From the NCBI RefSeq assembly GCF_002846555.1, contig NZ_PJMS01000001.1:4448501-4512500 (forward strand): DNA of 64,000 nucleotides, in the 5' to 3' direction. The notes below the pieces were generated by a model that was not told the DNA's origin, did not search any database, and saw nothing but the letters and a program-made list of their open reading frames with translations. Both the position numbers and the translations under genes were made by a program. Position 1 is the stretch's first letter, and each line of letters opens with the position of its first letter. Source of the DNA: Aquimarina sp. MAR_2010_214 (GTDB lineage Bacteria > Bacteroidota > Bacteroidia > Flavobacteriales > Flavobacteriaceae). Below, piece after piece: positions 1 through 64,000 of this stretch.

Positions 1-89
1 AACACTTAATTTTTACAATTACCGGAAAAAAGTATGTAGTTTACCCATACCCAAACCTTTGTCCCGAAAGTTTGATTATATCGAATAAA

Positions 90-354
90 GGCAGGTCTCC
101 TGGCTCGCGTCTTGTTGTTTACCTTCCCGATCGTAATAACGAGCAGTGGTTAAAAGAGTTAACAACAAGCATCCTTCTTAATAATGGACACAGCATACAG
201 TTGCGGGAACAGCTCAGGAATATTGATTTACGATACTAGATTTCAGAAATACGATTAGAAATTAAAAAAATCGCGATTCATCTATTTACCTTCGTTCTTC
301 ATTGTACCTGATTCCCTTTTAATCCTCAACTCCCCAGAAAGGAGCATCAGAACC
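90..354 (-). ncRNA. Cobalamin (B12) riboswitch, facing left
   Basis: Read on the minus strand, the parts of the cobalamin riboswitch family appear in the right order. A 5' GGTTCTGATGCTCC segment is followed by AAAAGGGAATCAGGT, then the core CCTGAGCTGTTCCCGCAACTG (complement of about 200-219), and it closes with GCCAGGAGACCTGCC (complement of 90-104). The last two are strong signatures. The RNA is transcribed leftwards, so its target lies left of position 1. In Bacteroidota the usual target is a BtuB-like TonB-dependent receptor, which is an inference here. It is not the leader of the rightward cob operon but sits divergently beside it. Confidence 0.9.
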
Positions 355-453
355 AAAATTCAGCGCGAATGTATTATATTTTATGGAATTTCGAATTACT
401 TTAACAAATAAATAATGTATTCGATTACCTTTGCTTTCTTTAAAACCAATTCA

Positions 454-966
454 ATGTTATATTACATTACAGGAGGAGAACGTTCTGGTAAAAGTAGCTA
501 TGCACAAGATCTGGCATTACAATTATCTAACACTCCTTATTATCTAGCTACTTCACGTATTTGGGATGATGATCATCGTAAACGTATAGATAGGCATATT
601 GCAGATCGAGACGAACGCTGGATCTCTATAGAAGAAGAAAAAGAAATTTCTAAAGTTATCAAAAAAGATAGTGTCGTTGTTATCGATTGTGTTACTTTGT
701 GGCTTACCAACTACTATATGGACACAAAAAATAATATCGAACTCTCACTGTCGCAAGCAAAAGTAGAATTTGACAAACTATTAGATATAAATGCGACCAT
801 AATTATTATTTCTAATGAAATTGGAATGGGAGTTCACGCTACTACTGAAATTGGCAGAAAATTCACCGAACTACAAGGTTGGATGAATCAGCATATAGCT
901 AGTTATGCCGATAAAGCCGTATTAATGGTTTCTGGTATTCCTGTTGAAATCAAAAACTCTAAATAA
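454..966 (+). CDS. cobU: Adenosylcobinamide kinase / guanylyltransferase
   Basis: This is the bifunctional CobU enzyme. It phosphorylates adenosylcobinamide and transfers GMP from GTP to give adenosylcobinamide-GDP in the nucleotide-loop branch of B12 synthesis. Counting from ATG 454 (170 aa), the P-loop GGERSGKS is at residues 7-14. His48 sits in an RH-x5-RW context that fits the guanylylated histidine, and the second nucleotide motif VVVIDCVTLWLTN is near 74-86. An upstream ATG at 415 would add 13 residues. I prefer 454 because CobU proteins begin just before the P-loop. It is the first gene of cobU-cobT-orf-cobS-cobC, with 14 bp to cobT. Confidence 0.95.
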   Translation: MLYYITGGERSGKSSYAQDLALQLSNTPYYLATSRIWDDDHRKRIDRHIADRDERWISIEEEKEISKVIKKDSVVVIDCVTLWLTNYYMDTKNNIELSLSQAKVEFDKLLDINATIIIISNEIGMGVHATTEIGRKFTELQGWMNQHIASYADKAVLMVSGIPVEIKNSK

Positions 967-980
967 TCAAAACATACATC

Positions 981-2018
981 ATGGACTTTGATATAAAACC
1001 TATCTTTAATAACAAACTTGAAGCAATTCTTCAAAACAAAATTAATACTAAAACAAAACCTATTGGTGCATTAGGAGAACTTGAAACAGTTGCTTTACAA
1101 ATAGGTATGATCCAAAACACAGACCAACCAAGTTTAGATCAACCAACTATTCTTGTTTTTGCTGGTGATCACGGTATTGCAAAAAAAAGAGAAGTCAACC
1201 TTTATCCTCAGGAAGTGACTGCACAAATGGTTTATAATTTTGTAAATGAAGGGGCTGCTATTAATGTCTTTTGCAAACAACATCAAATTGCTCTTAAAAT
1301 AGTAGACGCCGGGGTTAATCATGATTTTGAAAATATTCCTGATATCATTCACGCAAAAATTGATTTTGGTACTCAAGACTATCAGGAAACCCCCGCTATG
1401 ACTGTAGAGCAATGTACTAAAGCCATACAAAAAGGTGCTGATCTGGTCACAGAAACGTTTAATAATGGTTGCAACACTATTGGTTTTGGCGAAATGGGAA
1501 TCGGAAACACCTCTGCTGCTTCATTATTGATGTCATATTTCACAAAGATTCCGATCGCAGAATGTGTGGGTTCTGGAACAGGGTTGGATACTTCAGCTAT
1601 TAAAATCAAACAACAAATTTTATCCGAAGTTTATCAAAAATACGCTCCTTCCTCTCCTCTTGAAGCATTAACTATTTTTGGAGGATTCGAAATTGCTATG
1701 ATTACCGGAGGAATTTTAAAAGCAGCAGAACTCAAAATGACTATTATCATAGACGGGTTTATTGTCACTTCTGCCTTATTAGCTGCGTATGCTATGTATC
1801 AAAACGTAATAGATTATTGCATATTTGCCCATACATCAGAAGAACAAGGGCATCAAAAAATGTATCAGTTCTTAGAAAAAAGACCATTGATCAACCTTGG
1901 AATGTGTTTGGGAGAAGGAACCGGAGTCGCTATAGCATATCCTATCATAGAATCTGCAGTTACTTTTCTTAATAATATGGCTAGTTTTGAAAGTGCAGGA
2001 GTTTCTGGAAGTGAATAA
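981..2018 (+). CDS. cobT: Nicotinate-nucleotide--dimethylbenzimidazole phosphoribosyltransferase
   Basis: CobT makes alpha-ribazole phosphate from nicotinate mononucleotide and 5,6-dimethylbenzimidazole, the lower-ligand arm of cobalamin. The 345-residue length is typical. Signature motifs are AGDHGI near 61-66, GFGEMGIGNTSAAS at 168-181, and a C-terminal LGEGTG around 310-315 whose glutamate matches the catalytic residue of the family. It lies 14 bp after cobU and 9 bp before a small membrane protein gene, so it is very likely cotranscribed. Whether the organism makes dimethylbenzimidazole or imports precursors cannot be told from this window. Confidence 0.95.
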   Translation: MDFDIKPIFNNKLEAILQNKINTKTKPIGALGELETVALQIGMIQNTDQPSLDQPTILVFAGDHGIAKKREVNLYPQEVTAQMVYNFVNEGAAINVFCKQHQIALKIVDAGVNHDFENIPDIIHAKIDFGTQDYQETPAMTVEQCTKAIQKGADLVTETFNNGCNTIGFGEMGIGNTSAASLLMSYFTKIPIAECVGSGTGLDTSAIKIKQQILSEVYQKYAPSSPLEALTIFGGFEIAMITGGILKAAELKMTIIIDGFIVTSALLAAYAMYQNVIDYCIFAHTSEEQGHQKMYQFLEKRPLINLGMCLGEGTGVAIAYPIIESAVTFLNNMASFESAGVSGSE

Positions 2019-2027
2019 TCTAATACA

Positions 2028-2366
2028 ATGAAAAAAGGGATTTTATCAATATTTATAGCTGTTATCGGGATGTATTTCTTATACTGGTATACAATTGATT
2101 TATCTCGGCAATACTTTATTTTGATAGAATCATCAAAAAATACCTCAGAATTAAATCCTTATATATTTACTGTTGCCAAGACTTTTAGAATAACCTCTGT
2201 CTGTATTGGGTTGTTAAGCCTCTATTTTGGTGTCATTTCATTTTTAAAGAAAAACAAAGTTGGAAGCATTGGGATAATTCTGGCTTTCATACTTATTATT
2301 AGTTCTTTAATTCCATTCTGGAAATATCTTGTTGAAGATGCTACTATAGACATTAATTTAAAATAA
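2028..2366 (+). CDS. Small membrane protein within the cob operon
   Basis: This 112-residue protein has an N-terminal hydrophobic segment (about 5-23) and two further strongly hydrophobic segments (about 52-70 and 80-97), so three membrane helices are likely. I do not recognise a family. It is placed with 9 bp to cobT upstream and 3 bp to cobS downstream, which implies cotranscription. CobS is itself a membrane enzyme, so a role at the membrane next to CobS is possible, but nothing in the sequence shows it. The spacing supports a real gene. The function is unknown. Confidence 0.75.
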   Translation: MKKGILSIFIAVIGMYFLYWYTIDLSRQYFILIESSKNTSELNPYIFTVAKTFRITSVCIGLLSLYFGVISFLKKNKVGSIGIILAFILIISSLIPFWKYLVEDATIDINLK

Positions 2367-2369
2367 ATC

Positions 2370-3134
2370 ATGAAAAAAGAAATCCATATCTTTTTTACTG
2401 CATTGATGTTTTTTACTCGTATCCCTTGCCCAAAATGGGTAAATCACGATTCTGAAAATCTACACCTTAGTTCTAAATATTTTCCTCTAGTAGGAATCAT
2501 TGTTGGAAGTATTGGTGCTATTGTTTTTTATGGAGCTTCTTTTATTTTTTCAATAGAGATTTCGATAATGTTATCTATGTTTTCTACTATCTATGCCACA
2601 GGTGCATTTCATGAAGATGGATTTGCCGATGTATGTGATGGATTTGGTGGAGGATGGACCAAAGACAAGATACTTTTGATCATGAAAGATTCTCGTTTAG
2701 GCACCTATGGTACCATTGGACTAATGTTAATTCTAGGGATAAAATTTATAGCATTAAGAGAAACAGAAACGTACCACATTCCATTAATACTAATTTCTGG
2801 ACATGCCCTAAGCCGTTTTATAGCTACCACTCTAATCTTTACGCATCCTTATGTAAGAGATACAGAAAGTAGCAAGGCCAAACCAGCAGCAAAAAGCATG
2901 AGTCTACGGTCATTATTGATTAGTGGTATATTTGGTATTACTCCCCTGTTTTTCTTCAAAAATCCCATGATATTCCTTACCTTGATCCCTGTATACTTGT
3001 CAAAAATGTTCTTAGCAGACAAATTCAAAAAATGGATTGGTGGTCAAACAGGAGATTGCGCAGGTGCTGTCCAACAACTTAGTGAAATTGTATTTTATCT
3101 TACTAGCATAATTTTATGGAAATATATCTGGTAA
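2370..3134 (+). CDS. cobS: Adenosylcobinamide-GDP ribazoletransferase (cobalamin synthase)
   Basis: CobS is an integral membrane enzyme that joins adenosylcobinamide-GDP to alpha-ribazole or its phosphate, giving cobalamin or its phosphate. At 254 residues it has the usual length. The acidic metal-binding signature GAFHEDGFADVCDGFGGG lies at residues 78-95, and the late motif GGQTGDCAGA lies near 224-233. Several hydrophobic helices fill the rest. Its last 19 bp overlap the start of cobC in another frame, which points to translational coupling. It completes the nucleotide-loop pathway with the neighbouring cobU, cobT and cobC. Confidence 0.95.
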   Translation: MKKEIHIFFTALMFFTRIPCPKWVNHDSENLHLSSKYFPLVGIIVGSIGAIVFYGASFIFSIEISIMLSMFSTIYATGAFHEDGFADVCDGFGGGWTKDKILLIMKDSRLGTYGTIGLMLILGIKFIALRETETYHIPLILISGHALSRFIATTLIFTHPYVRDTESSKAKPAAKSMSLRSLLISGIFGITPLFFFKNPMIFLTLIPVYLSKMFLADKFKKWIGGQTGDCAGAVQQLSEIVFYLTSIILWKYIW

Positions 3135-3634
3135 GACATACCACTCCAAATATCGAAAAAGGAATTTGCTATGGGCAAAGTGATATTGGGATCACAGATA
3201 CATTTACGGCCGAAGTAGAAAAAATACATCAATGTATTCCTATTCATGAAATTACTACAATATATAGTAGTCCTTTACAACGATGTAAACTATTAGCCAA
3301 AACATTCAAAAAAGAAATCATCTACGATAATCGACTTAAGGAGTTAAATTTTGGAGATTGGGAGTTACAGCCTTGGGATGCTATACATAGTTCAGAAATA
3401 GATCCATGGATGAATGATTTTGTAAATATACAAGTCCCAAATGGGGAATCATATATTACACTGCAAGAACGAATTTTGGATTTTTATACCTCTCTGAATC
3501 ATATTTCTGAAGAAAAAATTGTCATAATATCACATGCTGGACCTATGAGAGCATTACTTGCTAACCTGCAAAAAATAGATCTTAAAGATTCTTTTTGTAT
3601 CAAAATAGCATACGGAGAAGTGATTGCTATTTAA
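3116..3634 (+). CDS. cobC: Alpha-ribazole phosphatase-like histidine phosphatase
   Basis: This is a phosphoglycerate mutase-type histidine phosphatase of 172 residues. The phosphate-accepting RHT motif is at residues 7-9, right at the N-terminus in the LVRHT context, and the second catalytic histidine is His140 in SHAG. Conserved arginines follow in SSPLQRC. In a cob operon this family dephosphorylates alpha-ribazole phosphate or cobalamin phosphate. It overlaps cobS by 19 bp and ends the operon; the next gene is convergent and begins 12 bp away. The substrate is assigned from context because the fold alone does not define it. Confidence 0.88.
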   Translation: MEIYLVRHTTPNIEKGICYGQSDIGITDTFTAEVEKIHQCIPIHEITTIYSSPLQRCKLLAKTFKKEIIYDNRLKELNFGDWELQPWDAIHSSEIDPWMNDFVNIQVPNGESYITLQERILDFYTSLNHISEEKIVIISHAGPMRALLANLQKIDLKDSFCIKIAYGEVIAI

Positions 3635-3646
3635 ATTAAAATAGGA

Positions 3647-4645
3647 TTACTTATCGAAAGTATATGTTGCTTTTACAGCATTATGATCCGATAGATCTTC
3701 ACCGTCTATCACAAATTGAAGCACTTGCATTTCAGGTATAAAAACTGGTTGCTTGTGATTTTTGCTAATTAAAATATAATCCAATGTATTATTATAATTT
3801 GGATATTCTTTTCTAACCAAGGTATTCGCATTAGAATAGGTACCTATATCTGTTGAAGGATTAAAAGAATATAATATTCTAGAATTCAATATATTTTTCA
3901 TCTCCATATACGAAGATGTATCTGTATATTCCACATTCATATCCCCTGCGTAAATTAATGGTTCTGATATTGGTATTTTTAAACTATTCATCCAATCTCT
4001 AATCTCTTCTAATTGCTTTAATCGTACAGGAGTTCCATCATAATCTCCTTGATCTGCTTGTAAATGTGTACCTACAATATGATATTTTTTCTCATTTTTA
4101 ATGATCTCTACATATATTGCTCCCTTATTAGAATAATAATCTGCTGTTCCATATAGAGAATTATTAAACACGTATTGTCTTTTAATATCAATCGGGTATT
4201 TACTAAAAATTCTTACCCCTCCATTAACAACAAAAAGACTATTAGAACAATTTCCGCTAACAGAATTCCAATTGTCCCCTGTATTACAATATCTTCCTAA
4301 AAGAACTGTACTATATGGGTACAAATTCTTTAATTCATTAAACAAATGCTTCTTGACTTGATGATTAAAACCTTCTTGAAAAATCATAATATCTATTGAA
4401 GGTGCCATATCTGTTAAACTCTGTAGTTGTTTTTTTGCTCTCTCTATTTCCTTATATTGCTTAAACTTAGCTATTCCTGGCAGATGAAATATATTATAGT
4501 TCAATACTGTTAAACTTTCCATATTTCTATTTGTAATTTCTTGAAATTTTTGATTTTCGTACCCCTCTATACTGCTTATCTCCTCAGAGCATGAAAAGGT
4601 AAATAACATTACTAAAAAGGCAAAGCGGAGGTTTAAGTTATTCAT
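3647..4645 (-). CDS. Endonuclease/exonuclease/phosphatase-family lipoprotein (sphingomyelinase-like)
   Basis: This is a secreted lipoprotein with the DNase I-like fold. From the start at 4645 it has a short signal segment ending in the lipobox FTFSC. Family motifs follow: LNYNIFHLPG near the N-terminus, the metal-binding glutamate in MIFQEG, the GTHLQAD histidine, AGDMNVEY, and the C-terminal SDHNAV catalytic pair. Spacing and the HLPG wording resemble bacterial neutral sphingomyelinases/beta-hemolysins more than nucleases, but specificity is not certain. ATGs at 4651 and 4672 would lengthen the signal peptide oddly. It is convergent with the cob operon and divergent from the ABC importer genes. 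Confidence 0.82.
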   Translation of the reverse strand: MNNLNLRFAFLVMLFTFSCSEEISSIEGYENQKFQEITNRNMESLTVLNYNIFHLPGIAKFKQYKEIERAKKQLQSLTDMAPSIDIMIFQEGFNHQVKKHLFNELKNLYPYSTVLLGRYCNTGDNWNSVSGNCSNSLFVVNGGVRIFSKYPIDIKRQYVFNNSLYGTADYYSNKGAIYVEIIKNEKKYHIVGTHLQADQGDYDGTPVRLKQLEEIRDWMNSLKIPISEPLIYAGDMNVEYTDTSSYMEMKNILNSRILYSFNPSTDIGTYSNANTLVRKEYPNYNNTLDYILISKNHKQPVFIPEMQVLQFVIDGEDLSDHNAVKATYTFDK

Positions 4646-4902
4646 CAACATATATTTACAATAAATATACAAAGAATGTTTTTTAGTATTTTTCTGACTT
4701 TAGCTTTAAGAAAACAAATAATTAAATGATAGTTTAGGAATTGTTTCGTTTATCAAATGATCGTTATTTTTTTGAACAAATGATCTATCAAACATTTTTT
4801 TATTATTTATAAGTTGATATTAAGAGGCATATAAATTACTTCATAACAATGATATGTTACTTTAAAGCTAAACTTATTCTGATTTACTATTTTTACAAAA
4901 AA

Positions 4903-6051
4903 ATGATGCTCATGCGTACTATTTTTATCATTTCTTTACTATTATTATTATGTGTTTCATGTAAAAAAACACCAAAGGATACTACCCCACTCACCGTGAT
5001 GTATCTTGCCCCTCAAAATATTGAATACGCCTCAGGATTTACTATTAAAAACAGAGAAAACTATAAAGAGATCAAGGTCATAACACCTTGGCCAGATGCC
5101 AAAGAAGAACTTACATATATTTTACATCCAAAAGGAACAGAAAGACCATTTAAATCTCCAAGCGCAATATTTATAGAAGTGCCTATAGAAAGAGTTGTTG
5201 TAACCTCTACTACAGATATTCCAATGTTGGAGTATATGAATCTTGAAGAGAAATTAGTAGGATTCCCACATACAGATTATATTTCTTCTGAAAAAACACG
5301 TGCTTTGATTAATACTGGTGCGATTAAAGAACTTGGCGAAGAATGGAATTTAAACACAGAAGTTGTTCTCGAACTTTCTCCAGAACTGATTATTGGGTTT
5401 TCATCTTCAGGAGATACAAAAGCCTATGATCATATTCAAAAAACCGGGATCCCTGTTGTGATAAATGGTTCGTGGATGGAAGAACATCCATTAGGTAGAG
5501 CAGAATGGATAAAATTTGTTGCGGCTTTCTTCGGGAAAGAACAAATAGCAGAAGATATCTTTCAAAAGATAAAAAAAGAATACAATCAAGCAACTACTTT
5601 AGCTCAAAACACAACTTCTACTCCAACAGTTTTATCAGGTAATATGTTTAAGGATGTATGGTATATTCCTGGCGGAAATAGCTTTGTTGCTAAATTTTTA
5701 AAAGATGCTAATACTACATATTTATGGAAAGACGTTCAAAGAAATGGAAGCCTGACATTAAGTTTTGAAAGCGTACTTGAAAAGGCTCAAAATGCAGAAT
5801 TATGGATAGGGTCTGGAAATTCTAAATCACTCGATGAATTAAAAGAAAAAAACCATCAATATGCTTTATTCGATGCTTTTAAAAATAAAGCCGTATATTC
5901 TTCGACGTTAAAGATGGGATCAAAAGGAGGGTTAATTTATTATGAATTAGGACCTATGCGACCTGACTTAATTTTAAAAGATATTATCAAAATTGCTCAT
6001 CCAGAATTGTTAATCGATTATGAACCTTATTTTTTTGAAAAACTAAACTAA
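4903..6051 (+). CDS. ABC transporter substrate-binding lipoprotein, cobalamin/iron-siderophore type
   Basis: This is a periplasmic binding lipoprotein of the BtuF/FhuD class. A hydrophobic signal of about 15 residues ends in the lipobox CVSC. The body contains the class pattern: IERVVVTSTTDIPMLEYM near the first lobe, then ELSPELIIGFSS, and a long bridging helix. The start at 4903 (or 4912) puts the signal peptide at the N-terminus; the upstream ATG at 4849 would add a lysine-rich, tyrosine-rich extension. The permease gene starts on the next base after its stop codon. Near the cob operon and a B12 riboswitch, cobalamin or cobinamide is a likely ligand, but iron chelates are equally possible by family. 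Confidence 0.85.
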   Translation: MMLMRTIFIISLLLLLCVSCKKTPKDTTPLTVMYLAPQNIEYASGFTIKNRENYKEIKVITPWPDAKEELTYILHPKGTERPFKSPSAIFIEVPIERVVVTSTTDIPMLEYMNLEEKLVGFPHTDYISSEKTRALINTGAIKELGEEWNLNTEVVLELSPELIIGFSSSGDTKAYDHIQKTGIPVVINGSWMEEHPLGRAEWIKFVAAFFGKEQIAEDIFQKIKKEYNQATTLAQNTTSTPTVLSGNMFKDVWYIPGGNSFVAKFLKDANTTYLWKDVQRNGSLTLSFESVLEKAQNAELWIGSGNSKSLDELKEKNHQYALFDAFKNKAVYSSTLKMGSKGGLIYYELGPMRPDLILKDIIKIAHPELLIDYEPYFFEKLN

Positions 6052-7083
6052 TTGACCCCAATCAAATCATATAAACGCGTTTTTATAAGTATTGTCGTGC
6101 TCTTATTAATTTGTTTTATTGCAAATATAAGCTTGGGCTCGGTATTTATTCCTTGGTTAGATACGTTAAGTAGCCTGGTAGGCGGAACTGTAGAAAAAGA
6201 GGCATGGAGACATATTATTGTCGATTATCGATTACCGAAAGCTCTTACTGCAATAATTGTAGGTAGTGGACTTGGCGTTTCAGGATTACTAATGCAAACC
6301 TTGTTTAGAAATCCTTTGGCTGGTCCTTTTGTACTTGGCATTAGCTCAGGAGCAAGTCTTGGAGTTGCTTTATTAATATTAGGTAGTGCATTTACAGGAG
6401 TAGCAGTGTCCTCTTTTCTAATTTCAAAATGGGGGTTAGTTATTGCTGCTAGCTTAGGTAGTATATTAGTATTATTTGCTGTAATGCTTGTTTCTATTAA
6501 GGTGAGGGATACTATGGCAATACTTATTATCGGTCTTATGTTCGGAAGTATTACAGCAGCTATAGTAAGTGTATTGGCCTACTTTGCTCCTGCTGATCAA
6601 TTGCAACGTTATATTTTTTGGGGATTTGGAAGCTTAGGCAATCTTACCTGGTATGATGTACTTATATTTTCTGGTGTATCGCTATTAGGAATGTTATTAT
6701 CTATCCTTGCCATAAAACCTCTAAACACTTTACTTCTGGGAGAAAACTATGCCCGTAGCCTTGGGCTAAATATCAAAACAAGTCGTTTTCTAATTATTGT
6801 TGCTACTGGATTATTGGCCGGTAGTATTACGGCTTTTGCCGGACCGATTGCCTTTATTGGTCTGGCTGTGCCTCATCTAACAAGGCAGCTATTTCATACC
6901 TCAGACCATAAAACATTAATCCCAGCTGTGATACTACTAGGAAGCATTATTATGCTAGTGTGTGATAGTATTGCACAATTACCTTCTAGCGAATATACAC
7001 TTCCTATTAATGCTATTACTTCGCTAATTGGTGCCCCCGTAGTCATCTGGTTATTGGTTCGAAAACGAAAAATGCTATTTTAA
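6052..7083 (+). CDS. FecCD/BtuC-family ABC transporter permease (TTG start)
   Basis: This is a 343-residue polytopic permease of the BtuC/FecCD family, which moves cobalamin, haem or ferric chelates across the inner membrane. It shows the usual many hydrophobic helices and the conserved stretch GVSGLLMQTLFRNPLAGP with GISSGASLG after it, plus FAGPIAFIGLAVPHLTR, the segment that contacts the ATPase. The start is TTG directly abutting the TAA of the binding-protein gene, and no ATG occurs for over 200 bp, so the TTG is well supported. No ATP-binding subunit follows: the next gene is on the other strand. The ATPase must be encoded elsewhere, or is shared. Confidence 0.9.
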   Translation: MTPIKSYKRVFISIVVLLLICFIANISLGSVFIPWLDTLSSLVGGTVEKEAWRHIIVDYRLPKALTAIIVGSGLGVSGLLMQTLFRNPLAGPFVLGISSGASLGVALLILGSAFTGVAVSSFLISKWGLVIAASLGSILVLFAVMLVSIKVRDTMAILIIGLMFGSITAAIVSVLAYFAPADQLQRYIFWGFGSLGNLTWYDVLIFSGVSLLGMLLSILAIKPLNTLLLGENYARSLGLNIKTSRFLIIVATGLLAGSITAFAGPIAFIGLAVPHLTRQLFHTSDHKTLIPAVILLGSIIMLVCDSIAQLPSSEYTLPINAITSLIGAPVVIWLLVRKRKMLF

Positions 7084-7139
7084 ACCTCTCTTTATTTTAC
7101 CCTGATTATTACCTTACACCTATAATATTAAACTATTTA

Positions 7140-9077
7140 TTACAGTATTGGTATTTCAATAGTAATAATAGTACCTCTTTTAAGACGAGAATCAATATGC
7201 ATTACACCTGATAATTTTTGTATTCGATTTTCTATATTTGTTAAACCAATACCTAAAGATGTAACAGAAGTATCAAACCCTTTACCATTGTCTTCAAAAA
7301 TAATATGAATAAGGTTATCTATAAAATCGATTTGGATTTCAACTTTACGAGCATTAGCATGTTTTATGGTATTTGTAATGAGTTCCTGAAAAACAGAGAA
7401 TAATTCATTATGAAATGAATGATCTATTTCATTAATTTTATTTTCTGAATAAGTTGAAATATGAATACTTAACTTACTGGCATTTCCAATATTCTGCATA
7501 TACTCCTTTAGCAACTGTATAAAGTTATTATGTCTAAATTTTTTAGGAATAAGGTCATGAGAAAGCGTTCTAACTTGCTTATAGGTATCATCAATCTGTT
7601 GATAGATGGTATCCATTTTTCTTAAATTTTCTTTGGCCAAACCAAACTGAAGTTTTATTGCTGCCAGATTTCCCCCTATCCTGTCATGAAGCTCTTGAGC
7701 AATACGGTTTCTTTCTTTATCCTGAATACTAATCGAGGTTTTGATTAATTTTAACTCCTGATCCCTTATTAAGGCTTCTATCTTTTGTTCTCCTATTTCT
7801 TTTTCTTTTTTATGCAGTAAGTTTTGACTTTTTAACTTTTGATAATATAGAAAAAGTAAACCAGCCAGAGGTATCAAGATTATCACAAATGTATATGTAA
7901 GCGTTTGTTTTTGAAACTGTTGCTTTTCTATTTCTATAATTTTAAGTTCTTGATTCTTTTTTAAAATTGTTATTTCCTTTTCTTTCTTCAATGTCTCATA
8001 TTCTATTTCCAGCTTAGCTACTTCCTTATCTTTTTGTAGCTTTTTTATAGAATCTTGTATTTGAATCTTTTTCTCTGTATTCTCTAAAGCTTCTTTGTAG
8101 TTTTTTTCTTCTAAAGCTACATTTTTCAAACTATGATATACATATAATTGTTGTTTAAGATATCCTGATTTTTTGGCTATTTCCAACACCTCATTATATC
8201 CTTTTTTAGCATTTTTAAAATCCTTCTTCTCTCGATAAATTTCGCATATATTAAGTATATTATTCAGGACAATTACGGGGTAATTATATTCTCTCGCAAT
8301 AGGTAATGATTTATTAAAATACATGAAAGCTTTATCGTCTTCATACATATTTAAATACACTACGCCAATGTTCAATAATGCAACCGCTATATTTCTATTA
8401 TTATCCATTGTTTTATAATACTTCAGTGCCTTTTCATGATAAAACAATGCTTTTTCATAGTTCTCTAACTCCATATAACACAAAGCAACACCTTCACAAT
8501 AGCCCGGTCTTTCTTTATCTATAACAGTAGATTTTAAAAATTCTAAAGATTTTGTATAATCACCATTAAGCTTATAATTCATTGCCAAACTAATAACCAA
8601 CCTATCCTTAGTATCAGAATCTTTAGTTTTTTCAACAATATCAATACCTTTTAAAGCCCATTTTTTACTTTCTTCGATTAAGTTTTTATCTCTAGAAGCA
8701 TTCGAAAGAAGTAAATAAAAACGTGATAATAAATTTAGAGATACAGAATCTTCTTTATTCCCTATCAACCCAATAGCTTTTTTAGCATACACCAGCGAAG
8801 AATCTGTAGCATATTTGTAATAATGATAATTTGCCAAAACATAATGTGCCAAAATTGTATTATCCTTATTTTTAGTTCTTTTTAATACATCATGACTTAT
8901 TCTAAAGGATTTTTCTCGATCCTGGTTTTCTATTTTTATAAAACTTCTAGCATGTTCTAGCAGTACACTATCTTTTTTGGCATTTTTTATATCATCTTCT
9001 TCATGTGTCTGAGCTTTTGCAATACTGCATATAATCAACAAAATGAATACAAGTGTAGGTTTTGAAAATATCGTCAT
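7140..9077 (-). CDS. Tetratricopeptide sensor histidine kinase (HisKA_3 type)
   Basis: This is a 645-residue membrane histidine kinase. A signal peptide ends at AKAQ, followed by TPR-like helical repeats in the periplasm (about 80-340) and a coiled coil (about 340-390). One membrane helix lies near 394-412, then a second coiled coil and a HisKA_3 domain with the phosphorylated histidine in QELHDRIGG (about 463). The HATPase domain has the N box ELITNTIKHAN (about 565) and G box DNGKGFD (about 599). Such kinases normally partner a LuxR/NarL-type response regulator. None is in this window, so it appears as an orphan. The signal sensed is unknown. Confidence 0.92.
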   Translation of the reverse strand: MTIFSKPTLVFILLIICSIAKAQTHEEDDIKNAKKDSVLLEHARSFIKIENQDREKSFRISHDVLKRTKNKDNTILAHYVLANYHYYKYATDSSLVYAKKAIGLIGNKEDSVSLNLLSRFYLLLSNASRDKNLIEESKKWALKGIDIVEKTKDSDTKDRLVISLAMNYKLNGDYTKSLEFLKSTVIDKERPGYCEGVALCYMELENYEKALFYHEKALKYYKTMDNNRNIAVALLNIGVVYLNMYEDDKAFMYFNKSLPIAREYNYPVIVLNNILNICEIYREKKDFKNAKKGYNEVLEIAKKSGYLKQQLYVYHSLKNVALEEKNYKEALENTEKKIQIQDSIKKLQKDKEVAKLEIEYETLKKEKEITILKKNQELKIIEIEKQQFQKQTLTYTFVIILIPLAGLLFLYYQKLKSQNLLHKKEKEIGEQKIEALIRDQELKLIKTSISIQDKERNRIAQELHDRIGGNLAAIKLQFGLAKENLRKMDTIYQQIDDTYKQVRTLSHDLIPKKFRHNNFIQLLKEYMQNIGNASKLSIHISTYSENKINEIDHSFHNELFSVFQELITNTIKHANARKVEIQIDFIDNLIHIIFEDNGKGFDTSVTSLGIGLTNIENRIQKLSGVMHIDSRLKRGTIITIEIPIL

Positions 9078-9396
9078 ATTGTATGGTAAATATTTTTACG
9101 GGAATTTGTAGTATTTTCCTATCAAGGAAAATCAATAGTATCGTTAAAATTAAGGAATTAACTTTTATTCCCATTATTGATCTCTATAATAAGAGAAATT
9201 TAGCATCCCAAAAAAATGATGTTATTTACAATTGCAAACAAAGTTAGAGGTTATATGTATCATATTCTCCAGTCTAAATATACCTGCACAGACCTTATCT
9301 ACGAGTAATTTACTCGAATATGAATACTCTATTTTCAAACAATTAAAAATCAAGTATTAATTTAAAATCCTATCTTTAAAGTAAAAGTACACATCA

Positions 9397-9972
9397 ATGA
9401 AATCATCTGAATACTTAGAGGGAATCCAAAAGCAGTTTGCTTATTATAAATCTCTGGGAGAAAAAACAATAGATCAAATCCCTGCAGAAAAGCTTTTTTG
9501 GCAATATAACAATGAGAGTAATAGCATAGCAATTATGGTAAAACATCTCTGGGGTAATATGAAATCCCGATGGACAGATTTTTTAACTACAGATGGTGAA
9601 AAAGAATGGAGACAACGTGATGCCGAATTTGATAACGACATTAAATCTAAAGAAGATCTTTTAACCAAGTGGAACGATGGATGGCAATGCCTCTTTGAAG
9701 CACTAGAAAGTATTGATCAAAATAACTTTAATCAGCCCATCTATATTCGTAATATAGAACATAGCATTACCGAAGCAATCAACAGACAATTGGCACATTA
9801 TGCATATCACGTAGGACAAATTGTATTTCTTGGAAAAATGATTACAGGTAAGCAATGGCAAAGTTTATCTATCCCAAAAGGAAAATCTGTAGCTTACAAT
9901 CAAAAACGCTTTGCTACACCCAAGCATAAAGCACATTATACAGATAAGCTCATGAAAGATGATACCAATTAA
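9397..9972 (+). CDS. DUF1572 (DinB-like) protein
   Basis: This is a 191-residue four-helix protein of the DUF1572 group within the DinB/YfiT superfamily. The pattern MVKHLWGNM near 45-55 and AHYAYHVGQIVFLGK near 135-150 provide histidines in the places that bind a divalent metal in this superfamily. Members include thiol transferases and stress-induced proteins; no specific activity can be read here. It stands alone between a divergent kinase gene and dnaN. A second, distinct DinB-like protein lies at 12,359. Confidence 0.85.
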   Translation: MKSSEYLEGIQKQFAYYKSLGEKTIDQIPAEKLFWQYNNESNSIAIMVKHLWGNMKSRWTDFLTTDGEKEWRQRDAEFDNDIKSKEDLLTKWNDGWQCLFEALESIDQNNFNQPIYIRNIEHSITEAINRQLAHYAYHVGQIVFLGKMITGKQWQSLSIPKGKSVAYNQKRFATPKHKAHYTDKLMKDDTN

Positions 9973-10062
9973 TTATTCTGAATTCATAAAATAGTCAATA
10001 ACTCCCTTTAGTTTGTTAATAACTATGGTTTTCTCAATACCAAATCCCAAATAGATTACGAT

Positions 10063-10070
10063 TATATTTG
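10063..10070 (+). promoter_or_regulatory. Possible -7 box upstream of dnaN
   Basis: TATATTTG matches the Bacteroidota -7 consensus TAnnTTTG. It lies about 170 bp before the dnaN start, so the transcript would carry a fairly long leader. A convincing -33 TTTG at the usual distance is not seen, so this is only a candidate. Confidence 0.3.
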
Positions 10071-10236
10071 CGTAAAACTGTACGTAATTAGTCGCACATA
10101 TATATGAAATGAGCCATAAAAACTACATTGATTCTCATTTGCCCTGCGGTAGATCGGCTGAAATGATAATTGGCGAATTTCATACTAATCTGTATCAGCA
10201 TAAATCTGACAACTAAAAAATAATAAAGAAAAACAG

Positions 10237-11355
10237 ATGAAATTTATAGTATCCAGTTCTTACTTACTTAAGCAACTACAGGTATTAGGAGGAGTAATTA
10301 GTAATAGCAATACGTTACCAATTTTAGATAACTTTTTGTTCGAATTAGACAACAATGCTTTAACTGTATCTGCCTCTGATCTAGAGACGACCATGTCTGC
10401 AAAATTAGAAGTAGAATCTTCTGACCAAGGAACGATTGCAGTACCCGCCAAATTATTGTTAGAGACACTTAAAACTTTTCCTGAACAACCTTTAACTTTT
10501 GTCGCTGCAGATAATAATACGGTAGAGATAAGTTCTAACCATGGTAAGTATGCTTTAGCATATGCTAACGGTGAGGAGTTTCCTAAAGCAGTAGAATTAG
10601 AAGATCCCAGTGCTACAAATATACTAGGAGATATCTTAGCCACAGCAGTAAGCAAAACTATTTTTGCAACTGGTAATGATGACTTAAGACCAGTAATGAG
10701 TGGTGTGTTTTTTCAATTCTCTACAGAAGGTTTAACTTTTGTTGCTACCGATGCTCATAAACTGGTTAAGTATACCAGAGAAGATATCAAAGCTTCTCAA
10801 GCTGCTGAGTTTATTATGCCTAAAAAACCATTGAACTTACTTAAAGGGATTTTGGCAGGTAGTGATAGTGAAGTATTGATCGAATATAATGAATCTAATG
10901 CAAAATTCTCTTTTGATGAAACGCAACTAATCTGTAGATTAATTGATGGAAAATACCCTAATTATGAAGCAGTAATACCAAAAGAGAACCCAAATAAACT
11001 ATCTATAGCCCGTACACAGTTTTTAAATTCTGTACGTAGGGTTTCTATTTTCTCTAACAAAACGACACACCAGATTAGATTAAAAATTGCAGGAGCAGAA
11101 TTAAATATATCTGCAGAAGATATCGATTATTCTAACAAAGCAGAAGAACGTTTAACATGTGATTACCAAGGTGATGATATGCAAATTGGTTTTAACTCTC
11201 GCTTTTTAAGCGAAATGCTAAATAATCTTAATGCTGATGAAGTACAGTTAGAAATGTCATTACCGAACAGAGCAGGAATACTTACTCCAATCGATGGATT
11301 AGACGAAGGAGAACATGTAACCATGCTAGTAATGCCAGTAATGTTGAATAATTAA
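10237..11355 (+). CDS. dnaN: DNA polymerase III beta sliding clamp
   Basis: This is the ring-shaped processivity clamp for the replicative polymerase, 372 residues, the normal length for three clamp domains. The N-terminal MKFIVSSSYLLKQLQVLGGVI and the middle FATGNDDLRPVMSGVFF, FVATDAHKLV motifs are diagnostic. The C-terminal MLVMPVMLNN matches the M-P-[ML]-[RL] end that forms the client peptide pocket. The gene is single and followed by a strong terminator. A GATAATT-rich leader of 264 bp precedes it. In this genome it is not next to dnaA within the window. Confidence 0.97.
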   Translation: MKFIVSSSYLLKQLQVLGGVISNSNTLPILDNFLFELDNNALTVSASDLETTMSAKLEVESSDQGTIAVPAKLLLETLKTFPEQPLTFVAADNNTVEISSNHGKYALAYANGEEFPKAVELEDPSATNILGDILATAVSKTIFATGNDDLRPVMSGVFFQFSTEGLTFVATDAHKLVKYTREDIKASQAAEFIMPKKPLNLLKGILAGSDSEVLIEYNESNAKFSFDETQLICRLIDGKYPNYEAVIPKENPNKLSIARTQFLNSVRRVSIFSNKTTHQIRLKIAGAELNISAEDIDYSNKAEERLTCDYQGDDMQIGFNSRFLSEMLNNLNADEVQLEMSLPNRAGILTPIDGLDEGEHVTMLVMPVMLNN

Positions 11356-11381
11356 GTCATAAATAATTATTTATATCCAAA

Positions 11382-11421
11382 AAAATTCCAACCATATTTA
11401 ATGTGGTTGGAATTTTGTTTT
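11382..11421 (+). terminator. Intrinsic terminator after dnaN
   Basis: An 11-bp inverted repeat (AAAATTCCAAC with its complement around ATATTTAATG) at 11,382-11,416 is followed by GTTTTTATA. This is a typical rho-independent terminator about 26 bp after the dnaN stop. Confidence 0.85.
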
Positions 11422-11641
11422 TATAGCATCCTGAGCTTGCATATATAACTTAAGCCTAATAACAGATTAAAAACATGAAACAAATATCAATTAATTAGTA
11501 ATGATAATGTCTTTGAGTTTCAAAAGTTAAAAAACTAAAACCAATACTAATACCAGAATTTATTACAAAAAGCTGTTTTAAAAACTCTAAACATTTCATA
11601 CCTTACTCAAGTAAACATCTTTTATTTTTCATATTCGCAAC

Positions 11642-12271
11642 ATGATTTTCGAAAAAGACATTCTTAAAAAAATTGATTTCATTACAGAAAAAGAACTTCA
11701 GGAGGAAATCCTTAAAAATTGTGAAGTCTTATCTTTTAAAAAAGGAGATGTAATTGTTAGAGAAGGTCAATATGTTAAGATACTACCAATTGTAATTTCT
11801 GGACATATCAGAGTATTTCAGACAAAAGAAGATAGAGAAATTTTGCTTTACTATGTCGAACCAAGTCAGACCTGTATGATGTCATTATCAGCATGTTTCT
11901 TTAACAATCAAAGTCCTTCACAGGCTATAGCAATGGCTCAAACCGAAATTATTGCAATACCATCAAGATTTATTATCCAATGGCAAAAGCAATATAATTC
12001 ATGGAACAATTTTGTGATTAAAACGTTTAGAAAAAGATACGATGAACTCCTTGACACTTTTGAGAGTGTTGCTTTTGATCATATTGACAAAAGAGTTATT
12101 GAGTACTTAGAACGCAGAAAATTACATCAAGAAAGTTCTATGGTTAAAATTTCTCATCAACAATTGGCTAATGAGTTAGGTACAACAAGAGTAGTTATTT
12201 CTCGTATCTTAAAACAATTCGAATTGAATGGGAAATTAATTTTACATAGAGCTGAGATAGAATTATTATAA
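11642..12271 (+). CDS. Crp/Fnr-family transcriptional regulator
   Basis: This is a 209-residue regulator. The N-terminal cyclic-nucleotide-binding-like barrel covers about 20-130 (FKKGDVIVREGQ, LPIVISGHIRVFQ), then a dimer helix, then a winged HTH near 160-205 with SHQQLANELGTTRVVISRILKQF. No FNR-type cysteine cluster is present, so oxygen sensing by Fe-S is unlikely. The cAMP-binding arginine pattern is also not obvious, and the ligand is unknown. The DinB-like gene begins 87 bp downstream and may be its target or operon partner, which is an inference from order only. Confidence 0.9.
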   Translation: MIFEKDILKKIDFITEKELQEEILKNCEVLSFKKGDVIVREGQYVKILPIVISGHIRVFQTKEDREILLYYVEPSQTCMMSLSACFFNNQSPSQAIAMAQTEIIAIPSRFIIQWQKQYNSWNNFVIKTFRKRYDELLDTFESVAFDHIDKRVIEYLERRKLHQESSMVKISHQQLANELGTTRVVISRILKQFELNGKLILHRAEIELL

Positions 12272-12358
12272 CTTTTCTCACTCTGTGTATCTTTTGATAC
12301 CGTTTTATCGATGATTACTTACTGACCTTTGAAACATTCATTAATAAAAAAATAAAAT

Positions 12359-12856
12359 ATGAGTGCTAAAAGTTTTTTAATAGAAATGGAACAAGAATTT
12401 GTTTCAACAAAAAATCTTCTGGATATACTTCCCGAAAATCGATTACACTATAAACCACATGAAAAAGCAATGTCACTTGGTCAGCTCGCTTTTCATATCG
12501 CAACTATTCCAAGCAGGAATTTGAGGTTTGCCAAAGACGGTCAGGTAGAAACAGAGATCATCGTCGAACATCCTATTCCTAGTAATAAGGCCGAAATTCT
12601 TGATGCTTTTGAAAAGAGTATAACTTCTGTAAGAATTTTACTCAACGAAGAAGACACGTCCTGGTTAAAAAATGATTGGAAACTTCTAAAATCACAAAAC
12701 CCAATAGCAGAAATGTCTACCTATGCCTTTATAAGAACTTTTGTTCTTAATCACTGGTATCATCATAGAGGAGAATTAACCACATATCTAAGAATACTAG
12801 ATAAAAGACTACCTTCTATTTATGGACCAACAGCAGATGTAAACCCATTTGCTTAG
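12359..12856 (+). CDS. DinB-family protein
   Basis: This is a 165-residue DinB/YfiT-superfamily protein. A histidine in LGQLAFHIATIPSR (about 45) and the C-terminal NHWYHHRGELTTYLR (about 130-145) give the usual three-histidine metal site of the fold. Pairing with a Crp/Fnr regulator gene just upstream is common in this phylum. The role may be a metal-dependent hydrolase or thiol transferase, but this is not shown. It is followed by a clear stem-loop terminator. Confidence 0.87.
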   Translation: MSAKSFLIEMEQEFVSTKNLLDILPENRLHYKPHEKAMSLGQLAFHIATIPSRNLRFAKDGQVETEIIVEHPIPSNKAEILDAFEKSITSVRILLNEEDTSWLKNDWKLLKSQNPIAEMSTYAFIRTFVLNHWYHHRGELTTYLRILDKRLPSIYGPTADVNPFA

Positions 12857-12875
12857 ATGTAAAATCAAAATGAAT

Positions 12876-12910
12876 TAGGGAGATGTAGATATCTCACCTC
12901 ATCTCCCTTT
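12876..12910 (+). terminator. Intrinsic terminator after the DinB-family gene
   Basis: GGGAGATG at 12,877-12,884 pairs with CATCTCCC at 12,899-12,906 and is followed by TTTT. It sits 20 bp after the stop codon. The opposing gene ends at 12,967, so the stem may serve both directions, though the minus side lacks a good T-run. Confidence 0.8.
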
Positions 12911-12966
12911 TATGAAATAAGTAGTAATAAAAAAATTAGTTACAGGATGAAACGAATTATAAATAT

Positions 12967-13905
12967 TTACTCTCCAAAATATCTTGAATAATCAGATTCT
13001 GCTGCAATATATCCAAAAGAACTTCGTGATTTACCATTCAGAATTTCCTGAAGTCGTATCCTTGCTTTCTCCTTGTTTCCGTTATAAAAAAACCAATTAG
13101 CAAGCCCGTAACGAGTAGCATCATCCTGAGGAGTATCTTTTTCTATTTGTAATGAATCAATTGGCAGTATTTTTTTATAAAATCTACATAGATTATAATA
13201 ACTTGTATTTTCGATAATCGTCATATCATTTGTTATCATATCTAATACTTCTTTTGCCTTATTCTCATTACCCATTCTTCTCTGGATCATATACAACCAA
13301 TTTGTACTCGAGGCTGTATTGTCATCATTAGACTTTAAATTTCTACAATTAAGATAAGCATGGTATGCTTTTTTCATATCATCTTTTAAATAATATGCTA
13401 GTCCCAGATGATACCATATGTTTCCGTGAAGACTGCTTACAGGGATATTCAGTGCATTAGGTAACCCGTCGGGTTCAATATTGTTTTCCTTCCCTTCTAT
13501 TAATGTTGTTGCATGTTTTAAATCATCAATAGCTTTATCAAACTCTCGTATAGAAATATAGCGATGTCCTCTATGTCTATACAATCGAGCTTCATTAGGA
13601 TACTTTTTAATTCCATCAGAATAAATTTCTATAGCTTCTTTGTACTTCCCTAAATAAGCTGTTCTTCTTCCATACCAAATGATGTTTTCAACATTATCTG
13701 AGTCTGCCAAAAAATCCTGTTTAGCTTTCTCATATTGATTAGCCATTTTTTGCGAAAGCGTAGTAATAGCATCTTTTTTATCCACTGATTCTACAATAGA
13801 ATTTTTCTCCTCTTTTATAACAATTTCAGGCGCTTTTTCTCTTTTGCATGAGAAACACAACACCAAAACAAATGAAGAAATCAAGATTAATTTATGAGTA
13901 TGCAT
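12967..13905 (-). CDS. TPR-repeat lipoprotein
   Basis: This is a 312-residue lipoprotein. The signal segment ends in the lipobox CFSC at about residue 20, followed by a charged linker. Tetratricopeptide-like repeats follow, for example WYGRRTAYLGKYKEAIEIY, RLYRHRGHRYISIREFDKAI and WYHLGLAYYLKDDMKKAYHAY. The tail has a further AGxxFY-like repeat region. It is probably anchored in a membrane facing the periplasm and binds a protein partner. Bacteroidota carry many such proteins and no partner is evident here. It is transcribed alone. Confidence 0.85.
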   Translation of the reverse strand: MHTHKLILISSFVLVLCFSCKREKAPEIVIKEEKNSIVESVDKKDAITTLSQKMANQYEKAKQDFLADSDNVENIIWYGRRTAYLGKYKEAIEIYSDGIKKYPNEARLYRHRGHRYISIREFDKAIDDLKHATTLIEGKENNIEPDGLPNALNIPVSSLHGNIWYHLGLAYYLKDDMKKAYHAYLNCRNLKSNDDNTASSTNWLYMIQRRMGNENKAKEVLDMITNDMTIIENTSYYNLCRFYKKILPIDSLQIEKDTPQDDATRYGLANWFFYNGNKEKARIRLQEILNGKSRSSFGYIAAESDYSRYFGE

Positions 13906-14219
13906 AGCCTAAGTAATTTAATTTGAATTCAATATAAGAAAACTTGTTAAGGTTATTTAAAATAAAAATACCTATTCTAATCTTTTATATACATTTACAA
14001 TTATCGGTAATATCAAGTTCTTTAACACATACGGTTATGGTTCAATGCATCATTGCAACCATCTTGTTTTTTTCATCTTCTCCCCTATTACACAATATAT
14101 GGTTAACATGGTAGAACAACATGTTAAGGACCAAAGATATTATATGACGCCATCCATTCTGAAGATGATAGTGATATTAATACAAAAATTATAATATTGC
14201 ACATACGAAACCTTCATAT
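13906..14219. other. Divergent intergenic region
   Basis: The 314 bp lie between the divergent TPR lipoprotein and hydrolase genes and must hold both promoters. No clear promoter box or stem-loop stands out. A short open stretch near 14,124-14,222 reads like coding sequence in one frame but has no start and no recognisable homologue. Confidence 0.4.
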
Positions 14220-15068
14220 ATGATTAGTATTCCTGCCATAGATGATTATTCCTTATCAGGAAAAGTATTTCCTTGTAAAGGAATCATCGATAAAAACAAA
14301 GTACTAATTATAAATTCTGCCACAGCCGTAGATAAAAAATTATATCATCATTATGCTTCCTACATGGCAGAAAATGGATATCAGGTAATTACCTATGATT
14401 ATAGAGGAATTGCAGGCTCACGACCCAAAAAACTTAATGGTTTTAAAGCTTCTTTTACAGATTGGGGGCAAAAAGATTTTTCTGGAGTGATTGATTATGC
14501 TAAAAGAGAGTTTCCAAATCATAAGATAGTAACTCTTGGTCATAGCATCGGAGGAACAATTATTGGAATGACCGAAAAAAGTGATGAAATTAGTGGAATC
14601 ATTAATATTGGAGCACAAACAGCATATTATAAAGATTGGTCTAAAGCGCTAAGAATCAAAATTTACTTTTTATGGCATATTATTTTTCCTTTGGTTACTA
14701 ATCTATTTGGTTATTTTCCAGGAAAAAAACTAGGGTTATTAGAAGATGTTCCAAAAGGTGTAATCGAGCAATGGAACAATAGAAAACGACATGCCAATAT
14801 GAAAGAACAAATGGAAGCTATTGGTATTACTTTTTATTATAACACCTGCACATCAAAACTTCTTACTCTTGGCGTAGAGGATGACCCTATTGGGACAGAA
14901 CCAGCAATCACAAGAATACATGATCTATTTGAGAAATCTGATAAAGAAATCAAAATAATACAATTACAGGAAATCCCGACCAATAAAATAGGGCACTTTG
15001 GCTTTTTTAGCAGAAAATTCAAACATACGCTTTGGGCAAAAACATTATTATGGTTCGATGATATATAA
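14220..15068 (+). CDS. Alpha/beta hydrolase
   Basis: This is a 282-residue cytoplasmic alpha/beta hydrolase with no signal peptide. The nucleophile elbow GHSIGG lies near residues 109-114. An oxyanion-region YDYRGIAGSRP near 59-69 matches the serine aminopeptidase/lipase-type subgroup. The acid residue may be in GVEDDPIG and the base histidine in GHFGFF near 261-266. The substrate is unknown. The gene stands alone, 227 bp before the next start. Confidence 0.88.
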   Translation: MISIPAIDDYSLSGKVFPCKGIIDKNKVLIINSATAVDKKLYHHYASYMAENGYQVITYDYRGIAGSRPKKLNGFKASFTDWGQKDFSGVIDYAKREFPNHKIVTLGHSIGGTIIGMTEKSDEISGIINIGAQTAYYKDWSKALRIKIYFLWHIIFPLVTNLFGYFPGKKLGLLEDVPKGVIEQWNNRKRHANMKEQMEAIGITFYYNTCTSKLLTLGVEDDPIGTEPAITRIHDLFEKSDKEIKIIQLQEIPTNKIGHFGFFSRKFKHTLWAKTLLWFDDI

Positions 15069-15294
15069 ATTATTTTTCACAAATCATTTTTCATATTGAT
15101 TACTCTTTTTTGACCTCTTCTTCGATATTATTTATAAAAAAGTAACCAACTATGACAAATCGCATTTTTTTTAACTAAAAAAGTCAATATTTTTAAACCA
15201 CTGCTGATTTAAGAATCGTATCAGCATCTATTTACAATTAATTATAGTGAGTACAAAAACTGTAATACTCATCATAATTACAATATGCATTATT

Positions 15295-17175
15295 ATGGGA
15301 GAGCACAATGTTCATAGTAGTACTGATCAAAGAAACCGAGCCGAATTTATAAAACATTTACTTGATGATATTAAAGCTCTAGAAATCATGATAGAGCAAG
15401 ACCTTATCGAGAAAGATATCGTTCGTATTGGAGCAGAACAAGAGTTTTGCTTGGTAAATAGTAATTGGAGGCCTGCAAAAAATGCAGAAGAAATTCTAAA
15501 AGCAATCAATGATACTCATTTTACAACAGAATTAGCAAAGTATAATCTAGAGATCAACCTAGATCCTTTAGAACTTAAAAAAGATTGCTTTTCTCAAGTT
15601 GAAAATGAATTAAATCAATTACTTACCAAAGCTAAAGTTAAAGCTGCTCAATTTGATACCAAAATAGTACTTACTGGTATTTTACCAACTATTAGAAAGC
15701 GTCATTTAGAATTAGAATATATGACCTCTAACCCTAGATATTCTGCTTTGAATGATACCCTAAGAACTCAAAGAGGTACAGATTTTGAGCTTCATATTAG
15801 AAATGTGGATGAATTGAGTATACATCATAATTCTGTACTTTTTGAAGCTTGTAATACTAGTTTCCAAATGCATCTTCAGATTCCTCCTCAAGATTTTGTT
15901 TCTAGTTATAATTGGGCACAAGCCATATCAGGTCCTGTTCTTGGGTTATGCACAAATTCACCTTTACTATTTGGAAGAGAGTTGTGGAGTGAAACACGAA
16001 TTGCATTGTTTCGCCAGAGTATGGATATCAGAAGCTCCTCTTATGCCCTAAAAGATCGTGGAGCCAGAGTAAGCTTTAGTAATGAATGGGCATCAGGTTC
16101 TGTCGTAGAAATTTTTAAAAATGATATTGCACAGCACAGAGTAGTTTTATCACGCGATATAGCAACAAATTCACTTTCAGAACTTAAAAAGGGTAATATC
16201 CCAAAACTACAAGCACTTTCTTTACACAACGGCACTGTATATCGATGGAATCGTCCTTGCTATGGTGTTGGAGGAGGAAAAGCCCACGTTAGAATCGAAA
16301 ATCGGTATATCCCATCGGGTCCAACTACTCTTGATGAAATTGCGAATTTTGCTTTTTGGGCAGGATTGATGATTGGGCGTCCATCAAAATTTGATAACAT
16401 GTCAAATTGCATGGATTTCAGAGACGCCAAAGGAAATTTCATAAAAGCAGCCCGAAACGGTAAGGATGCTATTTTAAGTTGGATGGGCAGTCCTATTTCT
16501 ATCCAAGATCTGGTAATAAAAGAACTATTACCTATAGCTTATTCTGGATTAGAAAAGGCAAATGTAGACACTAATGATATAGAACGATTTTTGGGAATCA
16601 TAGAAAAACGAGCAAAAGGTATCACCGCATCAGACTGGAATATCAGAAGCTATCGCTCTTTTCAAAAAAACATGAAAAAAGATGATGCACTAAGAACATT
16701 AACTGAAACCATATATCAAAATCAACAAGGTGAATTACCCGGTCATGAGTGGCCAATACTTAAAACTAAACCATCAAAAAAACACAAAAAAGCATCATTG
16801 GTTGGACATATTATGTCTACCAAATTATTTACCGTTGACAAATACGATTTAGCCAACCTGGCTACAAGCATAATGAAATGGAAAAACATTCATCATGTTC
16901 CTGTAGAGAATAAACCTGGAAAACTTTGTGGGTTACTAACCTGGAATCATGTGAAAAACATTCAGGATCAGAAAAAAAATAGTGATAACTGTAGTGTATC
17001 AGACATTATGGTTAAAGAAGTGATAACCGTTCAACCAAAAACAACAATATCAAAAGCAATTCAGATAATGAAAAAACATGAGATTGGTTGTCTCCCTGTA
17101 ATTCAAAAGGAAGACCTCGTAGGGATTATTACTATAAAAGATATAATAGCATTCGACCATGGTACAAGTTTATAG
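15295..17175 (+). CDS. GCS2-type carboxylate-amine ligase-like protein with C-terminal CBS pair
   Basis: The N-terminal two thirds resembles glutamate-cysteine ligase family 2: RIGAEQEFCLV near the start supplies the family acidic residues, with FQMHLQI in the middle and RIENRYIPSGPT later. The last 130 residues form two CBS domains (HIMSTKLFTVDKYDLA and DIMVKEVITVQPKTT), which usually bind adenosine nucleotides and act as regulators. A GTG at 15,247 would add 16 hydrophobic residues; I prefer ATG 15,295 because the protein looks cytoplasmic. It overlaps the next gene, an aspartoacylase-like protein, by 17 bp. Together they suggest making or cleaving a gamma-glutamyl or N-acyl amide. The substrate is unknown. 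Confidence 0.85.
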   Translation: MGEHNVHSSTDQRNRAEFIKHLLDDIKALEIMIEQDLIEKDIVRIGAEQEFCLVNSNWRPAKNAEEILKAINDTHFTTELAKYNLEINLDPLELKKDCFSQVENELNQLLTKAKVKAAQFDTKIVLTGILPTIRKRHLELEYMTSNPRYSALNDTLRTQRGTDFELHIRNVDELSIHHNSVLFEACNTSFQMHLQIPPQDFVSSYNWAQAISGPVLGLCTNSPLLFGRELWSETRIALFRQSMDIRSSSYALKDRGARVSFSNEWASGSVVEIFKNDIAQHRVVLSRDIATNSLSELKKGNIPKLQALSLHNGTVYRWNRPCYGVGGGKAHVRIENRYIPSGPTTLDEIANFAFWAGLMIGRPSKFDNMSNCMDFRDAKGNFIKAARNGKDAILSWMGSPISIQDLVIKELLPIAYSGLEKANVDTNDIERFLGIIEKRAKGITASDWNIRSYRSFQKNMKKDDALRTLTETIYQNQQGELPGHEWPILKTKPSKKHKKASLVGHIMSTKLFTVDKYDLANLATSIMKWKNIHHVPVENKPGKLCGLLTWNHVKNIQDQKKNSDNCSVSDIMVKEVITVQPKTTISKAIQIMKKHEIGCLPVIQKEDLVGIITIKDIIAFDHGTSL

Positions 17176-18397
17176 TAAAGCACTGGATCAATCTATTGAA
17201 ACTGAACGGATAATAGGAAGTATTAAAGGATCTCAATCTGGCCCCACTCTTATTTTTATCGCTGGTATTCATGGTAATGAACCTGCAGGGATATTTGCGC
17301 TACGTAATGTATTAGACACTATAAAAAATGAGGAGATATCTATAAAAGGGAATATTTATGCAATAAGTGGTAACCTACCAGCATTAGCAAGAGGCGAACG
17401 ATACCAAAAAGAAGATTTAAATCGTTTGTGGGAAATCGATAGAATTAAAAATTTGCCTGAAGACATAAGAAATACAGTTACCAATCTTGATATAGAGCAA
17501 CAATACTATATTCATCATACCATCAAAGATATATTGAACAAAGAAAACGGGCCTTTCTATTTCATGGATCTTCATACTACTTCAAGTAAAACAATTCCTT
17601 TTCTTACAGTAAATGATAGTTTACTTAATAGAAAATACACCATACAATACCCCATACCTATGATATTAGGCATAGAAGAATATCTTGATGGTCCGTTACT
17701 GAGTTATATCAATGAATTAGGATATGTTTCCTTTGGTTTTGAAGGCGGACAACATGACGATATAGCAGCTATCCAAAATCATATTTCATTTATCTATCTC
17801 ACCATGGTTTTTGCAGGAAGTGTTACAAAAAATGATATTGATTATACTTATCATTATGACTTTTTGAATAGTAAACAAGAATCTGTAATGTCAATCTATG
17901 AAATCTACTGGCGCTACCAAATAAAAGAAGACGAAGTTTTCAAAATGAAACCTGGATTTGTCAACTTTCAGCATATACAAAAAGGAGAGCAACTTGCTCA
18001 TAGCAATGGAAAAACAATAACCGCTTCTAAAAACGGAAGAATATTCATGCCTTTATATCAAAATCAAGGTAATGATGGTTTCTTTGCTATTCATAGTGTA
18101 CATCCAATATTTTTAAAGCTGTCAACCATCCTTCGTAAAGCACATTTTGATAATATTTTTACTATTCTTCCTGGTGTTCGCTGGACCTCAAATAAAAAAA
18201 ATGAACTTATGGTTAATCTTAAGATTGCTCGCTTCTTCACAAAACAGTTCTTTCACCTTTTGGGATACAGAAGTAAACAGGTTGATAAAACACACTTAAG
18301 CCTAAAAAATAGAGAGAGTGCTTCAAGAGAGAAAGAATATCGATATACGTCTTGGAGTAAAAGTAAAAATTGGTTAAGAAACACTCTCAACCAATAA
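17159..18397 (+). CDS. Succinylglutamate desuccinylase/aspartoacylase-family protein
   Basis: This is a zinc carboxypeptidase-like deacylase of 412 residues. The zinc ligands are seen in GIHGNEPAG (His and Glu, about residues 39-47) and in DLHTTSS (His, about 140). A conserved FGFEGGQH follows and gives the catalytic glutamate. The C-terminal half is a beta domain, as in AspA/AstE relatives, ending in a basic tail rich in lysine and serine. It overlaps the GCS2-CBS gene by 17 bp, so the two are translationally coupled. A decayed copy of its 3' end lies at 18,859-18,948. Confidence 0.88.
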   Translation: MVQVYSKALDQSIETERIIGSIKGSQSGPTLIFIAGIHGNEPAGIFALRNVLDTIKNEEISIKGNIYAISGNLPALARGERYQKEDLNRLWEIDRIKNLPEDIRNTVTNLDIEQQYYIHHTIKDILNKENGPFYFMDLHTTSSKTIPFLTVNDSLLNRKYTIQYPIPMILGIEEYLDGPLLSYINELGYVSFGFEGGQHDDIAAIQNHISFIYLTMVFAGSVTKNDIDYTYHYDFLNSKQESVMSIYEIYWRYQIKEDEVFKMKPGFVNFQHIQKGEQLAHSNGKTITASKNGRIFMPLYQNQGNDGFFAIHSVHPIFLKLSTILRKAHFDNIFTILPGVRWTSNKKNELMVNLKIARFFTKQFFHLLGYRSKQVDKTHLSLKNRESASREKEYRYTSWSKSKNWLRNTLNQ

Positions 18398-18466
18398 TAA
18401 TTGAAAAGATAAACTAGGTGCTAGGTTAAAAAATATTTCACTTCTAAAAGCAAGCTTAACGGTACT

Positions 18467-18500
18467 AAAAAGAGGACAAATCATAATGTTCATCCTCTTT
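18467..18500 (-). terminator. Terminator of the cysteine-rich peptide gene
   Basis: On the minus strand, AAAGAGGAT and its partner TCCTCTTTT (18,468-18,475 with 18,492-18,500) form a stem followed by TTTAG, only a few bases past the peptide gene stop. It may also stop the convergent rightward gene. Confidence 0.7.
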
Positions 18501-18507
18501 GCACCTA

Positions 18508-18696
18508 CTACGCAAAGATGCAATAGCCATTAGAACGACAGTAGCCTGGCTCACAAAAACTCCCTCCTGACCAAGTCACTAAACAACCTCTTCCGGTTGG
18601 GCAACATCTAGGCCATCTCATACTTGATCCTGTGATGTCTTGCTGTTGTTCTTTACTTAGTTTTTTAACCCCTGTTAAATTAAGAATGCTTTTCAT
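18508..18696 (-). CDS. Cysteine-rich peptide with a Bacteroidota RiPP-type leader
   Basis: This 62-residue precursor has the leader pattern MKSILNLTGVKKLSKEQQQ, which is widespread in Bacteroidota in front of exported or modified peptides. It is followed by DITGSS, where a glycine-type cleavage site (usually GG) would be expected; here it reads GS. The putative core has six cysteines (31, 32, 38, 48, 53, 59), four glycine-rich turns and two tryptophans. It may be a disulphide-bonded bacteriocin or a modified peptide. No C39 peptidase transporter or modifying enzyme is near, so export would rely on genes elsewhere. A clear terminator follows. Confidence 0.75.
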   Translation of the reverse strand: MKSILNLTGVKKLSKEQQQDITGSSMRWPRCCPTGRGCLVTWSGGSFCEPGYCRSNGYCIFA

Positions 18697-19186
18697 TGTA
18701 TAAATGTTTTTAAAATTATATCATCTAATTTAATACAAATTACTAATATTCAACTACTTAAATAACGTAAACAAATTAAGGTTTTCAAATCTATTTATAT
18801 CTTTTTAGGATTACTTAAAATTGTTTAATACAGTGTTATCATACTTCCAAAATATTTAGAGAGTGCATCAAAAGAAGAAAAAGAATCTTATTACACCTCA
18901 ACTAAAAGCAAAAATGTTTAAGCAAAACCTCTAACCAATAGTAATCGAATTCGAGTGCGATACTCTTTTCTTTTCAAAATCAAAAAAATGTTGATCTGTA
19001 TTAAAACATCAATAAATTAAACATTTAGCTTTACTTTTGAATTGTAATTTAACACACCATGAATATTGCTCTAAAACAAGTCGAATTGGTAAAAAACAGC
19101 GCTATTGCAGCATTAAGTAAATCTGTTTAAATACTATAATTCTTAGCATAAGGAAATTAAACAACCAGAATTTCACACAAAAATAC
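18697..19186. other. Intergenic region with a gene fossil
   Basis: These 490 bp hold the presumed promoter of the leftward peptide gene, the fossil of an aspartoacylase 3' end (18,859-18,948), and a 23-codon open stretch at 19,059-19,130. The last starts MNIALKQVELVKN and could be the start of a lost gene. The rest is AT-rich with no other feature seen. Confidence 0.5.
18859..18948 (+). pseudogene. Decayed duplicate of the aspartoacylase 3' end
   Basis: This stretch aligns with the last 27 codons of the 17,159-18,397 gene and its trailing bases. The translated ESASKEEKESYYTSTKSKN matches ESASREKEYRYTSWSKSKN, and both are followed by a similar AACC/ACTCTnAACCAATA(A/G)TAAT sequence. It then shifts frame and stops early. 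No other part of the gene is recognisable upstream, so only the end of a second copy remains. Confidence 0.7.
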
Positions 19187-19843
19187 ATGAAGAGATTATT
19201 AAGTTATCTATGGCCATTTACCAAAGAAGTTTCCTCAAAAATTAACGGAACCTTAGAACTCACATGGATGAACGGTAAAAAAGTGCTGGATAGCCAAAAT
19301 GCAAATTACTCCTACGGATCGTTACAAAAATTACTTAGTTATGGGCTTTCACAAATAGATATTTCTACCAATAGTGAAATCCTTTTACTAGGACTTGGTG
19401 GCGGAAGTGTAATAGAGACGCTTAGAAATACATTTAATCATCACGGAAAAATTACGGCTGTAGAAATTGATGCAGTGATTATCGAAATCGCTAAAAACGA
19501 ATTTAATGTAATTGAGAATCAAAATCTTGAGATCTATTGTGAAGATGCATTTTCCTATGTTAATTATTGTGTGTCACAATTTGAAATTATAATCATCGAT
19601 ATTTTTATTGATAATCAAGTTCCGGAACAGTTTTATGAAAATCAATTCTGGAAAAACCTTATTCCTCTATTAAAACCTAATGGACAAATCCTATTTAATG
19701 CTGGAATTAATTTGAAGGAAAACATCAAAATAGAATCTCTCAAATCCATGGTTAAATCCGATATCGAATTTTCACAACACAATCAGGTTCAAGGAATCAA
19801 CACACTGTTAATTGGGAAGAAAAGGTCAAGAGATAAAGATTAA
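19187..19843 (+). CDS. Spermidine synthase-like methyltransferase-fold protein
   Basis: This 218-residue protein has a Rossmann methyltransferase/aminopropyltransferase fold. The nucleotide motif LLLGLGGGSVIETL lies near 67-80, TAVEIDAVIIEIAK near 94-107 gives the acidic residue that holds the ribose, and IIIDIFIDNQVPEQFY near 135-150 follows. The last corresponds to the D-x-F active-site region of the spermidine synthase family. The protein is shorter than true spermidine synthases and lacks their full N-terminal beta domain, so a different acceptor is likely. It is transcribed alone or with the dehydratase 72 bp downstream. Confidence 0.8.
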   Translation: MKRLLSYLWPFTKEVSSKINGTLELTWMNGKKVLDSQNANYSYGSLQKLLSYGLSQIDISTNSEILLLGLGGGSVIETLRNTFNHHGKITAVEIDAVIIEIAKNEFNVIENQNLEIYCEDAFSYVNYCVSQFEIIIIDIFIDNQVPEQFYENQFWKNLIPLLKPNGQILFNAGINLKENIKIESLKSMVKSDIEFSQHNQVQGINTLLIGKKRSRDKD

Positions 19844-19915
19844 AAACTACAATATCTATTTTTGTTAATTCAATAAAATTATAATTTTAGGCTTCGATAT
19901 TAATACGACATCAAA

Positions 19916-20854
19916 ATGACTAAGCAAGAGCTAAAAGATTGCCATCAAAGTATTATTCCGTATATCCATAAAACTCCTGTACTTACTTCTAGGTTGCTTA
20001 ATGAGATTTCTGGAGTAGAGTTATATTTTAAATGCGAAAATTTTCAGCGTATGGGAGCATTCAAAATGAGAGGTGCTACCCATGCCATTTTAAGATTATC
20101 TGAGGATCAAAAATCTAAAGGTGTCGTGACACATTCTTCTGGTAATTTTGCTCAAGCTCTGTCATTGGCTGCACAAAGTATAGGGATCAAAGCCTATATC
20201 GTAATGCCATCTAATGCTCCACAGGTTAAAAAAGATGCAGTAAAAGGGTATGGAGGTGAAATCATTGAATGCCCTCCTACTCTTGAAGATCGAGAACGAA
20301 CTGCTACTCAAATTCAACAAGAAAAAGGAGCTACATTTTTGCACCCATCAAATAATCTAAATGTAATTTTAGGTCAGGGTACTGTCGCCCTAGAGCTACT
20401 AGAAGAGTATCCGGATCTCGAATATCTTTTTACTCCGGTTGGTGGTGGTGGACTTATTGCAGGAACCGCTTTGGCAGCTCACTTCTATGGTAATCAATGT
20501 AAAGTGATAGGAGGCGAACCTCATGAGGTTGATGATGCGTATCGTTCTTTACAAAGTGGTAAAATTGAAACTAATGAAACCATAAATACTATTGCAGACG
20601 GACTCAAAACACAATTGGGAGACATTAATTTCCCTATCCTTCAAAAGTATGTTTCAGAAATCATTAGAGTTGAAGAACAAGAAATTATAACAGCAATGAA
20701 ATTGATATGGGAACGTATGAAAATCGTTGTAGAACCATCTTCTGCTGTTTCTTTTGCTGCTCTACTTCATAATAAAGAACGTTTTAAAGGTAAAAAAGTT
20801 GGGATTATCCTCTCGGGAGGTAATGTAGATTTAGGGAATCTTCCGTTTTCGTAA
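19916..20854 (+). CDS. PLP-dependent threonine/serine dehydratase or serine racemase
   Basis: This is a 312-residue fold-type II PLP enzyme. The Schiff-base lysine is Lys50 in GAFKMRGA, the substrate-binding loop is SSGNFAQALS near 74-83, and the phosphate-binding glycine loop is PVGGGGLIAGT near 176-186. There is no C-terminal ACT regulatory domain, so it is the short, catabolic or racemase-type form and not the feedback-controlled biosynthetic IlvA. Serine racemase, threonine dehydratase and hydroxyaspartate dehydratase share these motifs, so the exact substrate remains open. Confidence 0.9.
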   Translation: MTKQELKDCHQSIIPYIHKTPVLTSRLLNEISGVELYFKCENFQRMGAFKMRGATHAILRLSEDQKSKGVVTHSSGNFAQALSLAAQSIGIKAYIVMPSNAPQVKKDAVKGYGGEIIECPPTLEDRERTATQIQQEKGATFLHPSNNLNVILGQGTVALELLEEYPDLEYLFTPVGGGGLIAGTALAAHFYGNQCKVIGGEPHEVDDAYRSLQSGKIETNETINTIADGLKTQLGDINFPILQKYVSEIIRVEEQEIITAMKLIWERMKIVVEPSSAVSFAALLHNKERFKGKKVGIILSGGNVDLGNLPFS

Positions 20855-20935
20855 TCAGAATATATCCATGATAACATTTCCACTGAAAACAGTGTACTCC
20901 CACATAGCATTTATGTACTACATTTATAACAAATT

Positions 20936-21598
20936 ATGTGCTCTATAAAAACAAATATTGTGAAGATAAATACATATCTTTTATTAGCGATTTTGATTTG
21001 TTGCACCTCATGTAACACTAATAAAAATTCAAAGGAAACTATTGACCAATCAAAAAAGAGCAATGAGATTGCTGCTACTCACAATCAAGATGATAGAATT
21101 ATTACTACAAAAGCAACAGTTTTATCGGTTGAAGAAACTTTAATCATGCCTGATGATTACCTTACAACAGTCCTAACAGCTATAACAAGTACTAATGACA
21201 CCATAGCATTTGTAGATATGGACGGTTTTGAAAAGCTGGTCAATACAGAAGTTACCATCTCTTATCAACTAAAATCAAATCAGAAAAAATTAATAGTTTG
21301 TTTTGATTGCACGTCATATTCCAAACCAATTAAGTTAGCAAATATCACATCAATTGCACCCTTGATGGAATTCAAACTATTAAGGTTAAAAGAATATGAG
21401 GAAGATGAATATATCACTACTGCCTCATCGTTTATCATGAATACTAAAGATGGTAAAATTGAGCGTTTTTACACCAATATATTTGACCTAATTGAAGATA
21501 GCACTAAAATGAAAAGTGCATTATTTAATTATGGAATTGTAACAGAATATACTCCAGAACTACTCAATCGCGATGAATTACGATTATTATTAGAATAG
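20936..21598 (+). CDS. Hypothetical lipoprotein
   Basis: This 220-residue protein has an N-terminal hydrophobic segment ending in the lipobox CCTSC at about residue 26, then a polar linker and a soluble domain of about 170 residues. I do not recognise the family. The domain alternates short beta-like stretches (ITTKATVLSVEETLI, VTISYQLKSNQKKLIVCFDC) with acidic loops, which suggests a beta-rich fold. It lies alone between the dehydratase gene and the BlaI operator region. Nothing in the sequence defines a role. Confidence 0.75.
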   Translation: MCSIKTNIVKINTYLLLAILICCTSCNTNKNSKETIDQSKKSNEIAATHNQDDRIITTKATVLSVEETLIMPDDYLTTVLTAITSTNDTIAFVDMDGFEKLVNTEVTISYQLKSNQKKLIVCFDCTSYSKPIKLANITSIAPLMEFKLLRLKEYEEDEYITTASSFIMNTKDGKIERFYTNIFDLIEDSTKMKSALFNYGIVTEYTPELLNRDELRLLLE

Positions 21599-21748
21599 CT
21601 ATTTACTTCTTATACTCTAAAAAAAAAGTAGAAACTATTTTCTAAAATGGTAATCATTTTTTAGATACCTACTCTTCTAAAACATATTATCATTTTTTTA
21701 ACATCCGATAAAAAACACTTTAAAATCAGTAGCTAACACATTAAATCT

Positions 21749-21802
21749 ACTAACTTATTAGTTGAACTACTAATTTATTAGTTGTAAAACTAAAAGATTA
21801 GT
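21749..21802 (+). promoter_or_regulatory. Three BlaI-type operator dyads at 20-bp spacing
   Basis: Three 14-bp dyads start at 21,749 (ACTAACTTATTAGT), 21,769 (ACTAATTTATTAGT, perfect) and 21,789 (ACTAAAAGATTAGT). The start-to-start distance is exactly 20 bp both times. The second overlaps the likely -33 TTG, and the third lies between it and the -7 box. BlaI/MecI repressors bind such dyads, so autorepression of this operon is expected. Confidence 0.8.
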
Positions 21803-21812
21803 AGTACGTTTG
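21782..21812 (+). promoter_or_regulatory. Promoter of the BlaI-M56 operon
   Basis: TTG at 21,782-21,784 and TACGTTTG at 21,805-21,812 are separated by 20 bp. They fit the Bacteroidota -33/-7 promoter (TTTG, about 19 bp, TAnnTTTG). The box lies 18 bp before the BlaI start and is overlapped by operator dyads. Confidence 0.7.
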
Positions 21813-21830
21813 CTTTATAAAATTGATACT

Positions 21831-22190
21831 ATGCAAAAATTAGCCAAAAGAGAAGAACAGATTATGCAAAGTCTGTGGAAATTGGAAAAAGCATTTATAA
21901 AGGAGATCATTGAAGAGCTTTCTGATCCTAAGCCACATTATAATACTACTGCTACTATTGTAAAAATTTTAGAAGAAAAAGGGTTTATAAGTCATGTAGC
22001 CTATGGAAACAGTTTTCAATATTATCCTTTAGTATCAAAAGATGAGTATCAAAAGGAAGTCTTGGGCGAAGTAATGCACAATTATTTTGATAATTCTCCT
22101 TTGGCTTTGGTTAAATTCTTTGCCAAAGAAGAGAAAATAAATACCGACGAATTAGAGGAAATAATTCAACTGATAAAAAACAAGAAATAA
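21831..22190 (+). CDS. BlaI/MecI/CopY-family transcriptional repressor
   Basis: This is a 119-residue winged-helix repressor. The N-terminal REEQIMQSLWKLEKAFIKEII and the recognition-helix region HYNTTATIVKILEEKGFISH (about 38-57) are typical of the BlaI/MecI family, followed by a wing and a C-terminal dimerisation helix. The start at 21,831 matches family N-termini; the upstream ATG at 21,810 overlaps the -7 box and is rejected. Its stop overlaps the start of the M56 sensor by one base. In the family, the sensor protease triggers cleavage of the repressor and so derepresses the operon. Confidence 0.93.
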   Translation: MQKLAKREEQIMQSLWKLEKAFIKEIIEELSDPKPHYNTTATIVKILEEKGFISHVAYGNSFQYYPLVSKDEYQKEVLGEVMHNYFDNSPLALVKFFAKEEKINTDELEEIIQLIKNKK

Positions 22191-24862
22191 TGGACTATAT
22201 CATACATAGCTCGGCATTAATAGGATTATCATATATTATATATCGATTTTTTCTTTCTAAAGAGACCTTTTACCATTTAAACAGATGGGTATTATTATCA
22301 TTGGTGGTGCTTTCATTCACTTTACCTTTTATTACTGTTCCAGAAAATTTATCATTTAAAAATGCTCTATTTCAAGAAGTAGAAATACAGCCATCAAATT
22401 CTCCTGCTATAGATCATAAAATATCAGAAACAAGTACAAAAACTGAAGACACATCAGCTATAGATACTTCTAACATCAGTACTATTTCGGTTAGCATGTT
22501 TTTAGACTGGAGATCAATTCTGCTATACATTTATGTATTAGGTATATTAGTATTTGGTATTCATTTTATTATTCAATTGGGAGTTCTATTATATCGTATT
22601 TCTAAATATCCAACTGTAGAAGTTGATGATTATAAAATTGTAGAAACCGATAAAAAACATGCTCCTTACTCATTTTGGAATCGGATATTTATGAATCCCA
22701 GTCAATACAATCCAGATACGTATTTACAAATCCTAAAACACGAACAAGTACATATTAAAGGTAAACATAGTATCGATATGTTATTAGTTGAGTTATTGGT
22801 GATGATGCAGTGGTTTAACCCTTTTGCTTGGTTATACCGCAGAGCCATCGATAACAATCTAGAATACCTAACCGACAATAATATGCTTAATATAGGTGAG
22901 GACAGAGAAGTTTATCAAATGAACCTTCTCAAAGTCTCCACCCCAAATATGCCAACAGGTTTGGCAACAAGTTACAATCAATCATTTCTCAAAAAACGAA
23001 TACTCATGATGAATTCTAAAAAATCAACATCAAAATCAGGGTGGAAATACCTAATCATTATTCCACTACTCGCTATCACCGTGTTTTCTTTTAACCCGGT
23101 AAAACCTAATGAAGTACTGGTAAATCATGATAAAGAACCTATGGATGTGACTGTAGATTTCGGAAAAGGATCTATATCATCTAGTGCTCAAAATGACTTT
23201 ACTAAGGGAGTTTGGGATGCCGAAGTTGGAGGAGGTAAATTATGTATTATGTACAGAAGTGCAGAACCTCTTAAACGAAATTTCTGGTCTATGACCAGAT
23301 GTTATGATCCAGCCTATTTTAAAGATTTTCCTAATGGAGACCGACAACAATTTAAAATTACAAAAGATGCAGGAACTATGACCTATATTGGTCAGTTTGA
23401 TAACAAAATTGGTGATGGAAGATATACTTTCACTCCTAATGAAGCTTTTATTACATCACTTAAAGCTTATGGTTTGCATGTAGATAACAAAGATTTAGTT
23501 CATTGTTTCCTTACAGGTTTTGACAACAATTACCTTAGTTATCTGAAACGTGAAAATCTAAAAATCGATCAAGATGATTTTGAAGATATTATTCATAAAT
23601 CACTTCCGCTTGATAAGCTAAAAATGTATCGAAAAGAACTTGCCCGATTAGGTTATGAGAATTATACCATGGAAGAGGTTAGTAAACTTAATTTGTTCAA
23701 TGTTGATGTTGCCTATATTTCATTTATCAATACATTAAATGGTAATAAAACATCCTTAAAAAAGATTACAAAAGCCAAAATCCATAATGTCTCTTCTGAA
23801 TTTATTAAATCATATCGAGATAATGGCTATGGTAATCTGTCTCTTGATGATTATATGAAATTAAAAATTCACGATGTGACTCCAGATTTTATTGAGTCAT
23901 TTAAAAAGGCCGGACATACTAATATCACTGTAAAAGAAGCCAAAAACCTTAAAATTCATAATGTTACTCCGGTATATGTAAATAGTTTTAAGAAAGCGGG
24001 ATATCCCAATATTACTTTACAGGAAGCAAAGAAACTCAAAATTCATGGTGTAACTCCAGAACTTATAAAGGCATATAAAAAAGCCGGGCAAAATAATATT
24101 TCATTACGAGAAGCTATAAAACTAAAGATTCATGATATCACACCGGGCCAGGTAAAAACAGCTAAAGGTTTTTCTTCTTCTAAAAGCAAGAGAGATCAAA
24201 ATACGCTGTCGAGTTCTACCAATAGTCGTGGTGTCTCACAAAATGATCAGCAAACGCCAAATGATTTTATTAGACAATTTAAACAACTTGGTTATGACAA
24301 TGTACCTATTGATGATATCATCAAACTAAAAATACACAATGTAACCCCAGAATTTATCAAAATGTTTAATAAAGCTGGTTACAATAACATTCCTCTAAAT
24401 GATGTAGTTGCTTTAAAAATTCATAATGTGACTCCTGATTTTATTGATTCGTTTAAAAAAGCCGGATATAAAAACATCTCTTTGGATGAGGCAAAATCAT
24501 TAAAAATACACAACGTATCTCCTAATGCTGCTTCAGAATATATAAAAATAGGGTATTCTAATATCTCTATAAACAAATTAATATCTCTAAAGATTCATAA
24601 TGTATCTCCAGAATATATTAAAGAATTCAAAAAGACACAATTCGGTGATCTTCCGCTAGATGATATCATGTCATTCAAAATTCATAGAGTCACTCCAGAG
24701 TTTGTACAATCTTTTAAAGATATAGGGTTCAAAAATATAACAGCTGATCAAGCAAAGAGTCTTAAAATTCATAATGTTACACCAGAGTTTATAAAATCCT
24801 TAAAAGAACAGGACAAAGATATTTCGTTAGAACAAGCGATCAGAATCAAAATTCATTTTTAA
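22190..24862 (+). CDS. M56-family (BlaR1-like) membrane metallopeptidase sensor with repeat domain
   Basis: This 890-residue protein pairs with the BlaI repressor. The N-terminal 300 residues hold four hydrophobic helices and the zinc protease motif HEQVH near 184-188, followed by the family N-x-E-Y-x-x-D type motif in NLEYLTDNNML. After the last helix (about 285-300) comes an exported region. From about residue 525 to the end are twelve copies of a roughly 24-residue unit with the core LKIHNVTPEFIKSFKKAGY and a following NISLDEA. A serine-rich linker splits the copies five and seven. The sensor is not a penicillin-binding domain as in BlaR1, so the ligand is unknown. Confidence 0.9.
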   Translation: MDYIIHSSALIGLSYIIYRFFLSKETFYHLNRWVLLSLVVLSFTLPFITVPENLSFKNALFQEVEIQPSNSPAIDHKISETSTKTEDTSAIDTSNISTISVSMFLDWRSILLYIYVLGILVFGIHFIIQLGVLLYRISKYPTVEVDDYKIVETDKKHAPYSFWNRIFMNPSQYNPDTYLQILKHEQVHIKGKHSIDMLLVELLVMMQWFNPFAWLYRRAIDNNLEYLTDNNMLNIGEDREVYQMNLLKVSTPNMPTGLATSYNQSFLKKRILMMNSKKSTSKSGWKYLIIIPLLAITVFSFNPVKPNEVLVNHDKEPMDVTVDFGKGSISSSAQNDFTKGVWDAEVGGGKLCIMYRSAEPLKRNFWSMTRCYDPAYFKDFPNGDRQQFKITKDAGTMTYIGQFDNKIGDGRYTFTPNEAFITSLKAYGLHVDNKDLVHCFLTGFDNNYLSYLKRENLKIDQDDFEDIIHKSLPLDKLKMYRKELARLGYENYTMEEVSKLNLFNVDVAYISFINTLNGNKTSLKKITKAKIHNVSSEFIKSYRDNGYGNLSLDDYMKLKIHDVTPDFIESFKKAGHTNITVKEAKNLKIHNVTPVYVNSFKKAGYPNITLQEAKKLKIHGVTPELIKAYKKAGQNNISLREAIKLKIHDITPGQVKTAKGFSSSKSKRDQNTLSSSTNSRGVSQNDQQTPNDFIRQFKQLGYDNVPIDDIIKLKIHNVTPEFIKMFNKAGYNNIPLNDVVALKIHNVTPDFIDSFKKAGYKNISLDEAKSLKIHNVSPNAASEYIKIGYSNISINKLISLKIHNVSPEYIKEFKKTQFGDLPLDDIMSFKIHRVTPEFVQSFKDIGFKNITADQAKSLKIHNVTPEFIKSLKEQDKDISLEQAIRIKIHF
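23764..24862 (+). repeat. Twelve tandem KIH-x-V-T/S-P repeats in the M56 sensor
   Basis: Twelve in-frame units of about 22-24 codons each carry K-I-H, V-[TS]-P, an aromatic-hydrophobic helix and a G-[YF]-x-N-[IL] turn. At DNA level the copies have diverged, with only short shared runs such as AAAATTCATAATGT. They therefore look old and selected for protein sequence, not recently expanded. The linker between units five and six reads SSSKSKRDQN and onward. Confidence 0.85.
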
Positions 24863-24908
24863 ATATTTATAATAAGCTAACCAAAATTCAATCAATCAAA
24901 AAACGGGA

Positions 24909-24938
24909 ATGGCTCTATGATAATTATCATAGAGCCAT
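24909..24938. terminator. Perfect 30-bp palindrome, bidirectional terminator
   Basis: A perfect inverted repeat (left arm ATGGCTCTATGATAA) lies between the convergent M56 and M57 genes. On the minus strand it is followed by TCCCGTTTTTTGATT, a good T-run. On the plus strand the T-run is weak. It probably separates both transcripts. Confidence 0.75.
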
Positions 24939-24994
24939 CTTAATTAAAGTTATAAAGGTATTTAGATAGTAAAACACATTAAGAGTTAGAATTA

Positions 24995-25819
24995 CTAATT
25001 TCCATAAGCCCAAGTGATAGCCGTTCTATCATCTCTCGACCATCCAGGTGTTGAACTGAATCTCCAATTACATGTATATACGCTACTTTTCATGACAGAA
25101 CCACAATTATTTCTTTGATGATATGAAGGACCATTAGTCCCAGGAATCTGACCTCCATCATTCTGATCAGAATGTAAATAACCAAGATTATGTCCTAGTT
25201 CGTGTATCAACAAAGCCATTGTAGATTCATCACCTGGATGAGATTTAGCTGTATTTACTCTCATCCAGGCGCCAACATTTCCTCTACCATCAGGTAACAG
25301 CGCTCTCGCCCATGCAACTTCATTAGAATTATACCAAGACCCTACCAAAATATCTGCACTCGACCTGGTATACGTTCTTCTAATATTAATATTAGCACTT
25401 GAACGACTCCAATGATAAGCCGCCCAGGAAAGTACGTACTCTAAATCTCTGGGGTAGTTTCTTTCAACATAATAACTAACATTTCTGGAGTTACTATAAT
25501 ATACCCCATTCCCAACATAGTTCCATTGGTTTTTTTCCTGAACACTTCCTTTTTTGGATGGGTTTTTATCCATATTACCTTTTAATGCAAAAGGAATCAC
25601 GTAGTCATCGTGTATAAAAGCTTCATCTTTAAAATTTGGTATAAGATCTTCCTTAGAATATCCTTTTTCGATTAAATAATCCAAAGTAGCTGTAGCTTCT
25701 TTAGATAATGATTGTTCTTCTTGATTCAGATCTTCCTGATCTAAACCATCATTTTGACAACTAGCACATAACAAAATAGTGGTCAAAAAAATACTGAGTT
25801 TGAATTTGTGTGTTAACAT
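24995..25819 (-). CDS. M57-family zinc metalloprotease lipoprotein
   Basis: This is a secreted metzincin of 274 residues. The signal segment ends in the lipobox LLCASC at about residue 21. The zinc site HELGHNLGYLH, an HExxHxxGxxH motif, lies near residues 204-214, and the Met-turn candidate is in SVMKSS about 30 residues later. The preceding VGNGVYYSNSRNVSYYVER region belongs to the M57 prodomain/catalytic start. The family occurs widely in Bacteroidota as dual-action proteases; the substrate is unknown. It is a single gene facing the M56 gene. Confidence 0.88.
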   Translation of the reverse strand: MLTHKFKLSIFLTTILLCASCQNDGLDQEDLNQEEQSLSKEATATLDYLIEKGYSKEDLIPNFKDEAFIHDDYVIPFALKGNMDKNPSKKGSVQEKNQWNYVGNGVYYSNSRNVSYYVERNYPRDLEYVLSWAAYHWSRSSANINIRRTYTRSSADILVGSWYNSNEVAWARALLPDGRGNVGAWMRVNTAKSHPGDESTMALLIHELGHNLGYLHSDQNDGGQIPGTNGPSYHQRNNCGSVMKSSVYTCNWRFSSTPGWSRDDRTAITWAYGN

Positions 25820-26029
25820 AATTATATAGTTTAAAATTACTATTAAAAATTATACAATTATTTAATACAAAAATTACATTATATTACCTTAATATAATAC
25901 TAAACTTGCCAATTAATTATTATTAATGTTAAAATTATAAATAAAAATTACACTCTTAGTTATTATAATTCTTAACACCCAACTTTTCTCTACTCACTAA
26001 ATGACAAATTAAGGAGTATCTCATACTTT

Positions 26030-27499
26030 TTATACTCTAGGCAAATCTCCTTCTCCTTTAAGTGGCAGATTAGACGACCCCATCAAATAGGTATCTATGT
26101 GATATGCAGCTTCTCTACCTTCTGCAATTGCCCAAACAATTAATGACTGTCCTCTACGGGTGTCACCTGCTGCAAAAACTCCTTTTACATTGGTTGAATA
26201 ATCTTGTTCACTAGCCTTAATATTTGTTCTTGCATCCATATCAATTCCTAATTGCTCTGCAATAGTTGGTTCTGATCCTGTAAACCCTAATGCCAACAAA
26301 GCTAATTCACATTTCCATTCTTTCTCTGTACCCAGAATTTCTTTCAAAGTAAAACGACCGTTTTCTTTTACCCATTCTACTTCGGTAGTAAGTAAACCTT
26401 TTAGGTTTCCATTTTGATCCCCCAAAAACTCTTTGGTAGAGATACTCCAATTACGAGTTACTCCCTCCTGATGAGATGAGCTTGTGCGTAAACGCATTGG
26501 CCAAAACGGCCAGGGTTGATTTGCTGGACGTTCTATGGTTCCCTTCCCCATGATCTCAAAATTAGTAACAGAAGCTGCACCATGACGCACAGAAGTTCCT
26601 ATACAATCTGATCCGGTATCTCCTCCTCCTATTACAATCACATCTTTTCCTGTAGCCAGAATTTCTTCTCCTAAATCTTTTATCCCGTCAACTCTTCTGT
26701 TATTTTGTGGTAAAAAATCCATGGCTTGCACTACTCCTTTAAGATCAGCTCCTTTAACTGATAAATTACGGCGAACTGTAGCTCCTGTACACAATACTAC
26801 AGCATCAAAATCAGCTTTTAACTGATCTGCTTTGACCTCTTTTCCTATATGAGCATTCGTTTTAAAAACAATACCTTCTTGTTCTAAAATAGCAACACGA
26901 CGATCAATTACATTTTTTTCCATTTTAAAGTCAGGAATACCATAACGCAGCAACCCTCCCACTTTTTCATCTCTTTCAAAAACCGTAACCAAATGTCCGG
27001 CACGGTTTAATTGTTGAGCAGTTGCTAATCCAGCAGGTCCAGATCCAATTACAGCTACTGTCTTACCTGTTCTTTCGCTTGGAGGATTAGCCTTAATCCA
27101 ATCGTTTTCAAAAGCTTGTTCTACAATGTTTTTTTCAATATTTTCAATAGTTACAGGATCTTCATTTATACCTAACACACAAGCTTCTTCACATGGTGCC
27201 GGACATAATCTCCCTGTGAACTCAGGAAAATTATTGGTTGAATGTAGAATTTCTGCCGCTTTTTTCCACTTACCACGATATACAGCATCATTAAAATCAG
27301 GAATCAGGTTACCCAATGGGCATCCACTATGACAAAATGGTATTCCACAATCCATACAGCGTGCTCCTTGATTTTTGAGTTTTCCCTCAGGCATTCCGAC
27401 GGTAAACTCTTTATATTCTTTGATACGATCTTTTACAGCTTGGTACTGTTCTATCTCTCTTTCAAATTCTAAAAATCCAGTTATCTTTCCCATACTCAA
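26030..27499 (-). CDS. gltD: Glutamate synthase small subunit
   Basis: This is the NADPH-oxidising subunit of glutamate synthase, 489 residues. The N-terminal cysteine cluster includes RCMDCGIPFCHSGCPLGN and CPAPCEEACVLG, which bind two Fe-S clusters. The FAD motif VAVIGSGPAGLATA lies near 149-162, and the NADPH motif VIGGGDTGSDCIGTS near 289-303. The C-terminal GVFAAGDTRRGQSLIVWAI is the final FAD-binding signature. It starts 7 bp after the gltB stop and is cotranscribed with it. Electrons pass from NADPH to the large subunit for 2-oxoglutarate amidation. Confidence 0.96.
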   Translation of the reverse strand: MSMGKITGFLEFEREIEQYQAVKDRIKEYKEFTVGMPEGKLKNQGARCMDCGIPFCHSGCPLGNLIPDFNDAVYRGKWKKAAEILHSTNNFPEFTGRLCPAPCEEACVLGINEDPVTIENIEKNIVEQAFENDWIKANPPSERTGKTVAVIGSGPAGLATAQQLNRAGHLVTVFERDEKVGGLLRYGIPDFKMEKNVIDRRVAILEQEGIVFKTNAHIGKEVKADQLKADFDAVVLCTGATVRRNLSVKGADLKGVVQAMDFLPQNNRRVDGIKDLGEEILATGKDVIVIGGGDTGSDCIGTSVRHGAASVTNFEIMGKGTIERPANQPWPFWPMRLRTSSSHQEGVTRNWSISTKEFLGDQNGNLKGLLTTEVEWVKENGRFTLKEILGTEKEWKCELALLALGFTGSEPTIAEQLGIDMDARTNIKASEQDYSTNVKGVFAAGDTRRGQSLIVWAIAEGREAAYHIDTYLMGSSNLPLKGEGDLPRV

Positions 27500-27506
27500 T
27501 ATCGTT

Positions 27507-30500
27507 TTATGCTTGTGCTAGTTTTTCTTCTTCTAATCGTTTCAATGCCTGTTTATATTCCTCTGGAAAAATCTTAATGAATTTTGATAATTCACTCTCC
27601 CAGTTTTCCAGAATTCTTTGTACCAAAGGACTTAAAGTAGCGTTGTAATGATTCTCTATTAACCCTTTAAGTTCATTTACATCATTTTGCTCTATTACAG
27701 GATCAAGATTTAAAGCTTCTTTATTGCAATGTGCTTCAAATGTTCTTTTGTCATCATAGATATATGCAATACCTCCAGACATTCCTGCCCCAAAATTTCT
27801 TCCTACTTCTCCTAGAATTACTGCAATACCTCCTGTCATATACTCACATCCATGATCACCAATCCCTTCAACAACTGCTTTTGCTCCAGAGTTACGTACA
27901 CAGAATCGTTCTCCTGCTTTACCATTAATATACACTTCTCCTGCTGTAGCCCCATATAGAGTTACATTACCAGTAATTACATTATTTTCAGGAATAATAG
28001 TAGCTTCTTCGGGTACTTTAATAATGAGTTTTGCTCCCGAAAGCCCTTTTCCCAGGTAATCATTGGTATTCCCATTAACCACCATCGTTAATCCTTTGGT
28101 TGCAAATGCTCCAAAGCTTTGTCCGGCTGCTCCTGTAAAGTTCAATTTCAAAGTATTATCAGGTAATCCTTGTGCTCCATAAATTTTTGATATTTCATTA
28201 CTTAGAATTGCTCCAACAGCTCGATCGGTATTACAAATATCAAAATCTAAAGCTGTTTTTTCTTTACGGAAAAGCGCCGGGTGTGCTTGTTCTATGATTT
28301 TAAAATCTATAGATTTCTCCAAACCATGATCCTGACTTTCGGTATTATAGATATCCACGCCATAAGGTGCCTCTACTTGATGAAGAATTGGAGTAAGATC
28401 TACTCCTGCAGCCTTATAATGGTCAATGGCTTTTTTATGGTTCAATTTACTTACTTGCCCTATCATTTCATTGATAGTACGAAACCCTAGCTGTGCCATA
28501 ATCTCTCGCAACTCTTGGGCTACGAAATACATATAATTTACTACATGTTCTGGTTTACCTTTAAATTTTTTGCGTAGTTCTGGGTTTTGTGTTGCGATAC
28601 CAACCGGACAGGTATTCAAGTGACACACACGCATCATTACACATCCTGACGCTACCAGAGGTGCTGTCGCGAAACCAAATTCTTCTGCTCCCAACAGGCA
28701 TGCTATCGCAACATCCCGACCGGTTTTTAACTGTCCGTCACACTCTAGCACAATACGACTACGTAGGTTATTACCAACCAATGTTTGTTGCGCTTCTGCA
28801 ATACCTAGTTCCCATGGAAGTCCGGCATGCTTTAAAGATGTTAATGGTGATGCTCCGGTACCTCCATCAAATCCAGAAATTAGTACTACATCTGCCTTTG
28901 CTTTGGCTACTCCTGCTGCGACGGTTCCTACACCAACTTCTGACACTAGTTTTACATTTATCCTTGCATTTCTATTTGCAGATTTCAGATCATAAATTAA
29001 CTGCGATAAATCTTCGATAGAATAAATATCATGATGTGGTGGTGGTGAAATTAACCCTACATAAGGTGTAGAATTACGGGTTTTGGCTATTTCAGGATTT
29101 ACTTTTGGCCCTGGTAATTGCCCTCCTTCTCCTGGCTTAGCACCCTGAGCCATTTTAATTTGAATCTCAGCAGCATTCGTTAAATAGTTTGATGATACTC
29201 CAAATCGACCAGAAGCTACTTGTTTAATTGCACTGTTTTTCCAATCTCCATTTACATCTTTATAAAAACGAAGTGGACTCTCCCCTCCTTCTCCAGAGTT
29301 ACTTTTTCCTCCGATACGGTTCATTGCAATAGCAAGGTTTTCATGAGCCTCTTTGCTAATAGATCCATATGACATCGCTCCCGTTTTAAAACGTTTTACA
29401 ATCTCTGTCCAAGGCTCTACCTCATCTATCGAAATCGGATCATAATTAGAAAACTCCAACATTCCCCTTATAGTCATCAATGCCTTTGATTGTTCGTTAA
29501 TCAATTTTGCATATTCTGCATACGTTTTAGAATCATTATCCCGAACTGATTTTTGTAGTTTAGCAACAGATAAAGGGTTAAACTGATGTTTTTCTCCATT
29601 ACGTCTCCATCGATACTGCCCTCCTATTTCTAAACTTAAATTACCTGCCACTTCCTGTCTTATATAAGCTCTTTTATGTCGTTTAGAAATTTCTTTTTCG
29701 ATTTCATACAACCCGATTCCTTCTATACGTGTTGCGGTATTCGGAAAATATTGATCCACTACCTTGGTATTAATACCAATACATTCGAACAACTGAGAAC
29801 TTCTGTATGAGTTTAAGGTAGAAATACCTATTTTATTCATCACTTTCAATACTCCTTTACCTACCGCTTTATTATAGTTATATATGGCATCTTCAAAAGT
29901 AAGTCCAGAAATATTATCTTCTTTTATTTCCTCTCGTATGATCTCATTTACCATGTATGGATTAATCGCACTAGCTCCATATCCAAATAGCAAAGCAAAG
30001 TGATGTACTTCTCTTGGTTCTGCAGATTCAATAATAGTACTGACTTTTGATCGTTTTCCTAACTTTTGCAATCCACTATTAACATAAGAGCACGCTAACA
30101 AAGCAGGAATTGGGGCTCTGTGTTTGCTTACATTTCTATCAGAAAGTATAATTATATTTGTTCCTTCATCAATAGCTTCTGATACATTTTTGAGCATTAT
30201 TTCTAATGCATCTTCAAGACCATTTAATCCTTTGTTAATGTTATACAACATTGGTATTGAAGTAGATTTAAATCCTTTACCTGTATAGGTTTTAATTTTA
30301 TCTAAGTCTTCTTTGGATATTACAGGGTTTTGGATTTTTAGTTTGTTGCAGTGTTTCTCATGAATACTAAATATATTATGATCAGCTCCTAACGTTAGAC
30401 TGATATCGGTAATCAATTCTTCGCGAATACCATCTAATGGAGGATTAGTAACCTGGGCAAATAATTGTTTAAAATAATTATAGATCAATTGCGGACGCTC

Positions 30501-32009
30501 AGAAAGTATTGCAATTGGTGTATCAGATCCCATAGAACCAATAGGTTCTTTTCCTAATTGCCCCATAGGAGAAATAATAGTATCGATATCTTCTTGAGTA
30601 TACCCAAATACTTCTTTTCGTTTGGCAACGGTTTCTTCGCCCAAAAACAAAGGGCAATCATTATACGGTATATCCCTTAAATGCACCAGATTTTTATCCA
30701 ACCATTCTCGATAAGGATGCTTTGCTGCAATCTCTTCTTTGATCTCTTCATCATTTACAATTCTACCTTCACCCATGTTCACCAAGAACATTTTTCCAGG
30801 CTCCAGTCTACCGTGATATTCTATATTATCTGGTTTAAGATCCACCACTCCTGTTTCTGAAGACATGATCACATAACCATCTTTGGTTACGCTATAACGA
30901 GAAGGTCTTAATCCATTTCTATCCAACACCGCTCCTATATAATTACCATCTGTAAAAGGAATTGATGCAGGGCCATCCCATGGCTCCATAGAACAAGAAT
31001 TATATTCATAAAAGGCTTTCTTAACCTCAGACATTTCTGGGTTTTTCTCCCAAGCTTCTGGCACCATCATCATCATTACTTCAGGGAGTGATCTCCCCGT
31101 CATTAATAATAACTCTACAACCATATCCATAGAAGCAGAATCTGACTTACCTTTTAACACCACCGGAAGTATCTTTTTAATATCTTCCCCAAACCAATCG
31201 CTCTCCAATAGCTCTTCTCTAGAACGCATTCTGGTTATATTTCCTCTTAAGGTATTAATCTCACCATTATGACACATATAACGAAAAGGTTGTGCTAGAT
31301 CCCAGGTTGGAAATGTATTGGTCGAGAAACGTTGATGTACCAAAGCTAATCGGGTTACTACTTTTGGATTCAATAAATCCTTATAATACAATTTAATATC
31401 CTCTGGCATCAATAAGCCTTTAAATATTAATGTTTTTGTCGACAAGCTAGGTAAATAGAAAAACTTGCTTTCTGATAATTTGGATTCATATATGGTATGC
31501 TCTGTTATTTTCCTTGCTATAAATAGTTTTAAATTGAAGTCAAAATAATTTTGATCTTCATTTTCTTTACCAATAAATATTTGTTTTATAAATGGTTCTG
31601 TCGTTGCTGCAATCTCACCAATATGAATATGGTCAACAGGAACATCTCTCCATCCTAATAAAACAAGCCCTTGATCAATAATATTTTGTTCGAAGGTATC
31701 TATACAAAATTGCCTTTGATTTTCTTTCTTAGGTAAGAAAACATTACTTACTGCGTATTCTCCGGCTGCTGGTAATTCAAAATCACAATGTTCAATAAAA
31801 AAATCATGCGGAATATCAATCAAGATTCCTGCTCCATCCCCTGTCTTTCCATCGGCACTTACAGCACCTCGATGCTCTAGTTTTTCAAGAATTTCTAATG
31901 CTTTATGAATAATATCATTTGATTTTTTCCCTTCCAAGCTACAAATGAATCCTGCACCACATGCGTCATGCTCAAATTCTGGTAGATACATTCCTTGTTT
32001 CTTCATCAT
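27507..32009 (-). CDS. gltB: Glutamate synthase large subunit
   Basis: This is the large subunit of glutamate synthase, 1500 residues, of normal length. The nucleophile cysteine of the class II glutamine amidotransferase domain is Cys17 in HDACGAGFI, so a short propeptide would be removed. The FMN/synthase domain shows GEGGESPLRFY and GAKPGEGGQLPGPKV, the 3Fe-4S cysteines lie in CVMMRVCHLNTCPVG, and the C-terminal beta-helix domain starts around NFTGAAGQSFGAF. It uses ammonia from glutamine to turn 2-oxoglutarate into glutamate. The gene is divergent from glnK-amt, so nitrogen assimilation genes share one control region. Confidence 0.97.
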   Translation of the reverse strand: MMKKQGMYLPEFEHDACGAGFICSLEGKKSNDIIHKALEILEKLEHRGAVSADGKTGDGAGILIDIPHDFFIEHCDFELPAAGEYAVSNVFLPKKENQRQFCIDTFEQNIIDQGLVLLGWRDVPVDHIHIGEIAATTEPFIKQIFIGKENEDQNYFDFNLKLFIARKITEHTIYESKLSESKFFYLPSLSTKTLIFKGLLMPEDIKLYYKDLLNPKVVTRLALVHQRFSTNTFPTWDLAQPFRYMCHNGEINTLRGNITRMRSREELLESDWFGEDIKKILPVVLKGKSDSASMDMVVELLLMTGRSLPEVMMMMVPEAWEKNPEMSEVKKAFYEYNSCSMEPWDGPASIPFTDGNYIGAVLDRNGLRPSRYSVTKDGYVIMSSETGVVDLKPDNIEYHGRLEPGKMFLVNMGEGRIVNDEEIKEEIAAKHPYREWLDKNLVHLRDIPYNDCPLFLGEETVAKRKEVFGYTQEDIDTIISPMGQLGKEPIGSMGSDTPIAILSERPQLIYNYFKQLFAQVTNPPLDGIREELITDISLTLGADHNIFSIHEKHCNKLKIQNPVISKEDLDKIKTYTGKGFKSTSIPMLYNINKGLNGLEDALEIMLKNVSEAIDEGTNIIILSDRNVSKHRAPIPALLACSYVNSGLQKLGKRSKVSTIIESAEPREVHHFALLFGYGASAINPYMVNEIIREEIKEDNISGLTFEDAIYNYNKAVGKGVLKVMNKIGISTLNSYRSSQLFECIGINTKVVDQYFPNTATRIEGIGLYEIEKEISKRHKRAYIRQEVAGNLSLEIGGQYRWRRNGEKHQFNPLSVAKLQKSVRDNDSKTYAEYAKLINEQSKALMTIRGMLEFSNYDPISIDEVEPWTEIVKRFKTGAMSYGSISKEAHENLAIAMNRIGGKSNSGEGGESPLRFYKDVNGDWKNSAIKQVASGRFGVSSNYLTNAAEIQIKMAQGAKPGEGGQLPGPKVNPEIAKTRNSTPYVGLISPPPHHDIYSIEDLSQLIYDLKSANRNARINVKLVSEVGVGTVAAGVAKAKADVVLISGFDGGTGASPLTSLKHAGLPWELGIAEAQQTLVGNNLRSRIVLECDGQLKTGRDVAIACLLGAEEFGFATAPLVASGCVMMRVCHLNTCPVGIATQNPELRKKFKGKPEHVVNYMYFVAQELREIMAQLGFRTINEMIGQVSKLNHKKAIDHYKAAGVDLTPILHQVEAPYGVDIYNTESQDHGLEKSIDFKIIEQAHPALFRKEKTALDFDICNTDRAVGAILSNEISKIYGAQGLPDNTLKLNFTGAAGQSFGAFATKGLTMVVNGNTNDYLGKGLSGAKLIIKVPEEATIIPENNVITGNVTLYGATAGEVYINGKAGERFCVRNSGAKAVVEGIGDHGCEYMTGGIAVILGEVGRNFGAGMSGGIAYIYDDKRTFEAHCNKEALNLDPVIEQNDVNELKGLIENHYNATLSPLVQRILENWESELSKFIKIFPEEYKQALKRLEEEKLAQA

Positions 32010-32455
32010 ATTTTCTGATCTAAAAGTGTTTCAAGCAGATGAAATTAACAAATCATTAAGTATCGAGAAAGAAAAAAACAGCTTTCGCAATCACTTTTTT
32101 GAGCTACATAAAAAAAGAGCTTCCAGAATAAAATAATCACAAAATAAGAGCTTCTAATTATGAATTTGACAATGCATTTTTTGTAAAAAAACATAAATAA
32201 ATCAAGAATTAGAACAAAAACACAGTCTACTGATTATCAGATAATTTTAACGAAAACGTTTTCGAGAAGGTTTTGAATACTAACAAGTATCAAATTGTCA
32301 TTTTTTACAAAAAATAATATTCAACCCTAATTTTTATATGGTTATAAAACAAAAATTGATAAAAATAACTAAACGAACCCTATTTATTTGATAGTTTATT
32401 TTAAAAAACTATAGTTTTGAATAGAATTCAATATTAATTTTAACTTTTATTCTTT
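32010..32455. other. Divergent control region between gltBD and glnK-amt
   Basis: The 446 bp separate two nitrogen-assimilation operons and should contain both promoters. A perfect 14-bp palindrome sits inside at 32,251. The rest is AT-rich, with a long-run homopolymer flavour and no other feature that I can name. Confidence 0.6.
32251..32264. promoter_or_regulatory. 14-bp palindrome, possible operator
   Basis: CGAAAACGTTTTCG is a perfect palindrome with the central AAACGTTT pattern often bound by LacI/GalR-type repressors. It is located 192 bp before glnK and 242 bp before gltB, in the middle of the shared region. No such regulator gene is near. Confidence 0.45.
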
Positions 32456-32794
32456 ATGAAGAAAATAGAAGCAATTATCAGGAGATCAAAATACCGAGTT
32501 GTAAAAGAGGCCTTACACAATAAAGGTGTTATGTTTTTCTCGTATTGGGATGTAACCGGAGTTGGACATGAACAAAAAGGAAGTGTCTATAGAGGGATTT
32601 CTTATAGCACAACAGATATTCAAAGAAGGTATTTATCTATTGTTGTAAATGATGATTTTGAAGAAGTTGCAATCTCTGCAATTCTCGAAGCTGCAAAAAC
32701 CGGAGAAGTTGGTGACGGAAAAATCTTTGTTTCTGACATCAAAGAAGCCTATAGGATTCGTACTTCTGAAAAAGGTAGTGAAACATTAAACTAA
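32456..32794 (+). CDS. P-II family nitrogen regulator
   Basis: This is a 112-residue PII signalling protein, which senses 2-oxoglutarate and ATP/ADP and gates ammonium channels. The N-terminal MKKIEAIIRRSKYRVVKEAL and the C-terminal GDGKIFVSDIKEAYRIRT are the PII signatures. The T-loop region VGHEQKGSVYRGISYS keeps a tyrosine near the usual uridylylation position but is otherwise diverged. It lies 68 bp before amt, so it is GlnK-like and likely binds the transporter when nitrogen is plentiful. Its own promoter would lie in the shared region upstream. Confidence 0.93.
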   Translation: MKKIEAIIRRSKYRVVKEALHNKGVMFFSYWDVTGVGHEQKGSVYRGISYSTTDIQRRYLSIVVNDDFEEVAISAILEAAKTGEVGDGKIFVSDIKEAYRIRTSEKGSETLN

Positions 32795-32862
32795 CACCTC
32801 TCACTGATCATAAAAAAATTAACCAATCAAAAACTAAAAACAATTTTAATAGTAATCAAACC

Positions 32863-34113
32863 ATGGAACTTTTAACCACAAACAATGTATGGATGATGAT
32901 GTGTACCGCACTCGTATTTTTCATGCACTTAGGGTTTTCTTTTTTAGAAATAGGATTAACTCGTCAAAAAAACACAATTAATATATTATTTAAAAATGTA
33001 TTTATCATCTGTGTAGGTCTATTATTATACTACATTGGTGGTTTTAATCTCATGTATCCAGGATTCGAGGATGGAGATTTTGGTTTTTTAAAATTTGCAG
33101 GATTTGGCATCACTCCTCCCGAGAATGGAATGACTCCTGAATATGCCAGCGGAGGATACACCTGGTGGACAGATTTCTTATTTCAAGGAATGTTTGCTGC
33201 CACTGCAGCTACAATAGTTTCTGGTGCTGTAGCAGAACGCATTAAGCAAGGAGCATTTATGATATTCACTATACTGTATGTTGGTGTAGTATACCCTATA
33301 GTAGGTTCCTGGCAATGGGGAAATGGATTTTTATCTACTTTAAAAATTGGTGAAGCCAAAGGGTTTTATGACTTTGCAGGTGCTACACTTGTTCACTCTG
33401 TTGGTGGATGGGCTGCGATAGTAGCAATTATCCTATTAGGTGCAAGAATTGGTAAATTTAGTTTTGAAGGAAGACCACAAGCTATTCCCGGACACAATAT
33501 CCCTCTCGCAGCAGCTGGTGTGCTTATTCTTTGGTTAGGATGGTTTGGGTTTAATGGTGGATCTGTGCTCTCTGCTGATCCTGCCAGTACCTCATTAGTA
33601 TTAGTAACCACTTGTCTCGCAGCTGCTGCAGGCGGAGTTGGGGCATTTGTACTTTCTACCATCTTATACAAAAACTATGATCTTACTATGTTCTTAAATG
33701 GTATCCTGGGAGGCTTGGTAGGAATAACAGCCGGAGCTGATTTAATGTCTCCAAACGAAGCTGTATTTATTGGTTTACTCGCTGGTATAATTATCATATT
33801 TGGTGTAGCATTGGTAGATAAATTAAAACTAGATGACCCTGTAGGTGCAATAGCGGTTCATCTGATCTGTGGTATCTGGGGAACTTTGGCCGTAGGTCTT
33901 TTTGGAGATAAAGCCAGTTTTGATCAGTTTTTAGTTCAAGGTCTCGGCGTACTCATTGTTGGGAGTTTTTGCCTAACAACAGCTTTTGCTATCATATTTA
34001 CCCTTAAAAAAACTATAGGAATCCGAGTTTCGGAAAAAGAAGAAATTGACGGATTAGATAGTCACGAACATGGTATGGATGCCTATCCAGATTTTAGAAT
34101 TAACCAACACTAG
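32863..34113 (+). CDS. amt: Ammonium transporter
   Basis: This is an Amt/MEP/Rh channel protein of 416 residues with about 11 membrane helices. Family marks include FHLGFSFLEIGLTR-like N-terminal FFMHLGFSFLEIG, DFAGATLVHSVGGWAAIVA (the twin-histidine region, first histidine), ILWLGWFGFNGGS, and AVHLICGIWGTLAVGLFG (second histidine). It carries ammonium in to feed GS and the divergent glutamate synthase. It follows the PII gene, the usual glnK-amtB pair. The C-terminal tail is short and acidic. A good terminator follows. Confidence 0.96.
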   Translation: MELLTTNNVWMMMCTALVFFMHLGFSFLEIGLTRQKNTINILFKNVFIICVGLLLYYIGGFNLMYPGFEDGDFGFLKFAGFGITPPENGMTPEYASGGYTWWTDFLFQGMFAATAATIVSGAVAERIKQGAFMIFTILYVGVVYPIVGSWQWGNGFLSTLKIGEAKGFYDFAGATLVHSVGGWAAIVAIILLGARIGKFSFEGRPQAIPGHNIPLAAAGVLILWLGWFGFNGGSVLSADPASTSLVLVTTCLAAAAGGVGAFVLSTILYKNYDLTMFLNGILGGLVGITAGADLMSPNEAVFIGLLAGIIIIFGVALVDKLKLDDPVGAIAVHLICGIWGTLAVGLFGDKASFDQFLVQGLGVLIVGSFCLTTAFAIIFTLKKTIGIRVSEKEEIDGLDSHEHGMDAYPDFRINQH

Positions 34114-34137
34114 AAATTTAAATAGTGATAATAATCA

Positions 34138-34168
34138 AGAAGGGTGGCTTAAAAACCACCCTTCTTTT
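34138..34168 (+). terminator. Intrinsic terminator after amt
   Basis: AGAAGGGTGG pairs with CCACCCTTCT around a CTTAAAAA loop at 34,139-34,166 and is followed by TTTAG. It lies 25 bp after the amt stop and ends just before the convergent DUF4870 gene, so it may work for both. Confidence 0.85.
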
Positions 34169-34171
34169 AGA

Positions 34172-34510
34172 TTATTTTATAATATGCATAGATAGTGGAT
34201 ATGAAGGCTCTTCTCCATTATTTACTTTTACTGCATTAATAATAGGGAATATAAAGCATAGCAATGCAATAAGAGCTAATCCCAGTAGCCCTAGTCCAAA
34301 TAATAATATCAAAGGAATACAGATAATTGCATAGATGAACATACTTATCTGAAAATTCATAATTGATTTTCCATGCTCATCCATTGCTGAAACTCTTTCT
34401 CTCTGAGTTAACCACAATATCAGAGGCACTATAAACCCTCCGAATCCGGTGATAAGATCTAATAATTGTGATAAATGGGTAATAACTAATAACGATCTGT
34501 CCTGTCTCAT
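34172..34510 (-). CDS. DUF4870 membrane protein
   Basis: This is a 112-residue membrane protein with the DUF4870 pattern: LLVITHLSQLLDLITGFGGFIVPLI at the start, then DEHGKSIMNFQIS and two further hydrophobic segments. Three to four membrane helices are expected. The function of the family is not known. I prefer the start at 34,510 over the alternative frame at 34,562, which is out of frame and lacks the motif. It is convergent with amt. Confidence 0.85.
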   Translation of the reverse strand: MRQDRSLLVITHLSQLLDLITGFGGFIVPLILWLTQRERVSAMDEHGKSIMNFQISMFIYAIICIPLILLFGLGLLGLALIALLCFIFPIINAVKVNNGEEPSYPLSMHIIK

Positions 34511-34640
34511 AATTTCTACGTTTTTGATTGATGATTGATTTTATTGCTAAAAATATTAGCAATCACATACTTATCTGACGAAAAAAACAGCAATTTGTTA
34601 CAGTAACATGTCTCATAATTCAACATTTAACTTAAAAAAA

Positions 34641-34667
34641 AACACCTCGAAACAAAGTCGAGGTGTT
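34641..34667 (-). terminator. Intrinsic terminator of the T9SS protease gene
   Basis: AACACCTCGA and TCGAGGTGTT form a 10-bp stem around AACAAAG. On the minus strand it is followed by nine T residues. It lies 36 bp after the stop of the 34,703-36,592 gene. Confidence 0.9.
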
Positions 34668-34702
34668 CATAACTATAAATTTAATATCTTTTATATACAA
34701 TA

Positions 34703-36592
34703 CTAATTCACGATTAGTTTCTTGGTAGCAGATCCATCGCTACCATCGACCTTAATCAGATAAATACCTGTGCCTAAGGACAGATTACGAGCTGATATCG
34801 TATTTACTCCTGGTCGAAGTTCTATCTTTCCTTTTTTACTACCTAAGATCGTATAGATTGTCGCATATATATTACCAGTAGCATATTTACTTATATATAA
34901 TGAAAAACTATCTTTAGTTGGGTTAGGTGTTAATTGTAATCCAGATAATTCATTTTCATTATCCTTACCTAAAACAGGAGTAGCTGACTCTAATTCTGCA
35001 ATTAAATTTTCTGCTGTTGCAGATTGCCCACAAGATCCTTCATATACTTTTACATTACTAAACACAGAAGTATTACCACTACCAGCATCATTATCATTAA
35101 TAAATACTAATCTATCCATACTACCTGTATAAAAATTCCCTACCGGAATAGTATACTTTTTAGTTCCAGATCCTGAATAATCATCATAATTACTAACTCC
35201 GTAGTTCTGTGTACCATATACCCTAAAATACCTGGAGGAGGTAAGAGAATTATCATTTTCAAAACCAACAGCATGTATTTCTCCTTGAGATGTGCTACTG
35301 AATTCGAATTCGATTACTGTATTCGACGTTACAGTATAATTCATAGCAATATATTTCCATGTATTATTCTGTAAGGATAATGCATTTCCTCCATTTTGCA
35401 CAGAAAAATCACCCGCTCTATCCTGGCTTGAAAATGATGTAATTTGAAAATCATTAAAATCAAGAGTTACACACGTGGGAGGAGGTGGATTTCCATCTAA
35501 TCCCATGGCATTCCAAAAAGCAGGTATTGTTGCTCTTTCTCCAAAATTAGAACCGCTTGATCCCGAGCATCCACCATACGCATGAACACCCACCGCATTT
35601 CCTGTTGCGGTATCAATAATCGGACTTCCTGAGTTTCCACCTGTTGTATCTGTTCTATATCTAACAAATGTATTATCAACAGATGATAATGGTCCTGTAT
35701 GGGTTTGTTGTGTTTGGTTATCAATACCAGTATCGGTACCAAAACCAGTTATTGTTATATTACTCCCAGGAGCACTTTGCACTACATTAAATGATTTTCC
35801 TTGTGCCTGGATAGGGGTTTTACCTGTTTGCGAATTTGCGCTTGCAGTAAACACAGCCCAATCGGTTTCAGGTCTTCCCCTAACATAATCAGTAACAAAA
35901 TTACCTATAGGATACTGATCTTCTGGTCCTGGATGCACTATACTACGATCTGGATTAGATTTAGGCACATTAAATTCTATAAGTTGCGCTCTGCTTCCTG
36001 TACAATGTCCGGCAGTAACCAATTTACCATTAGTAATTATCCAACCTGTACAACCAATAGGAACGATTCGTCCGATTGCGTTATCTGTTGAATCTACCCT
36101 ATCATCAGACGATCCACATTGGGATTTTGATGTTGGATCATTTTCACCAACTCCTACCTCATTAATAGTAAGAGCTATAGCTTCTTCTCCTGGAGCAACA
36201 GTTAACTCTAGAATGATTTTATCACCATTAAAATAAGCTGTAGTGTTCTTCCAATCTTTAATAGTTGTTGAAGTTAATGTTTGTGTAGCACCATCTAATG
36301 CAGATGTAATGGTTAATGTGCTTTTGTTTCCTAAGTTTACATCTTTAAGAAACAACCGTAACCAGGTAGCGCCTTTTTCTGATATGGTTTGTGTAATAAT
36401 TTGTGAACTACTTTTACTTTGATTGCCATCAGGTTTTATTTCCATATTATACTTAGTATAATGACGAGGCAATTCATCTTGAGCAAAATTAATAAATGGT
36501 ATCAGCATGAAAATGATGCATAGTAACATACATGTTCGATGTACAGAATACCGATAATTAATGTGAAATGAGCTTGTGTTGTTTGAATTCAT
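34703..36592 (-). CDS. Secreted trypsin-like serine protease with T9SS sorting domain
   Basis: This is a 629-residue exported protease. The N-terminal signal peptide is long, with a hydrophobic core near 20-35. The trypsin fold shows the catalytic triad: His in VTAGHC (about 192), Asp in ETDWAVF (about 241) and Ser in GGNSGSP (about 319). A beta-sandwich-like region of about 150 residues follows (FNDFQITSFSSQDRAGDFS). The last 80 residues, from LTPNPTKDSFSLYI to ATKKLIVN, are a type A sorting domain for type IX secretion. The protein should be released or attached at the cell surface. No secretion genes are near. Confidence 0.92.
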   Translation of the reverse strand: MNSNNTSSFHINYRYSVHRTCMLLCIIFMLIPFINFAQDELPRHYTKYNMEIKPDGNQSKSSSQIITQTISEKGATWLRLFLKDVNLGNKSTLTITSALDGATQTLTSTTIKDWKNTTAYFNGDKIILELTVAPGEEAIALTINEVGVGENDPTSKSQCGSSDDRVDSTDNAIGRIVPIGCTGWIITNGKLVTAGHCTGSRAQLIEFNVPKSNPDRSIVHPGPEDQYPIGNFVTDYVRGRPETDWAVFTASANSQTGKTPIQAQGKSFNVVQSAPGSNITITGFGTDTGIDNQTQQTHTGPLSSVDNTFVRYRTDTTGGNSGSPIIDTATGNAVGVHAYGGCSGSSGSNFGERATIPAFWNAMGLDGNPPPPTCVTLDFNDFQITSFSSQDRAGDFSVQNGGNALSLQNNTWKYIAMNYTVTSNTVIEFEFSSTSQGEIHAVGFENDNSLTSSRYFRVYGTQNYGVSNYDDYSGSGTKKYTIPVGNFYTGSMDRLVFINDNDAGSGNTSVFSNVKVYEGSCGQSATAENLIAELESATPVLGKDNENELSGLQLTPNPTKDSFSLYISKYATGNIYATIYTILGSKKGKIELRPGVNTISARNLSLGTGIYLIKVDGSDGSATKKLIVN

Positions 36593-36899
36593 AGGAGTTA
36601 AGATTAAAAATTATTAGATTTAGACATTAAATTTAGTTAGTACAAAAACTCTTGCAGCACAATTACTTGCTACAAAATTGTATTCCACTAACTGGTCATC
36701 CAATTTTTTAATCAATCAAAAACCAGTGGTTTTCTCTTACTCTTTTTTCTCCGAAGGAAATAAGTTGGTTAATACTGAAGTATTTCTTCTTCCTGCTACA
36801 AGATAGAAAAGAAAATTAACTCCTCAAAAAAGTTTGGCAAGCAAAATTCAAAATAGATGTATTAATCCCTACTTTTGCATTTTTATATCATAAAAACAT
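36593..36899. other. Intergenic region before mnmE
   Basis: The 307 bp lie between the divergent protease gene and mnmE. They hold a -7 box for mnmE at 36,870 and a small palindrome (AAAACCA-G-TGGTTTT at 36,719-36,733) followed by a pyrimidine-rich run. Nothing else is seen. Confidence 0.5.
36870..36877 (+). promoter_or_regulatory. -7 promoter box of mnmE
   Basis: TACTTTTG fits the Bacteroidota consensus TAnnTTTG and lies 22 bp before the mnmE start, a good distance. A clear -33 TTTG at the usual spacing is missing, so confidence is moderate. Confidence 0.55.
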
Positions 36900-38291
36900 A
36901 TGATCGTACAAGACACTATAGTAGCATTAGCAACCCCATCGGGAGCCGGGGCTATTGCGGTCATTCGCGTCTCTGGGAAAGACGCCATTACTATTTGCTC
37001 TCCTTTATTTCAATCTGTTAGTGGAAAAGAACTAAGTGCTCAAAAAAGTCATACTATCCATTTGGGACATATTGTTGATGAAAACAGAGTCTTAGATGAA
37101 GTTTTGGTATCTATTTTTAAAGGCTCTAATTCATATACTGGTGAGCCCACTATAGAGATTTCTTGTCACGGTTCTGTATATATTCAACAGGAAATTATTC
37201 AATTATTACTGCGGAAAGGATGTCGAATGGCTAATGCCGGAGAGTTTACATTACGTGCATTTATTAATGGAAAACTAGACCTTTCTCAAGCAGAAGCCGT
37301 GGCCGATCTTATTGCGTCTGATTCTGAAGCTTCTCATCAAATTGCAATGCAACAAATGCGAGGTGGTTTTTCTAATGAGATTCAAAAACTAAGAGATGAA
37401 CTCCTTAATTTTGCTTCCTTAATAGAACTAGAGCTAGATTTTGCCGAAGAAGATGTAGAATTTGCAGATCGCACTCAGTTTAAGGATCTAATCGCCAGAA
37501 TTATAAACGTATTAAAGCGCCTTATTGATTCTTTTGCAGTTGGTAATGTTATCAAAAACGGGATTCCGGTAGCTATTGTAGGAGAACCTAATGTTGGGAA
37601 GTCTACCTTACTTAACGCCTTGCTAAACGAAGAAAGAGCCATTGTATCAGATATTGCAGGAACCACTCGTGATACTATAGAAGATGAAATTACTATTGGT
37701 GGAATCGGTTTTAGATTCATAGACACTGCAGGGATACGAGAAACCAAAGATGTAGTAGAAAGCATAGGTATCCAAAAGACATTTGAAAAAATCGAACAAG
37801 CACAAGTAGTTATATATTTGGTCGACAGTTCACAACTAACAGTAGATAGCTTATTACAATTAAAGACTGAAATAGGAAAAATAAAAAATAAGTATCCTCA
37901 AAAGCCACTAGTAATTGTTGCTAATAAGGTTGATAAACTTGATGATGATCAAATTTCAAATCTGAAATCTGAAATCGAAAATATCCACCTGCTTTCTGCA
38001 AAACAAAATATTGGAGTTGAAGAATTACAAAATAAGCTTCTTGAATTTGTAAATACTGGTGCTTTGCGTAACAATGAAACCATAGTGACTAATTCTCGTC
38101 ATTATGATGCTCTATTAAAAGCTCTAGAAGAAATCCAAAAAGTACAATACGGCCTTGATTCTGGGCTTTCGGGAGATCTTATGGCTATAGACATTCGACA
38201 GGCGTTATATCACTTTGGAGAAATCACTGGAGAAATTACCAGTGATGATTTATTAGGTAATATCTTTGCTAATTTCTGTATCGGGAAATAG
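36900..38291 (+). CDS. mnmE: tRNA uridine-5-carboxymethylaminomethyl modification GTPase
   Basis: MnmE is the GTPase that with MnmG modifies U34 of certain tRNAs. The 463-residue protein has the tetrahydrofolate-binding N-terminal domain (DTIVALATPSGAGAIAVIRVSG), a helical domain, and an inserted G domain with GEPNVGKST near 228-236, DIAGTTRDTIED, DTAG and NKVD. The C-terminal FCIGK contains the cysteine needed for modification. The last 18 bp code for this tail and match the region used as an attachment site by some genomic islands. The adjacent integrase gene supports this. The gene stays intact. Confidence 0.97.
   Translation: MIVQDTIVALATPSGAGAIAVIRVSGKDAITICSPLFQSVSGKELSAQKSHTIHLGHIVDENRVLDEVLVSIFKGSNSYTGEPTIEISCHGSVYIQQEIIQLLLRKGCRMANAGEFTLRAFINGKLDLSQAEAVADLIASDSEASHQIAMQQMRGGFSNEIQKLRDELLNFASLIELELDFAEEDVEFADRTQFKDLIARIINVLKRLIDSFAVGNVIKNGIPVAIVGEPNVGKSTLLNALLNEERAIVSDIAGTTRDTIEDEITIGGIGFRFIDTAGIRETKDVVESIGIQKTFEKIEQAQVVIYLVDSSQLTVDSLLQLKTEIGKIKNKYPQKPLVIVANKVDKLDDDQISNLKSEIENIHLLSAKQNIGVEELQNKLLEFVNTGALRNNETIVTNSRHYDALLKALEEIQKVQYGLDSGLSGDLMAIDIRQALYHFGEITGEITSDDLLGNIFANFCIGK
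38274..38291 (+). other. Likely attachment site core at the end of mnmE
   Basis: TTCTGTATCGGGAAATAG, the last 18 bases of mnmE, closely resembles the attachment core of islands that enter the 3' end of this gene (the SGI1 type in Gammaproteobacteria, from memory). The integrase gene begins 160 bp later. A second copy of this core was not found in the rest of the window. Confidence 0.6.
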
Positions 38292-38341
38292 ATAGTCATT
38301 TTATTTGATTTCATTTGGGTGCAAATGACTATAAATCAAAT
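38292..38341. repeat. Interlocked inverted repeats beside mnmE
   Basis: Two perfect inverted repeats interleave in the order A-B-A'-B': ATAGTCATTT (38,292-38,301) with AAATGACTAT (38,323-38,332), and ATTTGATTT (38,303-38,311) with AAATCAAAT (38,333-38,341). A third, CATTTG-GGTG-CAAATG, is nested between. They directly touch the attachment core and may be recombinase-binding sites. Confidence 0.75.
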
Positions 38342-38412
38342 GATTGTTAATAACTATTTAAACTTTACTTTCTTTTGATATTGTAATTTTCATACTTTTA
38401 TTGCGTCTCATG

Positions 38413-38437
38413 TGTGTCTCAATATCTACGAGACACA
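38413..38437. repeat. 8-bp stem hairpin before the integrase start
   Basis: TGTGTCTC at 38,413-38,420 and GAGACACA at 38,430-38,437 form a perfect stem with a 9-base loop. It ends 14 bp before the preferred integrase ATG at 38,452, so it could bind a regulator or fold in the leader. Confidence 0.6.
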
Positions 38438-38451
38438 AAAAATGCGTCGCT

Positions 38452-39609
38452 ATGATAAAAGTTCACTTAAGGAAGAAAAAATTAAAAACTGGAAAGCAGA
38501 GTCTATATATAGAATATTATAAAGGTATACAAACTCTTGCTAATGGAAAAATTAAACACCTCAGGGATTACGAATACCTACAACTTTATTTAGTAGACAA
38601 TCCAAAATCTGCTTCTGAAAAGAAAAAGAACCGAGAACAATTTGAACTTGCTGAGCAAATCCTTGCTATACGAAAAGCAGAAGTTTATCAAGGAAAGTAT
38701 AGAATTCAAAACAATCATATTGGTAAAACAACCCTATTGGGTTTTTACGAAAAGAAGAAAGAAGAGCGTTACCAAACAAAGGGTAATTATGACAATTGGG
38801 ATGCTGCTCAAAAGCATCTAGAACAATATTCCCCTTCCCATATTACTTTTAATGACATTGATGTAGATTTTATAAAAGGTTTCAAAAAACATCTTGATAC
38901 GGTTGCTGTAACTAAAAGTAAAAAGAACCTATCTCAAAATACTAAGCATACTTATTTCAATAAATTCAAGGCTTGTTTGAATGCCGCTTTTGATGAAGGG
39001 TATTTGAAAGAAAATCTTATTAAAAAAGTTAAGGGGTTTTCAATGGGAGAATCCACTAGGGAATATCTTACTTGTGACGAGCTTCAAAAACTATCACAAA
39101 CCCCTTGTGCCATTCCATTATTAAAACGAGCTTTTCTTTTTTCAGCCCTTACCGGGATCAGATGGTCTGATGTTAATAAATTAAAATGGTCGGAAGTGCG
39201 AGAAGAAGGTAATGATGATGTTGGTAAAGCAATATTTCGAATTGTATTTCAACAGAAGAAAACAGAAGGCGTAGAATATTTGTATATCTCACAACAGGCT
39301 AGGGAACTCTTGGGAGAACGAAAGGATACTGAAGAGCGTGTATTTAAAGGGCTTCGTTATAGCGCTTATATGAATCTTCAGTTACTCCGTTGGTGTATGT
39401 TTTCTGGCATTACCAAGCACATTACATTTCATTCGGCAAGACACACGAATGCGGTTCTGTTATTGGAAAATGGAGCAGACATTTATACGGTTTCAAAGCG
39501 TTTAGGTCATAAAGAAATTCGAACTACAGAGATATATGCAAAAATCATTGATAAGAAGATGAAAGAGGCAGCCAATAGTATTCCTGTCTTAAAAATTTCT
39601 AATAATTAG
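38452..39609 (+). CDS. Tyrosine recombinase (site-specific integrase)
   Basis: This is an integrase of about 385 residues in the Bacteroidota mobile-element family. It has an N-terminal arm-type DNA-binding domain (KVHLRKKKLKTGKQSLYIEY), a SAM-like core-binding domain in the middle, and a C-terminal catalytic domain. Catalytic residues seen are Arg in TGIRWSDV (about 236), His-x-x-Arg in HSARHTNAV (about 328-331), His in RLGHKE (about 352) and Tyr in TEIYAKI (about 361). A TTG at 38,401 opens a longer frame, but it runs through a hairpin and its sequence does not look like protein, so ATG 38,452 is preferred. Its place next to mnmE marks the left end of the element. Confidence 0.93.
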   Translation: MIKVHLRKKKLKTGKQSLYIEYYKGIQTLANGKIKHLRDYEYLQLYLVDNPKSASEKKKNREQFELAEQILAIRKAEVYQGKYRIQNNHIGKTTLLGFYEKKKEERYQTKGNYDNWDAAQKHLEQYSPSHITFNDIDVDFIKGFKKHLDTVAVTKSKKNLSQNTKHTYFNKFKACLNAAFDEGYLKENLIKKVKGFSMGESTREYLTCDELQKLSQTPCAIPLLKRAFLFSALTGIRWSDVNKLKWSEVREEGNDDVGKAIFRIVFQQKKTEGVEYLYISQQARELLGERKDTEERVFKGLRYSAYMNLQLLRWCMFSGITKHITFHSARHTNAVLLLENGADIYTVSKRLGHKEIRTTEIYAKIIDKKMKEAANSIPVLKISNN

Positions 39610-39748
39610 AATTTTTTAAGGCTTAAATGAATTTTCGTTCAATATGCTCCTCATAAAGCAACGGGAGTGAATTGAAAGGAAATTATAAAAAAAATTATAT
39701 AAAAAATATAGAATACAATAAGAGTATCTCTTTTTGATAAGGCGTGTT

Positions 39749-39967
39749 CTATTGTTTCGGAAGTTTATAATCTTTGCATATTTCTTTAAATAATTCACTT
39801 GGATCCGCTTCAATTGCCAAGGCAATTAAATACAACTCTCTAACACGAAGTTTTGTTCTAGGATTATTAGAAAGATCACTCATTCTTGTTTTGTTTATTC
39901 CCGTTTTCCTTGCAACATCAGATCGGTTAATTGATCTTTTTGTAAAGTATATTCCTAACTCAGTCAC
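39749..39967 (-). CDS. Cro/C1-type HTH regulator
   Basis: This is a 72-residue DNA-binding protein. The sequence NRSDVARKTGINKTRMSDLSNN has the helix-turn-helix pattern of XRE/Cro-C1 regulators, followed by a helix with IALAIEADPSELFKEI. It is encoded divergently from the backbone genes at 40,236, and the 268-bp gap has several GATC-containing repeats that may be its operators. Such a small regulator is typical near the integrase of Bacteroidota elements and may hold excision or replication genes in check. That role is inferred. Confidence 0.82.
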   Translation of the reverse strand: MTELGIYFTKRSINRSDVARKTGINKTRMSDLSNNPRTKLRVRELYLIALAIEADPSELFKEICKDYKLPKQ

Positions 39968-40235
39968 TTATTAAAAATTTAGACAATAAAGTTACTTATT
40001 CAGATCATGTTATCCGAAAAACAGAACTTTTGTTTTGAAATTGATCTAATTATTATTACATTTGATCTGTTTAATGGATCAATAAGTCTTAAAAACAGAC
40101 TTTTCATTAGTATTCATAATATCATTTTGGTAATTATTAGTATGTCTTTTTAATGAAAATCATTAAAAATCTGTCATCTAAATGGGGTAAAATGGTAGCG
40201 ACTTAAAATTCTCAATAACCTAATTTATAGAAACC

Positions 40236-41117
40236 ATGAAGCAAGATATCTTTATTCCGACGCAATTTCCTTTACAGGAGGAGCTCTTAGACCTTTTAAA
40301 AAAATTACTGACATTGCATTCTGTATATGTGATTGGTTACAATAAAGAAAAGAAGCAGCAGAATGTCTATCTATTACCACAAAGTGTAATCTCTCAAAAG
40401 GTGGTAACATATACACTGCTCATCATTACATATAAGCCCATTTCCAAAAGGCTAAGGGACTTTATGGACGATTTATACAATAAGATGCAAAAACGTTGTA
40501 AGGTATATGCTATTACATATACTTTATCAAAAGTCAAGAAGCGATTAAATTATGGCGACAATTTTTTGTCTAATAATATTTTCCAAACACCTTGTATCTA
40601 TAAAGAAGATGATTGCCTGTCTAAATTCAGCAACTACGCTTTGCTTTTCCATCAAAATGTTTATGATCGCATTCAAGAAACTTGGACGAACCGTATGGAT
40701 CGCGCAGAATATCTACTTGCCATTATAGATAACATTGAACCCAAAGAAGATTCCATCTCCAGATTGTCTATCCTTCACCATGCTTTGGAACAGGTAAGTA
40801 TGGCACTTTTATTTGTGTTTTGGGAATTTAAACCACAACACTATTCACTATCCTATCTATTGCATTTATGCAGCCAATTTTCACAATTACCACAGACTAT
40901 TTTCCCCAAGGCGACTTATGGTTTACATCGTATATATTATATGCTCTGTAATGCACACCACATCATCCGATTCAAAGTCCAAAATGAATTTTCAAATGAG
41001 GATACAGACAAGGCTTATAACCGCTGTGAATGGTTTTATGACGAAGCCAAGAAATTGGGTGATGCACAATTAGAACACCTCAAGGAACTCCATTGCAATC
41101 CATCTAATCAGTACTAA
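40236..41117 (+). CDS. HEPN-like protein of mobile element, function unknown
   Basis: This 293-residue protein has two parts. The N-terminal 125 residues alternate beta strands and helices (SVYVIGYNKEKKQQNVYLL, TYTLLIITYKPISKRLRDFM) in a way that recalls a nucleotidyltransferase fold, but no GS-x-D motif is present. The C-terminal part, from about 150, with HHALEQVSMALLFVFWEF and YSLSYLLHLCSQF, resembles a HEPN domain. It lacks a clear R-x4-6-H motif, so it may be inactive or structural. It is the first of three small rightward genes with short gaps (19 and 16 bp). Function unknown. Confidence 0.6.
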   Translation: MKQDIFIPTQFPLQEELLDLLKKLLTLHSVYVIGYNKEKKQQNVYLLPQSVISQKVVTYTLLIITYKPISKRLRDFMDDLYNKMQKRCKVYAITYTLSKVKKRLNYGDNFLSNNIFQTPCIYKEDDCLSKFSNYALLFHQNVYDRIQETWTNRMDRAEYLLAIIDNIEPKEDSISRLSILHHALEQVSMALLFVFWEFKPQHYSLSYLLHLCSQFSQLPQTIFPKATYGLHRIYYMLCNAHHIIRFKVQNEFSNEDTDKAYNRCEWFYDEAKKLGDAQLEHLKELHCNPSNQY

Positions 41118-41136
41118 TCTTTATAATCGGAATGTC

Positions 41137-41457
41137 ATGAAGCAAGAAGACACAAAACAAGATATCCAAGAACTCATTAAACGACATCTTACACTTTTAG
41201 AAACTAATCCTCACAATACAGATAAAAGTATTATTATACTACCTATAGGGAGTTATAAAGAGGTTATAGAACTTATTTTGAATCTTCAAAAAACCTGTAT
41301 AATGGCATTACAAGCAGACTATATATCCAACACATACATTGGAGACCCCAATGTAAATATACAGGCAGTACTGGAATTCATCACCCAACTCATGCCATAT
41401 GAAGAAATGATATTTTTGGATGAAGTGAAGGAAATAATGAAAAAAACAGAAAACTAA
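41137..41457 (+). CDS. Small hypothetical protein, paralogue of the next gene
   Basis: This is a 106-residue protein. Its second half (EVIELILNLQKTCIMALQADY, then VLEFITQLMPYEEMIFLDEV) aligns with the same part of the protein from 41,474. Shared features are a helix with an I-L-x-x-x-C-I-x-A-x-Q-x-D core and a QLxPxEExxFLDE helix. I do not recognise a family. It lies 19 bp after the HEPN-like gene and 16 bp before its paralogue, so it belongs to that operon. The N-terminus MKQEDTKQDIQELIKRH is helical and charged. The role is not known. Confidence 0.65.
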   Translation: MKQEDTKQDIQELIKRHLTLLETNPHNTDKSIIILPIGSYKEVIELILNLQKTCIMALQADYISNTYIGDPNVNIQAVLEFITQLMPYEEMIFLDEVKEIMKKTEN

Positions 41458-41473
41458 AAGCAAAAAAGCAGCT

Positions 41474-41791
41474 ATGAAAAAGAATAAAATTAAAGCATTA
41501 GAAGCTTTGGCAAAGAGCAAATTAGTGGTGTTACATCACTCTAATGCACGAAAAGGAAAATTCAAACCCTCATTCTTGCAATTTGACGGCTATTTGGATT
41601 TGTTTACTACCATTGAATCCTTAATAAACGTGTGCATATTGGCTAGCCAAGGAGACAGCTATTGTCCTCCCCGCGTTAAAGACCATGGATCTGATATTCG
41701 CAAAACTTTAGAATTAGCAAATCAGCTTTTACCTTTTGAAGAAGGTGAATTTTTAGATGAAGCACATAAACTTTTTATACAGAAATCTTAA
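41474..41791 (+). CDS. Small hypothetical protein, paralogue of the previous gene
   Basis: This is a 105-residue protein that matches the 41,137 protein over its C-terminal 70 residues: TTIESLINVCILASQGDSY, then a variable loop with CPPRVKDHG, then TLELANQLLPFEEGEFLDEA. The N-terminal 35 residues are basic (KKNKIKALEALAKSKLVVLHHSNARKG is split by a short strand), so nucleic-acid contact is possible. The pair probably arose by tandem duplication within the element. The function is unknown. The next 321 bp contain no gene. Confidence 0.65.
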   Translation: MKKNKIKALEALAKSKLVVLHHSNARKGKFKPSFLQFDGYLDLFTTIESLINVCILASQGDSYCPPRVKDHGSDIRKTLELANQLLPFEEGEFLDEAHKLFIQKS

Positions 41792-41989
41792 AACTAGCGT
41801 TTTTAAATTCCTTTTTGGCCGTCCACCCTCCTTTTTATTGTTAATAACCTACAATATCGCCCAAAAGACCTATTTGACCAAAATTTTAAATAGCGTTATT
41901 TGATACCATATAAATACAGATAATATGCAATTTAAAATACTTCATGAAATTTGATTGCATTTAGTTTAATGTGTTGTTTGTCAATTATT

Positions 41990-41998
41990 TGTGGATAA
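41990..41998 (-). promoter_or_regulatory. Exact DnaA-box match
   Basis: TTATCCACA on the minus strand equals the DnaA-box consensus. A 9-mer occurs by chance now and then, so this matters only because the element encodes replication proteins and has an iteron array nearby. Confidence 0.4.
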
Positions 41999-42067
41999 CT
42001 ATTTTGTATTCTTTCTTCTTTCAATAGCCTCATTTTATACTTTTATTTCCATCATCCCATAAGGGAA

Positions 42068-42085
42068 AACAAAAGCGCTTTTGTT
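42068..42085. promoter_or_regulatory. 18-bp perfect palindrome before the HTH gene
   Basis: AACAAAAGCGCTTTTGTT is fully self-complementary and ends 27 bp before the ATG at 42,113. The position is that of an operator for the downstream gene or its own product. Confidence 0.55.
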
Positions 42086-42112
42086 CATTTTATAAATCTA
42101 AAAATAATAAAA

Positions 42113-42400
42113 ATGGACAATCTTTTAATCCTTGAACGATTAGATCGTTTAGAAAAACTACTTATAGGTAGTAAAGAGGTATTAACCTTTGACGAGACCT
42201 GTGACTATACAGGCATTTCCAGAAGTTACCTTTATAAACTGACCTCCTCAGGAAGAATTCCACACTCCAAACCCAATGGTAAAATGCTCTTTTTTGAGAA
42301 AACGAAACTTGTAGATTGGCTGCTTCAGAATAAGCGTAAATCACAACAAGAAATCGAAGCAGAAGCTTTGACTTATGCCATGCACCATAAAGTACGATAG
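42113..42400 (+). CDS. Excisionase-like helix-turn-helix protein
   Basis: This is a 95-residue DNA-binding protein of the HTH_17/MerR-like group common in Bacteroidota mobile elements. The pattern VLTFDETCDYTGISRSYLYKLTSSGRIP (read as a short helix-turn-helix from about 24 to 50) is followed by a wing with a glycine turn and FFEKTKLVDWLL. Such proteins act as excisionases or as activators of the following replication genes. It is 29 bp before the primase-helicase gene, so the two are probably cotranscribed. The target site may be the palindrome just upstream. Confidence 0.85.
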   Translation: MDNLLILERLDRLEKLLIGSKEVLTFDETCDYTGISRSYLYKLTSSGRIPHSKPNGKMLFFEKTKLVDWLLQNKRKSQQEIEAEALTYAMHHKVR

Positions 42401-42429
42401 GGGGAAACTCCTATGCTAAAACAATTCTC

Positions 42430-43638
42430 ATGAAACAGATACCTTATATCCGTGTGGGCACGTCCTATTACAAGCGCGTTAAAGCCCCAACCATTGCTGG
42501 ACACTTTAATGAAATCTTAGTGCATTGGAATATAGAAACTATTAAGCAAGATCATGGTAAAGACCACTTAAGCAAAATCTCAAAATATGATGGGTTTACC
42601 TGTATTCCAAGTCACTTGAACTTTCAACAGGAATATCTAGGGTTTTACAATATCTATTCGCCTTTGGGAAAGTCTCCAAAAGAAGGTGATATTTCAAATT
42701 CCCTAAAATTCGTAAAGCACATTTTCGGCGAACACTATGAACTGGGATTGGATTACCTGAAATTACTATATCTAAAACCCATTCAAGTATTGCCTATTTT
42801 ATGCTTAGTGTCTAAAGAACGCTCCACAGGAAAGAGCACCTTTTTAAAATGGCTCAAAGAAATCTTTGATAACAATCTTACCTATTTAACCAATGATAGT
42901 TTTAGCAGTCAGTTTAATGCAGATTGGGCAAACAAGCTTTTAATATGTATTGATGAAGTGTTGTTCAATAAAGAAGAACTCACAGAGCGTATTAAATATC
43001 TAAGTACTACCAATATCAATAAGCTAGAGGCTAAAGGAAAAGATAAACGTGAAGTTGAGTTTTTCGGAAAGTTCATCCTATGCAGCAATAATGAAGATAG
43101 CTTTATAAAGATTGATGCCAATGAAACCAGGTTCTGGGTTATTAAGGTTCCCACATTAGAAAAAGAGGAGACTCACTTTCTGGAGAATCTGATTAAAGAA
43201 ATTCCTGCTTTTATGCATTTTTTAGAACACAGAAAGCTAAGTTCAAAACACATCACACGAATGTGGTTTACAGCACAACAAATAAAAACCAAAGCTTTAA
43301 CAAGGTTGGTGCAGAAAAATCGCAATCGGGTTGAAAAGGAATTGGCAAGTATCCTACTGAGTGTGATTGAAAAATTTGATCTAGAAACTGTAGATCTCTG
43401 TCCCATGGATGCCTTGCTGTCGTTAAATAAGACTCGAGTAAAAACAGATTTGACGCAGTTGCGAAAGTTGCTGAAAATGGATTGGAAATTAAGTAACCAG
43501 AAGAACTCGAACAAATATCAAAAATTTGTGGTTTGGACGGATGGCGATATGACTTTAGTCGATAGCAAGGGACGTTATTTTACTGTCGAAAAGGATTTCT
43601 TGATCAAAAATTTTGATGATATGATGACGGATTCGTAA
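42430..43638 (+). CDS. Primase-helicase family protein
   Basis: This is a 402-residue protein resembling superfamily 3-type helicases of plasmids and phage. The Walker A region is SKERSTGKSTFLK near 128-140, the Walker B region is LLICIDEVLF near 170-179, and the sensor FILCSNNED is near 215-223. The C-terminal 100 residues look like a DNA-binding winged-helix region with many basic residues. It likely unwinds the element origin together with the Toprim primase encoded 205 bp downstream. Between them lies an array of short repeats fit for an origin. Related annotated proteins are common in Bacteroidota mobilizable elements. Confidence 0.85.
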   Translation: MKQIPYIRVGTSYYKRVKAPTIAGHFNEILVHWNIETIKQDHGKDHLSKISKYDGFTCIPSHLNFQQEYLGFYNIYSPLGKSPKEGDISNSLKFVKHIFGEHYELGLDYLKLLYLKPIQVLPILCLVSKERSTGKSTFLKWLKEIFDNNLTYLTNDSFSSQFNADWANKLLICIDEVLFNKEELTERIKYLSTTNINKLEAKGKDKREVEFFGKFILCSNNEDSFIKIDANETRFWVIKVPTLEKEETHFLENLIKEIPAFMHFLEHRKLSSKHITRMWFTAQQIKTKALTRLVQKNRNRVEKELASILLSVIEKFDLETVDLCPMDALLSLNKTRVKTDLTQLRKLLKMDWKLSNQKNSNKYQKFVVWTDGDMTLVDSKGRYFTVEKDFLIKNFDDMMTDS

Positions 43639-43820
43639 TAACCCAATGATTACAAGAGCTAAGGCTGTCATCAAACTGTCATCATTTTGTCATCAAAAAA
43701 AATAATGATGACAGAATAAAGTTATAAAAAAATAAGAATGATGACGTGATGACAAAATGATGATGAGTTAAACCTAGTAAGGTAAAGGCTTTAGAGGATG
43801 TTGTCATCAAATCATCAAAA
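43622..43820. repeat. Iteron-like array of TGTCATCA / TGATGACA repeats
   Basis: At least eight copies of an 8-bp unit occur. TGTCATCA appears at 43,666, 43,677 and 43,688 (exactly 11 bp apart) and again at 43,802. The reverse form TGATGACA appears at 43,706 and 43,747, with near copies at 43,622, 43,739 and 43,758. The array lies between the two replication genes, the expected place for an origin. It starts inside the end of the helicase gene. Confidence 0.8.
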
Positions 43821-43843
43821 AATAACCTAAAACACATTGGCTA

Positions 43844-44704
43844 ATGAAAAGAAAAATAAATTGTGAAACAGCCCGTAACTTTTCTATCGTGAAGGCGCTA
43901 GAAAAATTAGGACACTTTCCCAAAAAGTCAACGGAAAAAGAAGCTTGGTTTCTAAGTCCTTTCAGGTCAGAAACCCAAGCCTCTTTTAAAGTCTCTAAAA
44001 CCAAGAATCGATGGTACGACCACGGTGAGGGTATTGGAGGGAACGTAATCGATTTAGTGTGCAAGATTTTAAAATGTTCCATAAAAGAAACCTTAGCGTT
44101 TTTGAATGATAGTATAGCTACTATTCCTTTTAAGAAGCAACTCGTTTTTAATGAAAAGGAAACAGGAATTAGTATCCTTAAAGTTCAAGATATCATACAT
44201 CCAGCTTTGATTCAATATGTAGACTCCAGGAATATTACTTTGCCTGTTGTGAAAACCTATTGCAAAGAGGTTTGGTACACCTATAAAGGATCACAATATT
44301 TCGCCATTGGATTAAATAATAATCGAGGTGGTTGGGAATTACGGAATAAGATTTTCAAAAATTGTTGCAGCCCTAAATCTTATACATACATCAAAAGGAA
44401 CTGTAATCAATTAGTCATTCTTGAAGGGATGTTTGATTTGTTGTCACTTGTAATGATGGATGACGTTTTGTTGAGCACTTCAGATATTCTTGTTTTAAAC
44501 TCCATCAGTTTTATAAATGATATTGAAAAATACATTTCCAAGTACGCCTTAGTTCATTTGTATTTGGATAATGATAGTACTGGTCAAAAGGCAACTCAAT
44601 ATTTAAATGATAAGTACAAAGTAAGTATTGACAAAAGCTCAAGCTATAGGAATTATAAAGATTTAAACGATTTGTTGAGTCATGAAAAAAGAAAAACCAC
44701 TTAA
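43844..44704 (+). CDS. CHC2/Toprim primase of the mobile element
   Basis: This is a 286-residue DNA primase-like protein. The N-terminal domain resembles the CHC2 zinc-finger domain (WFLSPFRSETQASFKV, RWYDHGEGIGGNVIDLV), but the zinc cysteines are absent. This is common for mobile-element primases. The Toprim domain gives LVILEGMFDLLSL near 187-199 (catalytic glutamate) and HLYLDNDSTGQKA near 239-251 (the DxD pair). It overlaps mobC by 23 bp, so replication and mobilization genes are coupled. It probably starts replication of the circular form from the iteron region just upstream. Confidence 0.85.
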   Translation: MKRKINCETARNFSIVKALEKLGHFPKKSTEKEAWFLSPFRSETQASFKVSKTKNRWYDHGEGIGGNVIDLVCKILKCSIKETLAFLNDSIATIPFKKQLVFNEKETGISILKVQDIIHPALIQYVDSRNITLPVVKTYCKEVWYTYKGSQYFAIGLNNNRGGWELRNKIFKNCCSPKSYTYIKRNCNQLVILEGMFDLLSLVMMDDVLLSTSDILVLNSISFINDIEKYISKYALVHLYLDNDSTGQKATQYLNDKYKVSIDKSSSYRNYKDLNDLLSHEKRKTT

Positions 44705-45194
44705 TTTTAGATCAAAAGATAAAAAGGAGCAGTATCTAAAGATTCCTACTGATTTACTAAATCATTCGGATAGTGTGGAATTGGATTTTAACGAAACTTC
44801 ATCTGAAATGAAAATGGTCTTGAGTAGGAATTCAAGATGTGTGTCTGTGGACACATTCTTGTTTACTCCCCTTGGTCGCAAAGAAAAAAGAGTGTTTAAG
44901 GGGAAGGATGATCTCGTTAAGTTTCGATGTTCTGTTTATGAAAAGAAGCTTCTAAAAGTTAAAGCATTAAGAAGTGGATTAACCTTAAGTGAATATATAC
45001 GGCGTAGTCTATTTGAAAAAGAAATTACAGAGCGCTTTACCGATGAACATATAGAACTTTATAAAATGCTGATTAAATATCACAATAATTTTAAATCCAT
45101 TGGTAACATGTACAGAAAGCGAAATCCTAAATTGACTGAAACGATATATGATCTAGCCAATGACATTAAATCTCATCTTAAAAAATTTCAGTGA
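44682..45194 (+). CDS. mobC: Mobilization relaxosome protein MobC
   Basis: This is a 170-residue accessory relaxosome protein. The central ribbon-helix-helix-like part KFRCSVYEKKLLKVKALRSGLTLSEYIRRSLFE (from about 86 on) and the C-terminal YHNNFKSIGNMYRKRN and LANDIKSHL helices follow the Bacteroidota MobC pattern, in which a conserved N-x-N/G-N region contacts DNA. The N-terminal 80 residues are variable. It overlaps the primase by 23 bp and the relaxase start by 4 bp. It likely opens oriT DNA for the relaxase. No oriT could be assigned by eye. Confidence 0.85.
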   Translation: MKKEKPLNFRSKDKKEQYLKIPTDLLNHSDSVELDFNETSSEMKMVLSRNSRCVSVDTFLFTPLGRKEKRVFKGKDDLVKFRCSVYEKKLLKVKALRSGLTLSEYIRRSLFEKEITERFTDEHIELYKMLIKYHNNFKSIGNMYRKRNPKLTETIYDLANDIKSHLKKFQ

Positions 45195-46051
45195 TGATAG
45201 GGAAAGGAAAAAGTATATCACATACCAGAGCTTCCATGTCCTACGGATGGAATCAGGAAAAAGATGCAGAAATTGTATTAAAAGAATTCTTGCATGGCGA
45301 TTCGCCAGCTGAAATAACCAAAGAATTTGAAATGCTCCAGGATCAAAATTACCACTGTAAAAAGAATACCCTCTCATTTGTTATAAGTCCAACGATTGAA
45401 GATGGTAAAAGTCTAAATAAAAAAGAATTAGAAGCTATAACAAGACTATTTATAAAAGAGATGCAATTAAAGGAACGACAAGCCATAGCTTTTGTGCACC
45501 AAGACAAAGAACACAAACACATCCATTTGTATGTCAATCGGATCGACTTTAAAGGCGTTGCTTATAACGATAGTTTTATTGGGAAACGGAGTCAGCTTGC
45601 AGCAGAAAAAATCGCTGAAAGCATGGGACTCACAACCGTTAAACAAGTACAATTTGAAAAGGAATTTAACCTAAGGGAAATACGCTCAGAAATCAAACGA
45701 CGTCATGATCTGACCATGAAACAATTTCAGCCCAAATCCTTTGATGATTATGTAAAGACGATGCAAGTAAATGGCGTTAAGGTGATACCAACTATAAACA
45801 ATCAAAATAAATTACAAGGCTTTCGGTTTGAATTTGATGGTCACAACCTTAAAGGCAGTGAGGTGCACCGCAATATGTCACTCGGGAATATTGGCAAACA
45901 AATGTCTGGAATGAATGAAGCAAGCATATTGAAAGGAAATAAAGTAAGTATTAATCTAGCTGGGAAATTAGTCGACTTGACGCCAAACTTAGCCTTAAAA
46001 ATAACCAAGTTCATTATTAAAAAAGCAATCGATAAAGGAATCGGTTATTAA
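45191..46051 (+). CDS. MobA/VirD2-family relaxase
   Basis: This is a conjugative relaxase of 286 residues. The three-histidine metal site HKHIH lies at residues 108-112 followed by N116 in LYVNRID, the family signature, and a catalytic tyrosine candidate is Tyr18 in the N-terminal ASMSYGW. The C-terminus is short, with no helicase or primase domain, as in MOBP-type mobilizable elements of Bacteroidota. It overlaps mobC by 4 bp (ATGA). No coupling protein or type IV secretion gene is in the window, so transfer needs a helper element. Start choice is between two adjacent ATGs. Confidence 0.93.
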   Translation: MMIGKGKSISHTRASMSYGWNQEKDAEIVLKEFLHGDSPAEITKEFEMLQDQNYHCKKNTLSFVISPTIEDGKSLNKKELEAITRLFIKEMQLKERQAIAFVHQDKEHKHIHLYVNRIDFKGVAYNDSFIGKRSQLAAEKIAESMGLTTVKQVQFEKEFNLREIRSEIKRRHDLTMKQFQPKSFDDYVKTMQVNGVKVIPTINNQNKLQGFRFEFDGHNLKGSEVHRNMSLGNIGKQMSGMNEASILKGNKVSINLAGKLVDLTPNLALKITKFIIKKAIDKGIGY

Positions 46052-46067
46052 ATTAAATAGAAAAATC

Positions 46068-46382
46068 ATGACAAAATTAGAAGAATTAACAGCCTTACTA
46101 GTAAATGAAATTGATGACTTTAAAAATGGTGTTGAGAAACTAGAGAAAATCAATGACCAATTAAATGAAACCAAAGTCAAGATGGATTTATCAGAATATA
46201 AAACTATGTTTTTTTCACACCAAAAAGAAATGGTATCTCACTTAAAAGCTATTGAACGTTTTGAAAATCGATTTAATAATAAAATTAGCCAAGCTAAAAT
46301 TTATCCTAATTGGGCGGTGGTGGTTTTTATAGCTGCATTATTATTTGGGGTGATTTCTGTTTTGTATGTTTTTATAAACTAG
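46068..46382 (+). CDS. Small coiled-coil membrane protein downstream of the relaxase
   Basis: This 104-residue protein has an N-terminal acidic coiled coil of about 75 residues (heptads from KLEELTALLVNEIDDFKNGV onward) and one C-terminal membrane helix (about 81-102, WAVVVFIAALLFGVISVLYVF). Proteins of this shape often follow mobA in Bacteroidota elements. It lies 16 bp after the relaxase and probably ends the operon. It may tie the relaxosome to the membrane or take part in mating contact, which is an inference only. Confidence 0.72.
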   Translation: MTKLEELTALLVNEIDDFKNGVEKLEKINDQLNETKVKMDLSEYKTMFFSHQKEMVSHLKAIERFENRFNNKISQAKIYPNWAVVVFIAALLFGVISVLYVFIN

Positions 46383-46842
46383 CATATTATTTCGAAAGAA
46401 ATTTTAGTAATCAAAACCGTTACGTTTATAAAAACTCATAAGGGCTGGGAACTTTACGATTAAAATAGGTCTTAAAAAAAAGAATACCCAAATAAATTTT
46501 ATCAAAAGACACCTTAGGTGTTAAATTTAAAAATACTAACTTTTATACTAAATAACGCTTTCCTTTTTCTGCTAGGACTTATTTTTAAAACCTTCCATTA
46601 TTTCAATTAAAAAAATAGTTTTAATACTAGTTATTAGTGAACTCTTAGAGCTTAAAAATCTTTAAGCTTGAGGTGATTTATTTAATTTGATAATTGAGGA
46701 AAAAAATTTGATAAGTTTTTCTCGTAAAAGTAATTTTATGTGAGAAAGGATTTATATTTTAGAGTTCTCCTAAGAATTAATTAGCAATTTTATTGAATTA
46801 ACCAAACCCAAGAGGATTCATTGTATTTGAATCTGTTAATAT
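46383..46842. other. Junction between backbone and defence cargo
   Basis: The 460 bp are strongly AT-rich, without a gene. A short palindrome ACACCT-T-AGGTGT occurs near 46,530. The promoter of the methyltransferase operon should lie here. No insertion sequence end or clear direct repeat was seen. Confidence 0.4.
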
Positions 46843-49554
46843 ATGAACGCATCCCAAATAGAAAAAAACGTAACAGAATTAGTTGAGAATTTCAATAAAG
46901 AAGAATTTGTATTCGACTTACTGAAAGCCTACGGTATCTCTAAAACATCTATAACACGTTTAAAGAAAGGGGATTTTAATTTATCTAAAGTTGAAGGAGA
47001 AGTACTTTATAAAAGTAAAATGCTTTTTAAAGAAGTAGCATCTGGTACACTTTTAAATACTATTGATGAATTAACAAAAGATACAGATTCATTAAAACAC
47101 AATCCACGCTTTGTAATTGTAACAGATTATATAACCTTATTAGCAAAAGATATAAGAACAGGCTTAGCGTTAGATACGCCTATTCTCGAAATACATAAAC
47201 ATTTTGGTTTCTTTTTACCTTGGGCAGGACAAGAAAAATACGCTCAAAAAAACGAGAATTATGCAGATAGAAAAGCGTCATACAAAATGGCGAAGCTTTA
47301 TGATATTTTAGTTACAGAAAATCCAAAGATCTATGATGATGGTGGGCATAACTTAAATATTTTTCTGTCTCGTTTACTATTTTGTTTTTTTGCAGAAGAT
47401 ACCGACATATTTCCTGTTGAGGGTATGTTTACAGATACATTAGAGCAACATACTCAAAAGGATGGAAGGGATACACATGCATTTTTAGATAGACTTTTCA
47501 AAGTTCTAAATACAGAAGACAATAGTAATGAAGCATCACATTTTAAGGAGTTTCCATATGTAAACGGTGGTTTATTTAGAGATACTATTGTATCACCAAA
47601 GTTTACTAAAGAAGCACGTAAAATAATTATCGAGTGTGGTGATTTAGATTGGAGCGAAATCAATCCAGATATTTTTGGTTCTATGATACAGGCGGTAGTA
47701 AATCCTGCATATCGTAGTGGTTTAGGTATGCATTATACGTCTGTGCCTAATATTATGAAGGTTATTGAACCTTTATTTTTAAACGAATTAAATGAGGGAT
47801 TTGAGAAGAATCTAAATGATGTTGGTAAACTTAAAAAGCTTATTAATCGTATAGCAAAAATTAAAATTTTTGATCCTGCTTGTGGTAGCGGTAATTTTTT
47901 AATTATTGCTTATAAACAATTGCGACGTTTAGAAATAAAGATTTTATCAAGAATCTATGAAATTAACCATCAACTTAATTTAGGTTTTCCAGATGTGTAC
48001 ACCAAAATTAAATTATCTCAATTTTATGGTATAGAGTTAGATGATTTTGCACACGAAATGGCAATCTTATCTTTATGGTTGGCAGAACATCAAATGAATA
48101 AAGAGTTTATTAGTGAGCTTCACGATTACGGTAAAGCTGAAGATATTTTACCTTTAAAAGAAGCTGGTAATATTACACAAGGCAACGCGACGCGCTTAAA
48201 TTGGGAAGATACTTGTCCTAAAAATGAAAACGATGAAATCTATATTTTAGGAAATCCACCCTATTTGGGCTCATTCCTTCAAACTAAAGAACAAAAATCA
48301 GATTTAGCACTTGTTTGTAGTGGTTTTAAATCGTATAAAGATTTAGACTATATCTCCTGTTGGTTTATTAAATCGGCTCGTTTTGTTCAAAAAGATAATG
48401 TGAAGTGTGCGTATGTAACAACCAATTCAATTTGTCAAGGAGAACAAGTTTCATTATTGTGGCCATTTATATTATCAAAAAATCTTGAAATATTTTTTGC
48501 TTATAATTCATTTAAATGGACGAATAATGCAAAAGGCAATGCGGGAGTTTATTGCACAATAATTGGTATTCAGAAGAAGTCTAATACAAAAAAGAAAATA
48601 TTCAATCAGACTTCCTTTGAAGTAGTAGATAATATTAACCCCTATTTAACGTCAGGTAGCAGTGTAGTTCTTAAAAAAAGGACTAAGCCTCTTTCAGTAA
48701 TACCTCCTATGAATTATGGTAGTAAAATTGTAGATAGCGGTCATTTAATATTTTCAACTGAAGAGAAGAATAAACTTATAACAATCCATCCAAAAGTTGA
48801 AGTGCTTTTTAAAAGATTACTTGGGTCAGCAGAATTCATCCGAGGGAAACAAAGGTGGTGTCTATATATAAAAGATGACCAATTAGAATTTGCTCAATCT
48901 ATTCCACAAATAGCAGAAAGGTTTGAAAAGGTAAAAGAATTTAGAAATAAGAGTACTGAACCTAGCACTAGGGAGATGTCCAAACAACCGCATAAGTTCT
49001 ATTACTCAGTACATAATAATTCAAATTCCATTATTATCCCAAGAACTTCTTCTCAAAGGCGTGAATATATTCCTATGGGATTTTTGGATGGAGATACTAT
49101 TGTTTCCGATGCTGCAAGTGTAATCTTTAATGCTACTATTTGGAATTTCGGGATTATCACTTCTAAAATGCATATGAGGTGGGTTCAGGCCGTTGGAGGG
49201 AGATTAAAAACAGATTATAGATATTCATCTCAATTATGTTATAATACATTTCCATTTCCAGAAATTTCTCAAAAACAAAAAGAACAAATTAACTTGCATG
49301 TTTTTGAAATACTAGAAGAAAGAGAAAAACACTCAGGTAAAACTATGGCACAACTTTACGACCCCGACAAAATGCCTAAAGGTTTAAAAGAAGCGCATCA
49401 TCAATTAGATTTAGCTATTGAACGTTGTTATCGTTTAAAACCATTTGAGAGTGATACAGAGCGTTTAGAATATCTTTTTAAGGAGTATGAAAAGATGATA
49501 AATAAAAATACCTTGTTAGAAAAACCAAAAAGAACACGTAAAAAGAAAGCCTAA
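46843..49554 (+). CDS. MmeI/YeeA-like class I DNA methyltransferase with target-recognition domain
   Basis: This is a 903-residue adenine-type DNA methyltransferase. Motif I DPACGSGNF is near residue 343 and motif IV NPPY near 470. The second half carries a recognition domain (GSKIVDSGHLIFSTEEK, FKRLLGSAEFIRG) and the MmeI-type C-terminal helical part with YDPDKMPKGLKEAHHQLD. The N-terminal part lacks a recognisable D-ExK nuclease site, so cutting is probably left to partner proteins. It heads an operon with an SF2 helicase (3 bp later) and a GIY-YIG protein. The order matches the yeeA-yeeB-yeeC group that I recall from Bacillus subtilis. Confidence 0.88.
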   Translation: MNASQIEKNVTELVENFNKEEFVFDLLKAYGISKTSITRLKKGDFNLSKVEGEVLYKSKMLFKEVASGTLLNTIDELTKDTDSLKHNPRFVIVTDYITLLAKDIRTGLALDTPILEIHKHFGFFLPWAGQEKYAQKNENYADRKASYKMAKLYDILVTENPKIYDDGGHNLNIFLSRLLFCFFAEDTDIFPVEGMFTDTLEQHTQKDGRDTHAFLDRLFKVLNTEDNSNEASHFKEFPYVNGGLFRDTIVSPKFTKEARKIIIECGDLDWSEINPDIFGSMIQAVVNPAYRSGLGMHYTSVPNIMKVIEPLFLNELNEGFEKNLNDVGKLKKLINRIAKIKIFDPACGSGNFLIIAYKQLRRLEIKILSRIYEINHQLNLGFPDVYTKIKLSQFYGIELDDFAHEMAILSLWLAEHQMNKEFISELHDYGKAEDILPLKEAGNITQGNATRLNWEDTCPKNENDEIYILGNPPYLGSFLQTKEQKSDLALVCSGFKSYKDLDYISCWFIKSARFVQKDNVKCAYVTTNSICQGEQVSLLWPFILSKNLEIFFAYNSFKWTNNAKGNAGVYCTIIGIQKKSNTKKKIFNQTSFEVVDNINPYLTSGSSVVLKKRTKPLSVIPPMNYGSKIVDSGHLIFSTEEKNKLITIHPKVEVLFKRLLGSAEFIRGKQRWCLYIKDDQLEFAQSIPQIAERFEKVKEFRNKSTEPSTREMSKQPHKFYYSVHNNSNSIIIPRTSSQRREYIPMGFLDGDTIVSDAASVIFNATIWNFGIITSKMHMRWVQAVGGRLKTDYRYSSQLCYNTFPFPEISQKQKEQINLHVFEILEEREKHSGKTMAQLYDPDKMPKGLKEAHHQLDLAIERCYRLKPFESDTERLEYLFKEYEKMINKNTLLEKPKRTRKKKA

Positions 49555-49557
49555 TAT

Positions 49558-51501
49558 ATGCCAGATATAGTACACGTAAAATACCAACAAACAGGTAAAA
49601 GTAAAAGCACCAACGAATATGGTATGCGAGAAATGCAACAAAAGGCATTTGAGGCTCGTACTGCTCAATACTTATTAATTAAAGCACCACCAGCTTCTGG
49701 TAAATCTCGTGCATTAATGTTTATTGGATTAGATAAACTGGTAAATCAAGATATAAAAAAAGTAATTGTTGCAGTTCCTGAACGGTCTATTGGTAGCTCG
49801 TTTGCTAAAACAGAATTAAAGAAGTTTGGGTTTTTTACAGACTGGGAGCCTAATCCAAGATATAATTTATGTACGCCTGGTGTTGAAAAAAGCAAAGTAA
49901 CTGCATTTCTAAACTTTTTAGAAAGTGATGAAAAAATACTAATCTGTACACACGCTACGTTGCGTTTTGCTTTTGAAGCCATAGACGAAAAACAACTAAA
50001 TGATTGTCTATTGGCAATAGATGAATTTCATCACGTATCTGTAGATGGAGATAATAAGTTAGGTATTGTGTTAAGTAGTGTAATGGAAAAATCTACTGCT
50101 CACGTAGTGGCAATGACAGGTTCTTTTTTTAGAGGTGATTCTGTGCCAATTTTATTACCAGACGATGAAGAAAAATTTATTAAAGTAAAATATGATTACT
50201 ACCAACAATTAAATGGGTATAATTATTTAAAGTCATTAGGTATTGGTTATCATTTTTATCAAGGAAGATATACATCTGCAATTCACGAGGTTTTAGACGA
50301 GGATAAAAAAACAATTATTCATATTCCAAGTGTTAACTCTGGTGAATCTACAAAAGATAAATATGAAGAAGTTAATAGAATTATTGATGGTTTAGGGGAG
50401 TTAGATTATCAAGACCCAGATACAGGTGTTTTATATGTTATAAGTAAAACAACAGGAAAGACTTTAAAGATTGCTGATTTAGTTCACGATAATCAAAAGG
50501 ATAGGGATAAAATACAAGAGTATCTGCGCAATGTAACAAGTGTAGATGATATAGATATTATCATAGCATTGGGTATGGCTAAAGAAGGGTTTGATTGGCC
50601 ATATTGTGAACATGCTTTAACTGTTGGTTATAGGGGTTCATTAACGGAAATTATTCAAATTATCGGTAGAGCAACAAGAGATAGCGAGAATAAATCACAT
50701 TCACAGTTTACCAATTTAATTGCACAACCAGATGCAGAAGACGATTTGGTCAAATTATCTGTAAATAATATGCTAAAGGCAATTACAGCATCTTTATTGA
50801 TGGAGCAAGTATTAGCGCCAAATTTTAAGTTTAAACCTAAATTTCCAGAAGAAGATGAAATAGATGGCGTTGAGGAAGAGGGAGAAGATTACATAGCTAT
50901 AAGAGGTTTCAAGTTACCAAGTTCACAAAGAGCAAAAGATATTATTGAAAGTGATATTAATGACTTGAAAGCAAAAATAATGCAAGATGATACAATGCTA
51001 AAGGCAATGCCTGGTAATGTAGATCCCGAAGTAATTAATAAAGTATTGATACCTAAAATTATTAAAGAAACCTATCCAGACTTATCAGATGAGGAAGTAG
51101 AAGCTGTACGTCAACATATTGTGGTAGATTCTGTAATAAAAAATGGTACTATTGAAGAAGTAGGTGATAAACGCTTTATTCGTATGGCAGATAGTTTTGT
51201 GAATATTGATGATATTAATATTGATTTAATAGATACAATCAACCCATTTCAAAAAGCATTTGAAATATTATCTAAATCAGTAACTGCATCAGTATTTAAA
51301 GCCATTCAAGAAACTATTGATGCTACAAGAATAACAATGACTGACGAAGAAGCAATTATATTATGGCCTAAAATAAAAAACTGGATAGCAAAAACAGGCG
51401 AACAACCAAGTATTCAGTCTTTTGATCCGCAAGAAAGACGTTTAGCAGAAGCTATTATATTTTTAAAAGAACAAAAGCGTAAAGCAGCATCTAATGAGTA
51501 A
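49558..51501 (+). CDS. DEAD/DEAH-box helicase of a restriction-like system
   Basis: This is a 647-residue superfamily 2 helicase. Motif I is APPASGKS at 43-50, motif II is DEFHHV near 155, motif III is MTGSFF near 186, and motif VI is QIIGRATRD near 365. After the two RecA-like domains come about 200 residues of helical, acidic sequence without a known fold. It begins 3 bp after the methyltransferase and overlaps the GIY-YIG gene by 8 bp. In restriction systems such a motor moves along DNA and brings the nuclease to distant sites, so that task is likely here. Confidence 0.87.
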   Translation: MPDIVHVKYQQTGKSKSTNEYGMREMQQKAFEARTAQYLLIKAPPASGKSRALMFIGLDKLVNQDIKKVIVAVPERSIGSSFAKTELKKFGFFTDWEPNPRYNLCTPGVEKSKVTAFLNFLESDEKILICTHATLRFAFEAIDEKQLNDCLLAIDEFHHVSVDGDNKLGIVLSSVMEKSTAHVVAMTGSFFRGDSVPILLPDDEEKFIKVKYDYYQQLNGYNYLKSLGIGYHFYQGRYTSAIHEVLDEDKKTIIHIPSVNSGESTKDKYEEVNRIIDGLGELDYQDPDTGVLYVISKTTGKTLKIADLVHDNQKDRDKIQEYLRNVTSVDDIDIIIALGMAKEGFDWPYCEHALTVGYRGSLTEIIQIIGRATRDSENKSHSQFTNLIAQPDAEDDLVKLSVNNMLKAITASLLMEQVLAPNFKFKPKFPEEDEIDGVEEEGEDYIAIRGFKLPSSQRAKDIIESDINDLKAKIMQDDTMLKAMPGNVDPEVINKVLIPKIIKETYPDLSDEEVEAVRQHIVVDSVIKNGTIEEVGDKRFIRMADSFVNIDDINIDLIDTINPFQKAFEILSKSVTASVFKAIQETIDATRITMTDEEAIILWPKIKNWIAKTGEQPSIQSFDPQERRLAEAIIFLKEQKRKAASNE

Positions 51502-52684
51502 AAAGAAAACATTAGAAGATATATTTAATGATGATGAGTTTGGAATTTTAGATTCTAAACCCAAAAATTCTAATGTAAAAACTGAGGATGAACGACTAAT
51601 TGAATCGTTCCAAGAAATTAATGCCTTTTTCGAAAAAAATAATCGTGAACCAGAAGCAACGAATGTAGCCGAATTTAAACTTCTATCAAGATTAAAAGCT
51701 TTAAGAAAAGATGCTAAAAAAGTAGAGATTCTTAAATCATATGATACGCACAATCTTTTAAATTCTAAAGAAGAAGTGAAATCGGTAGGAGATATTTTAA
51801 ATGATGATGATTTAGGCATATTAGACACAGAAGAAACCTTATCTATTTTTAAATTAAAGAACGTACCAAGTTCAACAGAAAGAGCGGAATCTGATTTTAC
51901 TGCAAGAAGAAAGGCAATGAAAGACAAAGATTTTGAGCATTATGAAATACAATTTAAAAAAGTACATAAAGAATTACGTGAGGGTAAACGTAAATTAAAA
52001 GAATTTAAAGATGTAGAGAAAAACCTTGAAGAGGGTAAATACTATGTCTTAGATGGTGTATTATTGTTTTTAGAAAAAGATGGTTTAGAGGATAGACAAA
52101 TAGGTGATAGAACTAGAAAAGACGGAAGAACTATAACTATATTTGAAAACGGTACATTAAGCAATATGTTTTATCGCTCACTAGCTAAAGCCTTGTATAA
52201 TAATGGGAGTATTGTTTCAGATACAGATATAGATGCAGAAAAAGAGCTTTTTAAAAATGCAAATATAGTTAGTGAAGAAGATATTCAGACAGGATGGATA
52301 TATGTGTTAAGGTCTAAATCTACTAATCCAAAAATTGCATCAATTAATGATTTGTATAAAATTGGTTTTTCATCTGTAGATGTCAATGAGCGTATTAAAA
52401 ATGCTTCTAAAGAATCTACCTATTTATATGCAGATGTGCATTTACTTGATAAGTATGCTTGTTATAATATGGATGCACAAAAGTTTGAACATCTAATACA
52501 TCGCTTCTTTGCAGATGTTTGTTTAAATGTTGATGTATTTAATGATAAGGGAAAAAGAATAACACCAAGAGAATGGTTTGTTGCTCCGAGGCCAATTATA
52601 GATAAAGTAGTTACATTAATATTATCTGGAGATATTGTGGATTATAGATATGATAATACTAATATGGTGTTGATTAAAAAGTAA
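51494..52684 (+). CDS. GIY-YIG nuclease-domain protein
   Basis: This is a 396-residue protein with a C-terminal GIY-YIG (T5orf172-like) nuclease domain: GWIYVLRS near 265-272 gives the first motif, LYKIGFS near 286-292 the second, and FEHLIHRFFAD near 333-343 the catalytic-glutamate helix. The N-terminal half is charged and contains an internal repeat: LEDIFNDDEFGILDS at 6-20 and VGDILNDDDLGILDT near 98-112. This repeat may be a docking peptide for a partner. It overlaps the helicase by 8 bp and is probably the effector nuclease of the operon. Confidence 0.83.
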   Translation: MSKKKTLEDIFNDDEFGILDSKPKNSNVKTEDERLIESFQEINAFFEKNNREPEATNVAEFKLLSRLKALRKDAKKVEILKSYDTHNLLNSKEEVKSVGDILNDDDLGILDTEETLSIFKLKNVPSSTERAESDFTARRKAMKDKDFEHYEIQFKKVHKELREGKRKLKEFKDVEKNLEEGKYYVLDGVLLFLEKDGLEDRQIGDRTRKDGRTITIFENGTLSNMFYRSLAKALYNNGSIVSDTDIDAEKELFKNANIVSEEDIQTGWIYVLRSKSTNPKIASINDLYKIGFSSVDVNERIKNASKESTYLYADVHLLDKYACYNMDAQKFEHLIHRFFADVCLNVDVFNDKGKRITPREWFVAPRPIIDKVVTLILSGDIVDYRYDNTNMVLIKK

Positions 52685-52708
52685 ATAGAGATTAAACATA
52701 AGATTAAG

Positions 52709-52825
52709 AAATTTTTTTTTTTAAATGATTGGTTATTCCCTATGTTAATGAATGGGCAGGTTACTGTTGGTGGAGTAGAAAGTGAATTGAGGATGGCTGG
52801 AGAGGATATAGAAGATTATAATTAA
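52709..52825 (+). pseudogene. 3' remnant of a type I restriction specificity gene (hsdS)
   Basis: In one frame the DNA reads FLNDWLFPMLMNGQVTV and on to a stop at 52,823. The string D-W-L-x-P-M-L-M-N-G-Q-V is a well-known C-terminal end of HsdS subunits in this phylum. No start and no recognition domains are present, and a run of ten T residues interrupts the upstream reading. Only the tail of a former type I system is left here, directly behind the GIY-YIG gene. Confidence 0.7.
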
Positions 52826-52885
52826 TTTTTTAAAACCTATTTACTTTTTTCGTTTTGGTAGTATGTTATAAGAAAATATTAAAAT

Positions 52886-53179
52886 ATGGAGTTAATAAAT
52901 GTATTAAAAGTAAATGAAAATTCAATATTATTTGAATATTACGAAACAAGAATAAATCAAAGCTTATTAAATAGTCACACGACAGAAGCTAATATTTATA
53001 GATTTTCTAATCCTGAAAATGGAACAGAAGAAGATCGCTTTATAATGATGTATTCAGGTAATATACAAAGTAATTTGGAAACTCAAATTGCACATTACAT
53101 ATTTCAAAAACAAGATGAAAGGACTATGTATATAATTAGATCAGACAGGTTTAATATTGATTTAGAATTAGTGAAATAA
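52886..53179 (+). CDS. Hypothetical protein, first gene of five-gene operon
   Basis: This 97-residue protein has mixed strands and helices (MELINVLKVNENSILFEYYE, EEDRFIMMYSGNIQSNLETQI) and no membrane segment or signal. I do not recognise a family. Spacing is tight: 13 bp to the P-loop gene, which runs on into the AbiV-like, ATPase and HNH genes. It is therefore the likely first gene of that operon and not a leftover of the upstream restriction genes. Its start at 52,886 is 61 bp behind the hsdS remnant. The function is unknown. Confidence 0.6.
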   Translation: MELINVLKVNENSILFEYYETRINQSLLNSHTTEANIYRFSNPENGTEEDRFIMMYSGNIQSNLETQIAHYIFQKQDERTMYIIRSDRFNIDLELVK

Positions 53180-53192
53180 ATTTAAGACGATT

Positions 53193-53630
53193 ATGAAAAG
53201 AATAATAATTCTAAAAGGAGTAAGTAATACAGGTAAGACAACAAAAATCAACCAAATAGCTGATTGGATTATTAGAAAATATTCTATTCCTAATACAATT
53301 GGATTAGATATTATAGATTTTGAAAAAGACACAATGGGTTTGTTAAAAGTAAATAATTTAATTATTGGTATTAATACAGCTGGAGATGATGATGAATGTA
53401 TTAAACAAATAGATACTATTGCTCCTAATTGTGATATTCTTATTTGTAGCTGTAGAACAAAAGGAGTTACTTATCAGCATATTTATAAAAATTATAATCA
53501 TAATTCTGGATGGCTGGAAACTAAAATAATTGTCGATAAAATAGATCCTCCAAGTGTTGTGCATCAATCAATAAGAGACGCCAATATTATTGACGAGATC
53601 CAGACTTGGTTAATAGGTATGGAGAAATAA
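53193..53630 (+). CDS. Small P-loop NTPase
   Basis: This is a 145-residue protein with a Walker A motif GVSNTGKTT at 9-17. A strand VNNLIIGINTAGDDD (about 52-66) and NCDILICSCRT (about 79-89) follow, the latter in a Walker-B-like place but without the final acidic pair. The size and shape recall small kinases or AAA-like single-domain NTPases. It lies 13 bp after the first gene and 9 bp before the AbiV-like gene. Function in the operon is unknown; it could act as a sensor or a nucleotide kinase. I cannot place it in a known defence family. Confidence 0.7.
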   Translation: MKRIIILKGVSNTGKTTKINQIADWIIRKYSIPNTIGLDIIDFEKDTMGLLKVNNLIIGINTAGDDDECIKQIDTIAPNCDILICSCRTKGVTYQHIYKNYNHNSGWLETKIIVDKIDPPSVVHQSIRDANIIDEIQTWLIGMEK

Positions 53631-53639
53631 AAGCATATA

Positions 53640-54365
53640 ATGAAACAGTTCATTCATTTAACACCAAAAGAGTCTAGAGGCTTAGATATACCTATTTATA
53701 AAAACGCATTGCAATTAAAAAAAGACGCCATTTTAATAGCTAATACAAGAAAGTCTTATAGCTCTGCAACTTCTTTGTTAATATTAAGTTCTGAAGAAGC
53801 GATAAAATCTGTTTTAGTTAGGCTACATGCGGAGCAATACAATATTTATAAATTAAAGGAATCGAGTAAGTTTTTTAGAGACCATAAAATTAGGCATCAA
53901 ATGGCACAACTCATAGAAATGGGCTCAGGTCTTATTGAGTCTATGATGAAATATGACGAGCAAAAACCAACTGAATTTTTAAAAACAAAAGTAAGTTGGC
54001 TTGATGATTTGGTTAACGGCGCTATTGATTTAGTTAAAGCCGCAAGCCCATTACTGGATGCTACCGAAAGAATAAAAGAATTGCAAGAATTTAACGATTT
54101 AAAAAATAAAGGCTTCTATGTAGATTATAGAGATGGTTTAATATTGCCTCAGAATGAGATAACAGAAACTATTTACAATAGAACGTTGTTTATTACTGAA
54201 CGTGTAGTTAGGTTTAGTAAACTAATTAGGATTTTAAGCCATGAGAAATTAGAAAACCATATGCCAAATGAAGAAATAAACAAAAATAAGGAGCTACTAA
54301 AAGATTTCATAGATAATGCTATGCAAGATTTTTCATTTAAGGATTTAAATAAAAGTATGGCATGA
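53640..54365 (+). CDS. AbiV-family (HEPN-type) abortive-infection protein
   Basis: This 241-residue protein resembles the AbiV family, which Pfam groups with HEPN domains. Typical marks are the N-terminal IYKNALQLKKDAILIANTRK and SSATSLLILSSEEAIKS (about 41-57, the E-E pair). The motif RDHKIRH at 80-86 is an R-x5-H with a polar residue after the arginine, as in active HEPN ribonucleases. The C-terminal half is helical. In Lactococcus, AbiV stops phage growth by hindering late translation. It overlaps the ATPase gene by 4 bp (ATGA), so it is likely part of a three-protein core with the ATPase and the HNH protein. Confidence 0.75.
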   Translation: MKQFIHLTPKESRGLDIPIYKNALQLKKDAILIANTRKSYSSATSLLILSSEEAIKSVLVRLHAEQYNIYKLKESSKFFRDHKIRHQMAQLIEMGSGLIESMMKYDEQKPTEFLKTKVSWLDDLVNGAIDLVKAASPLLDATERIKELQEFNDLKNKGFYVDYRDGLILPQNEITETIYNRTLFITERVVRFSKLIRILSHEKLENHMPNEEINKNKELLKDFIDNAMQDFSFKDLNKSMA

Positions 54366-56677
54366 GGTTAGTTGCAGTGTACATATTAGAACATTACCTT
54401 TTTGAAGAACCTCAAGTGATCAATATAGTTGGTCGTTATTTATATGATATCACGCTTGAGTATAAAAAAATTATAATAAATAGGATTAAGAATACTGAAT
54501 ATGTTGATAATTTACATTCTAATAGTATTACTGAATTATCAGCTATAGTAGGTGCTAACGGAAGTGGTAAAACAACAATTTTTTCCATAATCAATAAAGA
54601 TCATGATACAACAAGAGCAATTTTCCTATATGAAGATTTTAATCATGAAATAAAAATAGTAAATAGAACAGGAATGTTAGATGAAAATGGAAATTTCACT
54701 AAAAGGTCTCAGGTTCCTGTTTATTTTAATGAATCAAAAGTTCATTCAGTACCCAATATAGATATACAAACTTTATATTATTCACCAATCCCAGATGAAG
54801 ATTTAAGCAATTTTGGTTCTTCCATTTCAAAGACTTACCATTTTAAATCAACTTTAATTGATTATCACTTAGATAATATAGAGCGTTCAATAATGTTAAT
54901 GACGGATGATGTGGTTGATGAGATCAAACGAGTTTATCCAGAGCTACCTTTATATAACCATATAAGTTTATCTGCAAAACCATTATATAAAAGAGATTTA
55001 AGGAACACCTATGGGGGCTTTAAAATTGAAGGTGATATTGAAAAATCTCAAAAAGAGGCTTTAGAGAAATTATGGGAAAGTTATCCAACAAATAATGAGG
55101 ATAAGAAACATTTAACACATGACGGTCTTAGTTTTTATAGAAATATTGAGATCAATATTTTATCATACCTATTAATTGATAGCACCTCAATGGAAACTGC
55201 TTTTAATGGCAAGTATAACATTAGTTATTATGATATAATTAAAGAAGAAGATTTTTATGAAAAATTAAAGCATTTATTTTTACATAAAATTGCTTATATA
55301 GACAAGTATATCTATTATTATTTAAAAGATTTGTTAACTGATTATGATTATCAATCATTACTTTTTCATTTTGAAAGCACCAATTTTGATGAGAAACTAA
55401 AGGAAAAGCAAAGTAATCTAATTTCTTTGATTAGAAGTTATAAATTATCTGCTAGGAGATTAGAGAAAAATGAATGGAACGAGTCTTTTAGTGAGTCATT
55501 AGATTTATTACTGAATTCTGAATTTGAAGGAGAAGAATTTAAAAATATAAGAGAAAACCTTGAAAAATATCATAGCCATATAAGTATTAAAATTATTGAG
55601 AATAAAAAAAATATTCTAGATTATATTATTACTAGCTTAGAGAAAGTTGAAATTGGAATAAATAAATCATTTGATGCAATTTTTGAAGCAAGATTCGAAA
55701 TAATAGATCAACTGAAAAATGGAGTAAAAAAGGCCATTAAATTATTTAGTGCAATCCAGATTTTTTATACGTTTACAATCAATTTTGTTGAAAAAGAAGG
55801 TGTCGAGTTGATTGAGGGGAAAATAAATCTAAATCTTAGGATCATTAACTTTAATGATTTTAAAAACTTGATTCAGAAATATAAAAACGTCATAGAAGAG
55901 TTTAATGGAAATTCTTTAATTAATGCTCAAATATTAGAATTTAGACCAGATAAGAGACTGTCATATGGTGAAAAATCGTTATTAAATCTATTTAGTAGTT
56001 TTTATGAGTTTACTATTCGGAAACACCATCATTTTAGAAGAAAAGAACACTACATTATTTTATTAGATGAGGCTGATTTGGGGTTTCATCCTCTTTGGAA
56101 GAAGAAATTTGTTAGTGCAATTGCCAAGATTATTCCAATAATTTTTGAGAAGCTTAATGCAAATGTTGACAATTCTGGTAATCCTGAGTTAGAAACTAGA
56201 AAAACACAAATTATAATATCAACTCATGATCCTTTAACACTATCTGACATACCTAACTATAATATTGTTTATATAGATAGACTTAAAAACGGTAAGTCTG
56301 ATGTAATAAGTATACTAGATGATAATTACAAACCAAAACAATCTTTTGGAGCAAATGTTCACGATCTATTAGCTCATAGTTTCTTTTTAAAACATGGTTT
56401 TATGGGTGAGTTCGCAGAAGAAATCATCACGGATTTGGTTAATTATTTAACATTTAAAGAAGATGAAAAAGTTTCAGATGAAAATGTTAAATATTTTAGA
56501 GAGTGGGATGAACTAAAGGCTGAAAAAGTAATAACTATAATAGATGAGCCTTTAATAAAAGAAAGAGTGCAATCCTTATTTATTAAAAAATTTCTATATA
56601 ATGAAAAAGAGTTGTTACGTTTAAAAATACAAGAATTAGAAAATCAAATAGCAAGATTAGATAATGAGGAAAATTAA
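54362..56677 (+). CDS. Large AAA/ABC-type ATPase of a Septu-like pair
   Basis: This is a 771-residue ATPase of the SMC/ABC-like class. Walker A GANGSGKT lies at 64-71, the signature-like LSYGEKSLLNLF lies near 535, Walker B IILLDEADLGFHP near 566-578 and the switch histidine in ISTHD near 620. A central helical region of about 350 residues separates the halves. The last 30 residues form a short coiled coil. Such ATPases work with HNH nucleases in the Septu (PtuA/PtuB) and some retron systems; this one is longer than a usual PtuA. It overlaps both neighbours, AbiV-like (4 bp) and HNH (14 bp). Confidence 0.82.
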   Translation: MRLVAVYILEHYLFEEPQVINIVGRYLYDITLEYKKIIINRIKNTEYVDNLHSNSITELSAIVGANGSGKTTIFSIINKDHDTTRAIFLYEDFNHEIKIVNRTGMLDENGNFTKRSQVPVYFNESKVHSVPNIDIQTLYYSPIPDEDLSNFGSSISKTYHFKSTLIDYHLDNIERSIMLMTDDVVDEIKRVYPELPLYNHISLSAKPLYKRDLRNTYGGFKIEGDIEKSQKEALEKLWESYPTNNEDKKHLTHDGLSFYRNIEINILSYLLIDSTSMETAFNGKYNISYYDIIKEEDFYEKLKHLFLHKIAYIDKYIYYYLKDLLTDYDYQSLLFHFESTNFDEKLKEKQSNLISLIRSYKLSARRLEKNEWNESFSESLDLLLNSEFEGEEFKNIRENLEKYHSHISIKIIENKKNILDYIITSLEKVEIGINKSFDAIFEARFEIIDQLKNGVKKAIKLFSAIQIFYTFTINFVEKEGVELIEGKINLNLRIINFNDFKNLIQKYKNVIEEFNGNSLINAQILEFRPDKRLSYGEKSLLNLFSSFYEFTIRKHHHFRRKEHYIILLDEADLGFHPLWKKKFVSAIAKIIPIIFEKLNANVDNSGNPELETRKTQIIISTHDPLTLSDIPNYNIVYIDRLKNGKSDVISILDDNYKPKQSFGANVHDLLAHSFFLKHGFMGEFAEEIITDLVNYLTFKEDEKVSDENVKYFREWDELKAEKVITIIDEPLIKERVQSLFIKKFLYNEKELLRLKIQELENQIARLDNEEN

Positions 56678-57665
56678 AATAACAGATGATCTTCGTAAAA
56701 ATGTAAAGACTTTTAATGACAATCTCTTTATCAATACAAGAACTAAAGGCTTTGAGATTCCAATTAATAGATTAAACAGTTTTCTTAAAATAATAAAACC
56801 TCGTAAGCACAAACAGTATAAACTTTATGTTGAAAAAATAATCGATGAGTATGAAGATATTTTAAATGCCGATCCATTAAAAATGGAAAAACTGATATTG
56901 GAATTTGATGCAGTTTTGCATAACTCCCAGTTAAATAGTAAAATAACAAGCAGAAGGTTTAGTTTTCATGAAAAGGTAGTTGAAGCTATGCGCTATGAAG
57001 ATCTTAGAGCTAAAGAATTTCCAGATTACTTATTAAATTCTAATTTAAAAACCTGTGTATATTGTAATGCTCAATCCACATTAGTTATTGAAAAGAAATT
57101 TTATGATAAAAAAAAGAGGAGGGCAAAGCAAATTTTGGCTAAACTTCAATTAGATCATTATTATCCAAAATCAAAATATCCTTTTCTATGCACTTCTTTT
57201 TTTAACTTATATCCAACTTGTGCCAACTGCAACCTTGCTAAAGGGAGTAAAGAAGCATTGTTTGAGCTTTATACTACAACTAATGATTTAGATTTATTTA
57301 ATTTCAAAATTGATGATAAATCGATATTAGATTATTTAATTAAGTTTGAGCTAAACCATTTAAAAGTGGATTTAGAATCTATGACTGGAGACTTTACTTT
57401 ACTTAAAAATCATAATGAATTATTTCAAATAGAGGCAGTTTATGAGAGCTATAAAGATGTTGCAGAAGAATTAGTTTTAAAGGCTAAAGCTAATCCTCAT
57501 TCTTATAGAAGTACATTAGAAAAAAACTACTCAAAACTGTTTCCAGACCCAACGATAATAGACAGGCTATTGGTTGGGAATTATACTAAACCAGAGGAAT
57601 TAGGAAAAAGACCATTGTCTAAATATACTCAGGATATAGCTAGACAATTAAAAATTATAAAATAG
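56664..57665 (+). CDS. HNH endonuclease of a Septu-like pair
   Basis: This is a 333-residue HNH nuclease. Zinc-binding CVYC (131-134) and CANC (186-189) flank the active site with LDHYYPKSKYP (His165) and FFNLYP. The sequence CNLAKGSK completes the HNH fold. Roughly 125 residues before and 130 after the nuclease domain are helical and probably bind the ATPase. It begins inside the end of the ATPase gene (14 bp overlap) and closes the operon. In Septu, the ATPase subunit holds PtuB inactive until infection is sensed, and a like arrangement is plausible here. Confidence 0.83.
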   Translation: MRKIKITDDLRKNVKTFNDNLFINTRTKGFEIPINRLNSFLKIIKPRKHKQYKLYVEKIIDEYEDILNADPLKMEKLILEFDAVLHNSQLNSKITSRRFSFHEKVVEAMRYEDLRAKEFPDYLLNSNLKTCVYCNAQSTLVIEKKFYDKKKRRAKQILAKLQLDHYYPKSKYPFLCTSFFNLYPTCANCNLAKGSKEALFELYTTTNDLDLFNFKIDDKSILDYLIKFELNHLKVDLESMTGDFTLLKNHNELFQIEAVYESYKDVAEELVLKAKANPHSYRSTLEKNYSKLFPDPTIIDRLLVGNYTKPEELGKRPLSKYTQDIARQLKIIK

Positions 57666-57675
57666 AATATTTGGT

Positions 57676-57840
57676 ATGTCCAATAATAAAATAACGATTA
57701 TTAAGGAAAAAGCAAGCCTCTTAAACAATTTAAGTAATAACGAAGGAGCACTTTTTGAATACACAGACAAAACCTGAAAATCAATTGAATCTGATGATTT
57801 TGATCTAATGAGTAATTTTGATGAAGTAAAGGGCGGATAA
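57676..57840 (+). pseudogene. Truncated copy of the mcrB start
   Basis: The stretch starts MSNNKITIIKEKASLLNNLS and is nearly the same as the start of the mcrB product (58,264), including an identical run of 20 bases TTAAACAATTTAAGTAATAA. It stops at TGA (57,775) after 33 codons. If that codon were read through, a further 20 codons (KSIESDDFDLMSNFDEV and so on) end at 57,838 and do not match mcrB. It looks like a broken duplicate joined to other DNA. Confidence 0.75.
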
Positions 57841-57855
57841 ATAAAAGAAATAGCT

Positions 57856-58236
57856 ATGAATAAATATGGTACAGCTGCAATAAATGCAGCTAAAAAAAGT
57901 CAAAACCCAATTGAATCATGGAAAACAGCCACGAAAAAAAATTTTAATAGTAAGGACTCCCAAGATAAGTCTTGCCCTAAAAATGCGTTTTTAGGTTTAT
58001 GTGAAGCTGGTTTGATTAAGAACATTAAGGCAGGTTCATATTTTAAAACGTCTAAACCTAATGTAAATAAACAATATGCTATCACAGCGGTAAAAATACT
58101 AAAACGCACTCCTACTATTTCAAGAAAAGAATTATGGAAACAAGTTAAAATAGAATTACTTATAGAAAAAAAAGATCATAACTCTCAAATGGATGTTGTT
58201 TTGGCTCTATGGAATGAGGGATTGATTGTGAAGTAA
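57856..58236 (+). CDS. DUF6979-like small protein
   Basis: This is a 126-residue basic protein with the pattern NKYGTAAINAAK at the N-terminus, then a CPKNAFLGLCEAGLIKNI motif near 40-57, YAITAVKILK, and a C-terminal HNSQMDVVLALWNEGLI. I believe this to be the family annotated as DUF6979, whose role is unknown. It lies between a broken mcrB start and the intact mcrB, 27 bp before the latter. The repeated cysteine-lysine loop and the helical ends suggest a small DNA- or protein-binding fold. It may be an accessory factor of McrBC or a passenger brought in between the two copies. Confidence 0.7.
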   Translation: MNKYGTAAINAAKKSQNPIESWKTATKKNFNSKDSQDKSCPKNAFLGLCEAGLIKNIKAGSYFKTSKPNVNKQYAITAVKILKRTPTISRKELWKQVKIELLIEKKDHNSQMDVVLALWNEGLIVK

Positions 58237-58263
58237 GAATAGGTTTAGTTTAAAAAAACAGAA

Positions 58264-61044
58264 ATGAATACATTAGAAATCATAAAACAAAAAGCCAGTT
58301 TCTTAAACAATTTAAGTAATAACGAAGATGCACTTTTTGAGTATATAAATAACAATCACGAAAATTTAGACGAGGTTATACATCAGTATAAACCAGAACG
58401 AGGGTTTAAGCCAGTAAACACTTTACGCTTTTTAATAGCTAGCGAGCTTAAAAAAGGAAATAGAGTAACAGTAGAAATTGTTAACAGTTTAAAACAAGCT
58501 ATAGAAAATAGAGATGTGTCCTCATATTATAGTCTTAACGATGCAGTACAACAAAGTCTAGCAAATTATAAAGACAGCAAAAAAGGAATGTTTCCCAATT
58601 GGAGAGATGCCTTCAAGGTTTTATTCCCATTTATACATAGTATATCAGATAATAAAGAGGTCAAAACACTGCTAGATCAATTAGTTAATCAAATTGTTGA
58701 AACAAATAATTTGCAGAATATAAAGAAACACCCTATAAGTTTTCAAGGTTCTCAAAATTATGGTTCGGATCATATTTGGGTTGCCATCTATCCAAAAGCT
58801 TCACCTAATGTACAAAGTGCCTATCAAATTTTTTTTAGTATTGATCATAATGGAATAAAAGGTGGAATCCATAAAGGGCATAAATTAGAAAAAGGTATTT
58901 ATTCTTATGACGATGAAGTTTTTAATAGATGGGAAGCATTTTTAGAGAATACAAAAAGTTGGGTAGATGAGTGGCAGTTGTTAAACTCTAGATTGGATTT
59001 CAGCTCTTTAAAACAATCAAAATATTATTTAGTTGGAGCATATTGGAAGGATACTAGTCCTAAAGATCAAACAGATCGTTTTGTGAGAGAAGGTGTATGG
59101 GTTAATGGATATGAAGAAGATAAATCTCTATCGGTGGTCAATAAAGTTAATATTGGTGATCATATCGCTATAAGGTCTGTAGATAAGCGTGGAAATAATA
59201 TGTACATAAAGGCTAGAGGTATTGTTACTTCTAACTTAAGAGATGGGAGACATCTTGAGGTGGAATGGGAAAAAGAGTTTGAAGTTTTTAAGTTGAATTT
59301 TTCAGGTGGTTATTGGGATACAATTAGAAAATTAATTAAAGAAAGTCATATTAATGCTGTTTGGTCAAATAATAAAAATATGGAAAATGTTAAACAAGAA
59401 TTTATTGATTGGTATATAGCCAATCCAAGATCAAGTTATTTCAATAATCAACCTGAAAAAATTGACGATTATTTAACTAAATCATTAGAATTTTTCTCTA
59501 AGGATATTTTTTTAGTTAGCCGAGCTACTTATAAAGAAATGGTTGAATTTATAGAAGATACAATCAATAATAATAAAGCTAAGTTTTTAAAAAATCATGG
59601 TGCTCCTGACTCAGGGAAGCTTGCAGCTATTGTAGGAAAAAGAAATTATCAAAAATTTTTATTGGGATATTTCGAAAAAAAAGAAGAGAATGCATCAAAA
59701 AAAGAGGTTGGTATGGAATATAAACGAGCAATAAACCAAATTTTTTACGGCCCTCCAGGAACAGGAAAAACCTACAGTACAATTCTAGAAGCAGCTAAAA
59801 TTATTGAACAAGAAGAGGTAATTTACTATGATGAAAGTCAGAAGATATTTAATGAACATTTAGGAGGACGTATTGAGTTTATAACATTTCATCAAAATTA
59901 TAGCTACGAAGATTTTATACAAGGTTTGCGTCCAGACATAGAGCAAAAAGAATTGAGTTTTAATAGAGCAGATGGTGTGTTTACTAAAATGGTCACTAAT
60001 GCCTTGTTTGAATATTATAAAGTCTATCAGCAAAACCAAAAAGAAACTTTAGATGATACCGAAGTAAAAATTGATTTAAACGACGCTTATATTGAGTTTT
60101 TAGGCTCATTAAAAGAAGGTCAAGAGTTTGAAACCAAAACAGGGTCAAAAATAAAAGTAGATAATTTTACAGATAGGCAAAATATTGAATTTAAACCTTT
60201 AAACGGTGTGAAGTCCTATTTGGTGTCTGGTAATAGGTTATTGAAATTATATGACGTATTTAAAGATATTGATGAAATCAAACTTGTTCATGAGGATATT
60301 AGAGGTGCTATAGGCGGTTGTAATTCTACGATCTACTATGTCGCATTACGAGAGTTTATTTCATTTTTAAAAGTATACGAGGATACCTTAAACGAGTTTG
60401 TTGATATTGAGGAAGATTATGACGACGATAATATTACGTATCGTAGAAAAAAGGAATTATTATCAAATATAAGTCTGGATGAATTAAGAACGGTTTCAGA
60501 AAATGACGTTCCTAAATATGTCATTATCATTGATGAAATTAACAGAGCAAATATTTCAAGAGTTTTTGGCGAACTTATTACATTGATTGAAAAAGATAAG
60601 CGTTCAGGTGGTGACATACCTTTATCTGCAACTTTACCATCTGGAGAGAAGTTTATCGTACCATCTAATTTGTATATAATTGGCACAATGAATACTGCTG
60701 ATAAATCTATTGCACTTTTAGATATAGCGCTTAGACGACGTTTTGAATTTGTACCGATGTATCCTAAGGTAGAAATTATAATAGACGGAAATAATATTGT
60801 TAATGATGCCGAGATTCTACAAAAATTAAATAATGAAATAGTGTCTAAAAAAGGCCATGATTTCACTATTGGGCATTCTTATTTTATGGGTAAAGAATAT
60901 GTGCTCAAAAATACCGTCGATAATAAAGTGATTCCATTGTTACTGGAGTACTTTATGAATGATTTCGGAGAGGTAGAAAAAATACTGAAGAAGGCAGGGT
61001 TAACTGTTGAGGGTTGGCCTATGAAATTAGTGAGAAATGACTAA
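58264..61044 (+). CDS. mcrB: McrB-like AAA GTPase of a modification-dependent restriction system
   Basis: This is a 926-residue protein. After about 95 helical residues comes an MrcB_N/DUF3578-like domain (about 100-240, KVLFPFIHSISDNKEV, DHIWVAIYPKAS). A PUA/EVE-like region follows near 250-345 (YYLVGAYWKD, VNIGDHIAIRSV), which could read modified bases. The AAA motor has GPPGTGKT near 497-504, IIIDEINRANISRVFGEL near 752-769 and NTADKSIALLDIALRRRF near 808-825. These are McrB signatures. It overlaps mcrC by 8 bp. GTP rather than ATP use is expected by family. Its N-terminal end is duplicated 600 bp upstream. Confidence 0.93.
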   Translation: MNTLEIIKQKASFLNNLSNNEDALFEYINNNHENLDEVIHQYKPERGFKPVNTLRFLIASELKKGNRVTVEIVNSLKQAIENRDVSSYYSLNDAVQQSLANYKDSKKGMFPNWRDAFKVLFPFIHSISDNKEVKTLLDQLVNQIVETNNLQNIKKHPISFQGSQNYGSDHIWVAIYPKASPNVQSAYQIFFSIDHNGIKGGIHKGHKLEKGIYSYDDEVFNRWEAFLENTKSWVDEWQLLNSRLDFSSLKQSKYYLVGAYWKDTSPKDQTDRFVREGVWVNGYEEDKSLSVVNKVNIGDHIAIRSVDKRGNNMYIKARGIVTSNLRDGRHLEVEWEKEFEVFKLNFSGGYWDTIRKLIKESHINAVWSNNKNMENVKQEFIDWYIANPRSSYFNNQPEKIDDYLTKSLEFFSKDIFLVSRATYKEMVEFIEDTINNNKAKFLKNHGAPDSGKLAAIVGKRNYQKFLLGYFEKKEENASKKEVGMEYKRAINQIFYGPPGTGKTYSTILEAAKIIEQEEVIYYDESQKIFNEHLGGRIEFITFHQNYSYEDFIQGLRPDIEQKELSFNRADGVFTKMVTNALFEYYKVYQQNQKETLDDTEVKIDLNDAYIEFLGSLKEGQEFETKTGSKIKVDNFTDRQNIEFKPLNGVKSYLVSGNRLLKLYDVFKDIDEIKLVHEDIRGAIGGCNSTIYYVALREFISFLKVYEDTLNEFVDIEEDYDDDNITYRRKKELLSNISLDELRTVSENDVPKYVIIIDEINRANISRVFGELITLIEKDKRSGGDIPLSATLPSGEKFIVPSNLYIIGTMNTADKSIALLDIALRRRFEFVPMYPKVEIIIDGNNIVNDAEILQKLNNEIVSKKGHDFTIGHSYFMGKEYVLKNTVDNKVIPLLLEYFMNDFGEVEKILKKAGLTVEGWPMKLVRND

Positions 61045-62398
61045 TCTTTTTGAATATGAAAATACCGAACCATTTGCTGAAGGTCATTTTGAGGATCTGG
61101 AAGTATTTTTAGATGAAATTTGGTCTAAAAGAGAGAAATCGAGTTATTATACGGAGGAAGATAATAGAGTAGAAACACAACGGTTTATTCAGTTCTTAAA
61201 TAAGACTAAAACATTAAAATCTAATAAATATGTAGGTGTTATTCATTTTGAGGGAGAAACAATAAACCTACTTCCTAAGATATTCTTTAAAGGAGAAGAG
61301 GCAACAGAGAATGATGTAAAAGCTATTAATAAACATATATTATGGTGGTTAAGCTATTGTAGGAAATTAAAGTTCCCAAATTATCTTTCAGGACTAAATA
61401 GTGAAAGAGCAGATTTTTTTGAAATTCTCATTTACCTATTTAGTAAATACACAAGAGAACTTTTAAACTCTTCCATATATCAAAAATATACTGAAGTAAA
61501 GAAAGAGTTGTCCTTCGTGAAAGGAAGAATAAATTTTAACACCTATATAAAAGATAATTTATCAAGAGGAAGGAATCATAAAATAAGTTGTGAGTTTGAT
61601 GCTTTTGAGATGGATAATGAGTTTAATAGATGCGTGAAATTTGTCTCTAAGCTTTTGTTGTCAATCACGAAGGAAAATCAAAGCAGACGTTTTTTAAGTG
61701 ATATTTTATTTATTCTCGATGAGGTGAAAGACGTAAATGTTTCCTCAGAAAGAATGCAACGTATGACATTCAATCCGATGTTTTCAGATTTTGAAACCAT
61801 ACGTGATTATTGTGTGCTCTTTTTAAATAATAGTGTTTCTTTTAATTATAAAAACTCATTAAAACTATTTGCATTTTTACTACCAATGGAATATGTTTTT
61901 GAGGACTTTGTTTTTGGTTTTATAGATAAAGAAATTGATGCTATAAAAGCAAAAGCAAAAGCTCAAGCGGGGTCTAAGCATTTGGATGTGGAAGAAAATT
62001 TTGCTTTAAAGCCTGATTTATATTTAAAATTAAATGACAAGAATGTAATTGCTGATACGAAATATAAAATTGTATATACGAATGATACGGATTCTAAAAA
62101 AGGAATCTCTCAAAGTGATTTGTATCAAATGCTAGCATATGCTGTAAGGTATAAAATAGATGAGATTGTTTTATATTATCCTAATACGATTAACAAATAT
62201 GACCCTAATATTTCTGAAATAGTTATCATCGACGAATTAGCAGAAGGCAAGAATATAAAAATTCGTTCATATCAACTACCTATAATTAATTATGAACTTT
62301 TTAAATTCAATAAGGAAACAGAAGTACCTTTAATAGAATTATTTGAGTCCACAAAAATTGAACTTATAAAAAGCATAAATAGCTCTCTCCTACTATAA
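61037..62398 (+). CDS. mcrC: McrC-like nuclease of a modification-dependent restriction system
   Basis: This 453-residue protein partners McrB. The N-terminal part (GVIHFEGETINLLPKIFF, YLSGLNSERADFFEILIYLF) binds McrB and helps it hydrolyse GTP. The C-terminal PD-(D/E)xK nuclease shows DLYLKLNDKNVIADTKYK near 326-343 with the acidic D and the D-x-K, and the downstream QMLAYAVRY helix. It overlaps mcrB by 8 bp. Together they cut DNA carrying foreign modification, such as 5-methylcytosine or related bases. The two genes form the last clear defence unit of the island. Confidence 0.93.
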   Translation: MTNLFEYENTEPFAEGHFEDLEVFLDEIWSKREKSSYYTEEDNRVETQRFIQFLNKTKTLKSNKYVGVIHFEGETINLLPKIFFKGEEATENDVKAINKHILWWLSYCRKLKFPNYLSGLNSERADFFEILIYLFSKYTRELLNSSIYQKYTEVKKELSFVKGRINFNTYIKDNLSRGRNHKISCEFDAFEMDNEFNRCVKFVSKLLLSITKENQSRRFLSDILFILDEVKDVNVSSERMQRMTFNPMFSDFETIRDYCVLFLNNSVSFNYKNSLKLFAFLLPMEYVFEDFVFGFIDKEIDAIKAKAKAQAGSKHLDVEENFALKPDLYLKLNDKNVIADTKYKIVYTNDTDSKKGISQSDLYQMLAYAVRYKIDEIVLYYPNTINKYDPNISEIVIIDELAEGKNIKIRSYQLPIINYELFKFNKETEVPLIELFESTKIELIKSINSSLLL

Positions 62399-62465
62399 TT
62401 CTTATAGCCTCCACACTATAACAGTCAGCTATACTTATAAATCAAAATCGCAAATTGAATTTGGT

Positions 62466-63614
62466 ATGCAAAACAAAACTTTAACAAGACTAGAAATCTA
62501 CGAATTAGTATGGTCTAAAACTATTCGTGACATACTAAAAGAGTATGCTTTAACAAATACTACTTTTAAATATATTTGTTCAGAAAATGATATTCCGGTT
62601 CCAAAAATGGGGTATTGGCAAAAGTTAAAACACAATAAAAAAGTTTTAAAACCACCTCTTCTCGAAACGAACAAAACATATAAAAACATTAAACTTCCTA
62701 TTAGAATAAAAGGTCAAGAAAGCATTACTAAAATGACTGAAATCAACTTGTTGGTTCATGAGATTAAAAACAACAAGAAACTCCTTATAAAAGTCCCTGA
62801 AAAACTTTATAAGCCAGAGAAAATAACAGCTGCAACAAAAGATTATTTTAAAAGAAAACAAAAAAGCAAATACCCTTATAAAGTTGAAGAACCAAAAGAA
62901 GGTTTGTTAAGTCTTTCTGTTTCAGACAATCTAGTTAATAGAGGATTACGTTTTTGGGACACTTTAATTAAACTGCTAATCCAAAGAGGTCATAAGGTTG
63001 AGGTAGTAAGAAATCACAAATACACTAACTATAACGGAACCAAGTTTGTTATTCATGGTGAATATTTTGATATGCGGCTTAGAGAAATGGATAAAAGGGT
63101 AATGGAGGAATCAGACTTTAATTGGAAAACAGCCAAATATTACCCTACAGGAAAACTTAGTCTAAAAATAGATAATTATCCTAGACATGAATGGCAAGAC
63201 ACTAAAACTAAACTTATAGAAGACAAACTTCCAAATATCGTAGCTTATCTAGAGCTTAGTGCAAAAAAGGAAAAAGAAGATCGTATAAAAAGCGAAATTC
63301 GCAGAAAAGAGCAAGAAATAATTGAAGCTAAAAAAAAAGCTATTCAAAAGGAAAAGGATCATGAATTTGCGCAATTGAATAACCTATTTGAATCCGCATC
63401 GAGATGGCATAAAACACAATACCTTCGAGGTTATATCTGGGAGTTTGAAGATTTTCTTAAAACAAACAACTCTTTGGATTCGAAAAAAAAAGAATGGATA
63501 AACTGGGCAAAAGAAAAAGCTGATTGGCTTGATCCCTTTGTTGAAAAGGAATTGAAGTTATTAGAAGATATTGATAGAGATTCATTGAAACCTACACACA
63601 AGACATATTACTAG
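62466..63614 (+). CDS. Island-associated hypothetical protein with N-terminal GYW motif
   Basis: This is a 382-residue protein. Its N-terminal part reads LTRLEIYELVWSKTIRDILKEYAL, then CSENDIPVPKMGYWQKLK, a pattern I remember from hypothetical proteins of genomic islands in many phyla: a short HTH-like helix pair ending in P-x-x-GYW-x-K. The middle is a basic, lysine-rich stretch, then a beta-rich domain (KVEVVRNHKYTNYNGTKFVIHG). A long charged coiled coil follows (about 265-305), and the end contains a helical region with YLRGYIWEFEDFL. It is transcribed 67 bp after mcrC. The function is unknown; defence or regulation of the island is possible. Confidence 0.72.
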   Translation: MQNKTLTRLEIYELVWSKTIRDILKEYALTNTTFKYICSENDIPVPKMGYWQKLKHNKKVLKPPLLETNKTYKNIKLPIRIKGQESITKMTEINLLVHEIKNNKKLLIKVPEKLYKPEKITAATKDYFKRKQKSKYPYKVEEPKEGLLSLSVSDNLVNRGLRFWDTLIKLLIQRGHKVEVVRNHKYTNYNGTKFVIHGEYFDMRLREMDKRVMEESDFNWKTAKYYPTGKLSLKIDNYPRHEWQDTKTKLIEDKLPNIVAYLELSAKKEKEDRIKSEIRRKEQEIIEAKKKAIQKEKDHEFAQLNNLFESASRWHKTQYLRGYIWEFEDFLKTNNSLDSKKKEWINWAKEKADWLDPFVEKELKLLEDIDRDSLKPTHKTYY

Positions 63615-63750
63615 TCCTTATGTTATTAATGTTAGGTGTAAATTGTAAGATTTTTTTTGTTATATTTATAATCTCTCCTATAATTAATAGCACGTTTTTT
63701 ATTGATAATTATTGCATTCAAATTATACTAACCAACCAACCAATATTAAT

Positions 63751-64000
63751 ATGAGATCATACTTTTTGATACTTTGTTTTACAGCTTTTACTATTTCATC
63801 ATTTTCTCAAAAATCATCTCCCGTAGCTGGTGATGCAGCAACACTAATTGATCTCTTAAAAAAGGATTATAATAGTATTAATCCAGAAACAAAAGCAGAA
63901 GAAATTATTCGAGATCGAGCTAGAGTTTTAGGTGTTTTTAAATCTTATTATGACGGAGAATTAAATCAAGAGCTTTCCAAAGATTCGTTAATTGGAAATA
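63751..64000 (+). CDS. Secreted protein, 5' part only
   Basis: This open frame starts at ATG 63,751 and runs off the right edge after 83 codons. The N-terminus MRSYFLILCFTAFTISSFSQ is a signal peptide with a cleavage site at about residue 20, followed by a helical domain (DAATLIDLLKKDYNSI). No family can be named from this part. It may be the first chromosomal gene after the element or its last cargo. The 136 bp before it are AT-rich with no clear attachment site. Confidence 0.65.
   Translation, partial: MRSYFLILCFTAFTISSFSQKSSPVAGDAATLIDLLKKDYNSINPETKAEEIIRDRARVLGVFKSYYDGELNQELSKDSLIGN

Follow-up and report, generated by a model that had tools for sequence, protein, structure and literature searches.

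Remnants of hsdS and mcrB flank AbiV and candidate PDC-M62-type defence genes behind a restriction operon in Aquimarina

Introduction

AbiV is known from dairy bacteria. The L. lactis protein is represented by PDB entries 9bj5, 9bj6 and 9bj7, and the title of 9bj6 calls AbiV 'an RNase in a two-component antiphage system'. The table of a HEPN survey (PMC3710099) scores AbiV 'No' for the Rx4-6H motif, and gives it no operon context. In PrrC of EcoprrI, according to that survey, an ATPase and a HEPN RNase occur beside restriction genes. The PtuAB proteins of Septu and of type I-A retrons comprise an ABC-type ATPase followed by an HNH protein; PMC11555353 and PMC13096335 report that two related pairs deplete or cleave tRNA-Tyr, and that another cuts DNA. 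PADLOC also lists the candidate PDC-M62, of which 203 calls coincided with Septu calls in one survey (PMC11811056).

Here we analyze five genes of Aquimarina sp. MAR_2010_214 at 52886-57665 of the window, by which we mean the whole stretch of 64,000 nucleotides analyzed. The original prediction was of a new system, with an RNA nuclease and a DNA nuclease under one ATPase. The analysis turns this supposed five-part machine into evidence on how defence genes become assembled.

Layout of the module

The five genes all lie on the + strand. They encode a 97-aa protein (52886-53179), a P-loop protein of 145 aa with a small kinase-like fold (53193-53630), an AbiV-family HEPN protein of 241 aa (53640-54365; Pfam HEPN_AbiV, TIGR04498), an ABC-class AAA_21 ATPase of 771 aa (54362-56677) and an HNH protein of 333 aa (56664-57665). 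The coordinates bear out the predicted spacing: 13 bp and 9 bp separate the first three genes, and the later junctions overlap by 4 and 14 bp. Such tight packing is compatible with one common transcript. The earlier reading as defence genes, with an AbiV/HEPN protein among them, also holds. Promoter and terminator scans scored the real sequence no better than shuffles, and Rfam gave no match at gathering level between 46000 and 64000.

The 97-aa protein has no assigned family: it matched nothing in Pfam, PADLOC or PHROGs, its NCBIfam match falls so far under the cut-off as to be meaningless, and the 52 fetched loci contain no homologue. A 79% DNA match elsewhere in the genome to the start of its gene was examined and is not a paralogue. 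In the P-loop protein K15 is found in 20 of 20 sequences and T16 in 19. In two cases an entry for this protein and one for AbiV agree in source and longest-contig figure (34361 and 2333), while all five other genomes carrying the P-loop gene have it without AbiV.

The ATPase-HNH pair

The last two genes were expected to be a PtuA-PtuB-like pair, and this is what they resemble. The ATPase carries Walker A VGANGSGKT, signature LSYGEKS and Walker B ILLDEAD followed by STHD. In the HNH protein C131, C134, D164, H165, N181, C186, C189, N190 and K193 are identical in 23 of 23 aligned homologues. Judged by sequence, the ABC ATPase and HNH motifs are thus intact, as expected of a working PtuAB pair.

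The PtuA and PtuB models are not the best ones, however. The ATPase matches PADLOC PDC-M62A at 2.6e-50, against 2.3e-11 for the best family outside M62 (mad3) and 1.1e-10 for the best PtuA; the HNH protein matches PDC-M62B at 2.5e-43, against 2.2e-9 for the best other family (PDC-M01B) and 9e-7 for the best PtuB. In PADLOC the lead of PDC-M62 is thus about 40 orders of magnitude over PtuA and 36 over PtuB, and it was the best match for 9 of 9 relatives scanned (eight ATPases and one HNH protein). By these profiles the pair is the already listed, Septu-like PADLOC candidate PDC-M62, with which it shares the order of ATPase then HNH. It differs in the length of the ATPase, which is 597-746 aa in the eight models listed. 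AbiV and the two small genes lie outside the PDC-M62 models. No reverse transcriptase domain, expected of a type I-A retron, was found by Pfam in the 10 proteins of 49558-62398. Neither LmuA nor LmuB of Lamassu is among the best 25 of 44 PADLOC matches for either protein. A scan of genome contigs with the ATPase gave at least four loci among the matches listed, two with an ATPase-HNH pair (L003 and L004), and was dominated by common ATPase motifs.

The AbiV protein

AbiV scores 88 bits with Pfam HEPN_AbiV (cut-off 27.1) and 71.6 with TIGR04498 (cut-off 27), and has a HEPN fold like that of L. lactis AbiV, from which it differs in being only 16-18% identical. The likely active motif proposed earlier, R80-D-x4-H86, is literally present. 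Among aligned relatives H82, R85 and H86 are found in 36 of 36, but no more than 8 of the 36 have arginine at position 80. The corresponding residues of L. lactis AbiV are R-N-H-K-S-K-H, in an alignment with an E of only 0.16. Thus the motif is correctly positioned, but its arginine is not conserved in the subfamily to which this AbiV belongs, a further difference from the L. lactis protein. A weak PADLOC match of AbiV to the PrrC profile (8e-4) was set aside.

Co-occurrence of AbiV and the pair

How closely is AbiV tied to the pair? It adjoins the ATPase and HNH genes in 2 of 38 loci and is absent beside the other 36, as judged with a sensitive profile check for distant AbiV that included a positive control. 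In one other genome (G262, locus L050) AbiV lies directly before the ATPase, in the order AbiV-ATPase-HNH and with about 50% protein identity. At L054 and L072 it is found downstream of restriction-modification (R-M) genes with no adjacent pair. Indeed, the four closest AbiV genes are all downstream of restriction genes, which gives AbiV a recurring home.

These data bear on the idea of a composite system: one ATPase sensor would control the AbiV RNA nuclease together with the HNH nuclease, and the P-loop and 97-aa proteins would act as trigger or inhibitor. The five-gene spacing with its overlaps and the recurrence of the AbiV-ATPase-HNH order in G262 agree with it. It is opposed by the lack of AbiV beside most pairs, by the AbiV genes of L054 and L072, which have no pair next to them, and by the small genes: among the fetched loci, that of G262 among them, no other pair is accompanied by a homologue of either. 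AbiV is lacking beside 36 of the 38 ATPase-HNH pairs, and PADLOC already carries the pair as a candidate. These are the two findings that the original prediction had named as speaking against it, and the reading as one new system is not upheld. A single five-gene system was rejected on co-occurrence, and the composite mechanism is improbable.

Neighbourhood of the pair in relatives

We compared the surroundings of the pair in 22 genomes of the family (23 minus G177, where the ATPase is cut by a contig end). An N6-methylase gene stands upstream of the pair, on its strand and no more than 8 kb away, in 17 of 22; for other AAA_21 proteins of the same genomes the figure is 5 of 29. The count was transcribed by hand. 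It leaves out AAA_21 frames shorter than 400 aa and AAA_21 rows absent from the listing used, as well as N6_Mtase rows that had small frames, were second pieces or scored very low; four UvrA-like frames were assessed from their length alone. The 17 R-M loci divide into 13 downstream of type I hsd genes and 4 downstream of MmeI-type genes, and the pair of the remaining five genomes has no methylase upstream. In 10 of 22 loci the ATPase is the very next gene after hsdS, at a spacing of -4 to 22 bp. The methylase link was not repeated in a wider sample of the order (excluding G000 and G080, already counted), where a full R-M operon is present in 1 of 16 loci and HsdR only in 1 more, the neighbours being mixed defence genes or none.

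The latter sample would suit an arrangement of passive neighbours, independent defence genes gathered in a mobile-element defence island without functional ties among themselves or with the restriction genes. So would the other AAA_21 ATPases that also lie behind a methylase gene (5/29), and the integrase, NikA-like and relaxase genes upstream of the module in the window. Yet in 10 of 22 loci of the family the ATPase gene overlaps or nearly touches hsdS, and one slot is used again and again. This goes beyond loose clustering, and we find such passive gathering doubtful.

A viral or plasmid origin of the module was rejected: in viral contigs neither the ATPase nor the P-loop protein has a relative, and AbiV has one distant one; plasmids gave only partial ATPase matches under 60% and nothing for the other two proteins; and phages gave no match to AbiV, the sole query there.

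Restriction genes and remnants on both sides

The R-M gene now in front of the module encodes an MmeI-family protein of 903 aa (46843-49554, +; Pfam MmeI_Mtase 1.2e-106, MmeI_TRD 1.3e-81, MmeI_N 1.7e-28). A DEAD/ResIII helicase of 647 aa follows 3 bp behind (49558-51501, +; DEAD 7.6e-9, ResIII 1.9e-5), and its gene is overlapped by that of a GIY-YIG-type protein of 396 aa (51494-52684, +; T5orf172 1.3e-11, MUG113 2.2e-13).

The 201-bp gap before the module holds a 3'-terminal remnant of a lost type I hsdS gene, with 34 codons plus the stop (52721-52825, +). The top 12 of 3327 scored ORFs are HsdS, at scores of 125 to 87 with the next at 45; they are 11 distinct genes, since locus L070 repeats L072 and one HsdS is counted twice, both here and in the repeat test below. 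Shuffled versions, 200 in all and each compared with 400 sampled ORFs, scored 57 at best. The remnant is 71% identical in amino acids to the HsdS of L060 (E 2e-10), has a nucleotide match of 87% over 97 nt, and is the single match in its genome at E <= 0.001.

On the other side is a remnant of the 5' end of an mcrB gene (57685-57770, +), a stretch of 86 nt that recurs with 78% identity at 58267-58352, where mcrB begins; its frame scores 105, whereas 300 shuffles reached 50 at most. There follow a DUF6979 protein of 126 aa (57856-58236, +; Pfam 1.6e-43), an McrB-like AAA protein (58264-61044, +; AAA_5 9.5e-14), homologous to McrB-like ORFs beside other pairs, and McrC (61037-62398, +; McrBC 1.5e-70). 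At L054 the same stub region and DUF6979 come directly after AbiV, with 79% identity over 149 bp. On sequence comparison, then, hsdS and mcrB remnants flank the module.

At L072 a copy of the hsdS end lies on each side of AbiV (125 bp, 88.8% identical). Of 20 HsdS rows, with one gene entered twice, only 5 showed a repeat of this end behind hsdS, and in two of these it is weak; L050, where AbiV likewise follows hsdS, has none. No end repeat of a mobile element was found; the mnmE-side query matched itself and gave four weak matches. The hsdS 3' remnant, the mcrB 5' stub and the bracketed AbiV of L072 are new here. A literature search covering mainly open-access journal papers found no published account of AbiV or PDC-M62 behind hsdS; embedded defences are the subject of a preprint cited in PMC12255303.

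The remnants also bear on a guard like PrrC, in which the ATPase-HNH pair, AbiV or both would be kept inactive by contact with a restriction complex and released when a phage inhibits it. The PrrC precedent (PMC3710099) speaks for it, as does the location behind type I hsd genes (13 of 22 family genomes) or MmeI-type genes (4). However, the type I operon of the window is gone and an unrelated R-M operon is in its place, and pairs without R-M genes exist. We give a guard of this kind little credence. As a known system, PrrC differs in being one polypeptide within the hsd neighbourhood, whereas here the HEPN and ATPase matches of Pfam fall on separate ORFs 3' of the R-M operon, with an HNH protein in addition.

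A proposed stack of cassettes

We lean towards reading the five genes as at least two distinct second-line cassettes, interchangeable and stacked in a slot 3' of a former type I hsdS, near integrase and relaxase genes. One would comprise AbiV and perhaps also the P-loop protein and the 97-aa protein, and the other the PDC-M62/Septu-like pair. The type I operon would have been lost, leaving the hsdS tail on one side and the mcrB stub on the other, with the MmeI-helicase-GIY-YIG operon now in front; we infer that type I restriction came first and was then replaced. When first-line restriction fails, the ATPase would sense infection and free or activate the HNH nuclease, which may cut tRNA or DNA and so bring about abortive infection. 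AbiV, as a HEPN RNase, would stop translation on its own trigger, to the same end. Given the exchange of the restriction system in front, the cassettes probably respond to a generic trigger, rather than to contact with one particular restriction enzyme; the scars on both sides suggest that abortive modules need no one restriction partner.

For the cassettes we counted the rarity of AbiV beside pairs (2/38) and its occurrence without one at L054 and L072, the hsdS-ATPase adjacency (10/22), the methylase excess (17/22 against 5/29), both remnants, the L072 repeat, the stub and DUF6979 of L054, the two shared P-loop and AbiV entries, and the title of 9bj6. Against them we counted the R-M link of 1/16 in the order sample, the 5/22 without methylase, the hsdS-end repeat in only 5/20, the one-transcript spacing, the AbiV-ATPase adjacency of G262 and the P-loop gene without AbiV (5/5).

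More tentatively, the 3' end of type I hsdS might be a recombination dock in Flavobacteriaceae, where AbiV, ATPase-HNH pairs and other cassettes enter at the conserved tail, sometimes leave copies of it, and can outlive a swapped restriction operon. If so, first-line restriction and second-line abortive cassettes would form a plug-in array with a readable history. The candidate PDC-M62 in turn gains a testable context. The genome of MAR_2010_214 has a second AbiV-family gene (L089), which lies in a different setting.

Composition of the module

The module spans 52886 to 57665 on the forward strand. Its five genes encode in order a 97-residue protein, a small P-loop protein (145 aa), an AbiV/HEPN protein (241 aa), an ATPase (771 aa) and an HNH protein (333 aa), with gaps of 13 and 9 bp followed by overlaps of 4 and 14 bp. 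ORF analysis agrees with the original prediction on this spacing, and the genes it described are real and accurately drawn. The genome is a single contig of 5.98 Mb. In PADLOC the ATPase matches PDC-M62A (2.6e-50) and the HNH protein PDC-M62B (2.5e-43), the PtuA (1.1e-10) and PtuB (9e-7) models of Septu being far weaker. The AbiV protein exceeds both curated cut-offs (Pfam HEPN_AbiV and TIGR04498). The P-loop protein gives weak matches to HMUD2 (19.4 bits, below the cut-off of 25) and to a PHROG annotated as guanylate kinase (4e-4), and the 97-residue protein has no notable match in PADLOC, Pfam, NCBIfam or PHROGs. Named proteins among relatives of the module come from genera including Tenacibaculum, Psychroserpens and Mangrovimonas, which we take to be Flavobacteriaceae.

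Association of AbiV with the ATPase-HNH pair

How general is the five-gene arrangement? Profile matches were found in 23 (ATPase), 6 (AbiV) and 6 (P-loop) of 397 genomes of the family sample. At 22 evaluable ATPase loci AbiV adjoins the pair in two, the window and genome G262. The order sample (356 genomes) contributed 16 loci from 14 previously uncounted genomes, none with AbiV beside the pair. With AbiV next to the pair in just 2 of 38 loci, the proposal of a new combined system is rejected; what is new is how known modules are arranged, and the recombination history of this arrangement is informative. A single ATPase sensor controlling both the AbiV and HNH nucleases has one parallel, the AbiV-ATPase-HNH set of G262, and is of low probability.

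When a profile was run without filters against all 3327 fetched ORFs, the only other pair with an adjacent AbiV was that of the G262 locus (L050). The same search recovered the distant AbiV of locus L089 (4e-4), and is thus sensitive for distant members, though not for every conceivable HEPN protein. No homologue of the P-loop or 97-residue protein lies beside any other pair in the fetched loci searched. Among 395 order genomes AbiV matched in the window and two others. The four AbiV genes above 300 bits (window, G262, G153 and G573) all lie downstream of restriction-modification genes, with three genes intervening in G153. For the weaker ones in G143, G322, G328 and G570 (44-78 bits) no type I or MmeI gene was found among the references used; that of G328 adjoins a GmrSD-type restriction gene and an SMC-like ATPase, and that of G322 an ApeA HEPN gene. 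The P-loop gene occurs in five further genomes, none of which has an AbiV match at 1e-10. At least two P-loop database entries share both their source and the length of the longest contig (34361 and 2333) with AbiV entries, among the best 120 of 135 AbiV matches, a hint that the genes may be adjacent.

The L089 gene (6162-6836; genome position about 1883200) is a second, distant AbiV-family gene in the genome of the window. Its Pfam score is higher (144.7 bits), and no restriction neighbour was found among the references used. On a viral contig (L007, 9000-10675) the gene of an AbiV homologue of 32% identity immediately follows one for a D12-class adenine methylase.

Restriction genes near the pair

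An N6-methylase gene lies upstream on the same strand within 8 kb in 17 of 22 pairs. For other AAA_21 proteins, counted from a length of 400 aa upwards, the figure is 5 of 29 (Fisher p 3.7e-5; 5/25 and p 1.2e-4 without four long UvrA-like frames). Thirteen of the 17 are type I and four MmeI-type. In 10 of the 22, hsdS immediately precedes the ATPase gene (spacing -4 to 22 bp), with one to a few genes between in others. Of five methylase-free pairs, one is behind ResIII-helicase and PHP-AAA genes and one behind a weak JetD match. McrBC is directly downstream of the pair, or past one small gene, in 8/22.

Since the restriction association emerged from the family sample, it was tested in the order sample. 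A full restriction-modification operon was upstream in 1 of 16 loci (L097) and HsdR with an AAA gene in one (L092). The L095 pair, of another family, follows a trio of TerB-C, BrxC/D and Lhr-like helicase genes (Pfam on L095), with genes of the same sizes in L100 and L101, and the L094 pair follows a GIY-YIG/Schlafen-type helicase. No defence gene was recognised among the part of the neighbours scanned at the other loci. The link was not repeated and therefore belongs to the window's family sample, not to PDC-M62 at large.

In L063 an MmeI-type gene is followed by a Shedu SduA-domain protein and then ATPase-HNH and McrBC-like genes (Pfam); by homology L061 has the same order with two extra genes between.

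Remnants of hsdS and mcrB

In the 201 bp before the gene of the 97-residue protein, the frame of the upstream GIY-YIG gene, continued past its stop, corresponds to the C-terminal 34 residues of a type I HsdS protein. HsdS proteins are the best 12 of 3327 ORFs against this tail (11 distinct genes; scores 125 to 87, next 45), and the maximum in shuffled controls was 57 (200 shuffles, each against 400 sampled ORFs). The tail matches L060 at 71% identity (tblastn E 2e-10; 87% over 97 nt), with no other match in the genome at E 0.001. The 190 bp behind the HNH gene open with the start of mcrB (78% over 86 nt, 89% over 55 nt), after which the frame breaks. Because remnants lie on both sides, the ancestor probably had hsdS upstream and mcrB downstream of the module. 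The hsdS-pair-mcrB order is extant in L060, L067, L077 and L097, and in L062 with one small gene between.

In L072 (8587-9613) AbiV lies between direct repeats of the hsdS 3' end (125 bp, 88.8%), one copy being right behind AbiV. In L054 the repeated hsdS-end pieces, which lie between inserted genes, are shorter, at 41 and 29 bp, and AbiV is followed by the mcrB-stub region and DUF6979. Thirteen longer hsdS-tail matches in 51 sequences comprise 11 within HsdS ORFs and two outside (window and L072). Such repeats occur in 5 of 20 HsdS rows, two weakly (L069 and L074); their absence from the other 15, L050 among them, speaks against a general rule.

Another broken mcrB beside DUF6979 is found in L080 (5696-6331), where a fragment comprising 79 residues of the McrB N-terminus comes after DUF6979.

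Motifs and possible mechanism

Walker A, the ABC signature and Walker B with the subsequent T-H-D are conserved in the ATPase (27-sequence alignment), as are nine putative catalytic and zinc residues of the HNH protein in 23/23 sequences. In AbiV the predicted active motif R80-D-x4-H86 holds for H86 (36/36 aligned sequences), and not for R80 (arginine in 8/36); H82 and R85 are also present in all 36. L. lactis AbiV reads RNHKSKH at the aligned position, in a weak alignment (E 0.16). Where an HEPN survey deals with AbiV, it is scored without Rx4-6H and with an alternative conserved histidine (PMC3710099), whereas the title of PDB 9bj6 names AbiV an RNase. We therefore regard AbiV as putatively active, probably through H82, R85 and H86.

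The gene content, modularity and remnants of the module are directly observed. The ATPase-HNH pair would act as an infection-activated nuclease. PtuAB of retron-Eco7 is reported to act on tRNA-Tyr, with direct cleavage left open by the authors (PMC11555353), as is that of Septu EcB88 (PMC13096335), and Septu of E. coli ATCC25922 to act on DNA (cited in PMC11555353). The substrate of the related pair in the window may thus be tRNA or DNA. AbiV may be a separate RNase, perhaps paired with the P-loop protein. The apparent swap of the restriction operon makes it less likely that the module relies on any particular restriction partner.

Mobile-element genes upstream

An integrase gene (38401-39609) adjoins what is presumably an mnmE-like gene, and is followed by genes for a NikA-like protein (44682-45194) and a MobA/VirD2 relaxase (45191-46051). 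The region 38401-46051 may be an integrative mobilizable element, possibly carrying the whole defence region along with it; its ends were searched for and not found. VapE/DUF5906 and primase-like proteins are also encoded there. At 46843-52684 MmeI-family, DEAD/ResIII helicase and GIY-YIG (T5orf172) genes form a three-gene operon, an unusual restriction-like set.
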